Assembly (NCBI RefSeq): GCF_036346105.1
Contig: NZ_CP107811.1
Coordinates: 6,901,501 to 6,965,500, forward strand
Direction of reading: 5' to 3'
Length of the DNA stretch: 64,000 nt
Source of the DNA: Streptomyces sp. NBC_00539
GTDB lineage: Bacteria > Actinomycetota > Actinomycetes > Streptomycetales > Streptomycetaceae
In this document: positions 1 through 64,000 of the stretch, one piece after another
Layout: each line of letters starts with the position of its first letter
How positions within the stretch are numbered: the stretch's first letter is position 1
The notes under the pieces: model-generated
What the model was told of the DNA's origin: nothing
The model's input: only the letters and a program-made list of their open reading frames with translations
The model's database searches: none
Program-made: the position numbers and the translations under genes

Positions 1-1
1 G

Positions 2-130
2 TGTGCGCGGGCGTTGGACCGCGGATGGGTGGTGCGACCGGCCGGCGGCGGACGGACCCTGGAGGTGACCGCCGTCGGCGAACGGGCGCTGCTCGACCTG
101 CTCGGAATCACTCCCGAGGACTGGAGCTGA
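2..130 (+). CDS. ArsR-family transcriptional regulator, C-terminal end (partial)
   Basis: The window opens inside a gene. Frame 2 reads 42 codons to a TGA at 128-130 and ends in a pattern (LDRGWVVRPAG, then TAVGERALLDLLGI) that is the usual C-terminus of actinobacterial winged-helix ArsR regulators, where the last strand and helix follow the DNA-binding wing. The DNA-binding part lies off the window. It sits 74 bp upstream of the EamA exporter on the same strand, so it may regulate or be cotranscribed with it. The family call rests on a short C-terminal stretch only. Confidence 0.6.
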   Translation, partial: CARALDRGWVVRPAGGGRTLEVTAVGERALLDLLGITPEDWS

Positions 131-204
131 ACTCACGGGCCGGACGGGTGCAGCCAGCGAATCATTTCGGTAGACACCGAAGTATTTTGCGATAGGGTGA
201 ACCC

Positions 205-1188
205 ATGACCATGACCCTCCTGCGCCCGAGCCGAATATCGCCCAGCGTCCTCACGGTCGGCGCCGTCACCTTCACGGTCTTCGCCTGGGCGTCCGCCTTC
301 GTCTCCATCCGCAGCGCGAGCGCCGCCTACTCGCCTGGCGCCCTGGCACTCGGCCGCCTGATCACCGGTTCGGGGGTGCTCGCCGCCCTGTTGCTGATCC
401 GTCGCCAGGGCTTGCCGCCCCGCAGGGCCTGGCGGGGCATCCTGATCTCCGGGGTGGTGTGGTTCTGCGGCTACACGGTCGCCCTCAACTGGGGGGAACG
501 ACTGGTCGACGCCGGTACGGCCGCCCTGCTCGTGAATACCGGCCCGATCCTGATGGCCCTGCTCGCCGCCCGTCTCCTGGGGGAGGCGCTGCCGCCGCGC
601 CTGTTGTCCGGCATGGCCGTCTCGTTCGTCGGAGCGGTCGTCGTGGGCCTGTCCATGTCCTCCGGCGGTGGGTCGGCCTCGGTGCTCGGCGTGGTCCTGT
701 GCCTGCTGGCGGCCGTGGCCTACGCGACCGGCGTCGTCTCGCAAAAGCCCGCGCTGTCCTTCGGTACGCCCCTGCAGATCACCGCCTACAGCTGCATGAC
801 GGGAGCGTTGGCCTGCCTGCCCTTCGCCGGGCAGCTGGCCACGGAACTGCCGAGGGCACCGATCTCCGCGACGCTGAACATGATCTACCTGGGTGTGGTT
901 CCGACCGCCCTTGCGTTCATCACCTGGACCTACGCCCTGGCGCGCACCCCCGCCGGCAAGCTGGGCGCGACGACCTACGCCGTGCCCGCCATCGTGGTCC
1001 TGCTGAGCTGGGCCCTGCTGGGCGAGGTGCCCGGCTGGCTGACTTTGCTCGGCGGAGTGCTCTGCCTGGCCGGGGTCGCGGTCTCCCGCTACCGGCCCCG
1101 CACGGCCACCCCGTCGCAACCGGCCGCCCCCGCACCGGCCGGGCCTGACACGGGCGCCCGCCCCGGCAGTCCCTGCGCCCGTTCCTAA
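205..1188 (+). CDS. EamA/DMT-superfamily transporter
   Basis: This 327-residue integral membrane protein has two homologous EamA halves (about residues 15-150 and 165-295), each with about five hydrophobic helices. The second half has the typical end, with GKLGATTYAVPAIVVLLSW followed by LLGEVPGWLTLLGGVL. The family exports metabolites or amino acids across the cytoplasmic membrane; the substrate cannot be read from sequence. The start is the ATG after GGGTGAACCC; a second in-frame ATG lies two codons downstream. The last 30 residues are a Pro/Ala/Gly-rich cytosolic tail. It follows an ArsR-type regulator on the same strand, an arrangement common for inducible exporters. Confidence 0.88.
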   Translation: MTMTLLRPSRISPSVLTVGAVTFTVFAWASAFVSIRSASAAYSPGALALGRLITGSGVLAALLLIRRQGLPPRRAWRGILISGVVWFCGYTVALNWGERLVDAGTAALLVNTGPILMALLAARLLGEALPPRLLSGMAVSFVGAVVVGLSMSSGGGSASVLGVVLCLLAAVAYATGVVSQKPALSFGTPLQITAYSCMTGALACLPFAGQLATELPRAPISATLNMIYLGVVPTALAFITWTYALARTPAGKLGATTYAVPAIVVLLSWALLGEVPGWLTLLGGVLCLAGVAVSRYRPRTATPSQPAAPAPAGPDTGARPGSPCARS

Positions 1189-1261
1189 CCCCTTTCCGCC
1201 ACTCCGGGCGCTGGACGCAGGTAGCGGGAATCGGGGGGCGTGGCCCCGCGTTACCGCACCC

Positions 1262-1654
1262 ATGGGCGATGAATCCGGACACGGCCGGGCGGCGCGCCGC
1301 CCGGCCACCGTCGCGGCGGTCCGCGCCCGCCTCGCGGCCGACCGCGCGGATAGCCTTGCGCAGGCGGCGGCACTGGGCCGGGACTTCGACGCGATCGTCG
1401 ACGCGAACGCCCTGGTTGCGGTCGACGACGAGCATGACCCAGAGGGGGCCAGCACCGCCTTCGAGCGCGCCCATGTGGCCGCCCTGATGGCGCGGGCCCG
1501 CGAGCACCTCGAAGAACTGGACCGGGCAGTGGAACGCCTCGAACGAGGCGAGTACGGCCAGTGCGAGCACTGCGGCGAGGCGATTCCGCCCGAGCGCCTC
1601 GAAATCCGTCCAGCGGCCACCACCTGCGTTCGCTGCGCCCGTCATGGCAGCTAG
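1262..1654 (+). CDS. TraR/DksA-type C4 zinc finger protein
   Basis: This 130-residue protein has a long helical region (about 15-95, rich in Ala, Arg and Glu, ending EELDRAVERLERGEYGQC) followed by a four-cysteine zinc finger with C101, C104, C122 and C125 (CEHC and CVRC). That is the DksA/TraR layout: a coiled coil that enters the RNA polymerase secondary channel and a zinc finger at its base. Members modulate transcription under stress or nutrient limitation. The gene stands alone downstream of the EamA gene. It is shorter than E. coli DksA (151 aa), as is usual for actinobacterial members. Confidence 0.85.
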   Translation: MGDESGHGRAARRPATVAAVRARLAADRADSLAQAAALGRDFDAIVDANALVAVDDEHDPEGASTAFERAHVAALMARAREHLEELDRAVERLERGEYGQCEHCGEAIPPERLEIRPAATTCVRCARHGS

Positions 1655-2058
1655 GAAGTGACGAAGCACCTTCTGTCCGGCGTGTTCGACGAGGCCGACA
1701 CCGCACGGGGCGCCGTCACCCCGTTGGGCGGTGTCATGCCTTTCCGCTGGTCTCGGTTCGGCTGTCGTGCCACCGCGCCATGAGGTGAGGGTCGAACTGC
1801 CCGATGGTCAGGCAGAAGCCGGGTCGCCAAGCACGCTGAAGGCGAGCACAACAACGGCTTGCTGCAGAACGACGCGACCGTGGTGCCCCGCGAATGGCAC
1901 GGCCACCCCTGAGCCCCCGTTTAACGCTGGGACAGGCCTGCGCTCGTCGGCGCGGGGGAGACACCTCCGCGGGCATGCTTAGGACCGGCCAAGTGGGAAA
2001 GGCGCAGACCGCGGCGTAAAGGAGAGCAGCCGCACAGCCGACTCGACAGGGAAGTGCC
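1655..2058. other. Gap with degenerate coding remnants
   Basis: No intact gene is visible. A short plus-strand frame at 1658-1783 begins VTKHLLSGVFDEADTARGAV, which resembles the start of small stress-type proteins, then degrades. A second frame ends near 1912. These look like decayed fragments, and the promoter of the DUF5709 gene must lie in the last part. Confidence 0.4.
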
Positions 2059-2520
2059 ATGAGCGACGAGCAGATGGCGGATGACGTGTACCAGCCCACC
2101 GGAACGAACGAGGAGCAGGAGGACGCGACCCCGCTGGACCTTCAGAACGCCATGGACGAGCGCTCGTACGACGACATGCTCGACGAGGGCTACTCACCCC
2201 CCGAGAAGCCGCTCGGCGTGACGAAATACGGTACGACCGCTGCCGAACAGCACGAGGGTGAATCCCTGGACGAGCGGCTGAGGCAAGAGATCCCCGATGC
2301 CGGCCAGGACCCCGGTGAGTACTCCGGGCCCCGGGCGGAACTGCCTGATCCCGAAACGGGCACCGCCCGCGCGGGCCGGTTGACCGCCCCGGACGAGGGC
2401 GCGCATCCCGACAGGACGAAGGAGCTCATCGCCGAGGACCACGGAATCGACTCGGGCGCCGCGAGCGCCGAGGAAGCCGCGGTCCACGTCATCGAGGGCG
2501 AGCCGGACGAGTCCTTGTAG
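2059..2520 (+). CDS. DUF5709 domain protein
   Basis: This acidic 153-residue protein shows the signature of the actinobacterial DUF5709 family: MSDEQMADDVYQPTG at the N-terminus, YDDMLDEGYSPPEKPLGV at about 34-51 and GESLDERLRQEIPD at about 67-80. It has no signal peptide or membrane segment and is probably a soluble, largely disordered protein. The function is unknown; members are common in Streptomyces near stress genes, but that is association only. A GGAAG ribosome binding site precedes the ATG. A perfect palindrome follows 21 bp after the stop codon. Confidence 0.85.
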   Translation: MSDEQMADDVYQPTGTNEEQEDATPLDLQNAMDERSYDDMLDEGYSPPEKPLGVTKYGTTAAEQHEGESLDERLRQEIPDAGQDPGEYSGPRAELPDPETGTARAGRLTAPDEGAHPDRTKELIAEDHGIDSGAASAEEAAVHVIEGEPDESL

Positions 2521-2541
2521 GCGCGGGCGGATCCCCCGCTG

Positions 2542-2585
2542 GTCCTGCCCCACGTATGTCGACGTCGACATACGTGGGGCAGGAC
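2542..2585 (+). terminator. Perfect 44-bp palindrome downstream of DUF5709 gene
   Basis: Positions 2542-2563 and 2564-2585 are exact reverse complements with no spacer, centred on GTCGAC/GTCGAC. As RNA it would make a very stable hairpin just past the stop codon, fitting a factor-independent terminator without a U-tract. A loop-free perfect palindrome could equally be a protein-binding site. Confidence 0.6.
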
Positions 2586-2986
2586 GGGAGGCACCCAGTG
2601 ATGCGGGACTCCGTCCCACGGGGTGGCCGGTACCACCTGACCCGCCCGAGCCCCCCTACCGCCGGCGATCGGGGCGGCCGGGGGCGGTAGGGGGCCAAAG
2701 GGACCTCAGCCGGTAAGGGTGCGGGGCTTGATTGAGCGCCTCCTCAAGGAGATGTGCAGATGCGGAGCAAAGCCCCGCTGGGCGCAGCTGCATCCGGCTC
2801 TTTCCCGCTTTCCTCGAGCCGATCCGTACATGGTCCCTGAAAAACCACACACGGCTGATCTGCAAGTGTGCCCAGATTGCTGTCGTCTACCTCCGAGGCA
2901 TCTCGACGCGAATTTCCCGACAGAATGTCCGTGAGTGTCCATTTTGAGGGTAGGGGCGGGTCACTACTCCCTCTCTGGAGGTCATC
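2586..2986. other. Intergenic region, no gene seen
   Basis: About 400 bp upstream of the SPW protein gene. Short open frames here lack family resemblance and good codon bias. The region must hold the SPW promoter; a GGAGG ribosome binding site lies just before 2987. Confidence 0.5.
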
Positions 2987-3457
2987 ATGGCTTCAACGCA
3001 CCGCGCTTCCATCGAGGACCACCCCGACCTGATGGATCTGCGTGCCCGGCACGACCGCGCGGCCGCCACACCGCGCGCCCAGATGATCGAGGCTCTGGCT
3101 CTCATGACCGGTCTCTACCTCGCCGCGTCTGCCTGGATCGTGGGCTTCAACGGCTTCACCACCCTCGCGGTCACCAATCTCATCGCCGGTATCGCCTACA
3201 TGCTCCTGCTCGGCGCACTCGGCAATTCCTACGAACGCACCCACTCCATGGCCTGGGCGGCCGCGGCCCTCGGCATCTGGACCTGCATCGCGCCCTGGGT
3301 CGTCGCAGGCGATGTCGCCCGCACCCGGTCCATCACCAGTAACCTGATCGTCGGCGCCATCGCCACCCTCCTCGCCCTCGCCGCAGCCTCTGCCGCCCGC
3401 GACAACGACACCCGCCACGGCCCCGGCGCCCGCCGCCCCATGCCCGGAATGCACTGA
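2987..3457 (+). CDS. SPW-repeat membrane protein
   Basis: This 156-residue protein has four hydrophobic helices (about residues 35-55, 62-80, 88-108 and 115-138) and two SPW-type motifs, SAWIVGF and GIWTCIAPWVV, after a charged N-terminus. SPW proteins are small bacterial membrane proteins of unknown function. A GGAGG ribosome binding site stands a few bases before the ATG. The last two thirds of the gene and its 3' flank occur again, nearly identical, at 29841-30146, where the copy is broken. This copy appears intact. Confidence 0.85.
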   Translation: MASTHRASIEDHPDLMDLRARHDRAAATPRAQMIEALALMTGLYLAASAWIVGFNGFTTLAVTNLIAGIAYMLLLGALGNSYERTHSMAWAAAALGIWTCIAPWVVAGDVARTRSITSNLIVGAIATLLALAAASAARDNDTRHGPGARRPMPGMH

Positions 3458-3732
3458 CGGCGGGGACCTGGCAACAGTGCCGAAGGCGTTCTGGCGCCCC
3501 CCTGGTGGCGGTCTACCGGCAGCGCCACAGCGCCTTCCATATCGAAGCGCAGGCCGAGTGCCCGATCCGGTCGGCGTCCGCGAAGGTCAGAGCCGTCAGC
3601 GCGCCGGTGAAGGGCGACGGCGCCCCTTTCGACGGGGTGGGGCCGCCCCCCCCGCCGGAAGCCGGGGTACCTTCCGCCTGTACAAGCCGGGAGCGGGCGC
3701 GACCCGACGCGGTACCGGGTCGCACCGGCGGG

Positions 3733-4905
3733 TTATGCCCGTGGGCCGTGCCAGTCCAGACATAGAACTGTGGCATCGTCTCGTGGAGGACGGCCGCCGC
3801 AGGCGTCGCTGACGGCGGCGACCAGAGTGCGTACGACTTCGCGCGGATGCTCTGTCGCGGTCTTGCGCAGGAGGCCGGGCAAGTCCACTGCTTGGGCCTC
3901 TCGTTCCTGCATGCCGTCGGTGTGCAGCAGGAGGCGGTCACCGGGGCGCAGGTCGAGGTTCTGCATCCGGTAGGCGCCTTGAAGGGCGACGCCGAACGGC
4001 ATGTTCACGGTCAGGCGTAGTTCCTCCACGGTGCCGTCTCGCAGACGTAGGGGCCAGGGGTGGCCGGCGTTGACGAGCTGGGCTCCGGTTCCGTCCAGGG
4101 CGATGCGCAGGAGCTGGCCGGTGGCGAAGGTTTGCTGACCGTGGTCGAGGAGGGCCTGGTGGGTCTGGCGGGCTTGCTCGGCGAGGTCTTCGCCGGCGCG
4201 GCGGGCACCGCGCGAGGCATTGACCAGGAGGGTGGCCATGAGTGAGGCGTTGACATCGTGGCCCATGGCGTCGGTGACGGACAGGTGCAGGGTGTCGTTG
4301 TCGAGGCTGTAGTCGTAGGTGTCGCCGGCGATGGCGGAAGCCGGGACCAGGGCTCCGGCGAGGGTGAACTGGGGGGCTTCGCAGGAGGAGGCGGCGGGCA
4401 GGAGCTGGCGCTGGATTTCAGCGGCCAGGCTGACCGTGGTGGTCCGGTTGCCCCAGTAGTAGAGATCGGTGAAGCGGCGGTCGGTGACGATGATGTACGC
4501 CAGCGCGTGTGCGGCCTCCTCGACCTGTTCCAGCACGTCAGGCGTGACCTGGGTGAGGAAGAGTTCCAGGACGCCGATGGCGTCGCCGCGGTTGGTGACC
4601 GGGGCCAGCACCCGCCGGCCGTGGCCGGTGTCTGCCCCCAGTACGAGTTCCTGGGTGCGCAGGACGTCGTCGTAGGCGCCGCTTCCCGCGAGGGGAACCT
4701 GCTCGGCGCGCTCTTCCTGGCCGGCGGCCTCTGTGTCGTTGACGCGCAGCAGGCGCCGGCCCACAACATCGACGAACAGGAACGACACGTACCGCGCGCC
4801 GAACCGGTCGCGCAGATTCTGTGCCACGACATCAAGGGAGTCCACCGGCGCGGCAGCCTCCGCCGCAGCCAGCACCTCAGCCAGTCCCATCCGGTCATGC
4901 CCCAC
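3733..4905 (-). CDS. GAF + PP2C (SpoIIE/RsbU-type) serine phosphatase
   Basis: This 390-residue protein has a GAF-like sensor (about 10-150) and a PP2C/SpoIIE phosphatase domain (about 165-388). The metal-binding motifs are present: [37 protein letters not shown] and [11 protein letters not shown]. Such enzymes dephosphorylate anti-anti-sigma factors in partner-switching pathways that release stress sigma factors. I chose the GTG at 4905 because GGAGG precedes it by 5 bp; an ATG lies five codons further in. No anti-sigma partner is adjacent; the nearest HATPase kinase-like gene is at 42046. An imperfect TTCCCG..CGGGAT inverted repeat lies just upstream. Confidence 0.88.
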
Positions 4906-4933
4906 GTCAGCCTCCAGGCGTTGCGGACTCACA

Positions 4934-4951
4934 TTCCCGCGAAAACGGGAT
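4934..4951. promoter_or_regulatory. Short inverted repeat upstream of PP2C gene
   Basis: TTCCCG and CGGGAT (core TCCCG/CGGGA) are separated by six bases about 30 bp upstream of the GTG start. It could be an operator or lie within the promoter. It is short and may be chance. Confidence 0.25.
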
Positions 4952-5099
4952 TTAGCACGCCGAGAATTACAGACCGGCCGGGGCGGCGAGGGCATCCTGC
5001 GAACGGCACTGCGCCGCGCCCTAGACGCTCAGGGTTTCCCACAGCCAATCGCAGCGGTTCTCTGCCGTACTTCCGGGTGCCTACGGCTACCAAGAAGTG

Positions 5100-5509
5100 T
5101 CCCTCACCCGGGAGCACGTCGGTTCCTAGCGGGCGACGGCCCGCATGGCCGGTGTCGCCCGCGGCCCCGAGGGCGAGGCGGGCCTGCGCGAGCGGCTGAA
5201 AGCCGGGCTGGGGGAGAACACCACCTTGCAGCAGGGCCCGCCCTCCGAGCTCGCGGGCCGCATGGTCGGCCAGGCCCTGCGCGCCCTGACGACCCCGCCC
5301 CGGTCCCCGACGGCCCCCGCGCAGCTGCCACCGCCGCCTGCTCCCGCTCCACCACCACGACCGGTGCCGCCCCCCGGGGCAGGCCGCGCCGGCGAACCCC
5401 GCGATGCCCGCGCACCGGCAGCAGGCAGCGCCCGCCAAGGGCACGAGGCACGCCCCCGGTGACGACCGGGGCATCGGCACCCGTACTCGGCCGCCGTATC
5501 GCCTTCGAC
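5100..5509 (+). other. Uncertain coding stretch, Pro-rich
   Basis: An open frame at 5145-5462 reads 105 residues, first amphipathic (LRERLKAGLGENTTLQQG) and then strongly Pro/Ala-rich. The codon bias is plausible, but I do not recognise the protein and see no clear ribosome binding site. It may be a leftover of the degenerate gene that follows. Confidence 0.3.
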
Positions 5510-5861
5510 ATGGCGACCTCCGCCGAGCCGTTGTGGACCTCCTCCCTGGTCATCTTCGGCTCCCAGCCCGCGTTCTTCCACGCCATCGACCCCCGCGAGC
5601 GCGCTCGCCCCGTACGCGGGCGCCGAGCCGGTGGTGCTGCCGCCTTCGCTGGGCCGCTGGACCGACCTGTGGGATGCGATGGACCTGCTGGCGTTCGTCA
5701 CCTCCGGGATGTGCCGCCTCCACGACGGCACTACGCCCGTGGACGTCCCCTTCCCCGCCCCGGCGAGCGGTGTGGGCTGGGGGCGGACACATTCGGCGTA
5801 CCGGGAGCTGCCGCTGGTCGCCACGGAGATGGGCAAGGCCATGGCGGCGGCACTGCGCTGA
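5510..5861 (+). pseudogene. Frameshifted alpha/beta-hydrolase-like gene remnant
   Basis: Two frames together read like the C-terminal half of one protein. Frame 2 from 5510 gives SLVIFGSQPAFFHAIDPR. Near 5600 the reading moves to frame 3 and continues as LAPYAGAEPVVLPPSLGRW, WDAMDLLAFVTSG and then THSAYRELPLV to a TGA at 5861. The pattern of an xxGSQ strand, a W.D..D.LAF stretch and a late HSAY is like the end of lipase-fold hydrolases in actinobacteria, with Asp and His candidates for a triad. The N-terminal half is missing and the frame is broken. Confidence 0.45.
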
Positions 5862-5907
5862 CCGGAGGCAGCGCGGCGGCCGCGCCCCATCGCTGACCGG
5901 TGGCCAC

Positions 5908-5929
5908 ATAGGTGATGACCACCGACGCG
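5908..5929 (+). promoter_or_regulatory. Shared 22-bp motif, copy 1 (upstream of DUF2255 gene)
   Basis: This stretch matches 9197-9218 at 21 of 22 positions and contains GGTGATGACCACC, an inverted repeat GGTG-N5-CACC. It ends 31 bp before the ATG at 5961, the same spacing as copy 2 has to the MFS gene. Probably an operator, promoter element or conserved leader shared by the genes flanking the LuxR regulator. Confidence 0.6.
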
Positions 5930-5960
5930 TAGGGGGTGGGCGCCGGGTCATGGTGGCTGC

Positions 5961-6338
5961 ATGAGCGGTGACTTGGATCGCACGGAGATCGTGCTGTGGG
6001 TGCGGGGCGGCGGCGGGCGGTGGTCGGGCCGGACCGTGTGGGTGGTGGTGGTCGACGGGGAGGCGTACGTGCGTTCCGCGTTCGGGCGGCGCAGTGCCTG
6101 GTACCGGAGGGTGCTGCGGCGGGCGGACACGGAGGTGGAGGTGGTGGCCGGGGTCCGGCTGGGGGTGGTGCTGCGGCCGGTGGCGGAGCCCGCTCTCGTC
6201 GAGCGGGTGTCCGCCGCGTACCGGGCCAAGTACGGGCTGTACTGGCCCGGTCCGGTGGAGTCGATGAACGGGGAGGAGGCGGCGGCCGCCACCCTTCGGC
6301 TAACGGATGTCGGGGAGGTCGCGCAGCTGTCGGCGTGA
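5961..6338 (+). CDS. DUF2255 family protein
   Basis: This 125-residue soluble protein has features of DUF2255: a hydrophobic strand WVVVVDGEAYVRSAFG at about 27-42, WYRRVLR at 47-53, and a late AYRAKYGLYWPGP at 85-97. The fold is thought to be related to small beta-barrel oxidoreductase-like proteins; no function is proven. Its 3' end overlaps the convergent LuxR gene by 39 bp. It carries copy 1 of the shared 22-bp motif 31 bp upstream of its ATG, so it is likely coregulated with the operon beginning at 9250. Confidence 0.7.
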   Translation: MSGDLDRTEIVLWVRGGGGRWSGRTVWVVVVDGEAYVRSAFGRRSAWYRRVLRRADTEVEVVAGVRLGVVLRPVAEPALVERVSAAYRAKYGLYWPGPVESMNGEEAAAATLRLTDVGEVAQLSA

Positions 6339-9074
6339 GGTGAGTCCGAGTTTGCGGAAGATGTTGCGCAGGTGCGCGTCGACCGTCCGGGGGCTGAGGA
6401 AGAGTTTGGCCGCCACCTCCTTGGAGGTGGCGCCGTCGGCCACCAGGCGGGCGATGTGCAGCTCTTGGAGGGTGAGTTGGTCCGAGGCCTTCGAGGTGCG
6501 GCTGCGTGCCTGCTCTCCGGTGGCGCGCAGTTCCCCGGCGGCGCGTTCGGCGAACGCCTCGGCGCCGAGGTCGGACAGTGGTTCGTGCGCGCGGCGCAGT
6601 GCGGTGCGGGCTTCGCGGCGCCGGCCCTGGCGGCGCAGCCACTCCCCGTACAGCAGGTGGGCCCTGGCGCGGTAGACGGCCAGGGTGCCGTCTTCGAGGA
6701 GGGCGATCGCCTCCTGGTAGGCGTCCTCGTCCTCGGTCACCAGAGCGCGGGCGTATGCCTCGACGCCGAGGCCCCACGCGTGGCCGCCGGCGCCGGTGCG
6801 GGCCTGGAGCAGGGCCAGGGCCTCGGCGGCGGTCGCGCGCTCGCCGCACCGTACGGCCGCTTCGACGAGTTCGGGGAGGGCGAGGCCTGCGGTGCCGACG
6901 GCGCCGTACTCGACGGCCCGGCGAGCGGCTTCCAGCGCGGCCGGGTAGTCGGCGAGGCCGTTGCCGAGGACGGCCGTCGCCCACTGCACGCTCAGGCTCA
7001 TCCGCTGGTCCACGGAGGCGAACAGTTCGAGTGCTTGCGCGCGTCGTCCGCGCAGCGCGGCCAGGTGCAGGCGCGGGTAGACGAGGGGGGCGGCGCCGGT
7101 GGCGTCGGCCAACGCCTCCTCCTCGGAGATCAGCTCCGTCGCGGTGCCGAAGTCGCCCGTGTGGACGGTCGTGGTGGCCTGCATGGCCAGGCCGATGGGC
7201 AGGGCGTGGAAGGAGCCGGTCCGGCGGCCGGCGGCGACGGTGCGGACGGCGATGCCGTGCATGGAGTCGAAGTTCCAGAACTCGGCGGCCAGCAGGTAGC
7301 CGAGCGAGGGACGGGCGGCCCAGACCTCGTCGTCGGGATCGGCGACGACGGGGCCGAGGACCGCTCCGGCCGCCCGGTGCCCCTCGTCGGCGACCAGTGC
7401 GGTCACACCGGACAGGAGCCTCGTCGCGGCGGTCGCGGGACCGTCCGTCGGCGGGGCGTTCCGGGCGGCCTCCACCACGTGGTCGAGGCCGCCGAGGAGC
7501 ACGCCCATCTCGACGGCGTCCAGGTAGCACTCCCGGGACCGGTCGGGGTCGGTGGCCGCCAGCCGGGCGGCGGCGCGCAGGAGGTGGGCGGTGGGGCCCT
7601 CGTCGCCGCGGCGGCGGACGAAGGACAGTTTGCCGCGCAGCAGGTCGGCCCGCGCTGCCCGGCCCGGATCGTCGCCGGGCACGGTGGTGAGCAGGTCCGC
7701 CGCGGTGTCGAAGTCGCCGACGGAGAGCTTGGCCTGGACGGCGGCGAGGACCCGTTCGGCGCGTCGGGCCGGGTCGGCCGTGAGGGCCGCCGCGCGTTCG
7801 AGGAAGGCCGCCGCGGCCGCGATGCCGCCGCGTTCCTGGGCGCGGGTGGCCGAGGCTTCGAGCGCGGCGGCCACCTGGTCGTCGGGACCGGCGCTGGCCT
7901 GGGCGCGGTGCCAGGCCCGCCGGTCGGGGTCGGCGACCGGGTCGGTGGCGGCGGCCAGCGCCTCGTGCGCGCGGCGCCGGTCCTGCGGTGTGGCGGCCCG
8001 GTAGGCGGCGGAGCGGGCGAGGGGGTGGCTGAAGCGGATGCGGGTGCCGAACTCGATGAGCGGGACGGAGCCGGCCACGGCCGGCGCGTCGATGCCGAGG
8101 AGTTCGGCCGCGCGCCACAGCAGCCCGGGGTCCCCGATCGGGTCGGCGGCGGCGACGGTCACCAGCAGCCGGGCGGGCGGGTCGAGGAGTTCCAGGCGGG
8201 AGCGAAAGCTCTGCTCGATGACGGCAGGTACGGAGTCGGGCTGGGCGAATCCGCCCGCCATCCCGGCGAGTCCGGCGGTCCTGGGCAGCTCGACCAGCGC
8301 GAGGGGGTTGCCGCGCGCCTCGGCGAGGATCCGGTCGCGGACCCGCTCGTCCAGGGGTGCGCGGACGGCCGTGCCCAGCAGCGCGCGGGCGTCGGACTCG
8401 CCGAGGCCGTGAAGGGAGTGGGCAGGCAGCCGGGCCAGTTCCGGCAGGCCGCTCTCCTCGCGGGCGGCGAAGACGAGAGCGATCGGCTCGGCCGCGATGC
8501 GGCGGGCCAGGAAGGCCAGCGCCTTGGCGGACGCCTGGTCCAGCCACTGGGCGTCGTCGACGAGGCACACGAGCGGGCGTTCGGCCGCGGTCTCCGTGAG
8601 CAGGCCCAGGGCGCCGACACCGACGAGGAAGGGATCGGGGACGCCGGTGTCGAGGCCGAAGGCGACCTGGAGCGCGGCGCGGTGCGGTGCGGGGAGCTCC
8701 GCCAGGCGGCTGGTGACCGGCGCCAGCAGCTGGTGCAGCGCGGCGAACGGCAGTTCCATCTCGAACTCCGCGCCGGACGCCCGCATGACGAGCAGTCCGC
8801 TCGCGGCGCGGTGCAGGTGGTCCAGCAGCGCGCTCTTGCCGATGCCCGGCTCGCCGCGCAGGACGAGGGCACCGCCCCGGCCCTTGCGGGCCGCGTCGAG
8901 CAGGGCGTCGAGCCGGCGTATCTCGTCCTGACGGCCGATCAGCACGCTGGCGCCGGCGCCGGCGCCGGAGTTCGTGTCGGCGGCCGTGACCGTTTGCGTA
9001 GCCGTACGCGGGTCCGCAGGCGGGTCCATACGCGGGTCTGTACGCGCGTCCGTGTTCGTGTTCATTGCGGGCAT
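6300..9074 (-). CDS. LAL-type LuxR transcriptional regulator (ATPase + LuxR HTH)
   Basis: A 924-residue regulator. A variable Thr/Asp-rich N-tail (1-42) leads to an AAA ATPase domain with Walker A GEPGIGKSALL at about 74-84. A long helical repeat region follows, and a LuxR/GerE helix-turn-helix lies at the C-terminus (LTLQELHIARLVADGATSKE, then LFLSPRTVDAHLRNIFRKLG). Size and order match the LAL family, which activates catabolic or secondary-metabolite genes. I chose the ATG at 9074; one at 9065 is an alternative, and neither has a strong ribosome binding site. It is divergent from the MFS - carotenoid oxygenase - SRPBCC operon and convergent with the DUF2255 gene. It is the obvious candidate to act on the two copies of the shared 22-bp motif, which is inference. 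Confidence 0.9.
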   Translation of the reverse strand: MPAMNTNTDARTDPRMDPPADPRTATQTVTAADTNSGAGAGASVLIGRQDEIRRLDALLDAARKGRGGALVLRGEPGIGKSALLDHLHRAASGLLVMRASGAEFEMELPFAALHQLLAPVTSRLAELPAPHRAALQVAFGLDTGVPDPFLVGVGALGLLTETAAERPLVCLVDDAQWLDQASAKALAFLARRIAAEPIALVFAAREESGLPELARLPAHSLHGLGESDARALLGTAVRAPLDERVRDRILAEARGNPLALVELPRTAGLAGMAGGFAQPDSVPAVIEQSFRSRLELLDPPARLLVTVAAADPIGDPGLLWRAAELLGIDAPAVAGSVPLIEFGTRIRFSHPLARSAAYRAATPQDRRRAHEALAAATDPVADPDRRAWHRAQASAGPDDQVAAALEASATRAQERGGIAAAAAFLERAAALTADPARRAERVLAAVQAKLSVGDFDTAADLLTTVPGDDPGRAARADLLRGKLSFVRRRGDEGPTAHLLRAAARLAATDPDRSRECYLDAVEMGVLLGGLDHVVEAARNAPPTDGPATAATRLLSGVTALVADEGHRAAGAVLGPVVADPDDEVWAARPSLGYLLAAEFWNFDSMHGIAVRTVAAGRRTGSFHALPIGLAMQATTTVHTGDFGTATELISEEEALADATGAAPLVYPRLHLAALRGRRAQALELFASVDQRMSLSVQWATAVLGNGLADYPAALEAARRAVEYGAVGTAGLALPELVEAAVRCGERATAAEALALLQARTGAGGHAWGLGVEAYARALVTEDEDAYQEAIALLEDGTLAVYRARAHLLYGEWLRRQGRRREARTALRRAHEPLSDLGAEAFAERAAGELRATGEQARSRTSKASDQLTLQELHIARLVADGATSKEVAAKLFLSPRTVDAHLRNIFRKLGLTSRRQLRDLPDIR

Positions 9075-9196
9075 GATCGTCAACCTATGCGGGGGCGCCC
9101 CCCGGGGAAATGGGGGAACGCCACCCTCCGCTCCCGTCGTCGCACCCGGGGTGCCGAGCCCTTCGCGGACGGCACCTACCGAGTCCCGCGCTACGT

Positions 9197-9218
9197 ATAG
9201 GTGATGACTACCGACGCG
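9197..9218 (+). promoter_or_regulatory. Shared 22-bp motif, copy 2 (upstream of MFS gene)
   Basis: The second copy of the 5908-5929 motif contains GGTGATGACTACC. It ends 31 bp before the ATG at 9250 and lies in the region divergent from the LuxR gene. The single mismatch weakens one arm of the inverted repeat. Confidence 0.6.
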
Positions 9219-9249
9219 AGCGAGGTGCGCCCGCCGCGAAGGTGGAGCC

Positions 9250-10605
9250 ATGAACCGCACCGCATCACCCCAGGCCGGCACCCACCCGGCACCGCGGACC
9301 GACCCAGGCTGGACACCGCTGGCGGTCCTGGCCACGGCCCAGTTCCTGGTGGTACTGAGCACCTCGATCGTGAACGTCGCCCTCCCCGAGATCCGGGCCG
9401 GCCTCGGACTGTCGGACGCGGGCCAGGCCTGGACGGTCAACGCCTACGTCCTGGCGTTCGGCGCGCTGCTCCTGGCGGGCGGCCGCGCGGGGGACGCGTA
9501 CGGGCTACGCCGGGTGTTCCTCGCCGGTATCGGGCTGTTCGCCGCCTCTTCCCTCGGGGCGGCGCTGGCGCCCTCGGCGGCCGTGCTGATCGTCTGCCGG
9601 GCGGTGCAGGGCATCGGGGCCGCGCTGATGGCGCCCACGGCACTGGCGCTCGTCCTGACGCTCCATCCCGCCGGCCGGGCGCGGGGCACCGCGCTCGGGG
9701 TGTGGGGCGCGGTCTCCGGGGCCGGCGGTGCGGCGGGCGTCCTGCTCGGCGGGGTGCTGACCGGTTCGTACGGGTGGCGTGCGGTGTTCGCGGTGATGGT
9801 GCCCCTTGCCCTGGCCGTGCTGGTGGCGACCCGGCTGCTGGTCGGGGCCGACCGGCCGCGTGGCGGGAGCATGGACGCACCGGGCGCAGTGACGGTGACG
9901 GCCGGTCTGGTCGCGCTCACCTACGGACTGTCGGGCCCCTGGGTGATCGCCCTGCTCGGGCTGGCGCTGCTCGGAGTGTTCGTGGTGCTCCAGCGCCGGT
10001 CCGCCGATCCCCTGCTGCCGGCCCGCATGAAGGCGGTGGCGGTGCCGGGGCTGCTGATGGCCCTGCTGGGCGCGGTCTGGCTCGGCCTGTTCTACTTCCT
10101 CCCCCTCTACCAGCAGCGCGTCCTCGGCTACTCGCCGCTGGAGGCGGGACTGACCCAGCTACCCCTCGCCCTGATGATCAGCCTGTCCTCGTGGGTCACC
10201 GGCAGGATCTCGGTCCGGCTCTCCGACCGGCTCGCGGGCCGCCTCGTGCTCCCCGGGGGACTGCTGGTTCTCACGGCCGGACTGGCCTGGCTGTCGCGGA
10301 CCCCGGACGACGGCAGCTTCCCGGTGGACCTGCTCGGCCCCACGCTCCTGATCGGCACCGGGCTCGGGGTGGCGTTCGTACGGCTCACCGCGATGTCCTC
10401 GGCGGGGGTCGCCCCGTCGGACAACGGCCTGGCCGGCGGGTTGGCCAACGCCACCCGGCAAATCGGCGGCGCCGTGGGCCTGTCCTTCCTGACCTTGCTC
10501 CCCTCCCACGGCGCGGCCTTCCTGGCCTGCGCCGCCCTGACCCTCCTGATCTCCCTCGTCTCCCTCCTCTCCGCCCTCCCGGCGCCCTCGACCCGAAAGG
10601 CCTGA
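9250..10605 (+). CDS. MFS exporter, DHA2 (EmrB/QacA) type
   Basis: This 451-residue membrane protein has about 13-14 hydrophobic helices. The TM1/TM2 region reads STSIVNVALPEIRAGLGLSD, followed by AGGRAGDAYGLRRVFLAGIG (motif A), and motif C appears as VSGAGGAAGVLLGGVLTG. This is the EmrB/QacA drug/proton antiporter architecture. It is the first gene of a three-gene plus-strand operon: its stop codon is 6 bp from the carotenoid oxygenase gene. It probably exports the substrate or product of that enzyme, which is inference. A GGAG-like site precedes the ATG. Confidence 0.88.
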   Translation: MNRTASPQAGTHPAPRTDPGWTPLAVLATAQFLVVLSTSIVNVALPEIRAGLGLSDAGQAWTVNAYVLAFGALLLAGGRAGDAYGLRRVFLAGIGLFAASSLGAALAPSAAVLIVCRAVQGIGAALMAPTALALVLTLHPAGRARGTALGVWGAVSGAGGAAGVLLGGVLTGSYGWRAVFAVMVPLALAVLVATRLLVGADRPRGGSMDAPGAVTVTAGLVALTYGLSGPWVIALLGLALLGVFVVLQRRSADPLLPARMKAVAVPGLLMALLGAVWLGLFYFLPLYQQRVLGYSPLEAGLTQLPLALMISLSSWVTGRISVRLSDRLAGRLVLPGGLLVLTAGLAWLSRTPDDGSFPVDLLGPTLLIGTGLGVAFVRLTAMSSAGVAPSDNGLAGGLANATRQIGGAVGLSFLTLLPSHGAAFLACAALTLLISLVSLLSALPAPSTRKA

Positions 10606-10611
10606 CCGACC

Positions 10612-11961
10612 ATGAGCCTGCACGCGAACCTCGACAAGCCCTACCTCAGCGGCCACTTCTGCCCCGTCACCGACGAGATCACCGGCCACGACCTGAAGGT
10701 ACGCGGCACCCTCCCGCCCGAGCTGAACGGCCGCTACTTCCGCAACGGCCACAACCCCAAGTCGGGCATCACACCCAGCCACTGGTTCCGGGGCGAGGGC
10801 ATGCTCCACGGCATCCGCCTCAAGGACGGCCGGGCCGAGTGGTACCGCAACCGGTGGGTGCGCACCCCCTTCCTGGACGGCGTGCCCTTCACCGGGACCG
10901 AGCTCGACGTCAGCGCCGCCGCCACCAACATCATCTTCCACGGGGGCCGCTACCTGGCCCTGCAGGAGGCCAACCTGCCCTACGAGGTCAGCGCCGAGCT
11001 CGACACGATCGGCGTCCACGACTTCGGCGGGAAGCTCACCGGCGCGATGACCGCCCACCCCAAGGAGGACCCGGTCACCGGCGAGCTGCACTTCTTCGGC
11101 TACGGCCCCTTCCCGCCCCACCTGACCTACTACGTGGCCGACGCCTCCGGCGCGGTCGTCCGCTCGCAGGTCGTCGAGGGCGCCGGCCCCTCCCTGATGC
11201 ACGACTTCGCCATCACCCGCGAACACGTCGTCTTCATCGACTCGCCGGTCGTCTTCGACCACGCCGAGCACTCCGGCATCCCCTACCGCTGGCACGACGA
11301 CGTCCCGCTGCGCCTTGGTGTCATACCGCGCCCCGGGGGCCCGGCCCGCTGGTTCGAGGTGCCCGACCAGGCCGCGCTGCTGCACGTCGCCAACGCCTAC
11401 ACCGACGCGCAGGGCCGGATCGTGCTCGAAGCGCCGTCCTTCGACCGCTCGGCGTGGGAGAGCTCCTGGAAGTGGTGGGTCGGCGCGCCCGGCTTCGGCG
11501 CCGCCCCGGCCACCGGTTCGACGTTCAACCGGTGGGTCGTCGACCCGGCGAGCGGGAAGGTCACGTGCGAGCCGCTGAACGGCCTGGTCACCGAGTTCCC
11601 GTCGATCAACGACGCCCACACCGGTGCCGACTACCGCTACAGCTACGCCATCGCCTTCCCCGGGGCGGGCCTGTCGGGCTACCACACCGTCAAGTTCGAC
11701 ACCCGGACCGGCCGGGAGAAGCTGCTGGCGCACGGCGAGGGCCGGATGCCGGGCGAGGCGGTCTTCGCACCGGCCGCCGGGGGCACCGCGGAGGACGACG
11801 GCTACCTGCTGACCATCGTCAGCGACCTGAAGGCCGACGCGTCGGAGCTGCTGGTCCTGGACGCCGGCGACCTCAGCACCGTCGCCGCCGTCGAACTCCC
11901 CCGGAGGGTCCCGGCCGGCATCCACGGCCACTGGATCCCCGACACCGACCAGCCCGCCTGA
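10612..11961 (+). CDS. Carotenoid oxygenase family (RPE65/lignostilbene dioxygenase) enzyme
   Basis: This 449-residue protein matches the family's seven-bladed propeller with a four-histidine Fe(II) centre. The likely ligands are H149 (TAHPKEDP), H197 (LMHDFAIT), H258 (LLHVANAY) and H438 (IHGHWIP). The family cleaves conjugated double bonds with O2, either in carotenoids to apocarotenoids or in stilbenes and phenylpropenes to aldehydes. No carotenoid synthesis genes are nearby except a broken prenyl synthase at 42.6 kb, so a phenolic substrate is as likely. There is no signal peptide. It lies 6 bp after the MFS gene, probably translationally coupled. Confidence 0.9.
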   Translation: MSLHANLDKPYLSGHFCPVTDEITGHDLKVRGTLPPELNGRYFRNGHNPKSGITPSHWFRGEGMLHGIRLKDGRAEWYRNRWVRTPFLDGVPFTGTELDVSAAATNIIFHGGRYLALQEANLPYEVSAELDTIGVHDFGGKLTGAMTAHPKEDPVTGELHFFGYGPFPPHLTYYVADASGAVVRSQVVEGAGPSLMHDFAITREHVVFIDSPVVFDHAEHSGIPYRWHDDVPLRLGVIPRPGGPARWFEVPDQAALLHVANAYTDAQGRIVLEAPSFDRSAWESSWKWWVGAPGFGAAPATGSTFNRWVVDPASGKVTCEPLNGLVTEFPSINDAHTGADYRYSYAIAFPGAGLSGYHTVKFDTRTGREKLLAHGEGRMPGEAVFAPAAGGTAEDDGYLLTIVSDLKADASELLVLDAGDLSTVAAVELPRRVPAGIHGHWIPDTDQPA

Positions 11962-11991
11962 CCGGCTGCCCGCCCCCCAGCCGCCCGGACC

Positions 11992-12017
11992 GCCGCCGCT
12001 TCCCCCGCAGCGGCGGC
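11992..12017 (+). terminator. GC hairpin between oxygenase and SRPBCC genes
   Basis: GCCGCCGCT and AGCGGCGGC form a 9-bp stem with an 8-nt loop in the 105-bp spacer. There is no U-tract; it may attenuate or partly terminate transcription before the last gene of the operon. Confidence 0.4.
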
Positions 12018-12066
12018 CCGGGCCCTCACACCACACCCACAGGCACACGCACGCCGAGGAGTCGTC

Positions 12067-12510
12067 ATGACCTACCCCACCACCATCGACGAGAACGCGC
12101 CCGTCATCGCCGACCACACCATCCGGATCGCCGCCCCCCTCGCCCGGGTCTGGGAGCTGCACACCCGGATCGGTCTCTGGCCCGAGTGGCACCCCGCCAT
12201 CTCCGAGGCCCGGCTCGACGGCCCCGTCGCCCCCGGCACCACCTTCCACTGGGCGACGGCGGGGCTCTCCATCGACTCCACCGTCTACGAGGTCGACGAG
12301 GCCCGGCACCGCATCCTGTGGGGCGGCCCTGCGCACGGCATCACCGGCGTGCACGAGTGGACGTTCACCGAAGACGACGGCACGACCGTGGTCCGCACGC
12401 GGGAGTCCTGGGCGGGCGCCCCGGTCGAGGCCGACAGGGACAACCTCGCTGCCGCGCTCGATGACTCGCTCAGCTCCTGGCTGGACGCCCTGAAAAAGGC
12501 CGCGGAATAG
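12067..12510 (+). CDS. SRPBCC family (polyketide cyclase-like) protein
   Basis: This 147-residue protein has the START/Bet v1-like pattern: an early IRIAAPLARVWELHTRIGLW (about 18-37), W-PEWHPAISEARLDG, a middle TFHWATAG, and a C-terminal helix LAAALDDSLSSWLDALKKA. Such proteins form a hydrophobic cavity used for cyclisation, lipid or aromatic binding. It is the third gene after the MFS exporter and carotenoid oxygenase and probably binds or processes the same small molecule. AGGAG-type spacing before the ATG (CCGAGGAGTCGTC) supports the start. Confidence 0.85.
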   Translation: MTYPTTIDENAPVIADHTIRIAAPLARVWELHTRIGLWPEWHPAISEARLDGPVAPGTTFHWATAGLSIDSTVYEVDEARHRILWGGPAHGITGVHEWTFTEDDGTTVVRTRESWAGAPVEADRDNLAAALDDSLSSWLDALKKAAE

Positions 12511-12529
12511 GCGCCCCCGACGGACGGCG

Positions 12530-12576
12530 GGCCGGGACGGCTCGACGGCGGATCCCGCCGCCGGGCCGTCCCGGCC
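12530..12576 (+). terminator. Strong hairpin terminator after the operon
   Basis: GGCCGGGACGGC (12530-12541) pairs with GCCGTCCCGGCC (12565-12576), with an inner CGGCGG/CCGCCG stem. It starts 19 bp after the SRPBCC stop codon. Confidence 0.75.
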
Positions 12577-12612
12577 GTACGGCAGGGTGGGGGCAGGTCC
12601 ACGTACGAGACG

Positions 12613-12786
12613 ATGCCTTTCCTGGAGACCGAGCGGCTGGTACTGAGGCATGTCTTCGGGTCGTACGCGCGAGGTGCGCTGGAGTCGATCGGCATCCGCA
12701 TAACCGCGCTCACGGCCATCCTCCCTCATCAACCCTCCGAGGCTCCGATTGTGGTCCAGGGTCACGGGGCCTGCAGACGGTTATGA
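12613..12786 (+). pseudogene. GNAT acetyltransferase remnant (N-terminus only)
   Basis: A 57-codon frame starts MPFLETERLVLRHVFGSYAR, the standard opening of Rim-type GNAT acetyltransferases (LETERLVLR). After about 20 residues the similarity stops; the acetyl-CoA binding motif is absent. It abuts the IS21 remnant, so an insertion or deletion probably removed the rest. Confidence 0.55.
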
Positions 12787-12791
12787 CAAGA

Positions 12792-12914
12792 TCAGCCGGC
12801 CTTGGCCGACTCCTCGGCTCGGGCTCGGGTGCTGGCGAGGCGGTAGGAGTCGGTGCCGGTCTCGATGATGGTGCCGTTGAAGGTGAGGCGGTCGACGATG
12901 GCCGCGCAGAGGCG
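12792..12914 (-). mobile_element. IS21-family istB 3' end remnant
   Basis: The minus strand encodes about 40 residues ending in stop: RLCAAIVDRLTFNGTIIETG followed by TDSYRLAST. This is the characteristic C-terminus of IS21-type IstB ATP-binding helper proteins. The homology ends abruptly near 12914, where a different plus-strand fragment begins. No istA is present. Confidence 0.7.
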
Positions 12915-12918
12915 GGGC

Positions 12919-13167
12919 GTGCCGCTGCCCGAACCGCTGGCCACACTTCTCGTCGCGCTACCCAAGCAGCTGACCGCCACGGCCGCGGACACGCCGTTGG
13001 CCGCGCTGCGCGCCGCCGGTGTGCTGGAACGGGTCGCCGCCCGGATGGGCCGGGAGACCGCCGGGGCGCTGTGCGGCGACGGCATCTCCGCCGAAGCGGT
13101 GGCCACCGCGCTCGGGACCACCCCCTCCAAGGCCCTGGTCCTGCTTCTGACCGCCCAGGACGGGTAA
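12919..13167 (+). pseudogene. Unrecognised C-terminal coding fragment
   Basis: From a GTG at 12919 an 82-residue frame with strong streptomycete codon bias reads PLPEPLATLLVALPKQL, then LAALRAAGVLERVAARMG and ISAEAVATALGTTPSKALVL to a TAA. The last part looks helical and could be a helix-turn-helix. It starts exactly where the IS21 remnant ends, so it is probably the 3' end of a gene cut by that event. I do not recognise the family. Confidence 0.4.
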
Positions 13168-13676
13168 CGCCACGCACCCCCAGCGTCCACCTTGCCGGCT
13201 TTTGGTTTTGCCGGAGCGGATCGCAGTCCGCGGGCTGGGCGATGCCGTGGTGACGCTACGCCAGATGACGGTCCAGGAGTTCCGGTTGAGCCAGCAGCCG
13301 GCCACCGCGCCCGTGCCCGAACGACTGCCCCTCGACGAGCACCTCGCCGCGTCCGTCCTTGCGTACGCGGCCGAGCAGCGGGCGCAGGTCGTGTCCTCGC
13401 CTCGGTGCGGGAGGACATCGCCGCTCACGGCTATCCCGCCCCGGAGACCGGCGTCCTGGGGGAGACCGCCCGCCTTGTCCACCCGGCCCACCTCGCGGAT
13501 GAGCAGCCTCGTGTCGCCTGCCCCCTCCGCGCGCCGCTCGCGCGCCGCGAACGAGACGCACCGCCTGGACCGCGTCATCGTCGCCATCAGTGTCAACCCC
13601 CGAACTCGCCATCGAAGTCCCCGAGCCCTGCTGCGCGACTACGCGGACGAGATCGACGGGGTACGCGTCATCCGAC
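13168..13676. other. Degenerate coding region, no intact gene
   Basis: Several plus-strand pieces in different frames have coding-like composition: MTVQEFRLSQQ and ERLPLDEHLAASVLAYAAEQ near 13262-13380, SVREDIAAHGYPAPE near 13404, and LLRDYADEIDGVRVIRLID near 13629. No single frame joins them. They look like a gene or genes broken by frameshifts; I cannot assign a family. Confidence 0.4.
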
Positions 13677-14669
13677 TCATTGACCGCTGCGGATCTCGTC
13701 GATGCGCTTCGCCAGAGTCTCCGTCTCCGCGATCAGCCTCCCGTGCGCCTTCTTCTGCTCCTCGGCACCCCGGTCCCTGAACGCCCCGCTGAAGTGGGGT
13801 CGGAGCTGGGTCCACCAGCCGTAGTCCAGCATTGCCCACGCCTGCGGGCAGAGGGGTGCGCGGGTCTTCGGGAGATAGCCGCTGTCGACCAGGGACTGCT
13901 GGTACTTCTTGGGGTCGCTGCCCTCCAGGTAGCACAGGAAGTTGAAGGCCCGCTGCTGGGTAATGGGGTGGTCGCTCGACATGCCTTCCAGGGTCGGCGT
14001 GCCTTCCTTGCGTGCGATCTCGTCGAAGAGGATCGCGGCGGCCAGCGACGGACCCGGCCCGACCTCGTTGACGGTATAGAAGGACGCGAAGCCGTCCGCC
14101 GCGTCTTCTTCGAGACCGAGGTTGGCCAGGAGGAGCTGGCGCTGCAGGGCATGGCCCATCTCGTGGCCGAAGATGAATTCGGTCGACAGCACGGTCAGGT
14201 CGTCGGTGTTGTACTCGGACGCGGGGAACGGGGCGGGCCGCTCGACGGTCTTCACGACGTCGGTGAGGGCCTTCTCGATCTCGGTCAGGAACGGTGGCGG
14301 GACGAAGATCGTCCTGCCGTCGGGCTGGGTGACGGCGTCGGTAACGCCGGGTGGCACGGCGGCGGTGACCTTCACGACCATGTCGTGCGGGAGGGTGAGT
14401 GATCTGTTCACCCAGTCGGCCGTACGCTCCAGCACGCGGGAGGTCCGGATCAGTGCCACGGCCTCCCGGTCCTGCGGTTTGACCGTTTGGGCCTCGTAGA
14501 CGACGGTGACCCTGCCGGAGCGCGCCACCTGGGGGCGGGGCCCTGCTCCAGTCCCCTGCCCGGCATCGCGGGCCTCGCCGCTGCACCCGGTCGAGACGAC
14601 CCCGGCGAGGAGCAACACACCGGACAGGACGATGCGCGCCCTCTTCGAGCGACCAGCGGTGTTCGTCAT
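13677..14669 (-). CDS. DUF4344 metallopeptidase-like lipoprotein
   Basis: This 330-residue secreted protein begins with a lipoprotein signal: a hydrophobic segment VLLLAGVVSTGC with the modified Cys at residue 29. The mature part carries the zinc-peptidase motif HEMGHALQRQ after EFIFG, with a downstream EEDAADGFASFYTVNE that may supply the third ligand, matching the DUF4344 family. It probably acts at the outer face of the membrane; the substrate is unknown. Start ATG with a GGGAGCC site upstream. It is convergent with the debris to its left and divergent from the IS5 element to its right. The sequence looks intact. Confidence 0.85.
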   Translation of the reverse strand: MTNTAGRSKRARIVLSGVLLLAGVVSTGCSGEARDAGQGTGAGPRPQVARSGRVTVVYEAQTVKPQDREAVALIRTSRVLERTADWVNRSLTLPHDMVVKVTAAVPPGVTDAVTQPDGRTIFVPPPFLTEIEKALTDVVKTVERPAPFPASEYNTDDLTVLSTEFIFGHEMGHALQRQLLLANLGLEEDAADGFASFYTVNEVGPGPSLAAAILFDEIARKEGTPTLEGMSSDHPITQQRAFNFLCYLEGSDPKKYQQSLVDSGYLPKTRAPLCPQAWAMLDYGWWTQLRPHFSGAFRDRGAEEQKKAHGRLIAETETLAKRIDEIRSGQ

Positions 14670-14915
14670 CCTTGATCGGCTCCCGTCGCGTGTCCCCGCA
14701 CTGATCCTCCGGCCGTCCGGGGGCGGGTGCCCGTCGAGCCGCCCGTACGAGGGACCGTTCGCTGTGTGGGCGACCTTCGGGAGGCCGCCTGCTTCGACCC
14801 GTTCGACAACCGCAGCATCAGGGATCCCCTACGCGGCCTGGCGCCAGCTCCGCAAGCAGAACGGCGGGACTGTGACCTGGACCTGGACTCGTCGTTGAGC
14901 CGGCCTGAGCTAGCT

Positions 14916-15788
14916 AAACGATGTCCCGTAAGCCCTGATCAGGTATGTGATGATCTTGATGTGAGGCCTGTGGTCACGGCGTCTGAGCCGGGGTGGACAG
15001 GTCTGTTCTCCGGGCTGAGCGAGCGGCAGTTCCGCAAGCTCATCGGGATGGTGCGACGCCGTGGCGGTGGTGCGCCGACGGGCGGCCGGCCGTGGTCCCT
15101 GTCACTGGAGGACCGGGTCATGCTGGTGTCCGCGTACTGGCGCTGAATCCGACCATGAGGCAGCTCGGCCCGCTGTTCGGGGTGTCGAAGTCGGCGATGG
15201 ACCGGGTCATCGACGACATCGCACCACTTCTCGCGCTGGCACCGGTACGGCGCCGGCACCCTGCGGGCACCGTCCTGATCGTGGACGGCACCCTGGTACC
15301 CACCCGCGACCGCAGCATCGCCGCCTCCTCCAAGAACCACAGGTACTCCACCAACGACCAAGTCATCATCGACGCGAACACCCGGCTGGTCGTGGCGGCC
15401 GGACGGCCACTGCCAGGCAACCGCCACGACGCCCGCGCCTACCGGGAATCCGGCGTGGACCGCGCCGTTGAGAACGCGCCGGTCCTCGGCGACGGCGGTT
15501 ACCGAGGTGCCCCCGCCCTCATCCCGCACTGGCCACGGCCAGGTCGGCCCCTCGCCCCTCAACAAGAAGCGGACATTCCCTCCACCGCCGGGCCAGAGCC
15601 CGAGTCGAGCACGCTTTCTCCAGGATGAAAACATTCAAGATCCTCCGCGACTGCCGCCTGCGCGGCGACGGCGTCCACCAGGCCGTACTCGGCGTCGCCC
15701 GACTCCACAACCTCGCTCTCGCCGGATAACCCGCGCGGCACCCCAGAGACTTCGATCTACCCACACGACCCCTTACGGGACATCGTTT
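14916..15788 (+). mobile_element. IS5-family insertion sequence (873 bp) with inverted repeats
   Basis: The ends are exact 17-bp inverted repeats: AAACGATGTCCCGTAAG at 14916-14932 and CTTACGGGACATCGTTT at 15772-15788. Inside is one transposase gene. I see no clear target duplication (CT on the left, GG on the right). Confidence 0.85.
14961..15729 (+). pseudogene. IS5-family transposase, two frameshifts
   Basis: The protein is readable across three frames. Frame A (14961-15146) gives FSGLSERQFRKLIGMVRRRG and WSLSLEDRVMLVSAYWR. After a -1 shift near 15145, frame B gives MRQLGPLFGVSKSAMDRVID, then the DDE core IVDGTLVPTRDRS and VLGDGGYRG. After a second shift near 15585, frame C gives RARVEHAFSRMKTFKILRDC and ends LHNLALAG with a TAA at 15729. 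The first shift could mimic a programmed -1 event, but no slippery heptamer is visible. The second shift makes an active enzyme unlikely. Confidence 0.8.
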
Positions 15789-16056
15789 GGTCCAGGACGG
15801 ACAGTCGGGCGCGCGACCCTTGACCGTATGGAAACTCTGCCGGATGACGGCCGGCCCACCGGACCGCGGTGCTGGATGTCGGCCGCGCCCATCGACATGC
15901 ACCGGGTCCCGTACGCCGCAAATTATCCGACAAGTGGTCAGTAGGGGTGAATTCCCCGCCGGATCCCTATCTGGCTTTGGCATGGTGCGCTGTCATATTC
16001 CTGTCAGATTGCCCCGTTCATCTCGTTGCACCCATCAGCCAGGGGAAGGCAGGAAA

Positions 16057-16620
16057 ATGGGCAGGTTCAGGTACGGAACCACGGCGTCGGCCATCGCGCT
16101 GGCCGCCTTGGGATCGCTCGCCGCCGCGGGAGGCACGGCTCACGCGGAAGCGGGCCAGGACACCATCAGCATGCTGAAGCAGGAAAAATCCCAGTGGTGC
16201 TGGGTCGCCTCCGGGCTGACCATCGCCAAGTTCCAGGGCTTCGGCTCCACCCAGACGGACTTCTGCAACCGGGCCCAACCCTCCTACGGCTGCAACAACC
16301 AGCCCGCCACGCTCGACGACATGGCCAGGGGCTGGGGCAGCCTCGGCATGACCCGCACCGGATCGGGCCTGAGCAGCGCGGCCACGTTCAACCAGGTATA
16401 CACCGACGTCAAGGCGGCCCGGCCGATCGGTGCCCGCATCGGGTGGACGTCCGGTGGCGGCCACATGAACGTGGTCTACGGCTTCGACACGTCGAACAGC
16501 ACGATCGCCGTGGCCGACCCGTGGCCGGACACCACCACGTACACCTGGTGGAACTACAACGACTACGTGAGCAACAGCTCGTCCAAGTGGACCCACTCCC
16601 GCATCGGTATCTCCCGCTAA
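16057..16620 (+). CDS. Secreted papain-like cysteine protease
   Basis: This 187-residue precursor has a signal peptide (SAIALAALGSLAAAGGTAHA, cleavage after about residue 30). The papain-like/BtrH-type domain contains C48 in QWCWVASG, H136 in GGGHMNVVYGF and an acidic/Asn partner near VADPWPD. Spacing fits a small C39/C70-type fold. The start is the ATG after AGGGGAAGGCAGG. It is followed 10 bp later by an anchored secreted protein, so the two are likely one operon; that protein may be its substrate, inhibitor or partner. The similarity is motif-level. Confidence 0.8.
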   Translation: MGRFRYGTTASAIALAALGSLAAAGGTAHAEAGQDTISMLKQEKSQWCWVASGLTIAKFQGFGSTQTDFCNRAQPSYGCNNQPATLDDMARGWGSLGMTRTGSGLSSAATFNQVYTDVKAARPIGARIGWTSGGGHMNVVYGFDTSNSTIAVADPWPDTTTYTWWNYNDYVSNSSSKWTHSRIGISR

Positions 16621-16630
16621 GGCAGGCGTC

Positions 16631-17512
16631 ATGCGCGACACCAGCGGCACCCGAATGTCCAGGACGCGGGCGGCCTCTCGCTCCTCCCGTCTGTCCATCG
16701 TCATCGCACTGAGTGCATCTGCACTGCTGTCCGTCCTCGGTCCGGTCCACGCGGCCCCGGCCAAGGACCCTCTCCCGGCTGACATCCCCGACTACCAGGC
16801 CGCCCTCGACGCGGTGAAGTCCACCGACGTCCGCAACACCGTCTGCCGCTTCCTGCGTACTCCGGTTCCCACCGACGGCGTCAACGGACCGGTGCAGACG
16901 ATCCCCGAAACGGCCGAGCCGTGCGAGGGCCTCCCGGCCTTCACGATCAAGGACCCGCTGGCACGGAACGAGATCACCCCCGGGTTCGTCGCGGGCACCG
17001 CCCAGCCGCTGCCCACCGAGGCGATCAAGCTGACGCAGTTGGTTTCTTCGCTGAGCACGCCCGTCAACGGCCGCAACGCCACCGTCATGCTCGCCCCCAC
17101 CCAGGGCGGCGGCTGGCACCTGGCGGCCGTGAGCGACGGCGACAGCGATGCCACGTACGCCGGCAAGGCCACCGTGGGCACGTTGGTCTTCACCGAGCCG
17201 CAGATCCGCGGCTGGTATCAGCTCAAGCTCTTGACCGTCGAGCCGCTCAACGACGAGGCCCGGCAAGGACTGGGCGGCCGGGCGTCCGTGTCGCTCGGCG
17301 ACTACCAGAAGCTGGTGAAGGCCCGCTACGCCGACAAGCTCCCGGGCTCGGAGTACGACTCCAAGGGCTACTCCAGCGGCTACAGCGCCCAGAGCGAGGC
17401 GGACGACGCCTCGTCCTCCACCCTGCTGCTTGCCGGCGGTTCCGGCACAGCACTCGCCGTCGCGGGCGCAGCCGCCGTGCTCCGCCGGCGCCGGCGCGCA
17501 AGCACCCGCTGA
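16631..17512 (+). CDS. Secreted, C-terminally membrane-anchored protein of unknown function
   Basis: This 293-residue protein has an N-terminal signal peptide (about 20-41, ending PVHAA) and a C-terminal hydrophobic segment (about 263-283, LLAGGSGTALAVAGAAAVL) followed by RRRRRAS, giving an extracellular domain with a single anchor. No LPXTG motif is present. The ectodomain contains two cysteines (VCRFLRT and PCEGLPAF) that could pair. I do not recognise the family. It starts 10 bp after the papain-like protease gene, and a strong terminator follows, so the pair forms a transcription unit. Confidence 0.75.
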   Translation: MRDTSGTRMSRTRAASRSSRLSIVIALSASALLSVLGPVHAAPAKDPLPADIPDYQAALDAVKSTDVRNTVCRFLRTPVPTDGVNGPVQTIPETAEPCEGLPAFTIKDPLARNEITPGFVAGTAQPLPTEAIKLTQLVSSLSTPVNGRNATVMLAPTQGGGWHLAAVSDGDSDATYAGKATVGTLVFTEPQIRGWYQLKLLTVEPLNDEARQGLGGRASVSLGDYQKLVKARYADKLPGSEYDSKGYSSGYSAQSEADDASSSTLLLAGGSGTALAVAGAAAVLRRRRRASTR

Positions 17513-17520
17513 GCCCGGCC

Positions 17521-17578
17521 CCGTACGCTCCCTCGCTCCGCCCCGGCAGCCAGCCGGGGCGGAGCGAGGAGCGTACGG
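17521..17578 (+). terminator. Very long-stem hairpin terminator
   Basis: The left arm 17521-17547 pairs with 17553-17578 almost perfectly (one bulged C) around a 5-nt loop. It begins 8 bp after the stop of the anchored protein. The stem of about 26 bp is unusually long. Confidence 0.8.
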
Positions 17579-18098
17579 CCGGACCGCCCGTACATTCCGG
17601 CACGGGCGAAGTTCGAGCAGCAGGTCACCTTGGAGGAGTTCGACTGCGTGCCGCGTCAAGCACGTCCCGCGCGCGTCCGGCATCTACGAACCATCACGCG
17701 GGGCGCCGAGACCGGCATCCTGACCGCCCGGCAGGCGGGGTACCTCGACGATGGCCGGAAGATCCACAACGGCATGGCACACGGCCAGACCACGCACATG
17801 GCGATGGCGCCGGCTATGGCTGTGCCGATGGTGACGGCCTCGTTCACGATCGTCTCCGAGCTCTGCGCCGCACCCGCCCAAAGATCACGGCTCGATAACA
17901 GGCGTCACGCCATCGGCTTCCCCGGCACCAGTACCAGGTGAATGCGGGAGTCTGCCCGGAGTCCCACGCCACCCGCGTGAGGAGCCCGGTGACGCACGCC
18001 GGCGATGCCCGGCAGCCCGAGCCGGAGCCGCGCCCGACGTGGTCAAGGGGTGCTGAGAGCCCTCTGGATGGCCCGGAACCCAGTGCCGCGTCCAGGCC
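17579..18098. other. No confident gene
   Basis: One plus-strand frame at 17630-17941 (103 residues from a TTG) includes TLEEFDC and a hydrophobic MAMAPAMAVPMVTASFTIV, but I cannot match it to a family. It may be transposon or gene debris. Confidence 0.3.
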
Positions 18099-18625
18099 GT
18101 GAATGATTCGAACGTCGTGCCCATCACCGCAGCTCACGCCGCCCGAAGGGGGCTGCTCGGCAAGGCACCAGCGAAGGGGACGACCAGGAAGGTACGGGCC
18201 GAGGCGCTGTGGATGCTGAGGATGGCGCAGGTGATCACGGAAGCAGGGTCGGACGGCCGGTTGTACGTGCGCAGGGCCATGGTTGAACTGGCGGAGCTCG
18301 GGCCGGCGGAGACGAACGGCAAGGACGGCAAGCACCAAATCTGGAACCTCACCCCGGCCGGGCAGAAGGCTCTGGCCGACGGCAACGAGCTGCCACCCCG
18401 ACCGAAGGCCGGCACCGGTGCGAAGGCAGGGAGAGCCGGGTTGGGAGTGCACGCCGTCGCAGTGACCGACACGATCCTCGCCTACACCGACACCGACACC
18501 GACACCGTCCTATCCGGTAGCCGGGAGTACCTGACCGACTGGCAGGTGGAGGTCAACCACGCCATCAAGGAGACCGGCCTGTCCCTCAACACCGACGCCG
18601 TCCTCGCCCTCCCGACCACTGGGCC
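18099..18625 (+). pseudogene. Replication-relaxation-like protein, interrupted
   Basis: From a GTG at 18099 the frame reads a winged-helix-like segment (VRRAMVELAELGPAE, then HQIWNLTPAGQKALADG), then GLGVHAVAVTDTILAY and DWQVEVNHAIKETGLSLNTD. This order resembles Replic_Relax proteins of actinobacterial integrative plasmids, where a DNA-binding half precedes a W..E..H..PDA block. After about residue 175 the similarity ends at an antisense IS5 remnant. The N-terminus also lacks the usual first helix-turn-helix. Probably a relic of an integrative element. Confidence 0.5.
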
Positions 18626-18720
18626 GTACCTGGTGGCGATGCCGCGCCTCTGCTTCAAGCGGTTGAAGCACCGCGCCGGTGCGGTGCCGTTCGACGACGT
18701 TGCGGTGCTTGTAGACGTCG
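18626..18720 (-). mobile_element. IS5-type transposase fragment
   Basis: Read on the minus strand, 18719-18687 gives DVYKHRNVVER. After a 15-nt interruption, 18671-18626 gives CFNRLKQRRGIATRY. Together this is the conserved C-terminal block of IS5-type transposases (the E of the DDE triad). The rest is gone. It truncates the replication-relaxation-like gene. Confidence 0.6.
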
Positions 18721-18869
18721 GGGTCAAACGCCGGTGGGCGGCCGCCTCGGCTGCCTCGACGGGCAGCTGTTCTCTGCCCTGGGTGGTCGGCAACGTGTCA
18801 CGACACGGGTCGCGTCAAGGGGGTTGGCTGACTCAACGAGCCAGACCCTTGATGGGGGCGAAGCCCCGC

Positions 18870-19080
18870 GCCGGCCTCGGCGGACGTCGTGGACCTGATG
18901 GCGATGCTGGAGTAGTCGGGCAGCGAAGCCGAAGCCTCCCGCAGCGGCGGCGGTGACGCCACCGTCCACGACCTGCCCGCAGCGGAGAAGGCCGCCAAGA
19001 AGACAGTGCCGGTGAAGAAGGCGGCCGCCAAGCAGGATCCGGCGAGGAAGAGCGCCGGCCGCAAACCCCCCAGCGCCGGA
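18870..19080 (+). pseudogene. Ku C-terminal remnant A
   Basis: The frame reads ASADVVDLMAMLE followed by an in-frame TAG, then SRSGGGDATVHDLPAAEKAA and a Lys/Ala-rich tail ending SAGRKPPSA. It aligns with remnant B at 28560-28778 (AEVVDLMAMLEKSVSEAKAS, then VHDLP and a Lys-rich tail). This is the basic C-terminal extension seen in actinobacterial Ku non-homologous end-joining proteins. The Ku core is missing. Confidence 0.65.
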
Positions 19081-19171
19081 ACGGGGGACCGGACCGGGCT
19101 GGCTCACTGTCGCGGGGCTGGTCGCCGGCCTTGCCCGGTGACGGGACGCGGGCCTGGCGGCCGGTGAACGA

Positions 19172-20227
19172 TCAGCAGCCTGCTGTCCGGGGTTCGGTCA
19201 GTCCGGCGGCGGCCATGGCGGCGGCGGTGCCGACCTCTCCCTGGCAGCCGACCTCGGCTCCGGAGATGGAGGCGTTGTGCTTGACGATGATGCCGATGGC
19301 GGCTGCGGTGAGAAGGAAGCGTACGGTGCCGTCCTCGTCGGCGCCGGGAACGAACCGGTGGTAGTAGTGCAGGACGGCGGGGAGGACTCCCGCGGCGCCG
19401 TTGGTCGGCGCGGTGACGACGCGGCCGCCGGCGGCGTTCTCCTCGTTGACCGCGAGGGCGTAGAGCGCGACCCAATCCATGGCGTGCAGCGGGTCCCCGG
19501 AACCTCCTTGCTGCTGGAGGCGACGGTGGAGCGCCGGAGCGCGGCGGGGAACGTTCAGGCCGCCGGGCAGGATGCCTTCGGTGCGGCAGCCGCGATCGAC
19601 GCAGTGGCGCATGATCTTCCACAGGTGCAGGAGCCGCCGGCGGACCTCGTGCTCTGGCCGGCGGACCGTCTCGTTGGCGAGCATGAGGTCGCTGATCGGG
19701 CCGTCCCCGGTCAGGTCGAGGAGTTGTTCGGCATTGGTGAAGGGGCGGGGGACCTGGTGCGAGGCGTCGTGCGTCTCGTGGAGTAGGAAGCCGCCGCCGA
19801 CGGAGTAGAAGGTGCGGCTGTCCAGGACGGTGTCGTGCCGGTCGAGCGCGGTGAAGATCAGGGCGTTGGGATGGGTCGGCAGGAACCGGTCCGGGTGGAG
19901 GGTCAGAGTGCAGTCGACGGCCTGCGCTCCCGGCAGCGGCACCCGCCGCTCGGCGGTGAGCCGGCGGAAGCGCTCGTCGGCGGTGGCGGTGTCGAGGGTC
20001 TCGGGTTGCTCGCCGGTGAGTCCGAGCAGGACGGCTTTGTCGGTGCCGTGGCCGGCGCAGGTGGCAGCCAGCGAGCCGAACAGTTCGACGTCGACGGCCG
20101 CGGCGTCGGCGAGTAGGCCGTCCTGGTCCAGTCCGCGGACGAAGCGGTGCGCGGCGCGCATCGGGCCCACGGTGTGGGAGCTGGACGGGCCGATGCCGAC
20201 GCGCAACAGGTCGAACACGCTGATCAA
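19172..20227 (-). pseudogene. sdaA: L-serine ammonia-lyase, C-terminally truncated
   Basis: The 351 residues match single-chain bacterial SdaA from the start: ISVFDLLRVGIGPSSSHTVG, then [28 protein letters not shown] and HNASISGAEVGCQGEVG. The full enzyme is about 455 residues. Here similarity ends at AAAMAAAGLTE, followed by PRTAGC and stop. The missing part normally holds two of the three cysteines of the catalytic 4Fe-4S cluster (only VGCQGEVG remains), so dehydration of serine to pyruvate is unlikely. The TTG at 20227 has GGAG 7 bp upstream. The Ku remnant lies just past the truncated end, which points to a rearrangement. Confidence 0.8.
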
Positions 20228-20568
20228 GAGGGGCTCCAGGGGAGGCGGCCGGGTAGTTGTTCACGGTCTACCGCCGACCGGGTCCGCGGGGTGGCGAGGG
20301 GTCGCCACTGGCGTGGAGGGGCGTCCGGTCGAGGAGATGGTCCTCTTGCCGTGCAGCGTTCTTGGTCCGAGGCACCGGCCGGATGATGTTGATCTTGGTC
20401 GGAGGTGGTGTGGATCTTGGTAGGGGAGCGGTATCGCCTGACAGCTACCGGTTGGTACGTGTCACGATGCCCGGCACACCGCACGCAGCCGGCGGCGACG
20501 GGACCGGAGTGGCCGTGCCGCTTCCGGCGCACGCCCGAGCCGGCCTGCCTTCACCGGAAGGTACGCTG
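20228..20568. other. Divergent intergenic region
   Basis: About 340 bp between the sdaA relic and the divergent regulator at 20569. No convincing gene or obvious palindrome is seen; it must contain the promoter of the regulator. Confidence 0.4.
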
Positions 20569-21585
20569 ATGACCGATGAGGACCTGTCAACCCACCTGTG
20601 TCGCCTGGGGTTGACGCGCCGTGAGGCGAAGGCCTACGTGGCGTTGCTCGCCGCCCGATCCGACGACGGCGAGCAGTCGGCAAACAACCCGGACCGCGAC
20701 CGGGAGGGCCCGGAGTGCAGCGGCCCGGACAACAGCCCGGCACTGGAAGAGGATCTCGCGCAACTGCGCAGGCTGGGCTTGGTCACCGTCTCGGAGACCG
20801 GTGGCCGCCGGCACGTGCCGGTGGAGCCCACCATCGCGCTGGAGTTTTTAGCGCACAGTCGCGCCGCCGAACTCCGCGAGGCCCAGCAGGCCGCCGTCAA
20901 TGCCTACGACGGCTACCGGCGCTCCGTCAGCCCACAGCCGACCGAGAACCTGGTCGAGGTCGTCACCGGCGACTCCATCATCGAGCGCATCGAAACCATC
21001 GAGGCGGCCGCCGAGACCGAGGTCCTGCGTTTCGACTCGCCGCCGTATCACACGCACGGCGCGGCCAACCCGATCCAGATCGAGAACCTGCGGCAGGGCG
21101 TGGAGTACCGGGTCGTGTACTCCCGGTCCGCCGTTCAGAACGCCGCGTACTACGCCGTCAACATCCAGCCTTGCATAGCCGCGGGGGAGCAGGCCCGGAT
21201 CCTGCCCACCGTTCCCGTGAAGCTCACCATCTTCGACCGTCGCCTGGCCATCGTGTCGATGTCCTTCGTCGAGGCCGAGGTGAACGACTCGCTGCTGTTG
21301 GTCCGTCCGTCGAGCCTGCTGTCCGCGCTCACGGGGTTGTTCGAGACCTCGTGGAGGGCGGCGCTGCCGATGCACCTGAGCGGCCGCGTGCCGTCCGCCC
21401 TCAGCCCGATCCACCGGCGCATCATCGAGCTGTTGGCCACCGGGGTCACCGACGCGACCATCGCCGAGTTGCTGGGCATCAGCCGCCGCACGCTCTCGCG
21501 CCACCTGGAGCAGCTCAACTCCCGTGCCGGCTCCGTCACCCGGTTCCAGATGGCGCTGCACGCCGCGCGCAACGGCTGGATCTGA
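20569..21585 (+). CDS. TrmB/LuxR-like two-HTH transcriptional regulator
   Basis: This 338-residue protein has an N-terminal TrmB-type winged helix (LCRLGLTRREAKAYVALLAA at about 9-28, then LRRLGLVTVSETGGRRHVPV), a central sensor-like region with a phospholipase-D-like EVLRFDSPPY, and a C-terminal LuxR-type helix-turn-helix (SPIHRRIIELLATGVTDATI, then GISRRTLSRHLEQL). This architecture is common in Streptomyces regulators of unknown ligand. The start is the ATG after GGAAGGTACGCTG. The target is unknown; the divergent neighbour is the sdaA relic. Confidence 0.85.
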   Translation: MTDEDLSTHLCRLGLTRREAKAYVALLAARSDDGEQSANNPDRDREGPECSGPDNSPALEEDLAQLRRLGLVTVSETGGRRHVPVEPTIALEFLAHSRAAELREAQQAAVNAYDGYRRSVSPQPTENLVEVVTGDSIIERIETIEAAAETEVLRFDSPPYHTHGAANPIQIENLRQGVEYRVVYSRSAVQNAAYYAVNIQPCIAAGEQARILPTVPVKLTIFDRRLAIVSMSFVEAEVNDSLLLVRPSSLLSALTGLFETSWRAALPMHLSGRVPSALSPIHRRIIELLATGVTDATIAELLGISRRTLSRHLEQLNSRAGSVTRFQMALHAARNGWI

Positions 21586-21844
21586 GCGAAGCGGAAGCCG
21601 GGCGCGGATTGACGTCGATCGGGGGTGCGTGACCTTTATGGCCAAAGCGCGCCACTGGCAAAAAGTCACCTCCGGCGCATGTCTCTGACGGTAGATCTAG
21701 TGCCCCGGCTCGCTCCGCCGGAACGGGCTCCTCCACCCCGGGTGCCAAACCCGGCCGCCCCGGAACCCGGTCAGATGCTCGACCGGCCGGAGCGCCCGGT
21801 CGAGTCCTGGAGTCCGATCCCCGACCCCTCACCAGGAGACCTGC

Positions 21845-22395
21845 ATGTTGGCGAAGTTAGCGCTCTGTGCCGGCGTCGTGTTGTGCGTCGCCGCTCTCGT
21901 CCCGGAGGGTGCGCAGGCTTCCACGTCCTCGGCGCAGGGCAAGAAACGGTGGGAGTCGGACGTCAGAGCCGTCCCCCAGAACATCCAGTCACACCTCGAC
22001 GGTCGCCGGCCGGGGCGAAGAACGGCGACAGGCCGGCGTTGGCCCCGGGCATGGACCACACCTCGCTCGCCACCCATCACGACAAAGGCAGGCCTCGAGC
22101 CGATCCTGGGCATCACCGGGTATGCCAGGCAACACCACGCGTCGATCCTCGTCGCCTCCTTCCGCGACGACAGGGACAGCGACTCCACCTCAAGCAGCCC
22201 AAGACCGTCGACTACACCGTCGTGACCTCTGCGCGAGGGCCAAGGACGACGCTTCCCAGGACGACGTCGAGCTCTGCCGCAAGAGGTACGCCAAGGGCGG
22301 CTACACGCTCGTGGCCCACATCGCCGACCGCGCCGCCGACTTCCGGGGCGGCCGCTACGAGAAGGGCCTCAGGAACCCTCGGCGACGCGGCCTGA
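21845..22395 (+). pseudogene. Secreted HAD-superfamily (acid phosphatase-like) gene, frameshifted
   Basis: The ATG at 21845 opens a good signal peptide (LAKLALCAGVVLCVAALVPE, ending GAQAS) and then RWESDVRAVPQNIQSHLDG. Further parts lie in other frames: LAPGMDHTSLATHHDKG (degenerate copy of the DxDNTS catalytic loop), ILGITGYARQHHASILVASF, TVDYTVV and RAKDDASQDDVELCRKRYAK, then GYTLVAHIADRAADFRGGRY. The order matches HAD family class-B-like secreted phosphatases. At least three frameshifts and loss of the nucleophile Asp make it a pseudogene. Confidence 0.65.
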
Positions 22396-22894
22396 GTCGA
22401 CGTCCGGCCACTCCCCGCCACGACGACGTGGAGGGGGGCGCCGATCACGGCGGGAAGCGGGAAGACGCGCGTTCGGGTGATCAGCCGCAGGACGTGGGGC
22501 GCTGCCGGAAAGGCCCCGCCCACAGAGTGCCCATGCAACGGCCACCCCGCACAGCAATCCGCCACGAACAACGCAAGCCGAGCACACCACCGCCGCGGAA
22601 GCACCCCACGCCACGCTTCCAGGGGATGGCGAAGACCTGATGCGCGACGAGTGTGCCTCTGGGCCCGCGATACGTGAGGCTGCTCCCACCCCACCCCAAC
22701 CCCGGCCTTTCGCCGTGCCCGGACGTCTCGACAAAGCCGCGGAATTGGTCGTTCCCGGCAACTGTCTCCTCCGCGCGCCGCAGGTCGGCCGAGCTCGCCG
22801 TAGTCGATTGGCGCCAACGACGGGCACCCGCCACGTCACCGACGGCGCGCCACTACCGAACCACACGCTGAATTCACTCCTCCAAGGAGGCACT
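22396..22894. other. Intergenic region before subtilase gene
   Basis: About 500 bp without a supported gene. An open frame runs from 22640 in phase with the protease, but its residues (up to the TTG at 22895) have no protease-like content. The promoter of the protease gene is expected here. Confidence 0.4.
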
Positions 22895-24202
22895 TTGTCC
22901 CGGAATCATGCACCTCGCCACGCTCGTAGGAGGAAACCGTCCGCCGTGGTCATCGCGGCCACCGTCGTGGCCGCGGCGGCAGCCGCAGCGGTCACCAGCC
23001 CGGCGAACGCCGCCCTGTATCCCTCCGACACGCTCCGCACGGTCGGCGAGCCCATAGCCGGCCGCTATCTGGTGGTGTTCAAGGACGGCGGGGTGCCGTC
23101 CCCGGACGCCGCGCGGACAACCGCCGCCCAAGGAAGACAGGCCGAGCAGGCGACGGTCGCCTCCGTCGCCGAGCGGCTGGCGAAGGCCCACGGCGGCTCC
23201 GTCCGTACGGTCTTCGACACGGCCCTGCACGGCTACGTCGCCGAGATGACGCCGGGCCAGGCGCAGCAGGTGGCGTCCGATCCCGCGGTCGAGTCGGTGG
23301 AGCGGGACAGTGTGCAGCACTCGGCCTCGGCACCGGAGGCCGCCCAGGCGGCGTCGGTGGCGAGTTGGGGCTTGGACCGCGTCGACCAGCGCAGCCTGCC
23401 GCTGGACGGAAGCTACACCGCGCCGAACACCGCTTCCAACGTCACCGTCTACCTGGTCGACAGCGGGCTGCGGACCACGCACAGCCAGTTCGGGGGGCGG
23501 GCCGGCATCGGGGTGGACTTGGTCGGTGACGGTCGCAACGGCGGGGACTGCGTCGGCCACGGCACCCACGTCGCGGGCACCGTCGGCGGCAAGGACTACG
23601 GCGTGGCCAAGGGCGTCAGGCTGGTCTCCGTCCGCGTCACGCCGTGCAACGACTCCATCCCCACCTCGGCCATCGTCTCCGCCGCCGACTGGATCACCAA
23701 GCGCGCCGTCAAACCGGCCGTGGTGAACATGAGCATCAACGGTGGGGTCAGCGCCGCGGAGGACAAGGCGATCCGCAACTCGATCGCCTCCGGGGTCACC
23801 TGGGTGGTCTCCTCCGGCAACAGCGGGGCCGACGCGTGCAGGAACTCGCCCGGCGACATCGGCGAGGCCATCGTGGTGAACAACTCCACCTCCGGTGACC
23901 AGCGCCGCTCGGACTCCAACTGGGGTGCCTGCACCGATCTGTTCGCGCCCGGCACGGGCATCACCTCGGCCTGGAACAGCGGTGACAAGGACAGCCACAA
24001 GCTGACGGGCACCTCGATGGCCGCCCCGCACGTCGCCGGCGCCGCCGCCATCTACCTGTCGGCCCACCCCACGGCCACTCCCGCGCAGGTGCAGGACGCG
24101 CTGATCAAGGCGGCTACCACCGGCAAGATCGGCAACGCGGGGACCAACACCCCCAACCGGCTCCTCTACATCGCGGGCTTGGGCGACAACCCCACCAAAT
24201 GA
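22895..24202 (+). CDS. Secreted subtilisin-like (S8) serine protease
   Basis: This 435-residue preproprotein has a signal peptide (about 1-40, VVAAAAAAAVTSPANAA), an I9 propeptide (GRYLVVFKDGG to AVESVERD, about 50-130) and an S8 domain with D189 (VYLVDSGLR), H222 (GHGTHVAGT) and S374 (TGTSMAAPHVAGAA). It resembles aqualysin/proteinase-K type enzymes. I chose the TTG at 22895 because AAGGAGG lies 4 bp upstream and it gives a proper signal peptide; the frame is open further upstream without sense. The enzyme is likely secreted and self-processed. Confidence 0.9.
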   Translation: MSRNHAPRHARRRKPSAVVIAATVVAAAAAAAVTSPANAALYPSDTLRTVGEPIAGRYLVVFKDGGVPSPDAARTTAAQGRQAEQATVASVAERLAKAHGGSVRTVFDTALHGYVAEMTPGQAQQVASDPAVESVERDSVQHSASAPEAAQAASVASWGLDRVDQRSLPLDGSYTAPNTASNVTVYLVDSGLRTTHSQFGGRAGIGVDLVGDGRNGGDCVGHGTHVAGTVGGKDYGVAKGVRLVSVRVTPCNDSIPTSAIVSAADWITKRAVKPAVVNMSINGGVSAAEDKAIRNSIASGVTWVVSSGNSGADACRNSPGDIGEAIVVNNSTSGDQRRSDSNWGACTDLFAPGTGITSAWNSGDKDSHKLTGTSMAAPHVAGAAAIYLSAHPTATPAQVQDALIKAATTGKIGNAGTNTPNRLLYIAGLGDNPTK

Positions 24203-24358
24203 CCGTCAGCCCGCGGGCCAGAGGTCCACCGACCAACCCTGGGCCGGCAGGCCCTTCAACCGCCTGCTGACCCTCGCACCCTGCCCGGACCGGCGGTCGC
24301 ATACCGCCGCCGAGGCACCGGACGACCACCCTCCCACACCCCTGACACAGGAGACAGA

Positions 24359-25255
24359 ATGTCCGCTGGTACCCAAGGCCGTCACCGCCGCAACCGGAAG
24401 AAGATCCTGCTCGCCGTCGCACTGCCGACGGCCGTGGCGGCGGGCGCCGTCACCTCCCTGGTGAGCATCGGCTCCGCCTCCGCCGCGGGGGCCGTACCCA
24501 AGCCGGACCACGTCGTCGTGGTCATGATGGAGAACCACGCCTACAAGCAGATCATCGGCAGCAAGGACGCGCCGTACCTCAACTCGCTCGCCAACGGAGG
24601 CGCGGTCCTCAAAGCGTCCTACGGCATCACCCACCCCAGCCAGCCGAACTACTTCGCCGTCTTCTCCGGCAGCACCCAAGGCATCACCGATGACGGCTGC
24701 TACCACGTCGGCTCCATGTCCGCCCCCAACCTGGCCTCCGAGCTGACCGGGGCCGGCAAGACCTGGGGCAGCTACAACGAGTCGCTGCCCAACGAGGGCT
24801 CCACCACCTGCAAGAGCGGAAAGTACGCCCAAAAGCACAACCCCTGGTTCGCGTTCAAGAACGTCCCGGCCAACACCGGCCACACCTTCGCGCAGTTCCC
24901 CAGCGACTTCAGCAAACTCCCCACGGTCTCCTTCGTCACCCCCAACCTCTGTTCCGACATGCACGACTGCAACGTGGCCACCGGAGACGGCTGGATCAAG
25001 AGCAACCTCGGCGCGTACGCCGCCTGGGCCAAGACCCACAACAGCCTGCTGGTCATCACCTACGACGAGGACGACAAGCACAGCGGCAACCAGATCCCCA
25101 CCGTCTTGTACGGACAGCCCGTCAAGGCCGGCAGCGCGCCCACCACCAAGTACAACCACTACGACATGCTCCGTACCCTGGAGGACCTCGCGGGGACCGG
25201 AAAGCACGCCGGTAAGGCGGCCAACGCCACCGACATCACCGGCGTCTGGAACTGA
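24359..25255 (+). CDS. Secreted phosphoesterase (acid phosphatase/PLC-like)
   Basis: This 298-residue protein has an Arg-rich N-region (RHRRNRKK) and a hydrophobic signal segment to about residue 42. It then has the phosphoesterase pattern: PDHVVVVMMENHAYKQI (metal ligands E and N), THPSQPNYFAVFSG (nucleophile region), VSFVTPNLCSDMHDC and VITYDEDDKHSGNQ. This is the AcpA/phospholipase-C-like alkaline-phosphatase superfamily; the reaction is phosphate ester hydrolysis outside the cell. RBS AGGAGA precedes the ATG. The stop codon is 2 bp from the MFS start, so the genes are coupled. The Arg-rich N-region lacks a strict twin-arginine motif. Confidence 0.85.
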   Translation: MSAGTQGRHRRNRKKILLAVALPTAVAAGAVTSLVSIGSASAAGAVPKPDHVVVVMMENHAYKQIIGSKDAPYLNSLANGGAVLKASYGITHPSQPNYFAVFSGSTQGITDDGCYHVGSMSAPNLASELTGAGKTWGSYNESLPNEGSTTCKSGKYAQKHNPWFAFKNVPANTGHTFAQFPSDFSKLPTVSFVTPNLCSDMHDCNVATGDGWIKSNLGAYAAWAKTHNSLLVITYDEDDKHSGNQIPTVLYGQPVKAGSAPTTKYNHYDMLRTLEDLAGTGKHAGKAANATDITGVWN

Positions 25256-25257
25256 CC

Positions 25258-26529
25258 ATGTACCTCGCGGACAGCCGACGCTCCACGGCGTCCGCCGCCG
25301 CCCCGGCCCTCGGGCCGGGGCGGTCCGCGCGGATCGCCCCCACCGTACTCGCCCTCGGTACGGTCAGCCTGATCACCGACGTCTCCTCCGAGATGGTCAC
25401 CGCCATCCTGCCCCTCTACCTCGTCACCGCCCTCGGTGTATCCCCACTCGGATTCGGCGTCCTGGACGGTGTCTTCAACGGTGCCTCCGCCGTCCTGCGG
25501 CTGCTCGGCGGCTTCCTCGGCGACCGCGGCGGCGGACGCCACAAGGCCGTCGCCACCGCCGGTTACGGCCTCTCCGCGCTCTGCCGGCCGGCGCTCCTCC
25601 TCGCCCACACCACGCCGCTGATCGGCCTCGTCCTGGCCGCCGACCGGGTCGGCAAAGGACTGCGGACCGCACCCCGCGACGCCATGATCTCTCTCGCCAC
25701 CCCGCCCGAACGGCGCGGCCGCGCCTTCGGCGTGCACCGGGCCATGGACACCGCCGGCGCGCTGACCGGACCCCTGCTCGCCTTCCTCATCCTGCGCGGC
25801 GCCCCCGGCAGCTACCACGCCATCTTCACCGTCAGCTCATACGTCGCCGCACTCGGCGTGCTCGTCCTGGTCCTCTTCGTCCGCGGCCGCAGCCTGCGCT
25901 CCACGCCACCGACCTCAGCAGCGCGGCCACACCTGCGCGAACTGCTCCACCTCCCCGCCCTGCGTCGAATCACCGCGTGCGCCGCCTTGCTCGGGCTCGC
26001 CACGGTCAGCGACTCCTTCGTCTATCTGCTGCTCCAGCGCCGCTTCGACCTCCCCGCGACCTGGTTCCCACTACTGCCGCTCGGCACCGCTGCCGTCTAC
26101 CTCCTGCTCGCCGCCCCGGCCGGCATGCTCGCCGACCGGATCGGACGCCGGCGCATGTTCGTGCTCGGCCACGCCGCGCTGCTGACCGGGTACGCCCTGC
26201 TGCTCGCCCTCCCCGGCGGCGGCGCGGGACTCGCCGCCGCGGTCCTCGCCCTGCACGGACTCTTCTACGCCGCCACCGACGGCACCCTCGCCGCGGCCGC
26301 CGCGGACGCAGTGCCAGAGCAGCGGCGCGGCGCCGGACTCGCGCTGGTCGGCACCGGCCAGGCCGCGGGCCGGTTCGCCTGCTCCCTCACGGTCGGCGCG
26401 CTCTGGAGCCGCTGGGGCGACACCACCGCCCTGGCCCTCATGACCGCCGCCCTCACCGCCGCCGTCGTGATCGCGGCGCGACTGCTGGACCCGCTCACCG
26501 ATGACCGGGCGCGGGCGGCGGCCGATTGA
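25258..26529 (+). CDS. MFS transporter
   Basis: This 423-residue membrane protein has about 12 helices. The N-half has SLITDVSSEMVTAILPLYLV and RLLGGFLGDRGGGRHKAVAT (motif A-like), and the loop DRVGKGLRTAPRDAMISLAT is typical of a subfamily of bacterial MFS proteins annotated as drug or sugar exporters. The second half repeats GMLADRIGRRRMFVLGHAAL. The substrate is unknown. It is the middle gene of a phosphoesterase-MFS-propeller operon, so uptake of a product released by the phosphoesterase is one possibility. Confidence 0.85.
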   Translation: MYLADSRRSTASAAAPALGPGRSARIAPTVLALGTVSLITDVSSEMVTAILPLYLVTALGVSPLGFGVLDGVFNGASAVLRLLGGFLGDRGGGRHKAVATAGYGLSALCRPALLLAHTTPLIGLVLAADRVGKGLRTAPRDAMISLATPPERRGRAFGVHRAMDTAGALTGPLLAFLILRGAPGSYHAIFTVSSYVAALGVLVLVLFVRGRSLRSTPPTSAARPHLRELLHLPALRRITACAALLGLATVSDSFVYLLLQRRFDLPATWFPLLPLGTAAVYLLLAAPAGMLADRIGRRRMFVLGHAALLTGYALLLALPGGGAGLAAAVLALHGLFYAATDGTLAAAAADAVPEQRRGAGLALVGTGQAAGRFACSLTVGALWSRWGDTTALALMTAALTAAVVIAARLLDPLTDDRARAAAD

Positions 26530-26615
26530 CCCGCCTGATTGACCCGCCGCCGACAGGCGTGCGTTCCGCCTGCCTGTCCGCCCGCCGAAGAACCCCACGG
26601 AAGAGGAACTCATAC

Positions 26616-27638
26616 ATGACTTTCGCCCGCCGTCTCCTCGTCCTGTGCGCCGCCGCCGCCGTCCTCGTCGCGGCCGGCGTCTGGACCGTCCTGCGCGCAG
26701 GCGACGAAGCCCGGGGCGCCAACCGGGCGGCCGACGGGCCGCCGGCCAAGGCGGGCATCGTCGGCCTGGGACCCCACACCGACGGAGCGCGACTGGTGTT
26801 CCGCAGCATGACCTGGGGTGCCCAGCGCGACCACCTCGCCGCGGTCCCGCTCACCGAACCCCGGGGCACCCGGACGGTGGCGACGCCGGCCTGCCTGCGT
26901 TTCCACGCCGCCGCCGGTACCGGGGTATGCCTGCAGGCCGTCCACGGCGTCCTGGAGGACACCTACCGCGCGGTCGTCCTCGACGCCGACCTGCACGAAC
27001 GCCGCCGGTACGACCTCGCCGGCATCCCCACCCGGTCACGGGTATCGCCCTCGGGCAACCTCGTGGCCTGGACGGTCTTCGTCGGCGGGGACTCATACGC
27101 AGGCACCGACTTCTCCACCCGCACCTCGATCCTGGACACCCGCACCTGGACCCTGCAAGAAAACCTGGAGACCTACGCCATCACCCTGGACGGGAAGCCC
27201 TACCGATCCGCTGACACGAACATCTGGGGCGTCACCTTCGCCGACGACGAGCATTTCTACGCCACCCTCGCCACCGGCGGACAGACCCACCTGGTCGCCG
27301 GCGACGCAATCCAACACACCCTCACCACACTGCACGGCAACGTCGAGTGCCCCTCCCTGTCGCCCGACGGCACCCGCGTCGCCTACAAGAAGCGCGTCTC
27401 CGGCCTGAGCGACGACGCCCCCTGGCGGCTGTACGTCCTCGACCTGAAGACCATGGGCGAGACGGCCACCACCGAAGGCCGCAACATCGACGACCAGGCC
27501 CTTTGGCTCGACGACCACACCCTCGCCTACTCCCTCCCCAGCGACGACAGCAGCGACCTGTGGACCGTTCCCGCCGCCGGCACCGGCACCCCGGCCCTGC
27601 TCGCCCCCGCCGCGCTCGCCCCCGCCGTCGTACGTTGA
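26616..27638 (+). CDS. TolB-like beta-propeller protein, membrane-anchored or secreted
   Basis: This 340-residue protein has an N-terminal hydrophobic segment (LLVLCAAAAVLVAAGVWTVL, about 7-26). It then has repeated propeller-type strands with WD40/TolB motifs, such as SRVSPSGNLVAWTVFVGG and CPSLSPDGTRVAYKKR, then DDQALWLDDHTLAYSLPSDD. Probably an extracytoplasmic binding protein. The ATG at 26616 follows GAAGAGGAAC; the reading frame is open upstream but the extra residues lack sense. It is the last gene of the phosphoesterase-MFS operon. Confidence 0.75.
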   Translation: MTFARRLLVLCAAAAVLVAAGVWTVLRAGDEARGANRAADGPPAKAGIVGLGPHTDGARLVFRSMTWGAQRDHLAAVPLTEPRGTRTVATPACLRFHAAAGTGVCLQAVHGVLEDTYRAVVLDADLHERRRYDLAGIPTRSRVSPSGNLVAWTVFVGGDSYAGTDFSTRTSILDTRTWTLQENLETYAITLDGKPYRSADTNIWGVTFADDEHFYATLATGGQTHLVAGDAIQHTLTTLHGNVECPSLSPDGTRVAYKKRVSGLSDDAPWRLYVLDLKTMGETATTEGRNIDDQALWLDDHTLAYSLPSDDSSDLWTVPAAGTGTPALLAPAALAPAVVR

Positions 27639-27788
27639 CGAGGCCGACGTCACCCACGAGCCGTGTCACCGCGTCGCCGTCGGAGGTGCACCTTGCGCCG
27701 GCGGTCGGCGAAACGGACAGTCTCGCCCGGCTCACCGGCGATGTCGTCGCCTTCCGGAGCGCGCGCACGGATCGAGGGTGCACGCGGT

Positions 27789-27983
27789 GGGGGCTGTAAA
27801 TCGTTCGGTGTAACTCCCGATCAAGGAAGATGCACCGATGACCAGTGAGAACGTGACCGAGGCCGAGACCGTCGAGCCGGCGGAGCCGAAGCCGTCGAAG
27901 GCGGTGGACGACCGGCTGACCGACGAACTCGTCTCCCGGGCTCAGGCCGAGGCCCTGCAGCTGACCGGCGAGGGCGGGGTGCT
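27789..27983 (+). mobile_element. IS256-family 5' end remnant
   Basis: A left-end-like sequence GGGCTGTAAATCGTTCGG is followed by a transposase start at 27838 (MTSENVTEAETVEPAEPKPS, then RLTDELVSRAQAEALQLTGE). This is the conserved N-terminus of IS256-type transposases in Streptomyces. Similarity stops near 27983, in GGVL, and the rest of the element is missing. Confidence 0.65.
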
Positions 27984-28393
27984 GGTCACGGGGACGTGGT
28001 GGGGCTCACGTCCCCGGCTATTCGCACCGCTACATCCTTTGGCCTACTACGTTTTCGTTCATGAGGAGGACGATCTGCTTGGACTGGGCGGTGGTCGGGC
28101 AGGGGCGGTCATACGGCATGAGTGCTCCTTGCGGATAGAGGCCGCCGGAACACGGCCGGGCGATCTGCGCCCGAGCGACCGGCGGCCGGCTGAAGCGGGA
28201 CCTTGACAGGCCGCCGTTCTCCTGGCTGGTCTCGCCGTCTTTGCGGCGTGACCACGCTTCAAGTAGGCGCGTCGGCGGCAACCCCCGTCATGCCCCTGGA
28301 GGACGTGTCTTGACGGGAGGGCCCGGGTCTGAACGGCTCGGTGCTCACTGCCCTCGAAACGATGCGAGCCCCCGCTCTGCCCTTGCTTTCCTC
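27984..28393. other. No confident gene
   Basis: About 400 bp between the IS256 and Ku remnants. Short frames on both strands have no recognisable domain; it appears to be debris. Confidence 0.4.
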
Positions 28394-28778
28394 GTCGACA
28401 TCCGGGACGTGGAGGTCTCCGACGAGGAGACCGACCGCGGCCGTCGCTCTTGCGGACACACTCTCCGGCCGGGACATCGGCGAGATGCATGACGAGTACC
28501 GCCAGGCGCTGGAGAAGCTGATCGAGGCCAAGGCCGCCGGCACCCGCCCTGAGCCGGTCGAGGCCCCCGAGCCGGCCTCGGCGGAGGTCGTGGACCTGAT
28601 GGCGATGCTGGAGAAGTCCGTCAGTGAGGCCAAGGCTTCCCGCAGCGGCGGGGCCGATGCCAGCGTCCACGACCTGCCCACCGCGAAGAAGACCACCAAG
28701 AAAACTGCCGCGAAGGAGGCAGTCGACAAGGCGGTTCCGGCGAAGAAGAGCGCCGACCGCAAACCCCGCAGCCCCTGA
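28394..28778 (+). pseudogene. Ku C-terminal remnant B, frameshifted
   Basis: Frame 2 gives VDIRDVEVSDEETDR. After a shift near 28435 frame 3 gives AVALADTLSGRDIGEMHDEY, RQALEKLIEAKAAG and the Lys/Ala-rich tail ending SADRKPRSP. This is the C-terminal part of actinobacterial Ku (VSDEE...MHDEYR..LE..IEAK), the DNA-end-binding partner of LigD in non-homologous end joining. The core is absent and the frame is broken. Compare remnant A at 18870 and the N-terminal remnant at 49000. Confidence 0.75.
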
Positions 28779-28950
28779 GAAATGAGCTGTCCTGCAAGTG
28801 AGGCCCGTCGGCACCGCGGGTTTCAGTCATGAGCCGGAGTGCGGGCGCGGCGGTTTCTTGTGGCCTGCGCTGGCGTCCCCGCGGCATTCTCGGATGCGCC
28901 GGCGGGTAGGCGCTGCACACCGGGAGCTGGTGAGGCAGCTGGAGGGTGCA

Positions 28951-29634
28951 GTGCAAGGTGTGAGGGTTCCCTTCCTGTCGGTGTACTGGACGCGGCAGGC
29001 GTTCGTGCACTGGCCGTACCCCCCAGCCGTCATCCAGAGCCTGCTGCCGCCCCACCTCGAAGCCGACGTCTTCGCAGGACAGGGCTGGGTGAGCATGACA
29101 CCCTTCCTCATGTCACGCACCCAGGTCCTGGGCGTGCCGATGCCCCGGGGAACTTTCCCCGAGACGAACCTGCGCACCTACGTACGGCACGGCGGCGGAC
29201 CGAGCGGCCTGTGGTTCCTCGCCCTCGACGTCACCCACCCGGCCATGCTCACCGCACGGCTCCTGGGGATCCCGTACTCCCGGGCGCGCCTGGTGGTGGA
29301 GGAGCACGGCGGCACGTGCCACTACGCGGGCCGGCGAGGGCGCCGAGGCCCCCGATACGACCTCGAAGTGCGGACCGGTCAGCGCATCCGAGCGCCCCGC
29401 CCGCTGGACTCGTGGCTGACCGACCGCTTCCACGCGTACTCGGTATCCGCAGGCGCGCTATGGCGGACACCGGTCGTCCACGAGCCCTGGCCGCTCTCCA
29501 CCGGAGCCGTCGTGCGCTTGGAGGAGTCCCTGCTGTCCGCCGCGGGATTGCCCGAGCCGGCCGATTCCCCCCTCGTCCACATCTCGCCCGGTGTCGGCCC
29601 GGTACGCTTCGGTTTCCCCCGCCGCGCGGCCTAA
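28951..29634 (+). CDS. DUF2071 (YqjF-like) protein
   Basis: This 227-residue protein has FVHWPYPPAVIQSLLPPHLE (about 16-35), GQGWVSMTPFLMSRTQVLGV and FPETNLRTYVRHGGGPSGLW, followed by FLALDVTH. That is the DUF2071 family, related to acetoacetate decarboxylase folds, with no proven reaction. I chose the GTG at 28951 because GGAGG lies 5 bp upstream; the frame is open for another 51 codons without family similarity. It follows the Ku remnant by about 170 bp and looks intact. Confidence 0.8.
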   Translation: MQGVRVPFLSVYWTRQAFVHWPYPPAVIQSLLPPHLEADVFAGQGWVSMTPFLMSRTQVLGVPMPRGTFPETNLRTYVRHGGGPSGLWFLALDVTHPAMLTARLLGIPYSRARLVVEEHGGTCHYAGRRGRRGPRYDLEVRTGQRIRAPRPLDSWLTDRFHAYSVSAGALWRTPVVHEPWPLSTGAVVRLEESLLSAAGLPEPADSPLVHISPGVGPVRFGFPRRAA

Positions 29635-29792
29635 AGGCCGCGCCTGTTGGCGAGCCAGGCGGCGGCACGACCATCCTGCTCACCCCAGAACCGGAACTCG
29701 TGACCAAAACCAGTCGTATGCGCCTGCGGCGGTTCTTGGCCTCCCCTCCTCCTCTACTGGGCGTCGTGGGTAGACGAGACGAGCATCAAGGT

Positions 29793-30121
29793 GAGCGCCG
29801 CGACGCGTGACCGGATGATCATGGCCCTCGCTCTGGTCACATCTCATCGCCGGTATCGCCTACATGCTCCTGCTCTGCGCTTCCGGCAATTCCTACGAAC
29901 GCACCCACTCCACGGCCTGGGCGGCCGCGGCCATCGGCATCTGGACCTGCACCGCGCCCTGGGTCGTCGCGGGCGATGTCGCCCGCACCCGGTCCATCAC
30001 CAGTAACCTGATCGTCGGCGCCATCGCCACCCTCCTCGCCCTCGCCGCAGCCTCTGCCGCCCGCGACAACGACACCCGCCACGGCCCCGGCGCCCGCCGC
30101 CCCATGCCGGGAATGCACTGA
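29793..30121 (+). pseudogene. Second SPW-repeat gene copy, internally deleted
   Basis: From 29841 the sequence is nearly identical to 3177 onward for about 280 bp, ending in the same C-terminus GARRPMPGMH. The 5' part (DRMIMALALVTS) resembles the first helix of the 2987 gene, but about 70 bp including the first SPW motif are missing and the frame shifts, so no full protein can be made. The copy continues a little past the stop codon. Confidence 0.85.
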
Positions 30122-30135
30122 CGGCGGGGGCAACA

Positions 30136-30497
30136 GTGTCGAAGGCAACGATGACAGCCTGCGTAAAGCAGGTGGGTGCCAAGCTGGTCACCGACCACCA
30201 GAAGCTCGACAAGGACCTGCCGGCCATCGCCACCAAAGGCGGCATGACGCTGCCTGCCGCACCGGCGCCCGGGCAGCAGCAGGCGCTCAGGGGCGTCAGT
30301 GAAAAGGCCGGAACGGCTGGATACGACCCCGCATGGCTGCCAACCAGGAAGCCGCCCACACGAAGACCCTGGCCTTGATCGACACGCAAATCCGCTCGGG
30401 CAGCGACACGGCCGTCACCAACGCCGCCAAGAAGGCATGCCCGATCGTCGCCATGCACCTCGACATGGTCCGCGGCGGCACCTGCCACGCCCTGTAG
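30136..30497 (+). pseudogene. DUF4142 protein remnant, frameshifted
   Basis: The frame from the GTG at 30136 reads VKQVGAKLVTDHQKLDKDLP and AIATKGGMTLPAAP, then GTAGYDPAWL. After a +1/-2 change near 30345 the reading continues ANQEAAHTKTLALIDTQIRS and CPIVAMHLDMVRGG to a TAG. This matches the DUF4142 helical bundle (VxDHxKL..L, Hxx.L, P.v..Hl.m). The N-terminal signal region is missing; it starts immediately after the duplicated SPW segment. Confidence 0.7.
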
Positions 30498-30826
30498 GAA
30501 CCGCCGCTCGACAGGACGGCCGGCACGCGACACCGGGTCCGTCGTGGGCATGGGCGCGTGGAGTCTGACCTCGCACCGCGCATCGAGGCGATGAGGGCAC
30601 GCTGAGCGGTCGGATGCGGTGATCGGGCCGGTGTGACGTTCTCGGCCTGCGGTCCCTTCGGTCCCTGCGTGACATCGAAGCGGATCTTCTGGGCTTCTTG
30701 CAGGACCCGGTTGCCGGCGCCGGCGATGGCCCGGTAGTGAATGAACAGGTCAGGCCCGCCGCCGTTCTGCTCGATGCAGCCGAAGCCCTTTTCCGCGTTG
30801 AACCACTGCACCGTGCCGGTGGCCAT
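30296..30826 (-). CDS. Cold-shock domain protein with run-on C-terminal tail
   Basis: The first 67 residues are a CspA-type cold-shock domain: MATGTVQWFNAEKGFGCIEQ, then GPDLFIHYRAIAG (RNP2) and IRFDVTQGPKGPQAENVTPA. RNP1 is altered from KGFGFI to KGFGCI. Family members stop after about 67 residues. Here no stop follows and the frame runs 110 residues further, antisense to the DUF4142 remnant, with no recognisable domain. The gene probably lost its stop in a rearrangement; whether it is functional is unclear. The ATG is at 30826. Confidence 0.7.
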   Translation of the reverse strand: MATGTVQWFNAEKGFGCIEQNGGGPDLFIHYRAIAGAGNRVLQEAQKIRFDVTQGPKGPQAENVTPARSPHPTAQRALIASMRGARSDSTRPCPRRTRCRVPAVLSSGGSYRAWQVPPRTMSRCMATIGHAFLAALVTAVSLPERICVSIKARVFVWAASWLAAMRGRIQPFRPFH

Positions 30827-31053
30827 ATCGGTCTCCGCTTCATTGCACATAGGGCGCACGCAGTGCGACGGCCGAGTTCGCGACCCGTTCCTCGCCCTCC
30901 ATCTCAGCTCCACGGGCCCCCGCGGTGGGTGTGCTCCCGCGACGGTGCGTGCCCCGGATGCCGCTGTCACGGTGCGCGCTACGGGACGTGGTTCCAAGCT
31001 GAGGGGTGGGTGCCGGAAGCGGTCCGGCACCCCATGGTTGAGAGGAATCCGTC

Positions 31054-31280
31054 GTGGAGACAGCAGAGCTGGAGAGCTAGGTCCATGAGCTGGAGAAGGC
31101 CTTGGCTGTGGCGGAGGCCACCCAGTCCGGCGCGCAGGCCGCGCAGGCAGGCACGCAGGCCGGTATGACCTCGATTTCTCCGCGGCTCACGCCGGAACCT
31201 GGGCCGTCATGGGTGCCGGGAGCGTCGCCCTGGTGGTGGGTCTGTTCCTGGGCATGGCCATCAGCAGGCAGAACGCCTGA
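31054..31280 (+). pseudogene. Small membrane protein remnant (stop + frameshift)
   Basis: A GTG at 31054 gives METAELES, an in-frame TAG, then HELEKALAVAEATQSGAQAA. A shift near 31165 leads into HAGTWAVMGAGSVALVVGLF and LGMAISRQNA with a TGA at 31280. The layout (short coiled coil, one C-terminal helix) resembles small Streptomyces membrane proteins of unknown function. Two lesions make it non-coding. Confidence 0.5.
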
Positions 31281-31565
31281 GTAGGGCACGGCAGCTGCTG
31301 ATCCTGCCGACCACGGTCTCCCGCAGGCTGCGCCTGTGGGAGACGGTGCTGTATGGGAAGGCTGCGGTCGTGCTGGCCGGCGACGCGGAGGGGGAGGACC
31401 GGGTCTCCGGCTGGTTCACCGACGAGGACGCCAACGCGCTGGCCGTCCTCGCGTCGGGCGGTGGTCTCCCGTTCCTGCTTCTGACCTACGCAGCCAAGGT
31501 GTGCGCTGGCGTGCACGCTGTCAAGGGATTCGCCGTAGTTGTTGTAGGACCAGGAGGAGAACACG
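31281..31565. other. No confident gene
   Basis: About 285 bp before the NmrA-like gene. A plus-strand frame with LYGKAAVVLAGDAEGEDRVS and FTDEDANALAVLAS is coding-like, but I do not recognise it and it lacks a clean start. Confidence 0.35.
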
Positions 31566-32426
31566 ATGGCTCCCACCTACGCCGTCACCGGCGCCACTGG
31601 CCACTTGGGCGGACGCATCGCCCGCCGCTTGGCCGCCGCCGGGATCTGGCAGACCCTCCTGGCCCGTACCCCCGCCCGGGTACCCGACCTGCCCGGCGCC
31701 ACCGCCGTCCCCGGCGACTACAGTGACCACGACGCCTTGGTGCGAGCCCTGCGCGACACCGACCGTGTCCTCATGGTCTCCGCTTCAGAGACCCCCGATC
31801 GCCTCCAGCGGCACCGCACCTTCATCGACGCCGCAACCCAGGTCGGAGTCGCACACTTGGCGTACATCTCGTTCTACGGCGCCGCGCCGGATGCGACGTT
31901 CACCCTGGCCCGCGACCACTGGCACACTGAACAGCACATCCGCGCGAGCGGTCTGCCCTTCACGTTCCTGCGCGACAACCTCTACGCCGACTTCATGCCC
32001 GCCCTCGTGGGCGAGGACGGCGTCATCCGCGGCCCCGCTGGGGACGGACGGGCCGCCGTCGTCGCTCAGGACGACATCGCCGACGCCGCCGTCGCCGTTC
32101 TGCGCGACCCGGGCCCACACGCCGGCCGCGCCTACGAGCTGACCGGCCCGCAGGCCCTCACCCTCACCGACGTGGCGGCCACGATCGCCGCCGCATCCGG
32201 ACGCCCTGTCTCCTACCACCCGGAGACGGTCGAGGAAGCCTACGCCTCCCGCGCACCTTACGGCGCTCCCGAATGGCAGCTCGACGCCTGGGTCTCCACC
32301 TACACCGCCATCGCCGACGGCTCCCTCGCTCAGGTGACCACCGCCATCAACGACCTGACCGGCCACCCCGCCACCCCGCTCCAGCAGGTACTGCAGTCTG
32401 AGCCCGGCCCGGCAGTTCGCCCCTGA
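31566..32426 (+). CDS. NmrA/QorB-like NAD(P)-binding SDR-family oxidoreductase
   Basis: This 286-residue atypical SDR protein has the dinucleotide motif VTGATGHLGGRIARRL at about 7-22, which suits an NmrA/quinone-oxidoreductase-2 type Rossmann fold. Later it has HLAYISFYGAAP and a C-terminal TGPQALTLTDVAATIAAASG typical of the group. It probably binds NADPH and reduces a quinone or senses redox state. AGGAGGAGAACACG before the ATG is a strong ribosome binding site. The gene stands alone. Confidence 0.88.
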   Translation: MAPTYAVTGATGHLGGRIARRLAAAGIWQTLLARTPARVPDLPGATAVPGDYSDHDALVRALRDTDRVLMVSASETPDRLQRHRTFIDAATQVGVAHLAYISFYGAAPDATFTLARDHWHTEQHIRASGLPFTFLRDNLYADFMPALVGEDGVIRGPAGDGRAAVVAQDDIADAAVAVLRDPGPHAGRAYELTGPQALTLTDVAATIAAASGRPVSYHPETVEEAYASRAPYGAPEWQLDAWVSTYTAIADGSLAQVTTAINDLTGHPATPLQQVLQSEPGPAVRP

Positions 32427-32801
32427 ACCCGAGCACCGTCACCTTCCCGCCAGTGGGTGCACTCTGTTGCCTGGGCAGTACGGCTGTGACTCTGGACCGG
32501 ACGGCTTCCGAACCAGACAGCCACGGCTGCTCTTCCTTGCTTCGCCTGTCTCATCGTCGATACGAGCATCAGGCAGTTGCCGTTGCACCGACGCAGGTCA
32601 GGGGCCACTCCGTTGTTTTTTCGGCGATTACCGAAGGAACCCCATATGCGGCGCCCCTGTCCCCTAACTTGCGATCTTGACTGATGTCCAAGTGATCTTG
32701 ACGGTCGTGGACGGCCGGCTGCCGCTGCCGTCGACCCTGACCAGGTCAACAGTGCAATGTCAGCGAACAAGGGCGAAACACCCGATGGAAGGACGCTCCT
32801 G
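32427..32801. other. Intergenic region, locally AT-rich
   Basis: About 375 bp with no supported gene. It is less GC-rich than its surroundings (for example a TTGTTTTTTCGG stretch near 32613). It may contain the promoter for the small frame at 32802 and the following cluster. Confidence 0.4.
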
Positions 32802-32936
32802 ATGGATCAACACTTCGATCTCTATGCTCGCACCCGTGGGCCACACGGGATCCCGCTCTTTCTGCCGCATGGCGCTTTTCGAGGAGTCAAAGTGTGGCAG
32901 GACGGGTGTGGCCGCTGTGGCGGGCTGCGCAGATGA
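32802..32936 (+). CDS. Small open frame (44 aa), possible peptide
   Basis: An ATG preceded by GAAGGACGCTCCTG opens 44 codons: MDQHFDLYARTRGPHGIPLF, then LPHGAFRGV and a C-terminal KVWQDGCGRCGG. The end has two cysteines spaced as CGRC. It lies 214 bp upstream of the DUF6875-like gene, on the same strand. It could be a leader, a precursor peptide for the cluster or chance. Support is only position and a plausible ribosome binding site. Confidence 0.25.
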   Translation: MDQHFDLYARTRGPHGIPLFLPHGAFRGVKVWQDGCGRCGGLRR

Positions 32937-33150
32937 GTTGTTGTCGGGCGGTATCACTGCTCCCCGGTAGGTGTGGTTACCGCCCTGCCGGTCGGGCGTG
33001 CTCGTCCATGGTGTGCGCGGCAGCGCCATGCACCGGCACACCCATCCCTTTGGGTGATCCGTTTGGTCCGCCAGTGTCCCTGTTGTCGATGAACGTGTTG
33101 GATCTTCGGACCGAGGACCGGGTGGTCAGTAGCAGGAGAGCGGCAGGAAT

Positions 33151-33795
33151 GTGGTGGCGATGAGTCTGGAGAAGGCCCGGGAGTGGTTCTCCGACTATCT
33201 CTGTGTCGCAGATGCGCGGATCGGTCGACCGGGCGCGGTGTGCCCTTTTGTCGCCCCGGCACTGCGTGCGCGCAGTCTTCGGCTGGAGGCGTGGCCGGTA
33301 GACCCGCAGATCACTGTTGCGGGGTTGGTATCTCTGGTGAGGCAGATGGTCGCCGTCTTCGAGAACACGCAATGGGCGACCCGGAACCGGACTCTCCACG
33401 CCTTGGTGGTGGTGCTGGCCGGACTGCCCGCGGACCGGCTGAGCCTCACCGATGAGGCGCACCGGTACACCAAACCGGCGCTCGTAGCGAGGGGGCTGAT
33501 GCTGGGACAGTTCCACGCGGACTGCGATGAGAGAGCAGCTCGGAATCCCTCGTTCCGGGCGTCACGCTCTCCCGTTCCCATGCTGGCCCTGCGGCACATG
33601 GCGGTTCACGACGTGCTCTTCCTCGACGGGGACAGCCGGTCGTTTGCCACATACGACCAGCGTTACGGTCGCAGGTACGACGCCGGGGCGGTTACCGACC
33701 CCTTGCTGCAGAAGCACTTCGCGCGGGCGCGCGCCCGGTTCCGCCCCGATTCCGCTCCTGCGACCTCGGCCGGCAGTGCGTACACGGGGGCATGA
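33151..33795 (+). CDS. DUF6875-like protein
   Basis: This 214-residue soluble protein has an N-terminal block ARIGRPGAVCPFVAPALRAR, which is the feature I associate with DUF6875-type proteins; later segments include LALRHMAVHDVLFL with two histidines. The function is unknown. The start is uncertain: GTG at 33151 (after GGCAGGAAT) or ATG at 33160. It ends 1 bp before the tryptophan-dioxygenase-like gene, so the two are cotranscribed. The family name is from memory and should be taken as tentative. Confidence 0.6.
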   Translation: MVAMSLEKAREWFSDYLCVADARIGRPGAVCPFVAPALRARSLRLEAWPVDPQITVAGLVSLVRQMVAVFENTQWATRNRTLHALVVVLAGLPADRLSLTDEAHRYTKPALVARGLMLGQFHADCDERAARNPSFRASRSPVPMLALRHMAVHDVLFLDGDSRSFATYDQRYGRRYDAGAVTDPLLQKHFARARARFRPDSAPATSAGSAYTGA

Positions 33796-33796
33796 C

Positions 33797-34639
33797 GTGA
33801 GTCCGCTCGATCCGCGTGGCGTCGAGGACGGCCCCATTTTGGACTTCCCCGGCCCCAGTACTCCTTACATCGATTACCAGAGCATCGATGTCCTGCTGTC
33901 CCTCCAGCACCCTTTGTCCGACGCCCCCGCCGAGCCGACGTTCTACATCCTCGGACAGGTGAAAGAGCTTCTGTTCAAGCTGCTCTACGGGGAACTGTGC
34001 ACCGTCCGCCAAATGCTCGACGCCGATGATGTCGCCCAAGGCGTGTGGACGCTGCGCCGCGCGCATCGGGTGGTCGAGTTGCTCACCCGAACCTGGGACG
34101 TGCTGAGCACCCTGGCTCCCACCGAGTTCAACGCCTTCCGCGCTCACTTGGGCCAGGCGTCGGGCTTCCAGTCGTACATGTACCGGATGCTCGAATACGT
34201 CCTGGGCAACAAAAACGCTGCCATGGCCCGGGCGCACCGCAGGGTGCCGCAGGTGCACGCGCAGGTCCAGACGGCTCTGGCCGCACCGAGTGTGTACGAC
34301 GCCGCCCTGCACCTATTGGCACGGCGCGGTGCCGCCATCCCGCAGGCCGTGCTCGTACGGAACCCTGCCGAACCGTATGTGCCACACGATGCCGTGGAAC
34401 GGGCATGGGCGGACGTGTACCAGGCCGGTGGTCCGGGTGAGGTCATGTTCGAGCTCGCCGAGGCGCTCATCGCTGTCGCCGAGGGTTTCGGCCGCTGGCG
34501 TGCCCTGCACCTGCTCACCGTGGAACGGATCATCGGTACCAAGTCCGGGACCGGCGGAACCGCCGGGGTGGAGTGGCTGCGGCGCGCCAGCGAGCACCGG
34601 ATCTTTTGCGAGCTGTGGAGCGCCAGGAGCCTTTTGTGA
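33797..34639 (+). CDS. Tryptophan 2,3-dioxygenase family haem enzyme
   Basis: This 280-residue protein shows TDO hallmarks: YIDYQSIDVLLSLQHPLS near the start, FYILGQVKELLFKLLYGEL, ASGFQSYMYRMLEYVLG, and LLTVERIIGTKSGTGGTAG near the end, with H238 in RALHLLTVER as the expected haem ligand. Classical TDO opens the indole ring to N-formylkynurenine; relatives in natural-product pathways hydroxylate tyrosine or monooxygenate indoles. No kynurenine genes are adjacent, which favours a biosynthetic role (inference). GTG start; next gene overlaps by 1 nt (TGATG). Confidence 0.88.
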   Translation: MSPLDPRGVEDGPILDFPGPSTPYIDYQSIDVLLSLQHPLSDAPAEPTFYILGQVKELLFKLLYGELCTVRQMLDADDVAQGVWTLRRAHRVVELLTRTWDVLSTLAPTEFNAFRAHLGQASGFQSYMYRMLEYVLGNKNAAMARAHRRVPQVHAQVQTALAAPSVYDAALHLLARRGAAIPQAVLVRNPAEPYVPHDAVERAWADVYQAGGPGEVMFELAEALIAVAEGFGRWRALHLLTVERIIGTKSGTGGTAGVEWLRRASEHRIFCELWSARSLL

Positions 34640-35328
34640 TGCCGACCGAACGAGAGAAAGGCTGGGTCGTGACCCCAACTGTCAAAGCCGGGCCGAAGAT
34701 GAGGCTTGAGGCCAGGCACAGCGGGCAGGAGCGGGAATTCACCGTCGAATCCCTGTCTCTCACCGACGTACCGGACGAGGCCGACCGCCAACGGACACAG
34801 GTGGCTCGTCTGCGACGAGACTTCGGGTTCCCCCTGCCGGCCCCCGACTGGGAGCCGGAGGACGAACAGGCCCTGGTCCTGCTCTGCCATGCCGATGGTG
34901 TGCCGGTCGGTTCCGTCCGCCTCGTGCGGCGCCGAGGCGAAGCGGACCAGTGGTGCCCCTACCTCACGCCAGAGCTGGGCGCCGCACTGCCATCCGACCC
35001 TGCCGGCTTCCTTTTCGGGGAGCGGCTCGTCATCGCACCCACCGCCCGCTCGTTGGAAGCGCTTGCCCTCGTGATGCATGCGGCTGCCACCTGGGCGGCC
35101 GCCTTGTGGCCCGTCCGGGAGTTCGCCGCGATCACCCGTCCGGATCTGGTGCGCCTCAGTCGATGGATGGGCGCCCGGCCGCTGTCCGAGCCCATGGTTC
35201 TTCCGGGCTCCGACGGGCTGGGGCTGCTCATCGGCGGCCGCCTGGACGAGGCCGCGACCCGTACCCGGGACTTGTTCGCGACCGGCGGGTGGCACCTGAC
35301 GACCGCGACTGCACCTCCTGCCCAGTAA
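34639..35328 (+). CDS. GNAT-like (N-acyl amino acid synthase/FeeM-type) protein
   Basis: A 229-residue protein. The central region with EPEDEQALVLLCHADGVPVG, SVRLVRRRGEADQWCPYL and GFLFGERLVIAPTARSLEAL, followed by MHAAATWAAALW, looks like the GNAT fold used by autoinducer/N-acyl amino acid synthases (beta strand, R-rich edge, helix). No classic Q/RxxGxG/A loop is obvious. It could acylate an amine with an acyl-carrier substrate (inference). The ATG at 34639 overlaps the TDO stop by 1 nt, so it is part of the same operon. Confidence 0.55.
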   Translation: MPTEREKGWVVTPTVKAGPKMRLEARHSGQEREFTVESLSLTDVPDEADRQRTQVARLRRDFGFPLPAPDWEPEDEQALVLLCHADGVPVGSVRLVRRRGEADQWCPYLTPELGAALPSDPAGFLFGERLVIAPTARSLEALALVMHAAATWAAALWPVREFAAITRPDLVRLSRWMGARPLSEPMVLPGSDGLGLLIGGRLDEAATRTRDLFATGGWHLTTATAPPAQ

Positions 35329-35364
35329 AGGGCCGTCAGCGGCCCCCGACCAAAGGACGTCGCA

Positions 35365-36126
35365 ATGTCCTCCACGCACGTGACACCCTCCGAGTCGACG
35401 ACTACCGACCACGTCGTCGCTGCGACGCGGTCGGTCATCGACGGCCGCGTACAGCTGACCTCCCGCACGCTCGACGAGTACCGGATGGTGTTCGGCCTGA
35501 CCGACGACGACCTTCTCGCCGGGCCGGTCCTCGACTGTCCCGGCGGCGCCTCGTCATTCGCCGCCGAGAGCCGAGCGCTCGGCGCGAGCGTCACCTCCGT
35601 CGACCCGGTGTACCGCCTGGCACCGCAGGACATCGAGCCTCTGGTACGCGATCACCTCGCGGCGAGTGCGGCCTTCGGCCTCGCAATCGCAGACCAGCTC
35701 GACTTCTCCTGGGCCGGGTCGCCAGAACGCCATCTCGAGCGTTGGCAGGGCGCCGCCGACACGTTCCTGAACGACTACGCCGCCGACCGTCTCGCTGGCG
35801 GGAGCGAACGCCACTACGTATCTGCGGCACTGCCGCGGCTGCCGTTCGCCGACCGGCACTTCCACCTCTCCTTGTGCGGCTTCCTCCTCTTCACCTTTCC
35901 CCAGGCAGCAGACCAGGAAGAGGCGATTCTGGAGCTGGTGCGGGTCACCGCCGGCGACGTGCTCGTCGGCCCGCTGGAAGACCCTCTCGGCGTGCCCTCC
36001 TCCACCCTCGACTCCCTGCGTGCCCGGCTGGCAGACGGGGGCGTGACCACGACGACACGCGACATCGACTACAGCATCCACCCCGGACAACGGGGCGTCC
36101 TGGTCTGCCGACGACGTACCGGCTGA
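35365..36126 (+). CDS. SAM-dependent methyltransferase-like protein
   Basis: This 253-residue class I Rossmann protein has motif I PVLDCPGGASSFAAESRALG (about 54-73), an acidic post-I VTSVDPVYRLAP, and LPRLPFADRHFHLSLCGFLL corresponding to motif III-IV. The later part contains VTAGDVLVGPLEDP. Motif I has CPGGAS rather than GxGxG, so cofactor use is likely but not certain. RBS AAAGGACG precedes the ATG. The spacing of 36 bp to the preceding gene and 55 bp to the MMPL gene suggests one operon. Confidence 0.75.
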   Translation: MSSTHVTPSESTTTDHVVAATRSVIDGRVQLTSRTLDEYRMVFGLTDDDLLAGPVLDCPGGASSFAAESRALGASVTSVDPVYRLAPQDIEPLVRDHLAASAAFGLAIADQLDFSWAGSPERHLERWQGAADTFLNDYAADRLAGGSERHYVSAALPRLPFADRHFHLSLCGFLLFTFPQAADQEEAILELVRVTAGDVLVGPLEDPLGVPSSTLDSLRARLADGGVTTTTRDIDYSIHPGQRGVLVCRRRTG

Positions 36127-36181
36127 CCGGCCCGCCCCGCGCCACACAGACGGCTATCCGGCAACGTCCGACGAGGGTCCC

Positions 36182-38452
36182 GTGCCACAGAACACCGCCC
36201 CACCGACGCAACGCAGCACCCAGCCGACCTCTCCACTTCACTGGGCGGCGAAAAGACCGTGGCGGCTGCTCGGTGCCACAGCCCTGCTCACGGTGGTCCT
36301 CGCCGCGGTCGGCGCCATGGCCTCGACAGGACTGTCCGCCGGCGGGTTCACCCCCACCGGCACGGAATCCTCCCGCGTGGAACGCTTGCTGACACAGCAC
36401 TTCGGCGTACCCCAGAGTGACCTCCTCCTGTATGTACGAGGCGACATCGACGACCCCGTGGCGGCGACCGAGGGCCGGGACCTCACCCGGCGCCTCGCCG
36501 CCGAGCCGGGCGTCGCAAGCGCACAGTCCTTCTGGAGCACCGGGGCCGGCGAACTGCGCGCCAGGGACGGTCACGCCGCCCTGATCACCATCGATCTGTC
36601 CGGCGACGACACGCAGGCGGCAGCCGCCGCGGCCCGCATCGTGCCCCACGCCACAAAGAGCGTCATGCACCTGGAGGTATCCGCCGGCGGGCCGGCCTGG
36701 ACGAGTGTCCAAGCGACCGACCAGAGCCGCAAGGACCTGTTCCGGGCCGAGCTGATCGCCGCCCCGCTGACCATCCTCATCCTGCTGTTCGCCTTCGGCT
36801 CAGCCACCGCCGCAGTCCTGCCCGCCGTCGTCGGCGTCGCCACCGTGACCCTCACCACCGCAGTACTCGGCCTGCTGACCCGCGTCATGGCGGTGTCCGT
36901 GTTCGCAACCAACATCACCACCGCATTGGGGTTCGGGCTCGCGGTTGACTACGCACTGCTGGTGGTGACCCGCTTCCGCGAGGAACTCGCCGCAGGGGCA
37001 ACCGTCACCGAAGCCGTCGTCACCACCATGCGCACGGCAGGACGCAGTGTGCTCTTCTCCGCAGCAACGGTCGCCCTCGCGCTCTGTTGCCTCTTCGTCT
37101 TCCCCCTGCAGTTCCTGCGCTCCATGGCCTGCGCCGGGCTGGCTGTCGTCGTCCTCTCGGCCCTCGCCACGGTGACTGTCATGCCCGCTCTGCTCACCTT
37201 GCTGGGCAACCGAATCGCCGGCGCGACAAACCGGCCGAAGCCGTCCCGCGAACCGACGGACAGCGCAGCATGGCGGCACATCGCCCAGGCCGCCGTCACC
37301 CGCCCGCTGCTGCTGGGCGGAGCCTGCGCTGCGGCACTCATCGCCCTGACGATCCCCTTCGGGCACGTCCAGTTCGGTATCCCCGACGAGCGCGCCCTCC
37401 CGGCCCACCTCGAAGCCCATGCCACAGGCGAGTACGTACGCCGCGACTTCCCCGCGCCCGCGGACCGCACCCTGGCGGTCCTGCTCCCCGCCACCGACCC
37501 CCTCACGCAGGCCACCGAACTCAGCCGCTACGCCCAACGCCTCGCCGACGTTCCCGGCGTGGCCACCGTGGAAGCAGCCACCGGCACGTTCTCACCCGGC
37601 GCCCCCTCCATCGCGCCCGCCGCCGGCCACCGGCGTTTCACAGCACCGGGCACCACATGGTTGACCGTCTCCGGCCGTCCCTCGTTGGACACAGCCGGCG
37701 CGGACGACCTCGTACAGCGCGTACGGCATGTGACCGCACCCGGCCCCCGCCTCGTCGGGGGCCTGCCCGCTCAACACGTCGACACGCTCACGGCCCTCGG
37801 CGACCGGCTGCCTGCTGCGACCGCCATCGCGGGTTTCAGCACCCTGCTTCTCCTCTTCCTCTTCACTCGCTCCGTCCTCATCCCCTTGAAGGCGCTGCTA
37901 CTCGCCGCGCTCAGCCTGACGGCCTGCCTGGGCATCATGGTCTTCATCTTCCAGGAAGGGCACCTTCATAGCCTGGTCGGCGAGTTCACCGTCACCGGCC
38001 AGCTGGACGTCGCCATGCCGCTGCTGACCATCGTCGTCGCCTTCGGTCTGTCGGTCGACTACGAGGTCTTCCTGCTCGCACGGATCAAAGAGGAATACCT
38101 CCGCACCGGCGCGCACTCCCCGTCCATCGTCTTCGGAATCGCCCGTACCGGCCGCCTGGTCACCGCTGCCGCCCTCATCGTGGCCACCATGATGGGCGCG
38201 CTCGCCAGCTCCGGCGTCACCCCGCTCAAGATCTTCGGCACAGGTCTGGCCCTCGCCGTCCTCATCGACGCCACCCTCGTCCGCGGCGTTCTCGTCCCCT
38301 GCCTCATGCAACTCACCGGCAAAGCAAACTGGTGGGCTCCATCCTTCCTGTCGCGCCGCGAAGCGACCGACGGTTCCCTGCCGAAGCGCTCCGAGTCACC
38401 CCTCCCACACCAACATCCGGCAGGAGACCCCGCCAACACGCCAAGCCCGTGA
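36182..38452 (+). CDS. MMPL-family RND transporter
   Basis: This 756-residue membrane protein has two repeated halves, each with one helix, a large extracytoplasmic domain and five more helices. The proton-relay Asp-Tyr pairs are present in FGLAVDYALLVVTRFREE (first half, about residue 255) and FGLSVDYEVFLLARIKEEY (second half, about 625). MMPL proteins export lipids, glycolipids or secondary metabolites. The GTG at 36182 begins the gene. As the last gene of the DUF6875-TDO-GNAT-methyltransferase run it probably exports the product. Confidence 0.9.
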   Translation: MPQNTAPPTQRSTQPTSPLHWAAKRPWRLLGATALLTVVLAAVGAMASTGLSAGGFTPTGTESSRVERLLTQHFGVPQSDLLLYVRGDIDDPVAATEGRDLTRRLAAEPGVASAQSFWSTGAGELRARDGHAALITIDLSGDDTQAAAAAARIVPHATKSVMHLEVSAGGPAWTSVQATDQSRKDLFRAELIAAPLTILILLFAFGSATAAVLPAVVGVATVTLTTAVLGLLTRVMAVSVFATNITTALGFGLAVDYALLVVTRFREELAAGATVTEAVVTTMRTAGRSVLFSAATVALALCCLFVFPLQFLRSMACAGLAVVVLSALATVTVMPALLTLLGNRIAGATNRPKPSREPTDSAAWRHIAQAAVTRPLLLGGACAAALIALTIPFGHVQFGIPDERALPAHLEAHATGEYVRRDFPAPADRTLAVLLPATDPLTQATELSRYAQRLADVPGVATVEAATGTFSPGAPSIAPAAGHRRFTAPGTTWLTVSGRPSLDTAGADDLVQRVRHVTAPGPRLVGGLPAQHVDTLTALGDRLPAATAIAGFSTLLLLFLFTRSVLIPLKALLLAALSLTACLGIMVFIFQEGHLHSLVGEFTVTGQLDVAMPLLTIVVAFGLSVDYEVFLLARIKEEYLRTGAHSPSIVFGIARTGRLVTAAALIVATMMGALASSGVTPLKIFGTGLALAVLIDATLVRGVLVPCLMQLTGKANWWAPSFLSRREATDGSLPKRSESPLPHQHPAGDPANTPSP

Positions 38453-39243
38453 CCACCAACAGGGGCATAGGAGCGGACGCCCCGACGGTGGCGCCAAGGA
38501 CGGCGGAGGTGAGGAGGTTGCCGCGTTCGGGGAGCAGGGGCAGGAACCCGCCGCCCGGGGCAGGCGAGGGCCACATACCGCTCGGCCCCGCCACGCCCGA
38601 CTCCCCCTGGACCCCGGTGGCCCAGGTGCGCGGTCGGGCGCACAATGCCGCCGCCGAAAGCCGAGCACAGCGAGTAGTCGTCCTGTTGGGGTGAGAGCAG
38701 TCGCAGCGTGTCGGCGAGCCACTGGCGGGCTGTGCCGCCTGTCCAACCAGGCTCTCGCCGCCTTCCTCGCAAGCCTGCGCTGAGTCCTGCGTCCTGGGTG
38801 CCGGCCTGTGCTGCACCGACCCCGCACGCCAACCCGGCAGCGGCGCCTGTCGGCCGGTCACAGCGCCCGCGGCCCCACGACTTCGACGACGTCGTCGGGT
38901 AGGCGTCGCGCCGGCCGGGCCGCCGGCTGTGGGGGCGGCCGCAGCGGTGGCGTGGGGGAGCGGAATCACCGCTGTGGCCGGCCGCCCTGTGTATTGCCCT
39001 CGATGAGGTCGGGTTGGCTGCGAAACCACCCGTGCGCATGGAGAGGCGCGGGCCGGGTTTAGAGGCCGGCGTGGTGCTCGCATATGTGGGCCGCCCGTAG
39101 CCGGTGTCAGGCCGGACTTCTTGTTTCGGTGTCGTGGATGCGGGGCGTGTCCTTTTGCCCGCCGTGCGCAATAAGAAACACATAAAATTCGCGCGCATGG
39201 GTGGAGGGGGGCCGGGCAGTGGGCGGTTCGGAGGTTGATAACT
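38453..39243. other. Long gap, possible debris
   Basis: About 790 bp. A minus-strand piece near 38440-38600 reads PGGGFLPLLPERGNLLTSAV and VGASAPMPLLVV and could be a membrane-protein fragment, but there is no start, stop or family match. The right part is relatively AT-rich just before the small hydrophobic protein gene. Confidence 0.4.
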
Positions 39244-39405
39244 ATGGTTCCCCTGCTTCTTGTTCTTCTGCTCGCTCTGATCCTGTTCGGTGCCGGTTTC
39301 GCGGTGAAGATCCTCTGGTGGGTCGCCATCGCGGTGCTGGTCCTGTGGCTGATCGGTTTCGTCGCCCGTCCCAAGGGTGGCAGCGGCCGCTGGTACCGCT
39401 GGTAG
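39244..39405 (+). CDS. Small hydrophobic protein (53 aa)
   Basis: This gene is very short and encodes MVPLLLVLLLALILFGAGF, then a second hydrophobic segment (ILWWVAIAVLVLWLIGFV) and a basic tail RPKGGSGRWYRW. This is the small membrane-protein family found widely in Streptomyces and Bacillus (hydrophobic protein, lmo0937/DUF5670-like), often stress-induced; function unknown. RBS GGAGG lies about 10 bp upstream of the ATG. A terminator follows 40 bp after the stop codon. Confidence 0.8.
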   Translation: MVPLLLVLLLALILFGAGFAVKILWWVAIAVLVLWLIGFVARPKGGSGRWYRW

Positions 39406-39444
39406 CCGCCCATGACACCAGGCCGGAGCTGACACGGCACGGCT

Positions 39445-39476
39445 GTGGCCTGCACCCTTCCCGGGGTGCAGGCCAC
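39445..39476 (+). terminator. Hairpin terminator
   Basis: GTGGCCTGCACCC and GGGTGCAGGCCAC form a 13-bp stem with a 6-nt loop, 40 bp after the small hydrophobic protein gene. Confidence 0.75.
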
Positions 39477-39564
39477 TGTCATGTCCGGCGGTCCGGGGCA
39501 GAACCCGATATTGGGTGAAAGGGGACGACGGGGGTATCCGAGGGGACGGCCCGGGGCGGTCGCC

Positions 39565-39801
39565 GTGACGCAGCAGGGAACCTGCTCACCTCCAACGATC
39601 GACGGCCGTCCCGGCCCCGGCGGGACGCGTCCCGGTGGCGTGCCGCCCACGGAACTGCGGATGGGTGACCAGGTCCTGACCGGGGGCCGGCTGTCCGCCC
39701 TCACCGACCTGCGCTACCGCCACGGCGCCCCCCGCACCATGATCCTGGACAGTCGCCGTCGCGTACCGCACGGGCGCGTCTACCGGCCCCGCAGCGGCTG
39801 A
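39565..39801 (+). CDS. Small hypothetical protein (78 aa)
   Basis: A GTG-initiated frame gives MTQQGTCSPPTIDGRPGPGG, then VPPTELRMGDQVLTGGRLSA and LTDLRYRHGAPRTMILDSRR to a TGA. The middle resembles a small beta-barrel pattern (LRxGDxVxxGGRLxxLTDLR) seen in short Streptomyces hypothetical proteins. No clear ribosome binding site; function unknown. Confidence 0.4.
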   Translation: MTQQGTCSPPTIDGRPGPGGTRPGGVPPTELRMGDQVLTGGRLSALTDLRYRHGAPRTMILDSRRRVPHGRVYRPRSG

Positions 39802-39907
39802 CCCCCCGCTACATCACGAGCCGGCCGAGTGCCTGTGTCTGCACCCGGGGCCACGCATTTGGCCAGGTCAGGGAATCGGACACGTCAGGGCCGGTCGACT
39901 CATTAGA

Positions 39908-40378
39908 GTGAGCCGCATGGACATGCGTAGGGTCGTCGCGCTGCTCGCCGAGGAAGCCGAGCAGCAGATCCAGGAACAGGTGTGGCAACGGACGGCGAGC
40001 GAGCGCGTACTCGCTCTTGAGGCTGGGACCAGGCTGCGTGACGTTGTCGGCCCGCAGGATGTCCAGGAGGCGTTGCCGCAGATCGAGCGGCTTGAACGCC
40101 TGCGGGAAACACTCGCTGTCCTGGCGGTCTCCCTCGCTCGCACTCACGGACGCCTGGCCTGGTTCCTCTCTGGTGCTGTAAACGCACTCGAACCGGTCTT
40201 GCGCTGGCGTGCGCTGCCTGCCGGCCCTGGCGGCACCTTCGGCACTGTCCTCGCGAGTCCTGAGGAATACAGGGAGGCGGAGGATGCCGTCCGTCGACTC
40301 CGGGAGGTTCTTGCGCTGATCGCCCAGGCAGGCGCCCCCGGCGGTGTTTGTCGAGGTCAGGAGTCGAACGGGGGCTGA
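39908..40378 (+). CDS. Hypothetical helical protein
   Basis: This protein of about 156 residues is almost entirely helical: VVALLAEEAEQQIQEQVWQR, then VQEALPQIERLERLRETLAV and EEYREAEDAVRRLREVLALI, suggesting a coiled coil. No membrane segment or catalytic motif is visible. The start may be the GTG at 39908 or the ATG at 39917. The family is not recognised. Confidence 0.55.
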   Translation: MSRMDMRRVVALLAEEAEQQIQEQVWQRTASERVLALEAGTRLRDVVGPQDVQEALPQIERLERLRETLAVLAVSLARTHGRLAWFLSGAVNALEPVLRWRALPAGPGGTFGTVLASPEEYREAEDAVRRLREVLALIAQAGAPGGVCRGQESNGG

Positions 40379-40759
40379 GTCGGCAGACTTCGCCCCAGTC
40401 ATTACGGGACGTCGCCCCGCCACACGAACCGACGTCGACGGCGCCCCGCTCTCCTTCGGCCGGGGCACCCAGGCGACGTCAGCGGCTGCCTTTCGGCTTG
40501 CGAATGCGGGCTGCGGCCGACGCAGCCGCTCAATCGCGGCGGCCGAGTTTGACGGCTCAGGCGAGCAGGATCACGGACAGCGCGGGGATGCGCAGCAGGT
40601 CCGGGAACACGCCGAGCAGTACTGGCTCATCTGCCAGTGCTGCAGTTGCCGAGGTCTGCCATGCCACGGAAGGTGGAAGCCGGTCGTGCGCGGCGCAGAC
40701 CAGCGGAACAACAGCGAGGCCGGCGCGGGCCCCCTCGCCGCGGAGAGGAACCGAGTGGC
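40379..40759. other. Gap with possible remnant
   Basis: About 380 bp upstream of the MBL hydrolase gene. The minus strand at about 40560-40660 could encode the tail of a membrane protein (PVLLGVFPDLLRIPALSVIL), but it has no supported start. Confidence 0.35.
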
Positions 40760-41584
40760 ATGGCATCCCCATTGAGCGTGAACGTGTTCACAGCACCAGA
40801 GAAGGAGCTGGTGGCCGAGCGGTCCCGACCCTTCGGCCCGCCGCCGGCCTGGGATCCAATGACCTCGACCCTGGTCTTCGGCGAGCACGACGCTGTCCTG
40901 GTCGACGCCCTCACCACGGCCGACGAGGCCGAGGCCCTGGCGGCCTGGGTACGGCTGCACCACCGCAACCTCACCACGATCTACATCACCCACGGCCACC
41001 TGGACCATTTCGCCGGCCTCAGCGTGCTGCTGAACCGCTTCCCCGACGCCCGTGCCATCGCCACTCCGAAGACGGTCGAGTATGCACGCCAGCAGGTCGG
41101 GCGGCTGCCGGTCTACCGCAAACTGTGGCCCGGTCAGCTTCCGGCCGCCATCACCGTGCCCGAACCCTGGAACGAGGAGACCTTCTCACTGGAGGGCCAC
41201 GAGCTGCGGATCATCGAGCAGGGCCAGACCGACGCCGTCGACTCCACCTCCCTGCACGTGCCCACCCTGGACCTCGTCATTGGCGGAGACGTCCTCTACA
41301 ACCGGTGCCACATGTTCGTCGCCACCACCACACCCGAGAGTCGCGAGAACTGGATTGCCGCGCTGGACCGCCTCGCCGCCCTGAACCCGAAGATCGCGGT
41401 CGCCGGCCACAAGAAGCCGGGCGCCCCCGACACTCCCGACATCATCACGGCGACCAGGCAGTACCTCACCGACTTCGGCCGCCTCCAGCAGGAGACCGGC
41501 AGCGACCAGGAGCTCTACGATGCCATGACCGAGCTGTATCCCGACTGGGTCAGCCACCAGGCGTGGCTTATGTTCGGGTTTTAG
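40760..41584 (+). CDS. MBL-fold metallo-hydrolase
   Basis: This 274-residue protein has the metallo-beta-lactamase signature THGHLDHFAGL with H78, H80, D82 and H83 as zinc ligands. A further ligand region is VIGGDVLYNRCHMFVA, and the last is in VAGHKKPGAP. The substrate is unknown; relatives act on lactones, thioesters or glyoxalase-type esters. No signal peptide. The frame is open upstream of the chosen ATG, but the extra residues are not family-like. An enoyl-CoA hydratase remnant follows on the opposite strand. Confidence 0.85.
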   Translation: MASPLSVNVFTAPEKELVAERSRPFGPPPAWDPMTSTLVFGEHDAVLVDALTTADEAEALAAWVRLHHRNLTTIYITHGHLDHFAGLSVLLNRFPDARAIATPKTVEYARQQVGRLPVYRKLWPGQLPAAITVPEPWNEETFSLEGHELRIIEQGQTDAVDSTSLHVPTLDLVIGGDVLYNRCHMFVATTTPESRENWIAALDRLAALNPKIAVAGHKKPGAPDTPDIITATRQYLTDFGRLQQETGSDQELYDAMTELYPDWVSHQAWLMFGF

Positions 41585-41603
41585 CAGGCCTGCGCGCCAG
41601 CGG

Positions 41604-42099
41604 TCAGCGAGGGAAGTCCCCCACGGCCTTGCCGAGGTCGCGTTCGAGATCACCAGGCGTCTGGAGGCCCCACCCGGCAAGGTAGTCCAGGCGCTCACGG
41701 CTTTCGGGCCGGGCGATCAGGCTCTGGAAAGTCGCGGCGTCGGAGCGGATGTGCGCGGGGGACGCCAGCGTTAGGTCGTTGACGACACGTTTGGCCACCC
41801 GCACCCCTTCGGACGGGAAGCCGGCGATGCGTTTCGCCAGGCGCTCGACAAAGCCGTCCAGCTCGGAGTCGGGCAGGGCGCGGTTGATCCAGCCATAGCG
41901 CTCGGCGGTGTCGGCGTCGAAGTCGTCGGCGCTGACGATCACCTCGATGGCACGGGCCCGGCCGAGCCGCCGGACCAGATGCTGAACACCACCCGCGCCC
42001 GGTAGGGCGCCTGTGCCGGACTCGAACTGCCCAAAGACCGCCTTCTCACGCGAGGCGAAAATCATGTCGCATGCCAAGGCGAGTTCGTTGCCCCCGTCC
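41604..42099 (-). pseudogene. Crotonase (enoyl-CoA hydratase-like), N-terminally truncated
   Basis: About 165 residues match the crotonase fold from the second oxyanion block onward: GGNELALACDMIFASREKAV, FGQFESGTGALPGAGGVQHL, RAIEVIVSADDFDADTAERY and GWINRALPDSE. The first 90-100 residues, including the first oxyanion-hole segment, are missing. The break at about 42099 lies inside the 3' end of the overlapping HATPase gene, so a deletion fused the two. Confidence 0.8.
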
Positions 42100-42621
42100 C
42101 GCGGGGTGTCCGTTCGGGTCGTCGGCCAGGGTGATGGTGGCCCGGATGAGTTTGCCGACCGGCTGGCGTCGTACTTCAAAGCTGTGGCAGACGCTCATCA
42201 CGATTTCCAGGCCGTGTTGTCCGACCCTGCCGGGGTCCGGCGCCAGGGCTGTCGGCAGTGTCGGGTCGGTGTCCCACACGCTGACGACCACGGAGCCCTC
42301 GTTCGTCGTCATTTCCAGCAGGCAGGGCCCCGGGGCGTATTTGCGGCTGTTTGTCACCAACTCGCTGACGACCAACTGCACCATGTCCATCACCCGTTCC
42401 GATACCGGGATGCCGTGGACGCCCTGGACCTGGGACAAGTAGGCGCGGGCGGCTGCCCGCGCCTCGGCCAGCGGCTGTGACCCGCAGAAGCCGACCGTCG
42501 TGCTTATGGAGCGGGCCGCAGTCGACGAATCCGCGTTCTCGCTCACCACAAGCCTGTCCACCGTTCCCGCCTGACTGATCGAGCCAACCGCTTCCCCCTT
42601 ACCCCCCAAACGAAAACGCAT
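42046..42621 (-). CDS. HATPase (RsbW/SpoIIAB-like) regulator, 3' end altered
   Basis: This 191-residue protein has a GHKL ATPase domain like Streptomyces anti-sigma factor kinases: QLVVSELVTNSRKYAPGPCL (N box), VVSVWDTDPT (G1) and PGRVGQHGLEIVMSVCHSFE (G2). The domain ends at about ATITLADD. The last 22 residues are encoded by the fused crotonase remnant in another frame, so the natural C-terminus is lost. It may still fold. Start ATG at 42621, without a strong ribosome binding site. It could pair with the PP2C phosphatase at 3733, but they are 38 kb apart. Confidence 0.75.
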   Translation of the reverse strand: MRFRLGGKGEAVGSISQAGTVDRLVVSENADSSTAARSISTTVGFCGSQPLAEARAAARAYLSQVQGVHGIPVSERVMDMVQLVVSELVTNSRKYAPGPCLLEMTTNEGSVVVSVWDTDPTLPTALAPDPGRVGQHGLEIVMSVCHSFEVRRQPVGKLIRATITLADDPNGHPAGRGQRTRLGMRHDFRLA

Positions 42622-42639
42622 GCAGGTGGTGTTGGAACA

Positions 42640-43372
42640 AGCACTTCCTGCAGGCGTTCAGGCACGAGGCGCTGTCTCAGAGCGGCACTGCTGCTCCTGC
42701 GGTGCTGCTGTACGAGTTCGTGGCAGGTGGGAGCAAGCGATTACGGCCCGTCTTGTGTGTTCTGGGGTGGCTGGCCGCCGCCGGAGGGGAGCCGGCTTCG
42801 GCGTTGTTACCCGTGCCATTGCCGGTGCTGCGGGCTGCTGCCTCGCTCGAGTTGCTTCACGCCTTCGCTCTCATCCACGACGACGTGATGGACGGCAGCG
42901 ATCTGCGCCGTGGCCGGCCCACGGTGCACAGGCCGTGGCCGCCGCTCAGCCTGCCGGCGACGCCGCGGCCGCGGAAAGACTGGGGCAAGGGGTGGCGATC
43001 CTGGTCGGGGATCTGGCGCTCGCCCTGTCGGACCGTTTGCTCCACCGTGCGGGTCTGCCGCCGGACACCCTCATATCCGCACAGCACCTGATGGCCCTCC
43101 GAAGCGACCTCGTCCATGGCGAGTACCTCGACCTGACGGCCGCGGGGCACTCTCATCCGATTCGTGCGGCGCTGACCATCGCCCGCTACAAGACGGCGAA
43201 GTACACCTTCGAGGGCCCGTTGCGTCTGGGATCTGTGCTGGCGGGGGCACCGCAGGGGCTGCGGACGCACTGAGTGCGCACGCGCTCCCCGTCGGCGAGG
43301 CGTTTCAACTGCGTGACGATCTCCTGGGCGTCTTCGGAGACCCGGGCCGCACGGGCGAACGGCGTTTATTCG
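42640..43372 (+). pseudogene. Polyprenyl (GGPP-type) synthase, multiple frameshifts
   Basis: Three frames read one protein. Frame 3 gives FVAGGSKRLRPVLCVLGWLA, then ALIHDDVMDGSDLRRGRPTV (first Asp-rich motif DDxxD). Frame 2 gives GVAILVGDLALALSDRLLHR, ALRSDLVHGEYLDLT and KTAKYTFEGPL. Frame 1 gives LPVGEAFQLRDDLLGVFGDP (second Asp motif region). At least two frameshifts separate them, and the last part diverges after DPGRTG. An intact enzyme would make C15-C20 prenyl diphosphates for carotenoids or terpenes. Confidence 0.8.
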
Positions 43373-43795
43373 CCGAGACCGGCGCGGTCGCGGGACAGGC
43401 GGCCGCCCGCACTGATGTCTACAGGACTGTAGACGACAGCTTCCGGGCTTCCGCAACCGAGCCCCGCTGCCGGGACGGCCGTACGACGGGGTGGGCCGCG
43501 CCCGCTGGTGGGGCTCGATGACCTGGGAGTGGGGCCACTACTGGGACCTGGACGTCTATCGGCAATGAGCTCCTGACCGAGCTCCCCGTCCGGTCGACAC
43601 CACCTGCCACGCCTTGTGCGCTCAGTTCACCGCGCTGCCCCGGATCCAGCGACGTGCCCGGCCCCTGTTCGTGCACTCCTTGGTGAACGAGCACGTCGAT
43701 GACCAGCCCCGGGATCCCGGTGACTTCACCCACCGACGGTGGTGATGGATGCGGTGTGGAGCAAGGGTGGCGGCGCGGGCGGGCCGGGTGCTGCC
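43373..43795. other. Gap with debris
   Basis: About 420 bp between the prenyl synthase remnant and leuA (3' ends converge). No intact frame; a short MTWEWGHYWDLDVYRQ on the plus strand and other pieces are unrecognised. Confidence 0.4.
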
Positions 43796-45577
43796 TCAGG
43801 CTTCGTACGCTCGGTTCACTGCGGAGAGGACGGCCTGTACGGAGGCCGTGAGGACGGAGGTGTCCAGACCCGCTCCCCAGACGGTACGGCCCCCCACCCT
43901 GCACTCGACGTAGGCCGCCGCCTCTCCCGCGCCGCTGGTGGTGACCGCGTGCTCGGCGAAGTCGAGGACCTCGACGGGGACTCCGGCGCGCGTGAGGGCG
44001 TCGGCCAGGGCGGAGAGCGGCCCGTTGCCCTCGCCGTCGGCCGGTACGGTGCGGTCGCCGACGCGCAGGACGCAGGCGAAGCGGTGGCCGCGGCCGGTGA
44101 AGCCGGCGGTCTCGACGTCGACGTCGGTTCCGGTGCCGTGGCCGGCGTCGTGGGCGGTGCTCCAGGATTCCAGGGCCACGGGGCCCGCGCCCCGGCCGGG
44201 CTCCAGGTAGGCCGTGCGGAAGAGCGCGTGGAGGTCGCCGGGGGATGCCTCGCGTCCGCTTTCGTCTGTCACCTCCTGGACGGCCCGGGAGACATCAGGG
44301 CGCATGCGCTCCGGCAGGTCGAGGCCGTGGTGGGTGCGGATCAGATGGGCGACTCCGCCCTTCCCCGACTGGGAATTGACGCGGATGACGGCTTCGTAGC
44401 CCCGGCCGAGGTCGGCGGGGTCCAGGGGCAGGTAGGGCACGTTCCAGGGGGCGAGCTCCGGCGGGATCCCGGCCTCGGCGGCGTCCTTCGCGTGCCGGGC
44501 GAGCCCCTTGCTGATGGCGTCCTGGTGGGTGCCGGAGAAGGCCGTGTGCACGAGGTCGCCCGCGTAGGGGTGGCGGGGGTGGACGGGGAGCCGGTTGCAG
44601 TACTCGACGACGTCGCGGACGGCGTCGATGTCGGAGAGGTCGAGCATGGGATCGACGCCCTGGGCGTAGAGGTTGAGGGCAAGGGTCACCAGATCGACGT
44701 TGCCGGTGCGTTCGCCGTTGCCGAAGAGGCAGCCCTCGACGCGCTGGGCCCCGGCGAGGACGGCGAGTTCGGCGCAGGCCACGCCGGTGCCGCGGTCGTT
44801 GTGGGGGTGCACGGAGAGGATCACCGCGTCGCGGCGGGCGAGGTGACGGTGCATGTACTCGATCTGGTCCGCGTACACGTTGGGGGTGGAGATCTCGACG
44901 GTGGCGGGCAGGTTGTGGGTGACCGGCCGGTCGGGGCTGGCGTCCCAGAGCGCGGTGAGGCCGTCGCAGAGCTCCAGGACGTAGTCCGGTTCGGTCAGGT
45001 TGAAGGTCTCCGGGGAGAACTGGAAGCGGATGTCGGTGCCGGGGCGGACCTCGGCCAGCCGCGCCATGAGAGTGGCGGCCTCGTGGACGGTGCGCCGGAC
45101 CTCGGCGCGGTCGCGGCCGAGGACGGTGTCGCGCCAGACCGGTGACGTCGCGATGTAGAGGTGGACGACTGCGCGGGGCAGGCCGTCGAGGGCGGCGAAG
45201 GTGCGCTCGATGAGTTCAGGGCGGGCCGGCGTGAAGACGACCGGGGTGACGTCCTCGGGGAAGCCACCGGAACCGACGAGTCCGGCGAGGTGGCGGACGA
45301 AGTCGAAGTCGGCGCGGCTGGCGGAGGGGTAACCGACCTCGATCTCCTTGAAGCCCGTACGGACGAGCAGCTCGAAGAAGCGGTGCTTGCGGTCGGTGTC
45401 CATGGGCTCGGCGAGGGCCTGGTTGCCGTCGCGGAGGTCGACGGGCACCCAGAGCGGGGACCGCTCCAGCCGGGCGGAGGGCCAGAGGCGCTCGAACTCG
45501 GGGACGTGGACGCGGTCCTGGAACGCGCGGTAGCGGTGGTACGGCATGGGGCCGGGGCGCTGGGGATTGGGGATCAT
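43796..45577 (-). CDS. leuA: 2-isopropylmalate synthase
   Basis: This 593-residue enzyme condenses acetyl-CoA and 2-ketoisovalerate in the first step of leucine synthesis. Visible landmarks are [19 protein letters not shown] near the start of the TIM barrel, [20 protein letters not shown], and the metal-ligand block [20 protein letters not shown] followed by [20 protein letters not shown]. The C-terminal part is the leucine-binding regulatory domain ([11 protein letters not shown] onward). The start ATG at 45577 gives the usual MIPNPQRPG opening; a GTG at 45595 is an alternative. It is divergent from a GntR gene, with a tandem repeat between them. Confidence 0.92.
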
Positions 45578-45601
45578 GGCCGGTACCGTAACCACTCCTC
45601 A

Positions 45602-45631
45602 GCTCCTCAGACAAGTGCTCCTCAGACAAGT
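45602..45631. repeat. Tandem 15-bp direct repeats in leuA/gntR intergenic region
   Basis: GCTCCTCAGACAAGT occurs twice without a gap (45602-45616 and 45617-45631), preceded by a partial copy CTCCTCAG at 45595-45602. On the other strand the unit contains ACTTGTCTGAG, which resembles half of a FadR-type TNGTNNGACNA operator. It sits between two divergent genes. Confidence 0.7.
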
Positions 45632-45734
45632 TGCGGTAGATTTCTCGGCGAACGCCCCCGGCATCCGGCGGCCGCGCCCGCCATCCGGAGCGTCGGAGCC
45701 TCGGAGTCCGGACATCAGAGAATCAGGTGATCCC

Positions 45735-46427
45735 ATGCCGCTCGGTGCCCTCCGTCCCAGCCCTCTGGTCGAACAGGCCGCCGAGCGGCTGCGCGAGCAG
45801 ATCGTCGGGGGCCACTGGCCGGTCGGCACGAAACTTCCCGGCGAGACGACGCTCGCCAAGGAGCTGGGTGTGGGGCGCTCCACGGTCCGCGAGGCGCTCC
45901 GTGCCCTGGCGGGCGCCGGGCTCGTCCAGCCCCGGCAGGGAGCGGGCGTCTTCGTCACCGCGACCCGGCCGACGGAGGACTGGCCGGCCCGGCTGCGCAG
46001 GGCGGCGGTGACGGACGTGTACGAGGTGCGGATGCTGGTGGAGGTCGAGGCGGCCCGCCTCGCGGCGCAGCGCCGGACCGAGGAGGACGTGACGGCGATG
46101 CGGAAGGCGCTGGACGGCCGACGCAAGGCCGCCGAGGGCGACGACGCGGGTTTCGTCGACGCCGACATCGCCCTGCACGCGGCGGTCGTGGCCGCGGCGC
46201 GCAACCCCGTCCTGACCGACCTGTTCGCGGAGTTCGCGCCGGTACTCCGCGAGGGCCTGATCGAACTCCTGGACCTGCTGGGGCTGCGCGGCACCGACCT
46301 CCGGCACGGTGAGGACGCCCACGCCGACGTGGTGCGGGCGGTGGAGGCCGGCGAGGCGGAAGAGGCCGCACGGCTGACCCGCCAGGAACTGGAGTCGACG
46401 CTGACGCTTCTCCAGTCGACCCCCTGA
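45735..46427 (+). CDS. GntR/FadR-family (FCD domain) transcriptional regulator
   Basis: This 230-residue regulator has an N-terminal winged helix: LREQIVGGHWPVGTKLPGET, then LAKELGVGRSTVREALRALA and GLVQPRQGAGVFV. The C-terminal all-helical FCD domain reads VYEVRMLVEVEAARLAAQRR and then DADIALHAAVVAAARNPVL, with D and H residues for metal or ligand binding. The chosen ATG gives a compact start. It is divergent from leuA and probably binds the 15-bp repeats between them (inference). Confidence 0.88.
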   Translation: MPLGALRPSPLVEQAAERLREQIVGGHWPVGTKLPGETTLAKELGVGRSTVREALRALAGAGLVQPRQGAGVFVTATRPTEDWPARLRRAAVTDVYEVRMLVEVEAARLAAQRRTEEDVTAMRKALDGRRKAAEGDDAGFVDADIALHAAVVAAARNPVLTDLFAEFAPVLREGLIELLDLLGLRGTDLRHGEDAHADVVRAVEAGEAEEAARLTRQELESTLTLLQSTP

Positions 46428-46743
46428 GCCCCGGGCCGGGCCTCACCAGCGAGCAGGCGGCTCACGCCACGGCGTACGCCTCATCGCTCACAGGGTCGGC
46501 CGTCGAACAAACTCCGCGTTCCCCGCCGGGGACTTGGCCGTCCTCGTCGCACGCAGGACAGGGTGAGTGCCGACGAGACATACAACAAGGTCCGCGCGCG
46601 CCTACTTCTGCCAGCGAGGCATCCGGCATGTGATCTCTGATAAGAAGCACCACAGGGCTGATGTCTGCGTCGGGGTTCACGCGGCGGACGGCCCTCGGGC
46701 GCCGTACTCCTCATCTGGCTCCGCTCGTGGCACGGGAATTTGC
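46428..46743. mobile_element. Gap with an IS5-type transposase fragment
   Basis: At about 46573-46665 the plus strand reads SARAYFCQRGIRHVISDKKH, which resembles a conserved block of IS5-type transposases (xRAYLRRRGIRHTIPEK). The rest of this 316-bp gap has no gene. Confidence 0.4.
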
Positions 46744-47037
46744 TCACTCCAGGGACTTGAGGTCCTCCAAGCCGGCCGCGACCAGCAGCGGGGTGAACTC
46801 CACAACGCTGTGCGTGGCGACACCCTTGAGGACATACGGATCGGTGGCGAGAAGCCGGTCAAGTTCTTCGGCGGGCATCCGGGGGGCGAGGTAGACACCA
46901 CCGACCAGAGGCACCTGGCGCCCGGCTACCAGAAGCAATTGCCTTGATATGAGCTGGTTCAACCAGTCGCCGTGGGCTGGTCTCCATCGGTCCACTTCAT
47001 CCGGCGGTGCCGTGTAGGTCACTGTGACAACGAACAT
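46744..47037 (-). CDS. YciI family protein
   Basis: This 97-residue protein begins MFVVTVTYTAPPDEVDRWRP and AHGDWLNQLISRQLLLVAGR, then LVGGVYLAPRMPAEELDRLL and ATDPYVLKGVATHSVVEFTP. It has the ferredoxin-like fold pattern of YciI proteins, with the conserved His (AHGDWL) and Asp (ATDPY) pair thought to form an active site. The function is unknown. The start ATG at 47037 is inferred from family length; the frame is open further upstream. Confidence 0.8.
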   Translation of the reverse strand: MFVVTVTYTAPPDEVDRWRPAHGDWLNQLISRQLLLVAGRQVPLVGGVYLAPRMPAEELDRLLATDPYVLKGVATHSVVEFTPLLVAAGLEDLKSLE

Positions 47038-47300
47038 GTACGGGACCGTAGCGGAACACCAAGGGCTGCCGCGATCACATTCCATGATCCAGGAGACAGA
47101 CCCGTGTGAATGGGTGGTGTGGTGGCAGCGGTTGGTTGTCAGCAGGGTTTTGTGTTGGGTAGAGGGTGGGTGCCCCCGCCTACGGCGTAGATGTCGTGGG
47201 GTGTGAGGACCGGCGTGAGGGGCCAGTCGAATTGTCTTGGGGACGGTGGGTGCCTGCCCGGTCTCGGCGGCGGCCAGCGAGAAGACGACCTCGGGGGTGT

Positions 47301-47420
47301 GCTGCAAACAGGTGCTGGATCTCGTTGCCAGTCAAGGGGATCAGACCGTCCGGGGTAGGTCTGTCGCGGCGTTCGGTTGCGGCGGTGACGGCGAGGAAGT
47401 CGATTACCTGCCCGGCTTCG
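47301..47420 (-). mobile_element. IS701/IS4-type transposase C-terminal fragment
   Basis: On the minus strand AGQVIDFLAVTAATERRDRP followed by GLIPLTGNEIQHLFAA matches the C-terminal helix region of actinobacterial transposases of the IS701/IS4 type. The catalytic core is not present and the frame breaks on both sides. Confidence 0.5.
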
Positions 47421-47469
47421 CGGCCCGACAGGCGCGACTCCGCCGCACGGGCTGCGTGGGGCGTTGAGA

Positions 47470-47961
47470 TCAGGTCGGTTCCTGCGGATTGTGCGTCACA
47501 AGGCATGGGGTCTCTCGCAGGGCCAGGATGGTGAGGAGGGCGAACGCCGCCAGGGCGGTGAGGGTACGGACGTCGTTGAACAGTTCCCAGCGGTGCAGAA
47601 TGCGCGCGTGGTCGGCCGGTGGCGCGGTGGCGGCCCACTGCTTGATGCGGCCGTTGATCGGGACGTTTCCGAACCGGGTGATCAGGAAGGACGCGACGGT
47701 CAGGCCTCCTGCCGCGGCCGCGAGGACCCGGGTCCGGCCGCGCGTGAGTCCGGCCAGGGCGAGGGAGCTGAGGGTCGAGACCGCCATGGCTGCCTGCATG
47801 GTGATCCCGTTCATCTTCATCAGCTCGGCGTGGAAGTCCAGTCTCATGTCGAGAGGGACGGCGTTGAAGGTCGGGACGAGATTCGCGGCGCCATAACCGA
47901 AGGCGCCGGCAAGCAGCCCGGTGGAGAGCAGGGACAGTGCCTGGAGAAAGCGGGTGCGCAC
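47470..47961 (-). CDS. DUF1772 (anthrone oxygenase-like) membrane protein
   Basis: This 163-residue protein has four hydrophobic helices: LSLLSTGLLAGAFGYGAANL, MQAAMAVSTLSSLALAGL, VLAAAAGGLTVASFLI and LTALAAFALLTILAL. The motif NVPINGRIKQW between helices 3 and 4 is the DUF1772 signature shared with fungal anthrone oxygenases. The GTG at 47961 has AAGGAG 7 bp upstream. A role in redox tailoring is possible but unproven. The gene is on the same strand as, and 37 bp downstream of, the MDMPI_N gene. Confidence 0.85.
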   Translation of the reverse strand: MRTRFLQALSLLSTGLLAGAFGYGAANLVPTFNAVPLDMRLDFHAELMKMNGITMQAAMAVSTLSSLALAGLTRGRTRVLAAAAGGLTVASFLITRFGNVPINGRIKQWAATAPPADHARILHRWELFNDVRTLTALAAFALLTILALRETPCLVTHNPQEPT

Positions 47962-47998
47962 GTGGGTCTCCTTACGGGCGTGAGTGGTACAGGGGAGT

Positions 47999-48649
47999 TC
48001 AGACGGCGGTGAAACGACTGCTCGGTTCGCCGCGGAGCCGACCGCTCGGCAGCCTGCGGCCGAAGGCGAGCAAGAGGAGGTCCTGGGCGGCGCCGTACAC
48101 GGGGGCACCCGATCCGTAGGACCAGTCCGGGTCCTGCGCACACAACCGCACACCGGCAACGTCGACGCTGAAGAACCTCAGGCCGCTTGGCCGGATCCCG
48201 TCGAGCAGCACACGCACCCGTTCCTCGGGGACACGCCGGCCAAGGCCGAGAGCGACGGTGATGTCCAGGCCGTGCACCACGTCGTGGCCCAGCGCCGCCG
48301 CGAACCCGCCGACCGGGGGAGTCCAGTGGTGGTGCGCACCCTCCCGCAGGAACGCGGCGAGTTCGGCGGTGGAATGGGCGGCCGCGTCCCTGCGGGCGAC
48401 ACGGTCGGTCATCCGGTGCAGGTTCCCTCGCGCCCGGACGAGCTCGCCCACGGTCGCGGGCAGCGAGAGCCGGAACCCCATCGACATGTGCGCCGCGACC
48501 TCACTGACCCGCCATCCCGCGCAGAGGCTCGGCCTGTCCCATTGATCGTCCCGCACACTCTCGAGCAGGTCGGCCAGCTCCCGGCGTTCACCCGCGATCC
48601 ACGCCCTGACCTCGGCGTTCCCTTCCCTGCGCGTTGTCGCGGTTTCCAT
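47999..48649 (-). CDS. Maleylpyruvate isomerase N-terminal (MDMPI_N) family protein
   Basis: This 216-residue DinB-like protein has RRELADLLESVRDDQWDRPS, LCAGWRVSEVAAHMSMGFR and LGHDVVHGLDITVALGL, the MDMPI_N pattern with H residues (AAHMS, HDVVH) that bind a divalent metal. In actinobacteria this family includes mycothiol-dependent enzymes. The start at the M of METATTRRE (48649) is preferred over an upstream in-frame M because the earlier residues are not family-like. It is divergent from the recombinase remnant. Confidence 0.82.
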   Translation of the reverse strand: METATTRREGNAEVRAWIAGERRELADLLESVRDDQWDRPSLCAGWRVSEVAAHMSMGFRLSLPATVGELVRARGNLHRMTDRVARRDAAAHSTAELAAFLREGAHHHWTPPVGGFAAALGHDVVHGLDITVALGLGRRVPEERVRVLLDGIRPSGLRFFSVDVAGVRLCAQDPDWSYGSGAPVYGAAQDLLLLAFGRRLPSGRLRGEPSSRFTAV

Positions 48650-48734
48650 GCGATCAAGCCTGTGGCCGGCCGAACCATACGTCCAATACATGGATCTGCT
48701 GCGATCCAGAATCGCTGGTTATGGAGCTTCGCGG

Positions 48735-48980
48735 GAGCAGCGCGCACTGATCGTGGCCAACACCAACGATGGTCTCGCCTCCGCACGGGCCCGCGGCCGG
48801 GTCGGCGGGCGTCGACCGAAGTTCACCGAGGACCAGGCCGCGCTCGCCCAACGGCTCTACGACGAGCGGGAGAAGACCGTCCAGCAGATCGACGACATGT
48901 TCGGCGTGCGGACTGCGAAGGGCCTGCCTAAGCTCGGAAGGGGCCTCCCTGCGAACCAGACGGTGCCGAGCGGCCGATGA
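48735..48980 (+). pseudogene. Serine recombinase (resolvase/invertase) C-terminal remnant
   Basis: The frame reads QRALIVANTNDGLASARARG, RVGGRRPKFTEDQAALAQRL and YDEREKTVQQIDDMFGV, the C-terminal linker and helix-turn-helix of resolvase-type recombinases. The catalytic domain with its Ser is missing and the last residues of the helix-turn-helix have been replaced. Part of a lost mobile element. Confidence 0.7.
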
Positions 48981-48999
48981 CGCTCGGTCTTAGCGCCGG

Positions 49000-49198
49000 G
49001 TGGTGTGCGTCGTGACTGTTCCGATCAAGGTCTTTCCGGCTACCGAGTCGCACTCGATCTCGCTGCACCAGTTCCACACCGCTGACGGGGGCCGGGCCTG
49101 GTACCGGAAGGTCTGCGAGGTCGACGGCAAGGAGCTGCGGTCACGGACGAGGACCTGGACGCACTGCGGCGGCCACGGCCAAGACTCGCGGCCGCCGC
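49000..49198 (+). pseudogene. Ku N-terminal remnant C
   Basis: The frame reads VVTVPIKVFPATESHSISLH, QFHTADGGRAWYRKVCEVDG and KEL. After a frameshift near 49139 it continues as AVTDEDLDALRRPRPR. This is the start of actinobacterial Ku (FGLV.VPVK..ATE.H.ISF.Q.H..DGGR...RKVCE.DG...TDEDL.AL). The first residues and about 20 residues in the middle are lost. It runs directly into the serine hydrolase gene. Confidence 0.75.
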
Positions 49199-49199
49199 C

Positions 49200-50444
49200 A
49201 TGTCGGCTCCCAACCTCATGGAAACGAGCGCACCTGAGGCGGGGAAGCCCACCGTGCAGGACATCATCGGCCACCTGCCCGACGACATCGTCGCAAGTGC
49301 GGTGGTCAGACGGGACGGCATGGCCACCACCGCTGGCCCGGTCACCGAAGACGCTTACCTCCGCACCGGGAGTGTCACCAAGACGTTCACCGACACCATC
49401 GTGCTCCAGCTCGTATCCGAGCACCGGATCGCCCTTGACGCACCAGCGCGACGGTACGTTCCCGGAGTATTGCCCGTGGCGTACGACCGGGTCACCGTGC
49501 GCCAGCTCCTCGACCACACGAGCGGCCTGCCCAAGCCCGCCCCGACGCCCGATCCGGTCGACGGCCCCGGATGGCAGTTCCACTCGGTGACCCCGGCCTC
49601 TCTGCGCGAGTCGTTCGCAGCGGCCACCGGCACGCCGCCAGAACCCGGCACCGAGCAGCAGTGCAACGGGCTCAACGCACTCGTCCTCGGCCTCATCGTC
49701 GAAAAGGTCGCCCACCACTCCTACGCCCATGCACTCGAATGCAGGATCATCCGGCCGCTGGGCCTGCGCCACACCAGCCTGCCCGCCGCTGATGACCTGG
49801 CGATTCCCTCTCGCCACGCGACGGTGTTCGTCAAGGGGGAGGACGTAACCCAGCAGAGCACTTACCCGTGGGCCGAGGGCGGCATCATCTCCACTACCGC
49901 CGACCTGGACCGCTTCTCTACCGCGCTGTTCCGGGGGCGCCTGCTCCCACCCGCCCAACAAGCCCTGGTGTGCAATGTGCCGAAGGTGAAGAGCGCCTCT
50001 GACAACAAGAACTGCTTCGAGGGGGACGCCTGCTACAGCATCGGCGGCCTCATGCGCTACAAGCTCTCGGAGCAAGAGGTCGCGTGGGGCAAGACCGGCT
50101 CCCGTCCCGGCTGGAACATCGGGTTCTTCGCCACCCAGGATCTTCGGCACCGCGTGGTGTACTCCCTGAACCCGAAGGGCACCGGCAGTGACCTCCCGCA
50201 CATCAAGGCGATCGTCCACGCGGTCACGAGGAGGGCGCCGCCCGTGTACCCGAGGTCGGAGCTGTCGGAGAGGAAGTCGCCCATCGAGGTGCCCAGGGTG
50301 TTGGACACCAGGATCGCCGGCCAGAAGAGCGCTTCGCCCTTGAAGGTGACGATGTCGCGGATCTGGAACGTCATCCCGCTCAGCCTCCAGGCGACGAAGA
50401 TCGCCAGGAGGATCGGGATCAGGAGCGCCGCTCCAACTGGGTAG
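49200..50444 (+). CDS. Serine hydrolase (beta-lactamase/D-Ala-D-Ala carboxypeptidase family), chimeric ends
   Basis: A 414-residue frame. The core (about 15-340) is a serine beta-lactamase-like hydrolase with S58-K61 in TGSVTKTF, DHTSGLP, a degenerate second motif QQCNGLNALVLG (Y-S-N in the family, here C-N-G), and WGKTGSRPGWN as the K-T-G box. No signal peptide precedes the core; the N-terminus begins at a junction with a Ku fragment. The family-like region ends at IKAIVHAV (about 50223), and the last 70 residues are antisense to a membrane-protein fragment. Both ends appear altered, so activity is doubtful. Confidence 0.6.
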   Translation: MSAPNLMETSAPEAGKPTVQDIIGHLPDDIVASAVVRRDGMATTAGPVTEDAYLRTGSVTKTFTDTIVLQLVSEHRIALDAPARRYVPGVLPVAYDRVTVRQLLDHTSGLPKPAPTPDPVDGPGWQFHSVTPASLRESFAAATGTPPEPGTEQQCNGLNALVLGLIVEKVAHHSYAHALECRIIRPLGLRHTSLPAADDLAIPSRHATVFVKGEDVTQQSTYPWAEGGIISTTADLDRFSTALFRGRLLPPAQQALVCNVPKVKSASDNKNCFEGDACYSIGGLMRYKLSEQEVAWGKTGSRPGWNIGFFATQDLRHRVVYSLNPKGTGSDLPHIKAIVHAVTRRAPPVYPRSELSERKSPIEVPRVLDTRIAGQKSASPLKVTMSRIWNVIPLSLQATKIARRIGIRSAAPTG

Positions 50445-50450
50445 CCCAGA
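50200..50450 (-). pseudogene. DUF347/COG4705-like membrane protein fragment
   Basis: On the minus strand ALLIPILLAIFVAWRLSGMT precedes ALFWPAILVSNTLGTSMGDF, then LSDSSDLGYTGGALL and TAWTIALM. The FW..ilvs.tLGts.GDfl...LGY block is the repeat of DUF347-type membrane proteins. Start and end are missing. It lies antisense under the tail of the serine hydrolase frame. Confidence 0.6.
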
Positions 50451-50723
50451 CCGAGGCCCTGCGGGCCCCAGCCGAGCTTCTCCGCGCCTTCCCCGAGGTA
50501 CTTCGCGCTGGCGTCGCGATTCGCGTGCCGTCGACCACGCACTGGTCGGCGTACGACGCCCACGCCACCCGCCCGTGTGCCGACGCCCTGGGCGCGCGGT
50601 GCGCGTGCGGCTGGCGCGGTGCCGCCGAGTACCCGCTGGACTGGGCCGCATCGCCATGGCCGCAGCCACCCTGCGCACCGCGCTCCACACCGACCGGTAG
50701 GAGCGGGCGGACCCGGGCCGGCA
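50451..50723. other. Gap downstream of the injection-system operon
   Basis: About 270 bp. A plus-strand piece WSAYDAHATRPCADALGARC is coding-like but unrecognised. I see no strong hairpin after the operon's last stop codon at 50724. Confidence 0.35.
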
Positions 50724-51896
50724 TCAGGAACGTTGGAAGAACTCCACTTCCGCCAGGGCGAGATGGCGGCCCTGGTCCAGTCCGGCGGGTGCGTCGAGGG
50801 TTAGCCGGATCGACGTGGCGTCGTTGATGCCGGTTGGGAAGGTCTGCGGGCCCGGTTTGTCGCTGAGGGTGAGGCTCTTGTGGTGCTTCGCGCCGTCCCG
50901 CGCCGTCACCTCCATCTCGATCTGGAGCGCCCGGCCCTGGCGCGCGTACTCCTCCGGGGAAGGCGAGGCGCCATTGGTGACGATCACGCCGACCAGCCGG
51001 AAGGGCTTGGCGAAGGTGTACGTCACCGAAGCGCCGGGGCCGGGGGCGCCCCAGTAGCGGTTGCTGAGCCCGTCGGTGGTGCTGGCCGGCGGGTGCCCGG
51101 GCAGCTCGGCGGTCGCCTCGACGCGGGTCGGGGTCACCGCCTTGCTCTTGCCGAGCTTGTCCCGGGTGTCCTCGATCAGCTGTCGGCCGGCCGGCAGCAG
51201 CAGGAAGCCGCCGGCGCACAGGGCCAGTACCGCGGCCAGGATCACGAGGAAGCGCACCAGTCGGCCGGAGCCGGCGCGGGTGCGGCGGCGCAGCGGCCAG
51301 ATCGTCCGCCACCAGGGAAGCGCCGGCGCGACGGTTCTGGGCGTCAGCGGCGTCGCACAGCGGCGGCAGAAGCGCCGGTCGGGCGGGTTGGGCGTACCGC
51401 AGGAGGGGCACGGCACCCCGGACACGTCCTCGCCGACCGAGGGCGCGTTGACGACCGGCCGCGGAGCGACGGCCCTGGCCGGGCGCACGGGCACCGGATC
51501 GGCGGCCGCCCGCCCCGCGGGCGGCACGGCGGCGGGCCCCGAACCGGCGGGGGGCGCGGGGTCCGCCGGCGGGGTGGTACGCCGCGGCGGCGCGGGGCTG
51601 TCGGGCGGCGCGGGGGCGTTCGAGGCGCCGTCGGCCGGCTCCGTGATCGACGCGGAACCGGTAGGCGCCGAACCGGCCGACGTCGAACCGGCCGACGTCG
51701 AACCGGCCGGGGCGGAACCGGTCGACGGCGGCGCGGGGTCCGCGGTGGCCGGGGTGGCCCGGCCCGGTTGCGGGGGCGGCGTCTCCCGCGTCGCGGCGGC
51801 GTCCGACCAGCCGAGGTAGGAACCGCAGTTGCCGCAGAAGTCGTCCGTCGGTTCGTTCGAGGCACCGCACACGGGGCACGCGCGCATCGCCGTCAC
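50724..51896 (-). CDS. Membrane zinc-ribbon protein with C-terminal discoidin-like domain (injection-system operon)
   Basis: This 390-residue protein has two zinc ribbons (CPVCGASN..FCGNCG at about 7-24 and CPSCGTPN..FCRRCATPL at about 163-185) joined by a Pro/Ala-rich linker containing short SAGSTSAGS repeats. A transmembrane helix (FLVILAAVLALCAGGFLLLP, about 216-235) follows, then an outside domain (WGAPGPGASVTYTFAKPFRL onward, ending ALAEVEFFQ) that looks like a discoidin/galactose-binding beta-sandwich. It is the last gene of the operon; its GTG overlaps the preceding stop by 4 nt, with an ATG three codons later as alternative. It could tie the injection system to the membrane (inference). 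Confidence 0.75.
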   Translation of the reverse strand: MTAMRACPVCGASNEPTDDFCGNCGSYLGWSDAAATRETPPPQPGRATPATADPAPPSTGSAPAGSTSAGSTSAGSAPTGSASITEPADGASNAPAPPDSPAPPRRTTPPADPAPPAGSGPAAVPPAGRAAADPVPVRPARAVAPRPVVNAPSVGEDVSGVPCPSCGTPNPPDRRFCRRCATPLTPRTVAPALPWWRTIWPLRRRTRAGSGRLVRFLVILAAVLALCAGGFLLLPAGRQLIEDTRDKLGKSKAVTPTRVEATAELPGHPPASTTDGLSNRYWGAPGPGASVTYTFAKPFRLVGVIVTNGASPSPEEYARQGRALQIEMEVTARDGAKHHKSLTLSDKPGPQTFPTGINDATSIRLTLDAPAGLDQGRHLALAEVEFFQRS

Positions 51897-52465
51897 CTTC
51901 CTTCACCCGCGGGCGGGCCCGGCAGGACCTCGACCCGGCAGACCGTGTGCACCGGACAGAGGGAGCGGACCAGCGCGCGCACCCGGTCCGCGTCCACCTC
52001 GTGGACGCCTCCCGCGGCGGGCGGCCACACCCGTACCAGGACCTCCCCGGCCGGCGCGGGCGGGGGCTCCGCACCCGCCGTACGGGACCACACGGCCCCG
52101 CCGTCCCCGCTCACCTCGGCGACGACGCCCAGGACCAGCCGCAGCGCCTCGACCAGGCCGCGCCGGGTACCGCGCCGGCGGTGCAGTTCCACCGCCCGGG
52201 CCACCGCCTCGCGGCGCAGCTCGACCGGCCACCGGGGGTCGTCCACGCCGCCGACCCAAGCGGCCAGCCAGGACAGGAAGTCGGCCGGGGCCAGCCGGGG
52301 GTCGAAGTACGCGGGCAGGTTGTCGAGGGTCGCGAACACCGGGGCCAGGACGGTGTCCAGGCCCGCGGTGAACCGCTGCGCGAAGTCGTCCTCGGCGTAC
52401 AGCGCGGGCAGTTGCCCGCCGATCGGGTACCGGCTGGGCAGGCCCGGGACAGCGGCCCGGTTCAT
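51893..52465 (-). CDS. Phage tail protein I-like baseplate component
   Basis: This 190-residue protein has LPSRYPIGGQLPALYAEDDF, a middle FATLDNLPAYFDPRLAPADF, LSWLAAWVGGVDDPRWPVEL, and RREAVARAVELHRRRGTRRG followed by LVEALRLVLG. This is the TIGR02242/gpI-like tail protein family of contractile systems, which forms the outer baseplate with baseplate J. ATGA overlap with the baseplate J gene shows coupling. The C-terminal 60 residues are more variable. Confidence 0.85.
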   Translation of the reverse strand: MNRAAVPGLPSRYPIGGQLPALYAEDDFAQRFTAGLDTVLAPVFATLDNLPAYFDPRLAPADFLSWLAAWVGGVDDPRWPVELRREAVARAVELHRRRGTRRGLVEALRLVLGVVAEVSGDGGAVWSRTAGAEPPPAPAGEVLVRVWPPAAGGVHEVDADRVRALVRSLCPVHTVCRVEVLPGPPAGEGR

Positions 52466-54444
52466 CGACGCACCTCCGGCTCGCGCGCCGTCACGACCAC
52501 CTGGTGCTGGTAGGAGAAGACCAGCGCGCCCGATCCGATGTCGATCCGGTCGACCGGGGCGCCACGCCGCCCTGTGATCGGGTCGGCGGCGAACAGCCGG
52601 ATCTCCTCCACCAGCACGTCCCCGATGGCGCGTTGCAGCACGCCGAAAACCTCGCCGTACTGCACCGGCCGCCCGAACGGCCAGCCGGTGCCGTCCGGCC
52701 CGCCGCGCAGCGGGTTGAGGTGGCGGAACAGCGCGGCGAGCGCCGCGTCCCGCACCCGGTCGGCGTCCGCCTCGGGCGCCGAGAGCCGGGCCACCACGGT
52801 GACGCCCTGGTAGACGGGCGGCTCCACGATCAGCCGGGTGCCGATTAGACGCCGTTCGTCCAGGGTCGTAGTGACCGCCGTGAGCACCTGGTCGGAGGGG
52901 ATCAGCTGCTCGAAGCGCAGCCGGTCGCCCTCGTCGGCCACCGCGTCCGGCACCACGAGGACCCGGACCGCGCCCGGGCCTCCTCCGCCGTCCCGGTCGG
53001 GCAGGCAGCGGACGCGGCGCACCGAGGGCGCCGCCTGGCGGGCGATGATCTCGTAGTCCTCGGCGGTCACCGCGCGCTCCTGCATGCGCAGCGTCTCCGG
53101 CGCCCGCAGCTTGGCGTTGTCGATGCTCTCCCCCGCGACGCCGCCGCGCGCCGCCTCCCGGTTGACGACCCGTGCGACGTACGGAACGGAGCTGCGCAGA
53201 ACGGAGATCGCCCCACGGGAGACGTTGCCCGCCGGGCCACCGCCGGTGCGGTAGCGGGCCACGCGGACCTGGGAACCCTTGGGCGGTACGGCGCCGCAGG
53301 GGCGCAGCGTGCCGTCGGCCTCGCGCAGCACCGGCGGGAACAGGAACTCTCCGTTCGTGGCGTCCACCCGGACGTGCCGGTCCTCGGGCCTCGAGCGGCC
53401 GAAGTGCTCCACCACCTCCCAGCGCTGCCATCCCTCCGGGGAGGACACCTCCACCACCGGGGGCTCCCCGTCGAGGAGTACGGGCGGCCGGCCGAGTCGG
53501 AACGTCTGGCCGGCCACCCCCTCCGACGCGCCGAGCGGTACGTCGGCCACGCGCTCGGCGTGCTCCACGGCCATGGTGCCGCCGACGGTGAACACCTCGG
53601 CCTCGCGCACGGTCGGGGACTCCGAGTAGAACGGCTGGCCGGGTTCGGCCTCGGTGACCCGGCAGCGCAGCCAGCCCGCGCGGATCCCGCTGATCAGCGA
53701 CGCGGTGTGCCCGGCGGGCACGTACACGATGACCTCGCCGGGCCGGTTCAGGCCGCCGGTGCTGTCGTCGCCGGTCTCGCAGCGCTGCCACCGGCCGCCG
53801 TCCCACGCCTCCCACACCAGCGGGGGCTGGCGCGGATCGACGCCGACACCCTCGACACGGCTGTCGAGGCGGACCGCGACCACACAGCGCGGTACCGCCG
53901 TCGGCAGGCCGAACAACAGCGCGTCGCCGGGCTCGGGCGCCGCCTGGAAGCACGGGATGTCCAGGCCCTCGGCGAGCGCCCCCGTCCGATCGGTCACGTC
54001 ACCGGTACGGGGCGCGGTGACCAGGCGCGTCAGCTCGCTCGGCACGATCCGCAGGTCGTCGGTGGTGGCGAAGACCACCGCCTCGGTGTCGGTCTGCGGA
54101 TCGGTCTCGCCGACCGCGGTCGTCACCTCGGTGCCGGCGGGCAGCGTCACCGTCTCCGGCTGCGGGGCCGACAGCCAGAAGTCGACATCGGCGACGGCGG
54201 CCGACGGCGGGTACAGCTGGATGCCCAACAGGTCCAGGAACGCCAGGTAGTTCTTGTCCGGCACCCGGTTCAGCCGGTACAGCAGCTGGTCCACGAGGTA
54301 CGCGAACGTCTCGATCAGGGTGACGCCCGGGTCGGAGACGTTGTGGTCGGTCCACTCCGGGGCGCGCTGCTGCACGTACCGCTTCGCCTCGTCGACGAGT
54401 TGCTGGAACCGCCGGTCGTCCAGGTTGGGGGAGGGCAGGGCCAT
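52462..54444 (-). CDS. Baseplate assembly protein J/gp47-like
   Basis: This 660-residue protein has a start LPSPNLDDRRFQQLVDEAKR and PEWTDHNVSDPGVTLIETFA, then YLVDQLLYRLNRVPDKNYLA, LDLLGIQLYPP, a mid-region with ERAVTAEDYEIIARQAAPSV and a C-terminal LNPLRGGPDGTGWPFGRPVQ. This is the putative baseplate assembly protein family (gp47/gp6-like) that builds the wedges around the spike in contractile injection systems. Its ATG overlaps the gp25 stop by 1 nt (TGATG). Confidence 0.9.
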   Translation of the reverse strand: MALPSPNLDDRRFQQLVDEAKRYVQQRAPEWTDHNVSDPGVTLIETFAYLVDQLLYRLNRVPDKNYLAFLDLLGIQLYPPSAAVADVDFWLSAPQPETVTLPAGTEVTTAVGETDPQTDTEAVVFATTDDLRIVPSELTRLVTAPRTGDVTDRTGALAEGLDIPCFQAAPEPGDALLFGLPTAVPRCVVAVRLDSRVEGVGVDPRQPPLVWEAWDGGRWQRCETGDDSTGGLNRPGEVIVYVPAGHTASLISGIRAGWLRCRVTEAEPGQPFYSESPTVREAEVFTVGGTMAVEHAERVADVPLGASEGVAGQTFRLGRPPVLLDGEPPVVEVSSPEGWQRWEVVEHFGRSRPEDRHVRVDATNGEFLFPPVLREADGTLRPCGAVPPKGSQVRVARYRTGGGPAGNVSRGAISVLRSSVPYVARVVNREAARGGVAGESIDNAKLRAPETLRMQERAVTAEDYEIIARQAAPSVRRVRCLPDRDGGGGPGAVRVLVVPDAVADEGDRLRFEQLIPSDQVLTAVTTTLDERRLIGTRLIVEPPVYQGVTVVARLSAPEADADRVRDAALAALFRHLNPLRGGPDGTGWPFGRPVQYGEVFGVLQRAIGDVLVEEIRLFAADPITGRRGAPVDRIDIGSGALVFSYQHQVVVTAREPEVRR

Positions 54445-54866
54445 CAGTCCGCGACCATTTCCTCGGCCCCCTCCTCGGAGGGGATCGTGTAGAAGGGAAA
54501 GACCAGGTTGCGCCGGTCATTGGTGGTGCGCACCGTGTAGTGCACATCGATGTAGAGGGTGCCCGCCTCGACGGCGTCGAAGGCCACGACGACCTCGTCC
54601 ACCGCGATCCGGGGCTCCCACCGTTCCAGCGCCTCGCGCACCTGCTGGGCGACCCGCCCGGCGGTGTCGCCGTCGCCGGGGGCGAAGACGTACTCGTGGA
54701 TGCCGCAGCCGAACTCGGGCCGCATCGGCCGCTCGCCGGGCGCGGTGCCGAGCACGAGGCGGATGGCCTCCTCCAGCTCCCGTTCCCGCTCGACCATGGC
54801 GATCCCGCCGGTCGGCCCGACCCGCAGGGGGAAGGCCCAGCCGCGCCCGATGAACCGCTCGCTCAT
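54444..54866 (-). CDS. GPW/gp25 family baseplate protein
   Basis: This 140-residue protein has FIGRGWAFPLRVGPTGGIAM, then EEAIRLVLGTAPGERPMRPE followed by FGCGIHEYVFAPGD. The GERxMRPEFG motif is the gp25 core, the lysozyme-like wedge component that nucleates sheath assembly. ATG at 54866 overlaps the PAAR stop by 1 nt; a GTG one codon earlier gives a 4-nt overlap. Confidence 0.9.
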   Translation of the reverse strand: MSERFIGRGWAFPLRVGPTGGIAMVERERELEEAIRLVLGTAPGERPMRPEFGCGIHEYVFAPGDGDTAGRVAQQVREALERWEPRIAVDEVVVAFDAVEAGTLYIDVHYTVRTTNDRRNLVFPFYTIPSEEGAEEMVAD

Positions 54867-55183
54867 CACACACCGCCGACTAGGACGGTGGGGGCGCCGG
54901 TCAGGACCATCGCACCGCAGGCGGTCTGGTCGCGGGCCCGGGCGGCGGGCAGCCCGCCGATGAGCACCAACCCCGCGGTGGCCGCGGCCGGGTTCGGTAC
55001 GAGTACGTTGGCCGGCCCCAGGGCCGCGTGCGGCACGACCGGGCAGACGTGCAGGCTGCCCACGACGGCCGCGGGCAGGCCGCCGATCAGCACCGTCGCC
55101 ACCGTCGCGGCGGCGCCGGGCGGGGGCGTGCCGATCCGGCCACCGTGGTTGGTGGGGTCGCCGGTACGCGCTGCGGCTGGCAT
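54866..55183 (-). CDS. PAAR-domain spike tip protein
   Basis: This 105-residue Gly/Pro/Ala-rich protein has two PAAR-like repeats: AAARTGDPTNHGGRIGTPPP and TVLIGGLPAAVVGSLHVCPV, then GLVLIGGLPAARARDQTACG. Conserved His and Cys (NHGG, HVCP, TACG) fit the metal site of PAAR cones that cap the VgrG spike. An AGGAG site lies 7 bp upstream of the ATG. The gene is between VgrG and gp25, as usual for these systems. Confidence 0.88.
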   Translation of the reverse strand: MPAAARTGDPTNHGGRIGTPPPGAAATVATVLIGGLPAAVVGSLHVCPVVPHAALGPANVLVPNPAAATAGLVLIGGLPAARARDQTACGAMVLTGAPTVLVGGV

Positions 55184-55230
55184 CGGGTGCTCCTAGGGGA
55201 AAGCGGTAGCGGGAGGAGAACAGGAAGGGG

Positions 55231-57048
55231 TCAGTTGATGCGGATGAGGCGGGCCTTGAGGACGCCGAGCAGGCCGCCGTTGATGGTGACGTCGGACTTC
55301 CCGTTCACCTGCACCGACCGGCCGCCGATGCTGACCCCGGCGGTGCCGTCGATGTCCACCTGCCGGCCGGACACCTTCACGGTGCCCCGCCGGGCGTCCA
55401 GCGTGATGCCGTTCTTGTCCAGGAGGACGGAGGTCAGCGGTCGGCCCCGGCCCGCGTACACGGTGAGCTCGATCCGGTCCCGGCGGTCGTCCATGCGTAC
55501 TTCGAGCCGCTCGTCCCCGGTCACCAGCCGCAGCCCGGAGGGCCCCGGCGCCCGCGCGTCCAGCAGCTCCACCCGGTGGCCCGAACGGGACACCACCGAA
55601 CGGCGGTTGACCTTGCCGCTGGTCTTGTCGATCAGCGGCACGTCGTGCGGGGAGGGCTGGTCCACGCCGTTGTACAGGCCGCCGATGACGTACGGACTGT
55701 CGAGCAGCCCCTGCTCGAAGCCGACCAGCACCTCGTCGTTGACCTCGGGACTCACCACACCGCCGCCGCCCTTGCCGCCCCACTGGACGGTGCGCACCCA
55801 GTCGGTGACGTACGTGTCGTCCAGCCAGGGGAACTGCAGCCTTACCGCGCCGCGTTGGGAGCCGTTCGGCTCGCGCACGTCCGTCACCACGCCGATCGCC
55901 AGACCGGGGATGCGCGGGCCGCGCCCGGGCGCGTTGGCCCCGGTCACCAGGCCGGCCAGGGAGCGGTCCGGGCTGGCGCTGACCCACACGGTGGTGCGGT
56001 AGCCGCCGTGCGGTTCCAGCACGTGCTGCACGGCCGTCGCCGTGTACCGGCCGGAGAACGCCTGCCCCACGTTGCCGAGCGCCACCGGCTTGCCCGCCCG
56101 CAGCATGGGATTCCCCTCGGTCACCGCCTCCAGCTCGCCGAACCCGGCGCTGACCTGGCCGGCCGCCGCCTTCGCGACCGCCGTCGTCTCGGCCTGCGTA
56201 CGGTACGGAGTGTCGGTGACGGCCACCGCCGACGTCCCGAACCGGGCGCCGAGCTGGGGGCTGAGACCCGGTGCCACGGTGTCGCTGACCACGGACGGCT
56301 GCTCCGCGACCAGCGGCCGCTTCGTGGTCACGTCCCAGCCGCGCACCTGCACCTTCGAGGCGCCGTCGGCAGCCGACAGGGCGGCGCGCAGGGCGAGGAG
56401 GTTGCGTCCGTACTCCAGGACCATCGGGTTGCGCGCGGCCGACGTCGACGGGGCGGGTGCCCCGGAGGCCTTCGTGGGCTTGGTGAACTGGAGCAGGCCC
56501 TGGTCGTCGACGCGCACCAGCGCGCCGCTCTCGGCCGCGAGGTACTGCAGGAAGTCCCAGTCGGAGACGTTCGCTTGCGACAGCTGCTTGTACGTCACCG
56601 GCGCCGCCTCCACCTTCCCGACGGCCAGCCCGGCGCCCGCGGCCACCTTGCGCACGATCGCGGCGGCCGTCATGTTCCGGTACGCCACGACCTTGCGGCC
56701 GCGCTGGAGGCGGTGCGCCTTGGAGTAGGCGCGTACGACGGTGAACGAGCCGGTCCGGTCCCGGTCGATCTCCAGGGCGGTGACCTCGCCGTTGAACAGC
56801 CGCTCCCGGGCCTGCCCCTTCACCGTCATCACCGACACCCGCAGCGGGCTGCCGATGGTGATCCCGGTGGCGCGCAGGAACTCGTGGTCGGGGTCGCGGT
56901 AGGTGAGCACCGCCGTGTCCGGCAGGCCCACGTTCTCGTCCACCACGCAGCTCACCAGCTGCGCCGCCCAGATCGGCGCGAGTTCGCCGGGCGCTTCCAC
57001 GATCGGGTCCGCCGCGAACGACCGGCCCCCGGATTCGGCTCCGCTCAC
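55231..57048 (-). CDS. VgrG-like spike protein
   Basis: This 605-residue protein has a gp27-like N-terminal hub (LVSCVVDENVGLPDTAVLTY, then GQARERLFNGEVTALEIDRD and VSDWDFLQYLAAESGALVRV). A gp5-like OB domain (GLAIGVVTDVREPNGSQRGA, VRLQFPWLDDTYVTDWVRTV, NDEVLVGFEQGLLDSPYVIG) and a C-terminal beta-helix needle with DV.I.G repeats (VKVSGRQVDIDGTAGVSIGG) follow. This is the central spike of contractile injection systems; no extra effector domain is visible at its C-terminus. GTG start overlaps the LysM stop by 4 nt and has GAGGAGGAG upstream. Confidence 0.92.
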   Translation of the reverse strand: MSGAESGGRSFAADPIVEAPGELAPIWAAQLVSCVVDENVGLPDTAVLTYRDPDHEFLRATGITIGSPLRVSVMTVKGQARERLFNGEVTALEIDRDRTGSFTVVRAYSKAHRLQRGRKVVAYRNMTAAAIVRKVAAGAGLAVGKVEAAPVTYKQLSQANVSDWDFLQYLAAESGALVRVDDQGLLQFTKPTKASGAPAPSTSAARNPMVLEYGRNLLALRAALSAADGASKVQVRGWDVTTKRPLVAEQPSVVSDTVAPGLSPQLGARFGTSAVAVTDTPYRTQAETTAVAKAAAGQVSAGFGELEAVTEGNPMLRAGKPVALGNVGQAFSGRYTATAVQHVLEPHGGYRTTVWVSASPDRSLAGLVTGANAPGRGPRIPGLAIGVVTDVREPNGSQRGAVRLQFPWLDDTYVTDWVRTVQWGGKGGGGVVSPEVNDEVLVGFEQGLLDSPYVIGGLYNGVDQPSPHDVPLIDKTSGKVNRRSVVSRSGHRVELLDARAPGPSGLRLVTGDERLEVRMDDRRDRIELTVYAGRGRPLTSVLLDKNGITLDARRGTVKVSGRQVDIDGTAGVSIGGRSVQVNGKSDVTINGGLLGVLKARLIRIN

Positions 57049-57770
57049 CGCTGCTCCTCCTCGCCGTGGGTGTCCTGGAGGCCCGGCACCACGAGTTCGG
57101 AGCCGGGGACGAGCGCCATCGGGTCGTCGATGCGGTTGGCCTCCGCGATGGCCCGCCAGGCCGTCGCGTCGCCGTACTCGCGCCAGGCCAGCATCGCCAG
57201 GCTGTCGCCCGCCACGACGGTGTGCGTACTGCGGGCGGTGCGCGCGCCCGACGTGGGGTTCTGGCCGGGCGGATCGACGCTCGCCTCCTCGATGGACAGC
57301 GAGCAGGTGGCCCGCAGCGGCTTGCCGTCCACGTCGAAGAGCGTGTACGAGACCGAGAGGTTCGACAGCACCCCATCGAAGGACGTCGTGCGCGCGCTGC
57401 CCCACTCGAAACGCACCCAGGGGCTCGCCGGCTTCTTCCGGCCGAGGCTGGCCGGTGTCGGCACGCAGGCCTTCATCAGCTTCTCCACCGCCTGCTCCAC
57501 CGAGTTGTCGTGTTTGGCGGTGGCATCCAGGAACACGTCCAGGCTCAGCGTGCGCGGGCCGCTGCCCACGAACTCGGGCAGGGCCGACTGGCCGGCCATC
57601 CGGGAGGGGGTGCGCCGCCACTCGGTGGTCTTGCCCAGCTGGAGGGTGGAGGGGTTGAACTGCAGGTCGAGCTTCGCGATCGTCCCGCCGGGCCTGGCCC
57701 CGACCGAGGCCGGGGGCTCTTTGAGGGTGAGCTGGGCCCGGGCGCGGCTGGCGCGTGCCGATGAGGCCAT
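57045..57770 (-). CDS. LysM-containing tail/baseplate protein
   Basis: This 241-residue protein has an N-terminal region with KLDLQFNPSTLQLGKTTEWR and LSLDVFLDATAKHDNSVEQA, which is the CIS tube-initiator-like fold, and a C-terminal LysM-like domain (THTVVAGDSLAMLAWREYGD, then WRAIAEANRIDDP). In phage and CIS loci such proteins (gp53-like) link the inner tube to the spike. Here LysM is probably structural rather than wall-binding. It overlaps the VgrG gene by 4 nt. Confidence 0.88.
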   Translation of the reverse strand: MASSARASRARAQLTLKEPPASVGARPGGTIAKLDLQFNPSTLQLGKTTEWRRTPSRMAGQSALPEFVGSGPRTLSLDVFLDATAKHDNSVEQAVEKLMKACVPTPASLGRKKPASPWVRFEWGSARTTSFDGVLSNLSVSYTLFDVDGKPLRATCSLSIEEASVDPPGQNPTSGARTARSTHTVVAGDSLAMLAWREYGDATAWRAIAEANRIDDPMALVPGSELVVPGLQDTHGEEEQR

Positions 57771-57815
57771 GACCGTGGGGTTCCTTCCGGAGCGGGGGTT
57801 GCGGGGGCGGGGCGG

Positions 57816-58241
57816 TCAGGAGGGGAGCAGGCCCTCGTGGGCGATCTCCAGGGTCTCCACCGCCGCTTCGGAGTGGGCCGGGTCGAAGGACGGGCCCTGC
57901 CAGCGCACCGGGACGATCCCGAACACCTGCCAGCTGATGATCCGGCTCAGGTCGGGGCGCAGGGCGACGATCTCCCCGTCCTTGGGCTCGACCCGCCGCA
58001 GCGTCTCGTCCAGCCAGCGGCCGATCTTCGCCGTGTCGGCGGTGACGGGCCGGGTGAGGGTGATGTTCGACCAGGTCACGCGGCCGGGCAGTTGGTGGGT
58101 GAAGCCGTTGTTGCCGCCTTCGGCGTAGCTCTCCATCTCGACCTCGGCGCCCATGCCGGAGCAGGTGTGGAAGGCGCCGAGGTCGTTGCCGCCGATCGCC
58201 AGCCGGAAGAACACGCTGGTCGCGAAGATGTTGTCCGTCAT
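57816..58241 (-). CDS. Tube-like tail protein 2
   Basis: This 141-residue protein has FRLAIGGNDLGAFHTCSGMG, AEVEMESYAEGGNNGFTHQL, VTWSNITLTRPVTADTAKIG and ISWQVFGIVPVRWQGPSFDP, the T4 gp19-like tube fold. In injection-system loci a second tube-type protein usually sits at the tube-baseplate interface. A GGAACGAG-type site precedes the ATG. Confidence 0.88.
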   Translation of the reverse strand: MTDNIFATSVFFRLAIGGNDLGAFHTCSGMGAEVEMESYAEGGNNGFTHQLPGRVTWSNITLTRPVTADTAKIGRWLDETLRRVEPKDGEIVALRPDLSRIISWQVFGIVPVRWQGPSFDPAHSEAAVETLEIAHEGLLPS

Positions 58242-58269
58242 CGTTTCTCGTTCCTGGTTGGTCCGGTGC

Positions 58270-61200
58270 TCAGCGGCGGCCGTCGAACGGCCTGCCCGCG
58301 CGTTCGCGGCCGCGCCGCAGCTCGGTACGGAGCAGGCGGGCGACCGGGTCGAGCAATCGACGGGCCAGATCGTCCAGATCGAGGTCGCCGCCGCCGCTGC
58401 CGCTGCCTTGTGGTGGGGGGCCGGCTACCGGGGTCGGTGCGGGCGTGCCGTTGCCCCGGCTGCGGGCGGGCTCGCGCTGCACCGACGGCGGGTCCGCCGG
58501 CCGGGCGGCGGGGGGCGCCGCCCCGGGCCGCACCACGGGGACGGGGTGCGCCGCCGGCCCGGCCGGGGCGGGCTGGACCACGAGCGGCGGCGCCTGCGGG
58601 GCGGTCACGGGCAGCCGGGTGGCGGGCGCCGCGACCGGCGCGGGCGCCGGGCGGGGCCCGGGCACCGGGCGTATGACGGGGGCGGCGCGCGGGGTGGGCA
58701 CGGGGGTCGCGGACGTCGGTCCGGGCCGGCCGGCCGCTGCCCGCTGGAGCGGTGGGGCGGTGGGCGAGCCGGGCCAGCGTGCCGCGACGACGGGACGGCT
58801 TACCGCCGGGCGGGGTGCGGGGGCGGCCGCGCTCCCCATGTCACCGGTGCTGCCGAGGGTCAGGGGCCGGGCCGCCAGGAGCTGGACGGTGCGGCGGTGG
58901 GGCGGAGTTCCGCTCCGCTCGCTGCCGGCGGGGGCGACGACGGGCGGAACGGGCCGGTCGGCGCGCCGGACCCCGGCGGGGGCTCCCGGGTGGCCCGCGA
59001 GGTGCGGGGCCGCGGGCCCGGTGCCGGTGCCGGTGGCCTGCGGGGTGGCGGCCCGCTGGACGAGCGGGGGCACGGCCGGGGAGGCCGGGGCGGTGGAGGG
59101 TTCGGCGGTACGGCGCTGTACGCCGCTCCCCTCTCCCAGCAGCGACCTGTGGTCAGGTGCGAGCGCGCGCTGTACGTCGGCACGGGAGAGGGGCGGAGCG
59201 GCAGCGGGCACCGAGGCGGTCGGCGGCAGCGAGGGCAACGGCGCCCCCAGCCCGCTCCGGACGCGCGGCTTGGCGGCGCCCGGGCCGCCGGGCCCGCGAT
59301 GCGCCTCGGGCCGGTCCGCGTGGAGCCGCGCCCCCTTGTCGGGTTCGACCTGGCGCTGGACCACGGGCATCGCCGGGGCGGGCGCGGAGCCGGCTGCGCC
59401 GGGGGCCGACGGCACTGCGGTGGGCGGCAATTCGGCCAGGGGGGCGCCGAGCGGTGCGCGGCTGCCCGCACGCTGCACGGGCGGCGTGACCACCGGGGGG
59501 ACGGCGGGACGCACGACGGCCACGCGCCGCGCGGGCGTCGCGGGCCGCCGGGCGACGGTCAGCAACCGGCCGACGGCGCGCGCCCGCACCACGGCGGCTG
59601 CCTCCGGGGCGGCCCCGGATCCTGCTCGGCCGCGGGCTCGCGTGGATCGCGAGGTGCCCGCCGAAGCAGGCCGGTCCGATGGAGCTCCGCCCGTACGGCC
59701 GACACCGGCACCGGCGTCGGCCGGGACGGCCCCGGAGGCCGCGGCCCGCTGTCCGGGAGGCCCCCCGCCGGTGCGGCCGGGGTTTCGGGTGGGCCCCGGC
59801 GTACTCGACGCGGCCCGCTGGGCAGACGTGTCCCCGCCCGTACGGCCGGGACCGGCGCCGGGGTCGGCCGGGACGGAACGGGACCCGGTTCTTGTGGCGG
59901 AGGCGGGGCTGGGACCGGCGGACGCGCCTACCGCCGGGGTGCCCCCGGCGGTAGCTCCGGGGACCACCGCGATACGGCGCACCAGCGGGAACCGCGCGGG
60001 CGTCGGCGTACGACCGGGCGCGTCCGGGGACCCGGCGGTGCCGTCGCCGGCCCGCTGTACGGCGGCCGGGGGCGTGCCGAGCACCGCTGCGAAGTGCGTG
60101 GGCGTGAGGCCACGGGTACCCGCCTTCCCCGCGCCGCCACGGCCGGAGGGCCGCCCGCCGGCAGGCGCACCCGAGCGGTCAGCGCCGGAGGCGGACGGAA
60201 CGGAACCGGGCACCGAGCCGTCTGCGGACGCGGCCGCGCGGTCGGCGCCGCGCGATGGCGAGGCGGAGTCCGGCACGGTCCGCCGCTGTGCGGGCGTCGG
60301 CGTACCAGGGGTCCCGGACCCCGCGCCACCACGGCCGGAGGCCCGCCCGACGACCGGACCGGGCGCGCCGCCACGGGTGCCGATGGCAGAGGCAGGCGGT
60401 ACGGAAACCGGCCCGGAGAGGACCGGACCCGGCACGGCCCGCTGAGCGGGCGTCGGCGCACCCGGGGTCGCGGATCCCGCGCCGCCACGGGCGACGACCG
60501 GACCCGGCGTGGCCCCGGCAGCGCCACCCGAGCGGACACCGCCAGAGGCAGGCGGTACGGAACCCGGCCCGGAAACGTCCCCCGCGCCGCCACGCCCCGA
60601 GGCCCGCCCGACGACCGGACCCGGCGTGGTGCCCGCCCGGCCACCCGAGCGGTCGGAGGCGGAGCCCAGCAGCGGCCGCCCCGCACCCGGCGCCCCTGAG
60701 GGGGCCCGCTGTGCGGGCGTCGCCGTGCCCGGCGTCCCGGACCCCGCGCCACCACGGGCGACGCCCGGACCCGGCGCGACGCCGGCAGCGCCACCCGGAC
60801 GGTCCGAGGCCGAGTCCGGCACGGCCCGCCCCGCACCCGGCGCGGCCGGGTGTGCGGGCGTCGCCGTGCCCGGGGTCCCGGATCCCGTGCCGCCACGGGC
60901 CGAGGCCCGCGCGATGACGGGATCCGGCGCGCCGCTGCCGCGCACCGGTTCGGCGGAGCCCCGCACGGCTCGGGCCCGGCTCGGCGAGCCCGACGCGGAG
61001 GGCTCCGTGGCCGCCGCCCGGCCGCCACGCGTGGTGGCACGGGCAACCGCCGCCGCGTCGGTCCGCCGTACCGGCTCGACCGGCGGCTGCGCCCCCGGCG
61101 CGGGTTCCGCTTCGTCCGGGCGGCGCAGCGCGCGCAGCAGCAGCGGGCCGCCGCCGGTGTGGGTGGGGTGGCCGGTGGCGGGGCGGGCCACGCCGCGTAC

Positions 61201-61482
61201 GAGACCGGCCGGGGCGGTCGGCAGCAGGGCGTGGGCGAGGCCGGTGTCGAACGACGGGTCGCGCCAAGCGGCCAGGCCGGCCCGGAAGGCGAGTCCGTCA
61301 CTGACGCCCATCGGCGCGCGGGACACGGTCAGCTCGGGCGGCGCCGTCCGGCGCCAGCCGCCGTCCCAGTCGCCGGGCACGCCGGGGACCGGCACGCCGA
61401 CGGCCGGCCCGGCAGCAGCCGTGGCCGACGCCGTACCGGAGGCCGCCACGGCCCGCCGGCGCAGCCTGTCCCGCCATGCCAT
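58270..61482 (-). CDS. 1070-residue Pro/Ala/Gly-rich injection-system protein with QR motifs
   Basis: This large protein has a short folded N-part (about 1-120; LAFRAGLAAWRDPSFDTGLA and PLLLRALRRPDE), a very long low-complexity region of Pro, Ala, Gly, Ser, Thr and Arg, and a charged C-terminus DLDLDDLARRLLDPVARLLR. A module of the type GPVVGRASGRGGAGSGTPGT + PAQR repeats several times between residues about 170 and 400. At least a dozen QR motifs (PAQRA, VQRA, VQRQ, VQRR, LQRA) are spread along it. It sits between the small DUF6760-like protein and tube 2. It may be an assembly scaffold, tape-measure-like or cargo-related protein; I cannot assign it. The ATG is 4 bp from the previous stop. 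Confidence 0.7.
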   Translation of the reverse strand: MAWRDRLRRRAVAASGTASATAAAGPAVGVPVPGVPGDWDGGWRRTAPPELTVSRAPMGVSDGLAFRAGLAAWRDPSFDTGLAHALLPTAPAGLVRGVARPATGHPTHTGGGPLLLRALRRPDEAEPAPGAQPPVEPVRRTDAAAVARATTRGGRAAATEPSASGSPSRARAVRGSAEPVRGSGAPDPVIARASARGGTGSGTPGTATPAHPAAPGAGRAVPDSASDRPGGAAGVAPGPGVARGGAGSGTPGTATPAQRAPSGAPGAGRPLLGSASDRSGGRAGTTPGPVVGRASGRGGAGDVSGPGSVPPASGGVRSGGAAGATPGPVVARGGAGSATPGAPTPAQRAVPGPVLSGPVSVPPASAIGTRGGAPGPVVGRASGRGGAGSGTPGTPTPAQRRTVPDSASPSRGADRAAASADGSVPGSVPSASGADRSGAPAGGRPSGRGGAGKAGTRGLTPTHFAAVLGTPPAAVQRAGDGTAGSPDAPGRTPTPARFPLVRRIAVVPGATAGGTPAVGASAGPSPASATRTGSRSVPADPGAGPGRTGGDTSAQRAASSTPGPTRNPGRTGGGPPGQRAAASGAVPADAGAGVGRTGGAPSDRPASAGTSRSTRARGRAGSGAAPEAAAVVRARAVGRLLTVARRPATPARRVAVVRPAVPPVVTPPVQRAGSRAPLGAPLAELPPTAVPSAPGAAGSAPAPAMPVVQRQVEPDKGARLHADRPEAHRGPGGPGAAKPRVRSGLGAPLPSLPPTASVPAAAPPLSRADVQRALAPDHRSLLGEGSGVQRRTAEPSTAPASPAVPPLVQRAATPQATGTGTGPAAPHLAGHPGAPAGVRRADRPVPPVVAPAGSERSGTPPHRRTVQLLAARPLTLGSTGDMGSAAAPAPRPAVSRPVVAARWPGSPTAPPLQRAAAGRPGPTSATPVPTPRAAPVIRPVPGPRPAPAPVAAPATRLPVTAPQAPPLVVQPAPAGPAAHPVPVVRPGAAPPAARPADPPSVQREPARSRGNGTPAPTPVAGPPPQGSGSGGGDLDLDDLARRLLDPVARLLRTELRRGRERAGRPFDGRR

Positions 61483-61486
61483 CTAC

Positions 61487-61645
61487 TCAACCGCCTTCGT
61501 TCACCCGGGTGTTGATACGTGCGATCTCGGTGACCCACTCCTGCCGTTCACCGTGGGTCAGGTCGAGGATCTCGTCGCGCTGCCAGTGGAAGTGGTAGGC
61601 GATGTACGCGATCTCCTCCCTCAGCCGGGGGAGCGCGTACGTCAC
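61487..61645 (-). CDS. DUF6760-like small protein (injection-system operon)
   Basis: This 52-residue protein reads VTYALPRLREEIAYIAYHFH, then WQRDEILDLTHGERQEWVTE and IARINTRV. The IAYHFHW..DE.LDL pattern is what I recall of DUF6760 in phage-tail-like loci, where it resembles small tail-assembly proteins. The GTG overlaps the previous stop by 4 nt. Role unknown. Confidence 0.7.
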   Translation of the reverse strand: MTYALPRLREEIAYIAYHFHWQRDEILDLTHGERQEWVTEIARINTRVNEGG

Positions 61646-62142
61646 GATTCCCCCAGGCGCCCACCGGACAGGTCGACCTCGAAGCCGCCTTCGCAATGCG
61701 GGCAGGTGACCGCCGCGCGGGTGTGGCCCTCGCTGTTGACGCGCCGGTAGAAGTCCTGCAGGAACGCCACGTCGGTCGCGTACATCCGCTCCACGACCCC
61801 GGCGTGCACGTCGGTGATGGTGCCGAGCCGGGTGATCACCTGGCTGAGCAGCACCACGCTGAGGTACGCCGGGTTCTCCTTGACCCGCAGGTCGATCTGC
61901 GGGCGCAGCTCGTCGCGGGCGGTGGCCAGCCGCATCGACCCGTGCCGGTGCACGGTGCCCGCCTCGTCCACGTATCCACGCGGCAGCTCGAACTCGAACT
62001 CCGTGCGCAGCCCGTGGTCCTGCCGCGCCGCCGCCGGAGCGGCGGCGGCCGGGGGTGGCGCCGGCTGCTCTGGGGCCGTGGCGGGCGCCGTCACCTGGAG
62101 GATCTCCTCCAGGCTGCCCGCCGTCACCGTACGCCGCCTCAT
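61642..62142 (-). CDS. Tail assembly-type protein with CPHC zinc motif
   Basis: This 166-residue protein has a Pro/Ala-rich N-part. Then TEFEFELPRGYVDEAGTVHR, RPQIDLRVKENPAYLSVVLL, MYATDVAFLQDFYRRVNSEG and a C-terminal VTCPHCEGGFEVDL, where CPHC may bind zinc, perhaps with another Cys pair elsewhere. Proteins of this type lie between tube and tape-measure genes of injection-system loci and act like phage tail chaperones or assembly proteins (inference). ATGA overlap with the tube gene. Confidence 0.7.
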   Translation of the reverse strand: MRRRTVTAGSLEEILQVTAPATAPEQPAPPPAAAAPAAARQDHGLRTEFEFELPRGYVDEAGTVHRHGSMRLATARDELRPQIDLRVKENPAYLSVVLLSQVITRLGTITDVHAGVVERMYATDVAFLQDFYRRVNSEGHTRAAVTCPHCEGGFEVDLSGGRLGES

Positions 62143-62579
62143 TCGACGACGATCTCCTCGAACACGATGGTCACGGACTCGGTGGCCGCGGCGGACTCGC
62201 CGGCCTTGAGGGAGGGGCCCTCCCACTTGGAGGCCCACCCGTTCATCAGCTGGATGCGGCGGACGGTCTCGCCCGTGGAGTCCTTGATCTCGATGGTGAG
62301 GTTCTGCCGTGCGGTGTCGACGGCCCCGTTGTTCAGGGTCTCCTTGATCCACTTGGTGAACTCGCTGCTCTTGTCGAGTCCCCGGGTGATCGTGACCTCG
62401 CCGGCCTGGCGGGCGCCGGGCTGCTTGCGGATGATCTGCTTGCCGTCCTTGCTGACCTGACGGACCTCGACCACCTCCTCCTCGACGGTCATGCCGCTGA
62501 TCTCCTGGACCGATTCGACCAGGTAGCCACCGAGCTGTACGCCGAAGATATGGGTGGAAAGAGCATCGCCCTCTGCCAT
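62139..62579 (-). CDS. Inner tube protein (gp19 family)
   Basis: This 146-residue protein has FGVQLGGYLVESVQEISGMT, VEVRQVSKDGKQIIRKQPGA and EVTITRGLDKSSEFTKWIKE, then GWASKWEGPSLKAGESAAAT and VTIVFEEIVVE. This is the gp19-like tube fold stacked as hexamers inside the sheath. An AAGGAG site lies about 15 bp upstream of the ATG. It follows the sheath gene by 50 bp, the standard order. Confidence 0.92.
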   Translation of the reverse strand: MAEGDALSTHIFGVQLGGYLVESVQEISGMTVEEEVVEVRQVSKDGKQIIRKQPGARQAGEVTITRGLDKSSEFTKWIKETLNNGAVDTARQNLTIEIKDSTGETVRRIQLMNGWASKWEGPSLKAGESAAATESVTIVFEEIVVE

Positions 62580-62629
62580 GACTGTCTGTCACCTCTCCTT
62601 GCTGGAAACGAATGTGATGAGCGCGCCGG

Positions 62630-64000
62630 TCACTCGTCGACGAGGCTGGTGCTGTCGGAGAACTGGGCCAGCCGGAACACCACGAACTCGGCGGGCTTGA
62701 CGGGCGACACGCCGATCTCACAGATCACCCGGCCCAGGTCGATCGACTCCTGCGGGTTGTTGTCCCGGTCGCACTTGACGTAGAACGCCTCCGCCGCCGT
62801 ACGCCCGAACAGCGCGCCGCCCCGCCACTCCTCGGTGAGGAACGCGGTCACGTTGCGCCGGATGCTCGACCAGAGCCGGTCGTCGTTGGGCTCGAAGACC
62901 ACCCACTGGGTGCCCAGGAGGATCGACTCCTCCAGGTAGTTGAAGAGGCGGCGCACGTTCAGGTAGCGCCAGGCCGGGTCGGAGGACAGGGTGCGGGCGC
63001 CCCAGATCCGGATGCCCCGGCCGGGGAAGGCCCGTACGCAGTTCACCCCGATGGGGTTCAGCAGGTCCTGCTCGCCCTTGCTCAGGCGCAGTTCCAGGTC
63101 CACGGCACCGCGGATCACCTCGTTGGCGGGGGCCTTGTGGACACCGCGCTCGGCGTCGCTGCGCGCCCACACGCCCGCGATGTGACCGCTCGGCGGGACG
63201 GTCGCGTTGCGCCCGGCGGCCGGGTCGAAGACGCGGATCCACGGGTAGTACAGGGCGGCGTAGCGGGAGTCGTAGCCCGCCTCGTCGTTGCGCCAGCTGC
63301 GGACCTGCTGCGCGGAGAGCCCGGGCGGGCTGTCGAGGACGGCCACCCGGTCGCCCATCTGCTCGCAGTGCGAGATCACCGCGAGCTGCACCGTCCGCAC
63401 GCCCTCGGAGTCGATGTCGCCGCGCTCGTAGGCGCTCATCAGGTCGGGCACCGCGACCATGGTGATCTCGTCGATGGTCTCCAGGCCGGCGAAGCCGGTA
63501 CGGGCCCCCGCGTCACCGACGTACTCGGCCGGGTCGAGCCGGGCCACGTCGCCGCCCTGGCCGGCCGGAGCGGGCGCTGCGGCCGCGGCGTCCGGGACGG
63601 CAACGGTCTGGCCGGCGGGCCGGGTCTGGGCCGCGCCGCGCTGCTCGGTGACCTCGATCAGCTTCGAGGCGCGGGCCACGGAGACGAGGTAGCCCTTGAC
63701 GTTCTTGCGGGCGGACGCCTCGTAGGTCTCGGCGACCTGGTCGCCCTGCCGGACGACGATCTTGAAGCGGTCCTCGGGCGGGTTCTCGCCGTCCGCGTCG
63801 GCGATCTCCACGGACACGCCGGTGACGCCCGGCCGGGCCGCGACCAAGAAGCCGCCGAGCTCGACCGGGTCCACGGGGCGGGGCTGGGGGCGTCCGCCGG
63901 TGGCGGCCGGTGCGGAGGCCCCCGCACCGGACCCGCCGATGCGGACGACGTACGCGGCGCCGCCGCCGTTGGCGAAGTACCCGTACACGGAGTGGGGCAG
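62630..64000 (-). CDS. Contractile sheath protein (partial, N-terminus off window)
   Basis: The last 456 residues of a tail sheath protein, running off the window end. Landmarks are YFANGGGAAYVVRIGG near the visible start, the insertion domain, VAVPDLMSAYERGD, DSRYAALYYPWIRVFDPAAG, VPPSGHIAGVWARSDAERGV, HKAPANEVIRGAVDLELRLS and GRGIRIWGARTLSSDPAWRY. The handshake C-terminus is VKPAEFVVFRLAQFSDS. This protein forms the outer contractile tube. Its N-terminal 60-70 residues lie beyond 64000. Confidence 0.92.
   Translation of the reverse strand: MPHSVYGYFANGGGAAYVVRIGGSGAGASAPAATGGRPQPRPVDPVELGGFLVAARPGVTGVSVEIADADGENPPEDRFKIVVRQGDQVAETYEASARKNVKGYLVSVARASKLIEVTEQRGAAQTRPAGQTVAVPDAAAAAPAPAGQGGDVARLDPAEYVGDAGARTGFAGLETIDEITMVAVPDLMSAYERGDIDSEGVRTVQLAVISHCEQMGDRVAVLDSPPGLSAQQVRSWRNDEAGYDSRYAALYYPWIRVFDPAAGRNATVPPSGHIAGVWARSDAERGVHKAPANEVIRGAVDLELRLSKGEQDLLNPIGVNCVRAFPGRGIRIWGARTLSSDPAWRYLNVRRLFNYLEESILLGTQWVVFEPNDDRLWSSIRRNVTAFLTEEWRGGALFGRTAAEAFYVKCDRDNNPQESIDLGRVICEIGVSPVKPAEFVVFRLAQFSDSTSLVDE

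Follow-up and report, generated by a model that had tools for sequence, protein, structure and literature searches.

The five-gene unit and its extent

Within the window, the stretch of 64,000 nucleotides of Streptomyces sp. NBC_00539 DNA analysed here, positions 33160-38452 hold five co-directional genes encoding a DUF6875 protein, a TDO-like enzyme, a FeeM-like GNAT, a methyltransferase and an MMPL-family transporter (Table 1). In gene order, 1 nt separates the first two genes, the TDO and GNAT genes overlap by 1 nt, and gaps of 36 nt and 55 nt follow; the five adjacent genes span 5.3 kb overall. Gene calls and family matches bear out the claim of an earlier note, made from the sequence alone, that five genes run here in one direction, and the spacing of 1 nt to 55 nt that it gave was found again. 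The start it had placed at 32802 is too early: the ORF of 44 codons at this position belongs to no family, and lies outside the unit because the DNA shared with a second species, Streptomyces cinerochromogenes, begins at 33142. Positions 32802-33140 were therefore rejected as part of the cluster. For the DUF6875 gene itself, an in-frame GTG at 33151 is a possible alternative start. None of the five is an NRPS/PKS gene or a terpene gene.

Table 1. Genes of the five-gene unit, with positions in the window
Product	Position	Strand	Evidence
DUF6875 protein (211 aa)	33160..33795	+	PF21780 E=6.9e-52
TDO-like haem enzyme (280 aa)	33797..34639	+	GTG start; PF03301 E=2.2e-52; 2nox E=1.4e-62
FeeM-like GNAT (229 aa)	34639..35328	+	PF21926 FeeM E=6e-4, 20.0 bits
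Class I SAM-type methyltransferase (253 aa)	35365..36126	+	Methyltransf_11 18.1 bits
MMPL-family transporter (756 aa)	36182..38452	+	PF03176 E=5.8e-72

The five genes form one conserved unit. We find them in identical order in S. cinerochromogenes JCM 3385 (locus L052), with protein identities of 78% for DUF6875, 83% for the TDO-like enzyme, 67% for the GNAT, 79% for the methyltransferase and 69% for the MMPL protein, and with dN/dS values of 0.11-0.31 across all five genes. Conservation of the DNA between the two species ends at the edges of the unit: the flanks have no gene family in common among the called genes, and blastn yields no flank matches. Many short flank matches are among those listed by tblastx, and these we take for noise of high-GC DNA. 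Where the TDO and GNAT genes of the window overlap by 1 nt, those of L052 are about 170 nt apart. That the genes are chance neighbours without a common pathway is hardly credible, for although the full set is rare and no strong match to the GNAT appears beyond the window in the genome samples searched, the order is identical in S. cinerochromogenes, protein identity is 67-83% and the flanks are unrelated.

In the genome samples searched the complete set is known from two species only, and the GNAT has no match in the plasmid collection. Between 7 and 41 first-look candidates for the GNAT were scored per genome, only part of those present, so weak relatives may be missed. The earlier note had proposed a single cluster for a modified tryptophan-derived molecule, to be checked by synteny and to be doubted should the genes rarely co-occur. 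Full five-gene synteny does hold in one other named species; the doubt is half justified, as the whole set is confined to two species and the DUF6875-TDO and GNAT-methyltransferase pairs each also occur without the other genes. A single cluster for a modified, acylated and exported molecule derived from tryptophan stands as the best reading, with the synteny in L052 for it and the rarity of the set against it.

Two putative haem oxygenases

The first gene product is well above the cut-off of its family (PF21780, 176.5 bits against 24.5). Proteins of the DUF6875 family have been described in a 2026 paper as haem-binding and tryptophan-oxidising, with hydroxylation at C7, and the substrates named there are tryptophan and an indole intermediate, with no kynurenine (PMC13307353). 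In an alignment of 39 rows, in which the window protein is counted twice, W9, R23, G25, C28, P29, R145, D151 and F154 are invariant in all rows. A structure model (pLDDT 94.6) searched with Foldseek has AglA as its best PDB match, a weak one (E=0.085, TM 0.34), and no match at E <= 0.001; PDB sequence searches with the DUF6875 protein, the GNAT and the methyltransferase gave nothing or matches at chance level. Comparison with the YqcI/YcgG family by hhalign reaches 75% in local and only 25% in global mode, and places cysteine over cysteine. Of the 65 profile controls for this comparison, 63 reach at most 4.3%; control f0 (99.6%), which contains fused DUF6875-TDO rows, and control f5 (99.2%), which contains a ligase-like protein fused to DUF6875, are taken as true matches. 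This remote profile match suggests that DUF6875 is kin to the cysteine-ligated YqcI/YcgG haem hydroxylases, with Cys28 as a candidate haem ligand, and the protein is predicted to be a small haem oxygenase acting on tryptophan.

The second product exceeds the cut-off of the TDO family (PF03301, 179 bits against 34.9) and falls below that of the NCBIfam equivalog TIGR03036 (304.4 against 390.7 bits). Residue comparison indicates that it keeps the haem His, the substrate residue Arg117, Ser124 and Thr254 of the GTGG loop; it thus has both the residues expected for a free amino acid and the loop of a dioxygenase. At the position of the distal histidine it has glycine, as do 68 of 76 aligned rows, repeats included, whereas 2nox has histidine there; at the Tyr113 position it has phenylalanine. 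In CmTDO the catalytic distal residue is His72, which hydrogen-bonds the indole nitrogen, according to the accessible part of PMC11904535. We considered the distal glycine as an adaptation to DUF6875 and rejected this, because it is common also to related TDOs with no DUF6875 nearby.

The glycine and the phenylalanine could also be read as marks of a one-oxygen enzyme, either a MarE-like 2-oxindole former or a ring hydroxylase, in which loss of the distal histidine helps and the indole ring stays closed. TDO-related monooxygenases do exist: in the accessible parts of their sources, MarE is a 2-oxindole former with His55 and the loops SLGGR and DATG (PMC11904535), and BifE is a tryptophan C4-hydroxylase (PMC13285481). 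MarE, however, retains its histidine, and its two loops are absent from the window enzyme, which has GTGGT and QASG instead; since the loops differ, a MarE-like reaction was rejected as first choice. The glycine is, moreover, common to members of the clade that lie beside kynureninase-cluster genes, which need a ring-opened product. We regard one-oxygen chemistry as quite unlikely here, and predict from the conserved residues a ring-opening dioxygenase acting on tryptophan or hydroxytryptophan.

The association of the two putative oxygenases extends well beyond the window. DUF6875 accompanies the TDO gene at 16 of 61 named TDO loci, and in the tree the window's TDO clade, with 21 named loci, contains all 16; 24 of the 61 loci are shorter than 20 kb, so that absence of DUF6875 is less sure there. 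At seven loci, of which six belong to the 16 and one to a further genome, a single open frame encodes both proteins, the fusions occurring in Streptomyces, Nocardiopsis (N. terrae, L069), Rhodococcus and Actinopolyspora; for the tally, fused rows were trimmed before use as queries. Outside the window's genome DUF6875 has 24 matches, of which 17 were re-fetched with longer flanks where the contig allowed (one contig is only 3.5 kb), and for the other seven the view extended no further than about 1.5 kb to either side. TDO genes of the clade also occur unpaired, as four members, L050 (the closest TDO, 85% identical), L051 (81%), L053 and L064, have no DUF6875 nearby; when these genomes were searched for it, L050 gave a single weak match and the other three nothing. 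We consider the DUF6875-TDO pair the best-supported part of our reading, because the published account of DUF6875 makes its members haem-dependent oxidases of tryptophan (PMC13307353).

At eight of the 16 paired loci a gene that clusters with a kynureninase comes directly after the pair, which fits a kynurenine product; for each of these neighbour families one representative supplied the name, and the remaining members were assigned by clustering only. The window unit has no kynureninase or formamidase among its five genes, and as far as the cluster goes the earlier note was right that kynurenine pathway genes are missing. Elsewhere in this genome, at about 3.75 Mb of the main contig, lies a separate set of TDO, kynureninase and hydrolase genes. 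The kynureninase-cluster neighbours would also suit a reversed order, in which the TDO-like enzyme first makes N-formylkynurenine and DUF6875 then hydroxylates the ring of the kynurenine, as a haem substitute for kynurenine 3-monooxygenase, with the same end product, and the order of reactions cannot be read from gene order or fusion. Given that tryptophan and an indole intermediate, and no kynurenine, are the substrates named for DUF6875 proteins (PMC13307353), we assign this order a low probability and keep hydroxylation of tryptophan as the first step.

Predicted acyltransferase, methyltransferase and transporter

FeeM is the best Pfam match of the window GNAT and of three relatives. The window protein (20.0 bits), the L052 copy (23.7) and a fused copy in L131 (20.4) all score below the PF21926 cut-off of 27, the relative in L132 (38% identical) lies above it at 28.9 bits, and the copies of L133 and L134 have no FeeM match. 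The GNAT model is of low confidence (pLDDT 49.4), and the top matches listed for it by Foldseek are mostly GNATs, with the acyl-homoserine lactone synthase BjaI at ranks 4 and 5 and no match at E <= 0.001. We predict from these family resemblances an N-acyltransferase that acts on an amino group. The methyltransferase likewise stays below its cut-off (Methyltransf_11, 18.1 bits in the window and 16.3 in L052 against 21.2), and an LDCPGG stretch is kept in all five aligned rows, that of the window included. The MMPL protein is far above its own (PF03176, 242.9 bits against 20.5) and is predicted to export the product.

GNAT and methyltransferase also travel together elsewhere. In L131, from another genus of the family, they are one open frame, and L133 has this form with a shortened GNAT; the neighbours there are DUF5819 and SdpB-like genes, and no DUF6875, TDO or MMPL match lies within the 20 kb fetched. 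With no tryptophan oxygenase in that range, the substrate of the pair need not be a kynurenine. L116, in turn, has a relative of the methyltransferase (44%) without any of the other four genes. These loci favour a reading as two half-pathways, in which DUF6875 and the TDO-like enzyme make a hydroxykynurenine while GNAT, methyltransferase and MMPL protein acylate, methylate and export an unrelated amine, or shield the cell from it. Yet in both species the five genes stay together between unrelated flanks, with dN/dS of at most 0.31, and in the window the TDO and GNAT genes overlap by 1 nt; we consider such a division rather improbable, and retain a single pathway through all five genes.

A proposed pathway and its known relatives

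We tentatively propose, with somewhat less than even confidence in the explanation as a whole, that the unit is a small biosynthetic operon whose products hydroxylate tryptophan, open its ring, N-acylate, methylate and export the product. DUF6875 would hydroxylate the benzene ring of L-tryptophan, at C7 if it acts like its zigralone counterpart, and the dedicated TDO-like enzyme would then cleave the pyrrole ring to give a hydroxylated N-formylkynurenine. With hydroxylation at C7 this product would be N-formyl-3-hydroxykynurenine, and no flavin kynurenine monooxygenase would be needed to reach it; a hydrolase encoded elsewhere in the genome may remove the formyl group. The FeeM-like GNAT could acylate the free alpha-amino group, with acyl-ACP or acyl-CoA as donor, the methyltransferase, acting next to the GNAT, would methylate the phenol or the carboxylate, and the MMPL protein would export the amphiphilic product. 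The genes, their conserved order, the selection on them and their fusions are direct observations, and the first two steps are supported by the families and by published relatives; we infer the later three and the sequence in which they occur, as well as the nature of the acyl chain and the carbon that is hydroxylated. The fully specified version, a two-haem flavin-free route from tryptophan to 3-hydroxykynurenine followed by FeeM-type formation of methylated long-chain N-acyl-hydroxykynurenines and their export by MMPL, seems to us somewhat unlikely.

Among the papers listed in our literature search there was no matching pathway for the cluster, and none came up that links 7-hydroxytryptophan with 3-hydroxykynurenine. 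According to the accessible part of a 2022 review, no acylated kynurenine other than the N-acetyl form is known (PMC8762209), and among the partly accessible sources on acylated kynurenine the fungal terreazepine was the sole related topic found. Methylated long-chain N-acyl-hydroxykynurenines would thus be a class of lipids for which we found no description in the literature. If the first two steps are true, bacteria can reach hydroxylated kynurenines by a flavin-free route, and the natural fusions of two different haem oxygenases provide a ready system to study the channelling of a hydroxytryptophan; if the last three are true, the product would be an N-acyl amino acid lipid of a type not described before. 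As five adjacent genes of 5.3 kb, the unit can be transferred to a standard Streptomyces host at once.

How does the unit compare with known systems? The closest counterparts of its first gene are the DUF6875 haem tryptophan oxidases ('cytochrome P422'), of the same Pfam family, among them ZigI of the zigralone cluster, which is likened here by description and is paired with the methyltransferase ZigH for the new hydroxyl (PMC13307353). In zigralone the indole is kept until a thiamine enzyme rearranges it (PMC13307353), whereas in the window the partner of DUF6875 is a TDO, an acyltransferase and an exporter are added and there is no terpene gene. The YqcI/YcgG family of haem hydroxylases, to which AglA and DcsA belong, is a remote profile match of DUF6875 in local mode, and AglA, compared by its fold, is the top, though weak, structural match; these enzymes form their own Pfam family and act on a guanidine nitrogen according to the accessible part of PMC12866846. 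With the TDO of the kynurenine pathway the window enzyme has in common the fold family, haem histidine, Arg117, Ser124, Thr254 and GTGG loop, and it differs in its distal glycine, in adjoining DUF6875 and in lying below the TIGR03036 cut-off. MarE and BifE are, like it, TDO relatives from specialised metabolism, as far as the accessible parts of their sources describe them (PMC11904535, PMC13285481); BifE was likened by description only, and MarE differs in its loops. For the GNAT, the FeeM N-acyl amino acid synthases are the best Pfam match, albeit under the cut-off. The tyz cluster of Mycobacterium tuberculosis, as presented in the accessible part of PMC10404671, makes acyl-oxazolone lipids, and its FeeM-like acyltransferase TyzA, an N-acyl amino acid synthase that prefers aromatic amino acids and has FeeM and BjaI as its nearest structural relatives, is encoded beside the MMPL gene mmpL9. 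The window unit resembles tyz, by this description of TyzA, in bringing a FeeM-like acyltransferase together with an MMPL protein, and differs from it in having, instead of ThiF-like and nitroreductase-like genes, two oxygenases and a methyltransferase.

The five-gene unit and its limits

The five co-directional genes constitute one maintained unit. The synteny search proposed in the earlier note finds the full five-gene order conserved in Streptomyces cinerochromogenes JCM 3385 (L052), with protein identities to the window, in gene order, of 78, 83, 67, 79 and 69% and dN/dS values of 0.21, 0.11, 0.26, 0.13 and 0.31. By blastn, similarity between the two loci is confined to three stretches within window 33142-38357, and clustering of the called genes reveals no gene family common to the flanks of the two units. 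Given these limits, the dN/dS values and the unrelated flanks, the five genes are maintained together, and the small ORF at 32802, from which the cluster had been thought to start, lies outside. tblastx also yields many short low-identity flank matches, which we take for noise of high-GC DNA. Gene calls agree with the intergenic spacings reported earlier; the TDO-GNAT spacing differs between the loci, an overlap in the window versus a gap of about 170 nt in L052.

Features of the window (bases 6901501-6965500 of a 7.07-Mb contig, 7.5-Mb genome) and of fetched loci (L-numbers)
Feature	Location	Strand	Length	Remark
DUF6875 protein	window 33160-33795	plus	211 aa	first of five co-directional genes (33160-38452)
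TDO-like protein	window 33797-34639	plus	280 aa	second of five
FeeM-like GNAT	window 34639-35328	plus	229 aa	third of five
Class I methyltransferase-like protein	window 35365-36126	plus	253 aa	fourth of five
MMPL protein	window 36182-38452	plus	756 aa	fifth of five
Carotenoid oxygenase-type (RPE65 family) gene	window 10612-11961	plus		
Transposase-like protein	window 15155-15628	plus		
Papain-like (Peptidase_C70 family) cysteine protease gene	window 16057-16620	plus		
Contractile injection-type gene set	window 50724-64000	minus		Baseplate_J, gp25 wedge, PAAR, baseplate hub, two gp19-like tail tube proteins
Third TDO of the window's genome and neighbours	L119:7580-11445			
DUF6875 fused to C-terminus of long protein	L044:9839-12406			
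Two TDO genes on opposite strands	L059, L061, L065 (~5.5-12.2 kb)			kynureninase-cluster gene beside each
Fused GNAT-methyltransferase and neighbours	L131:7031-10077			genome G1021
Similar neighbourhood, GNAT part shortened	L133:9719-12566			genome G963

The DUF6875 protein and the TDO-like enzyme

The TDO-like protein aligns over its full length to bacterial tryptophan 2,3-dioxygenases (TDOs; best PDB match 2nox, E=1.4e-62), retaining the haem His, the carboxylate Arg, the GTGG-loop Thr and a Ser that we take to be Ser124; Phe stands at the presumed Tyr113 position, likewise in all rows of the alignment. Unlike MarE, the 2-oxindole-forming TDO relative, it lacks the loops SLGGR and DATG. The distal His, which according to the available part of PMC11904535 touches or serves the indole nitrogen in MarE and the classical CmTDO, is Gly in the window protein. 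Because this Gly occupies 68 of 76 rows, including related TDOs without DUF6875, it is a trait of a wider TDO group, and its reading as an adaptation to hydroxytryptophan was rejected. The Gly could leave room for a 7-hydroxyl, adjacent to the indole nitrogen.

Two further TDO genes reside in the window's genome. One, at 3.75 Mb, is grouped with a kynureninase and a hydrolase, likely the housekeeping set. The third retains the distal His with a GSGGS loop and directly adjoins an AurF-like N-oxygenase, a class I aminotransferase and a short-chain reductase, possibly a separate tryptophan-derived cluster.

In the open-licence PubMed Central literature DUF6875 is named only in the zigralone paper (PMC13307353), where deletion of zigI (DUF6875) or zigH (methyltransferase) yields a demethoxylated quinaldic acid. 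Its authors propose that ZigI hydroxylates C7 of an indole intermediate, and describe DUF6875 proteins as haem-binding and L-tryptophan-oxidising, citing Ma et al., bioRxiv 2025 ('cytochrome P422'). All 39 aligned DUF6875 rows, the window being counted twice, share eight invariant residues (W9, R23, G25, C28, P29, R145, D151, F154). The structure model (pLDDT 94.6) has no PDB fold match at E <= 0.001; the best, a weak one, is AglA, a YqcI/YcgG haem hydroxylase (E=0.085, TM 0.34). A YqcI/YcgG profile built from 16 matches in genomes of the genus matches DUF6875 with a probability of 75% (25% in global mode) and an E-value of 2.5e-5 for a single comparison; the VCPF cysteine aligns on a YqcI cysteine that 15 of the 16 profile rows carry. 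In control comparisons 63 of 65 reached at most 4.3%, the remaining two containing fused DUF6875 domains. The haem of AglA is ligated by Cys44, as the available part of PMC12866846 states, and the DUF6875 cysteine, aligned to the YqcI profile rather than to AglA's sequence, would be its counterpart. Given the profile match, the cysteine pairing and the weak AglA fold match, DUF6875 could be distantly related to the YqcI/YcgG haem hydroxylase class, with Cys28 as candidate ligand. Counting against a cysteine ligand, the name 'P422' is not expected for a P450-like thiolate.

Searching the genome_contigs collection with the TDO protein as query, a scan that recovers only close relatives, returned 61 named loci. 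DUF6875 accompanies the TDO gene in 16 (about 5 kb upstream in L054), all of them within the window's TDO clade, which numbers 21 named loci (23 rows; support 92/96, short of what the tool marks as firm). L050, L051, L053, L060 (at a contig edge) and L064 belong to this clade and have no DUF6875 nearby; none accompanies the other 40 TDO loci, mostly of uncultured actinobacteria and alphaproteobacteria, many on short contigs. L033 (genome G020) holds a DUF6875-linked TDO outside the clade, with a gap of 951 nt. Most DUF6875 genes found lack a TDO: of the 25 matches in the genus sample, counting the window's, 4 have a TDO close by.

At seven loci (L034, L055, L066, L067, L069, L104, L105) both domains share one stop-free open frame, a natural two-haem fusion that a specialist would find the most surprising part. 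Six form one clade in the tree and L055 stands apart, suggesting two separate fusion events, though a single event is also compatible. Six loci with fused genes also carry an amidase and two aminotransferases, one of them of class III. Directly downstream in eight loci (L055, L056, L057, L058, L059, L061, L062, L065) are a kynureninase-clustered and a short-chain-reductase-clustered gene; the presence of kynureninase next to the DUF6875-TDO pair points to ring opening by the TDO at these loci. In L059, L061 and L065 the second TDO is a housekeeping-type enzyme carrying Thr in the distal position. The L044 protein clusters with other long one-family proteins, ligase-like by eye.

The GNAT-methyltransferase module and its rarity

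FeeM is the best Pfam model for the GNAT of the window (20.0 bits), L052 (23.7) and L131 (20.4), all short of the 27-bit cut-off, which a relative in L132 (38% identity) passes with 28.9; the shortened L133 and the L134 copies have no FeeM match. The GNAT structure model is poor (pLDDT 49.4); its fold matches, none at E <= 0.001, are led by GNATs, with BjaI, an acyl-homoserine lactone synthase, at ranks 4 and 5.

Judged by the GNAT, its rarest part, the full set is rare. Besides the window, GNAT matches number 1 weak in 392 (genus sample), 2 weak in 395 (phylum), 2 weak in 198 (relatives) and 6 in 394 (family), samples that overlap so that counts are not additive; the plasmid collection has none. 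The six family genomes are G1116 (S. cinerochromogenes), G1021, G962, G963, G885 and G1006; four are the matches found in 70 genomes of G1021's genus. Only G1116 holds all five genes in the fetched stretch, the G962 contig being just 4.8 kb. Among 120 other genomes of the genus, only one, G100, has a methyltransferase match (44% over 211 residues), and the fetched stretch there holds none of the other four genes.

G1021 belongs to a different genus of the same family; there the GNAT (69% identity) and the methyltransferase (74%) share one open frame, which argues that they act in succession on one molecule. A DUF5819-like gene and an SdpB-like membrane protein gene follow (the latter 70.0 bits, under that model's cut-off). 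The GNAT-methyltransferase module can thus occur without tryptophan oxygenases, the main point against the full five-step model.

A predicted route and its nearest analogue

Steps 1 and 2, DUF6875 hydroxylation and TDO ring opening in either order, would probably give a hydroxylated (formyl)kynurenine. The full five-step reading, in which GNAT N-acylation, methylation and MMPL export follow as proposed, is more tentative, at slightly less than even chances. An order with oxidation ahead of acylation is preferred, since the TDO retains the residues that bind the amino acid in its free form.

The open-licence PubMed Central literature yielded no pathway with this five-gene set, and a 2022 review (PMC8762209), in its available part, states that no acylated kynurenine but the N-acetyl one is known. 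The nearest working analogue is the tyz cluster for acyl-oxazolone lipids of Mycobacterium tuberculosis, given that, in the available part of PMC10404671, tyrosine and phenylalanine are the best substrates of its acyltransferase TyzA, whose gene lies near mmpL9; export by MmpL9 is a suggestion there. The same source gives the acyl donor as acyl-ACP for FeeM and acyl-CoA for TyzA. The ThiF-like and nitroreductase-like genes of tyz are absent among the window's five, which is not a tyz-type cluster. Each enzyme falls within or close to a known family; their combination and predicted product class appear new.
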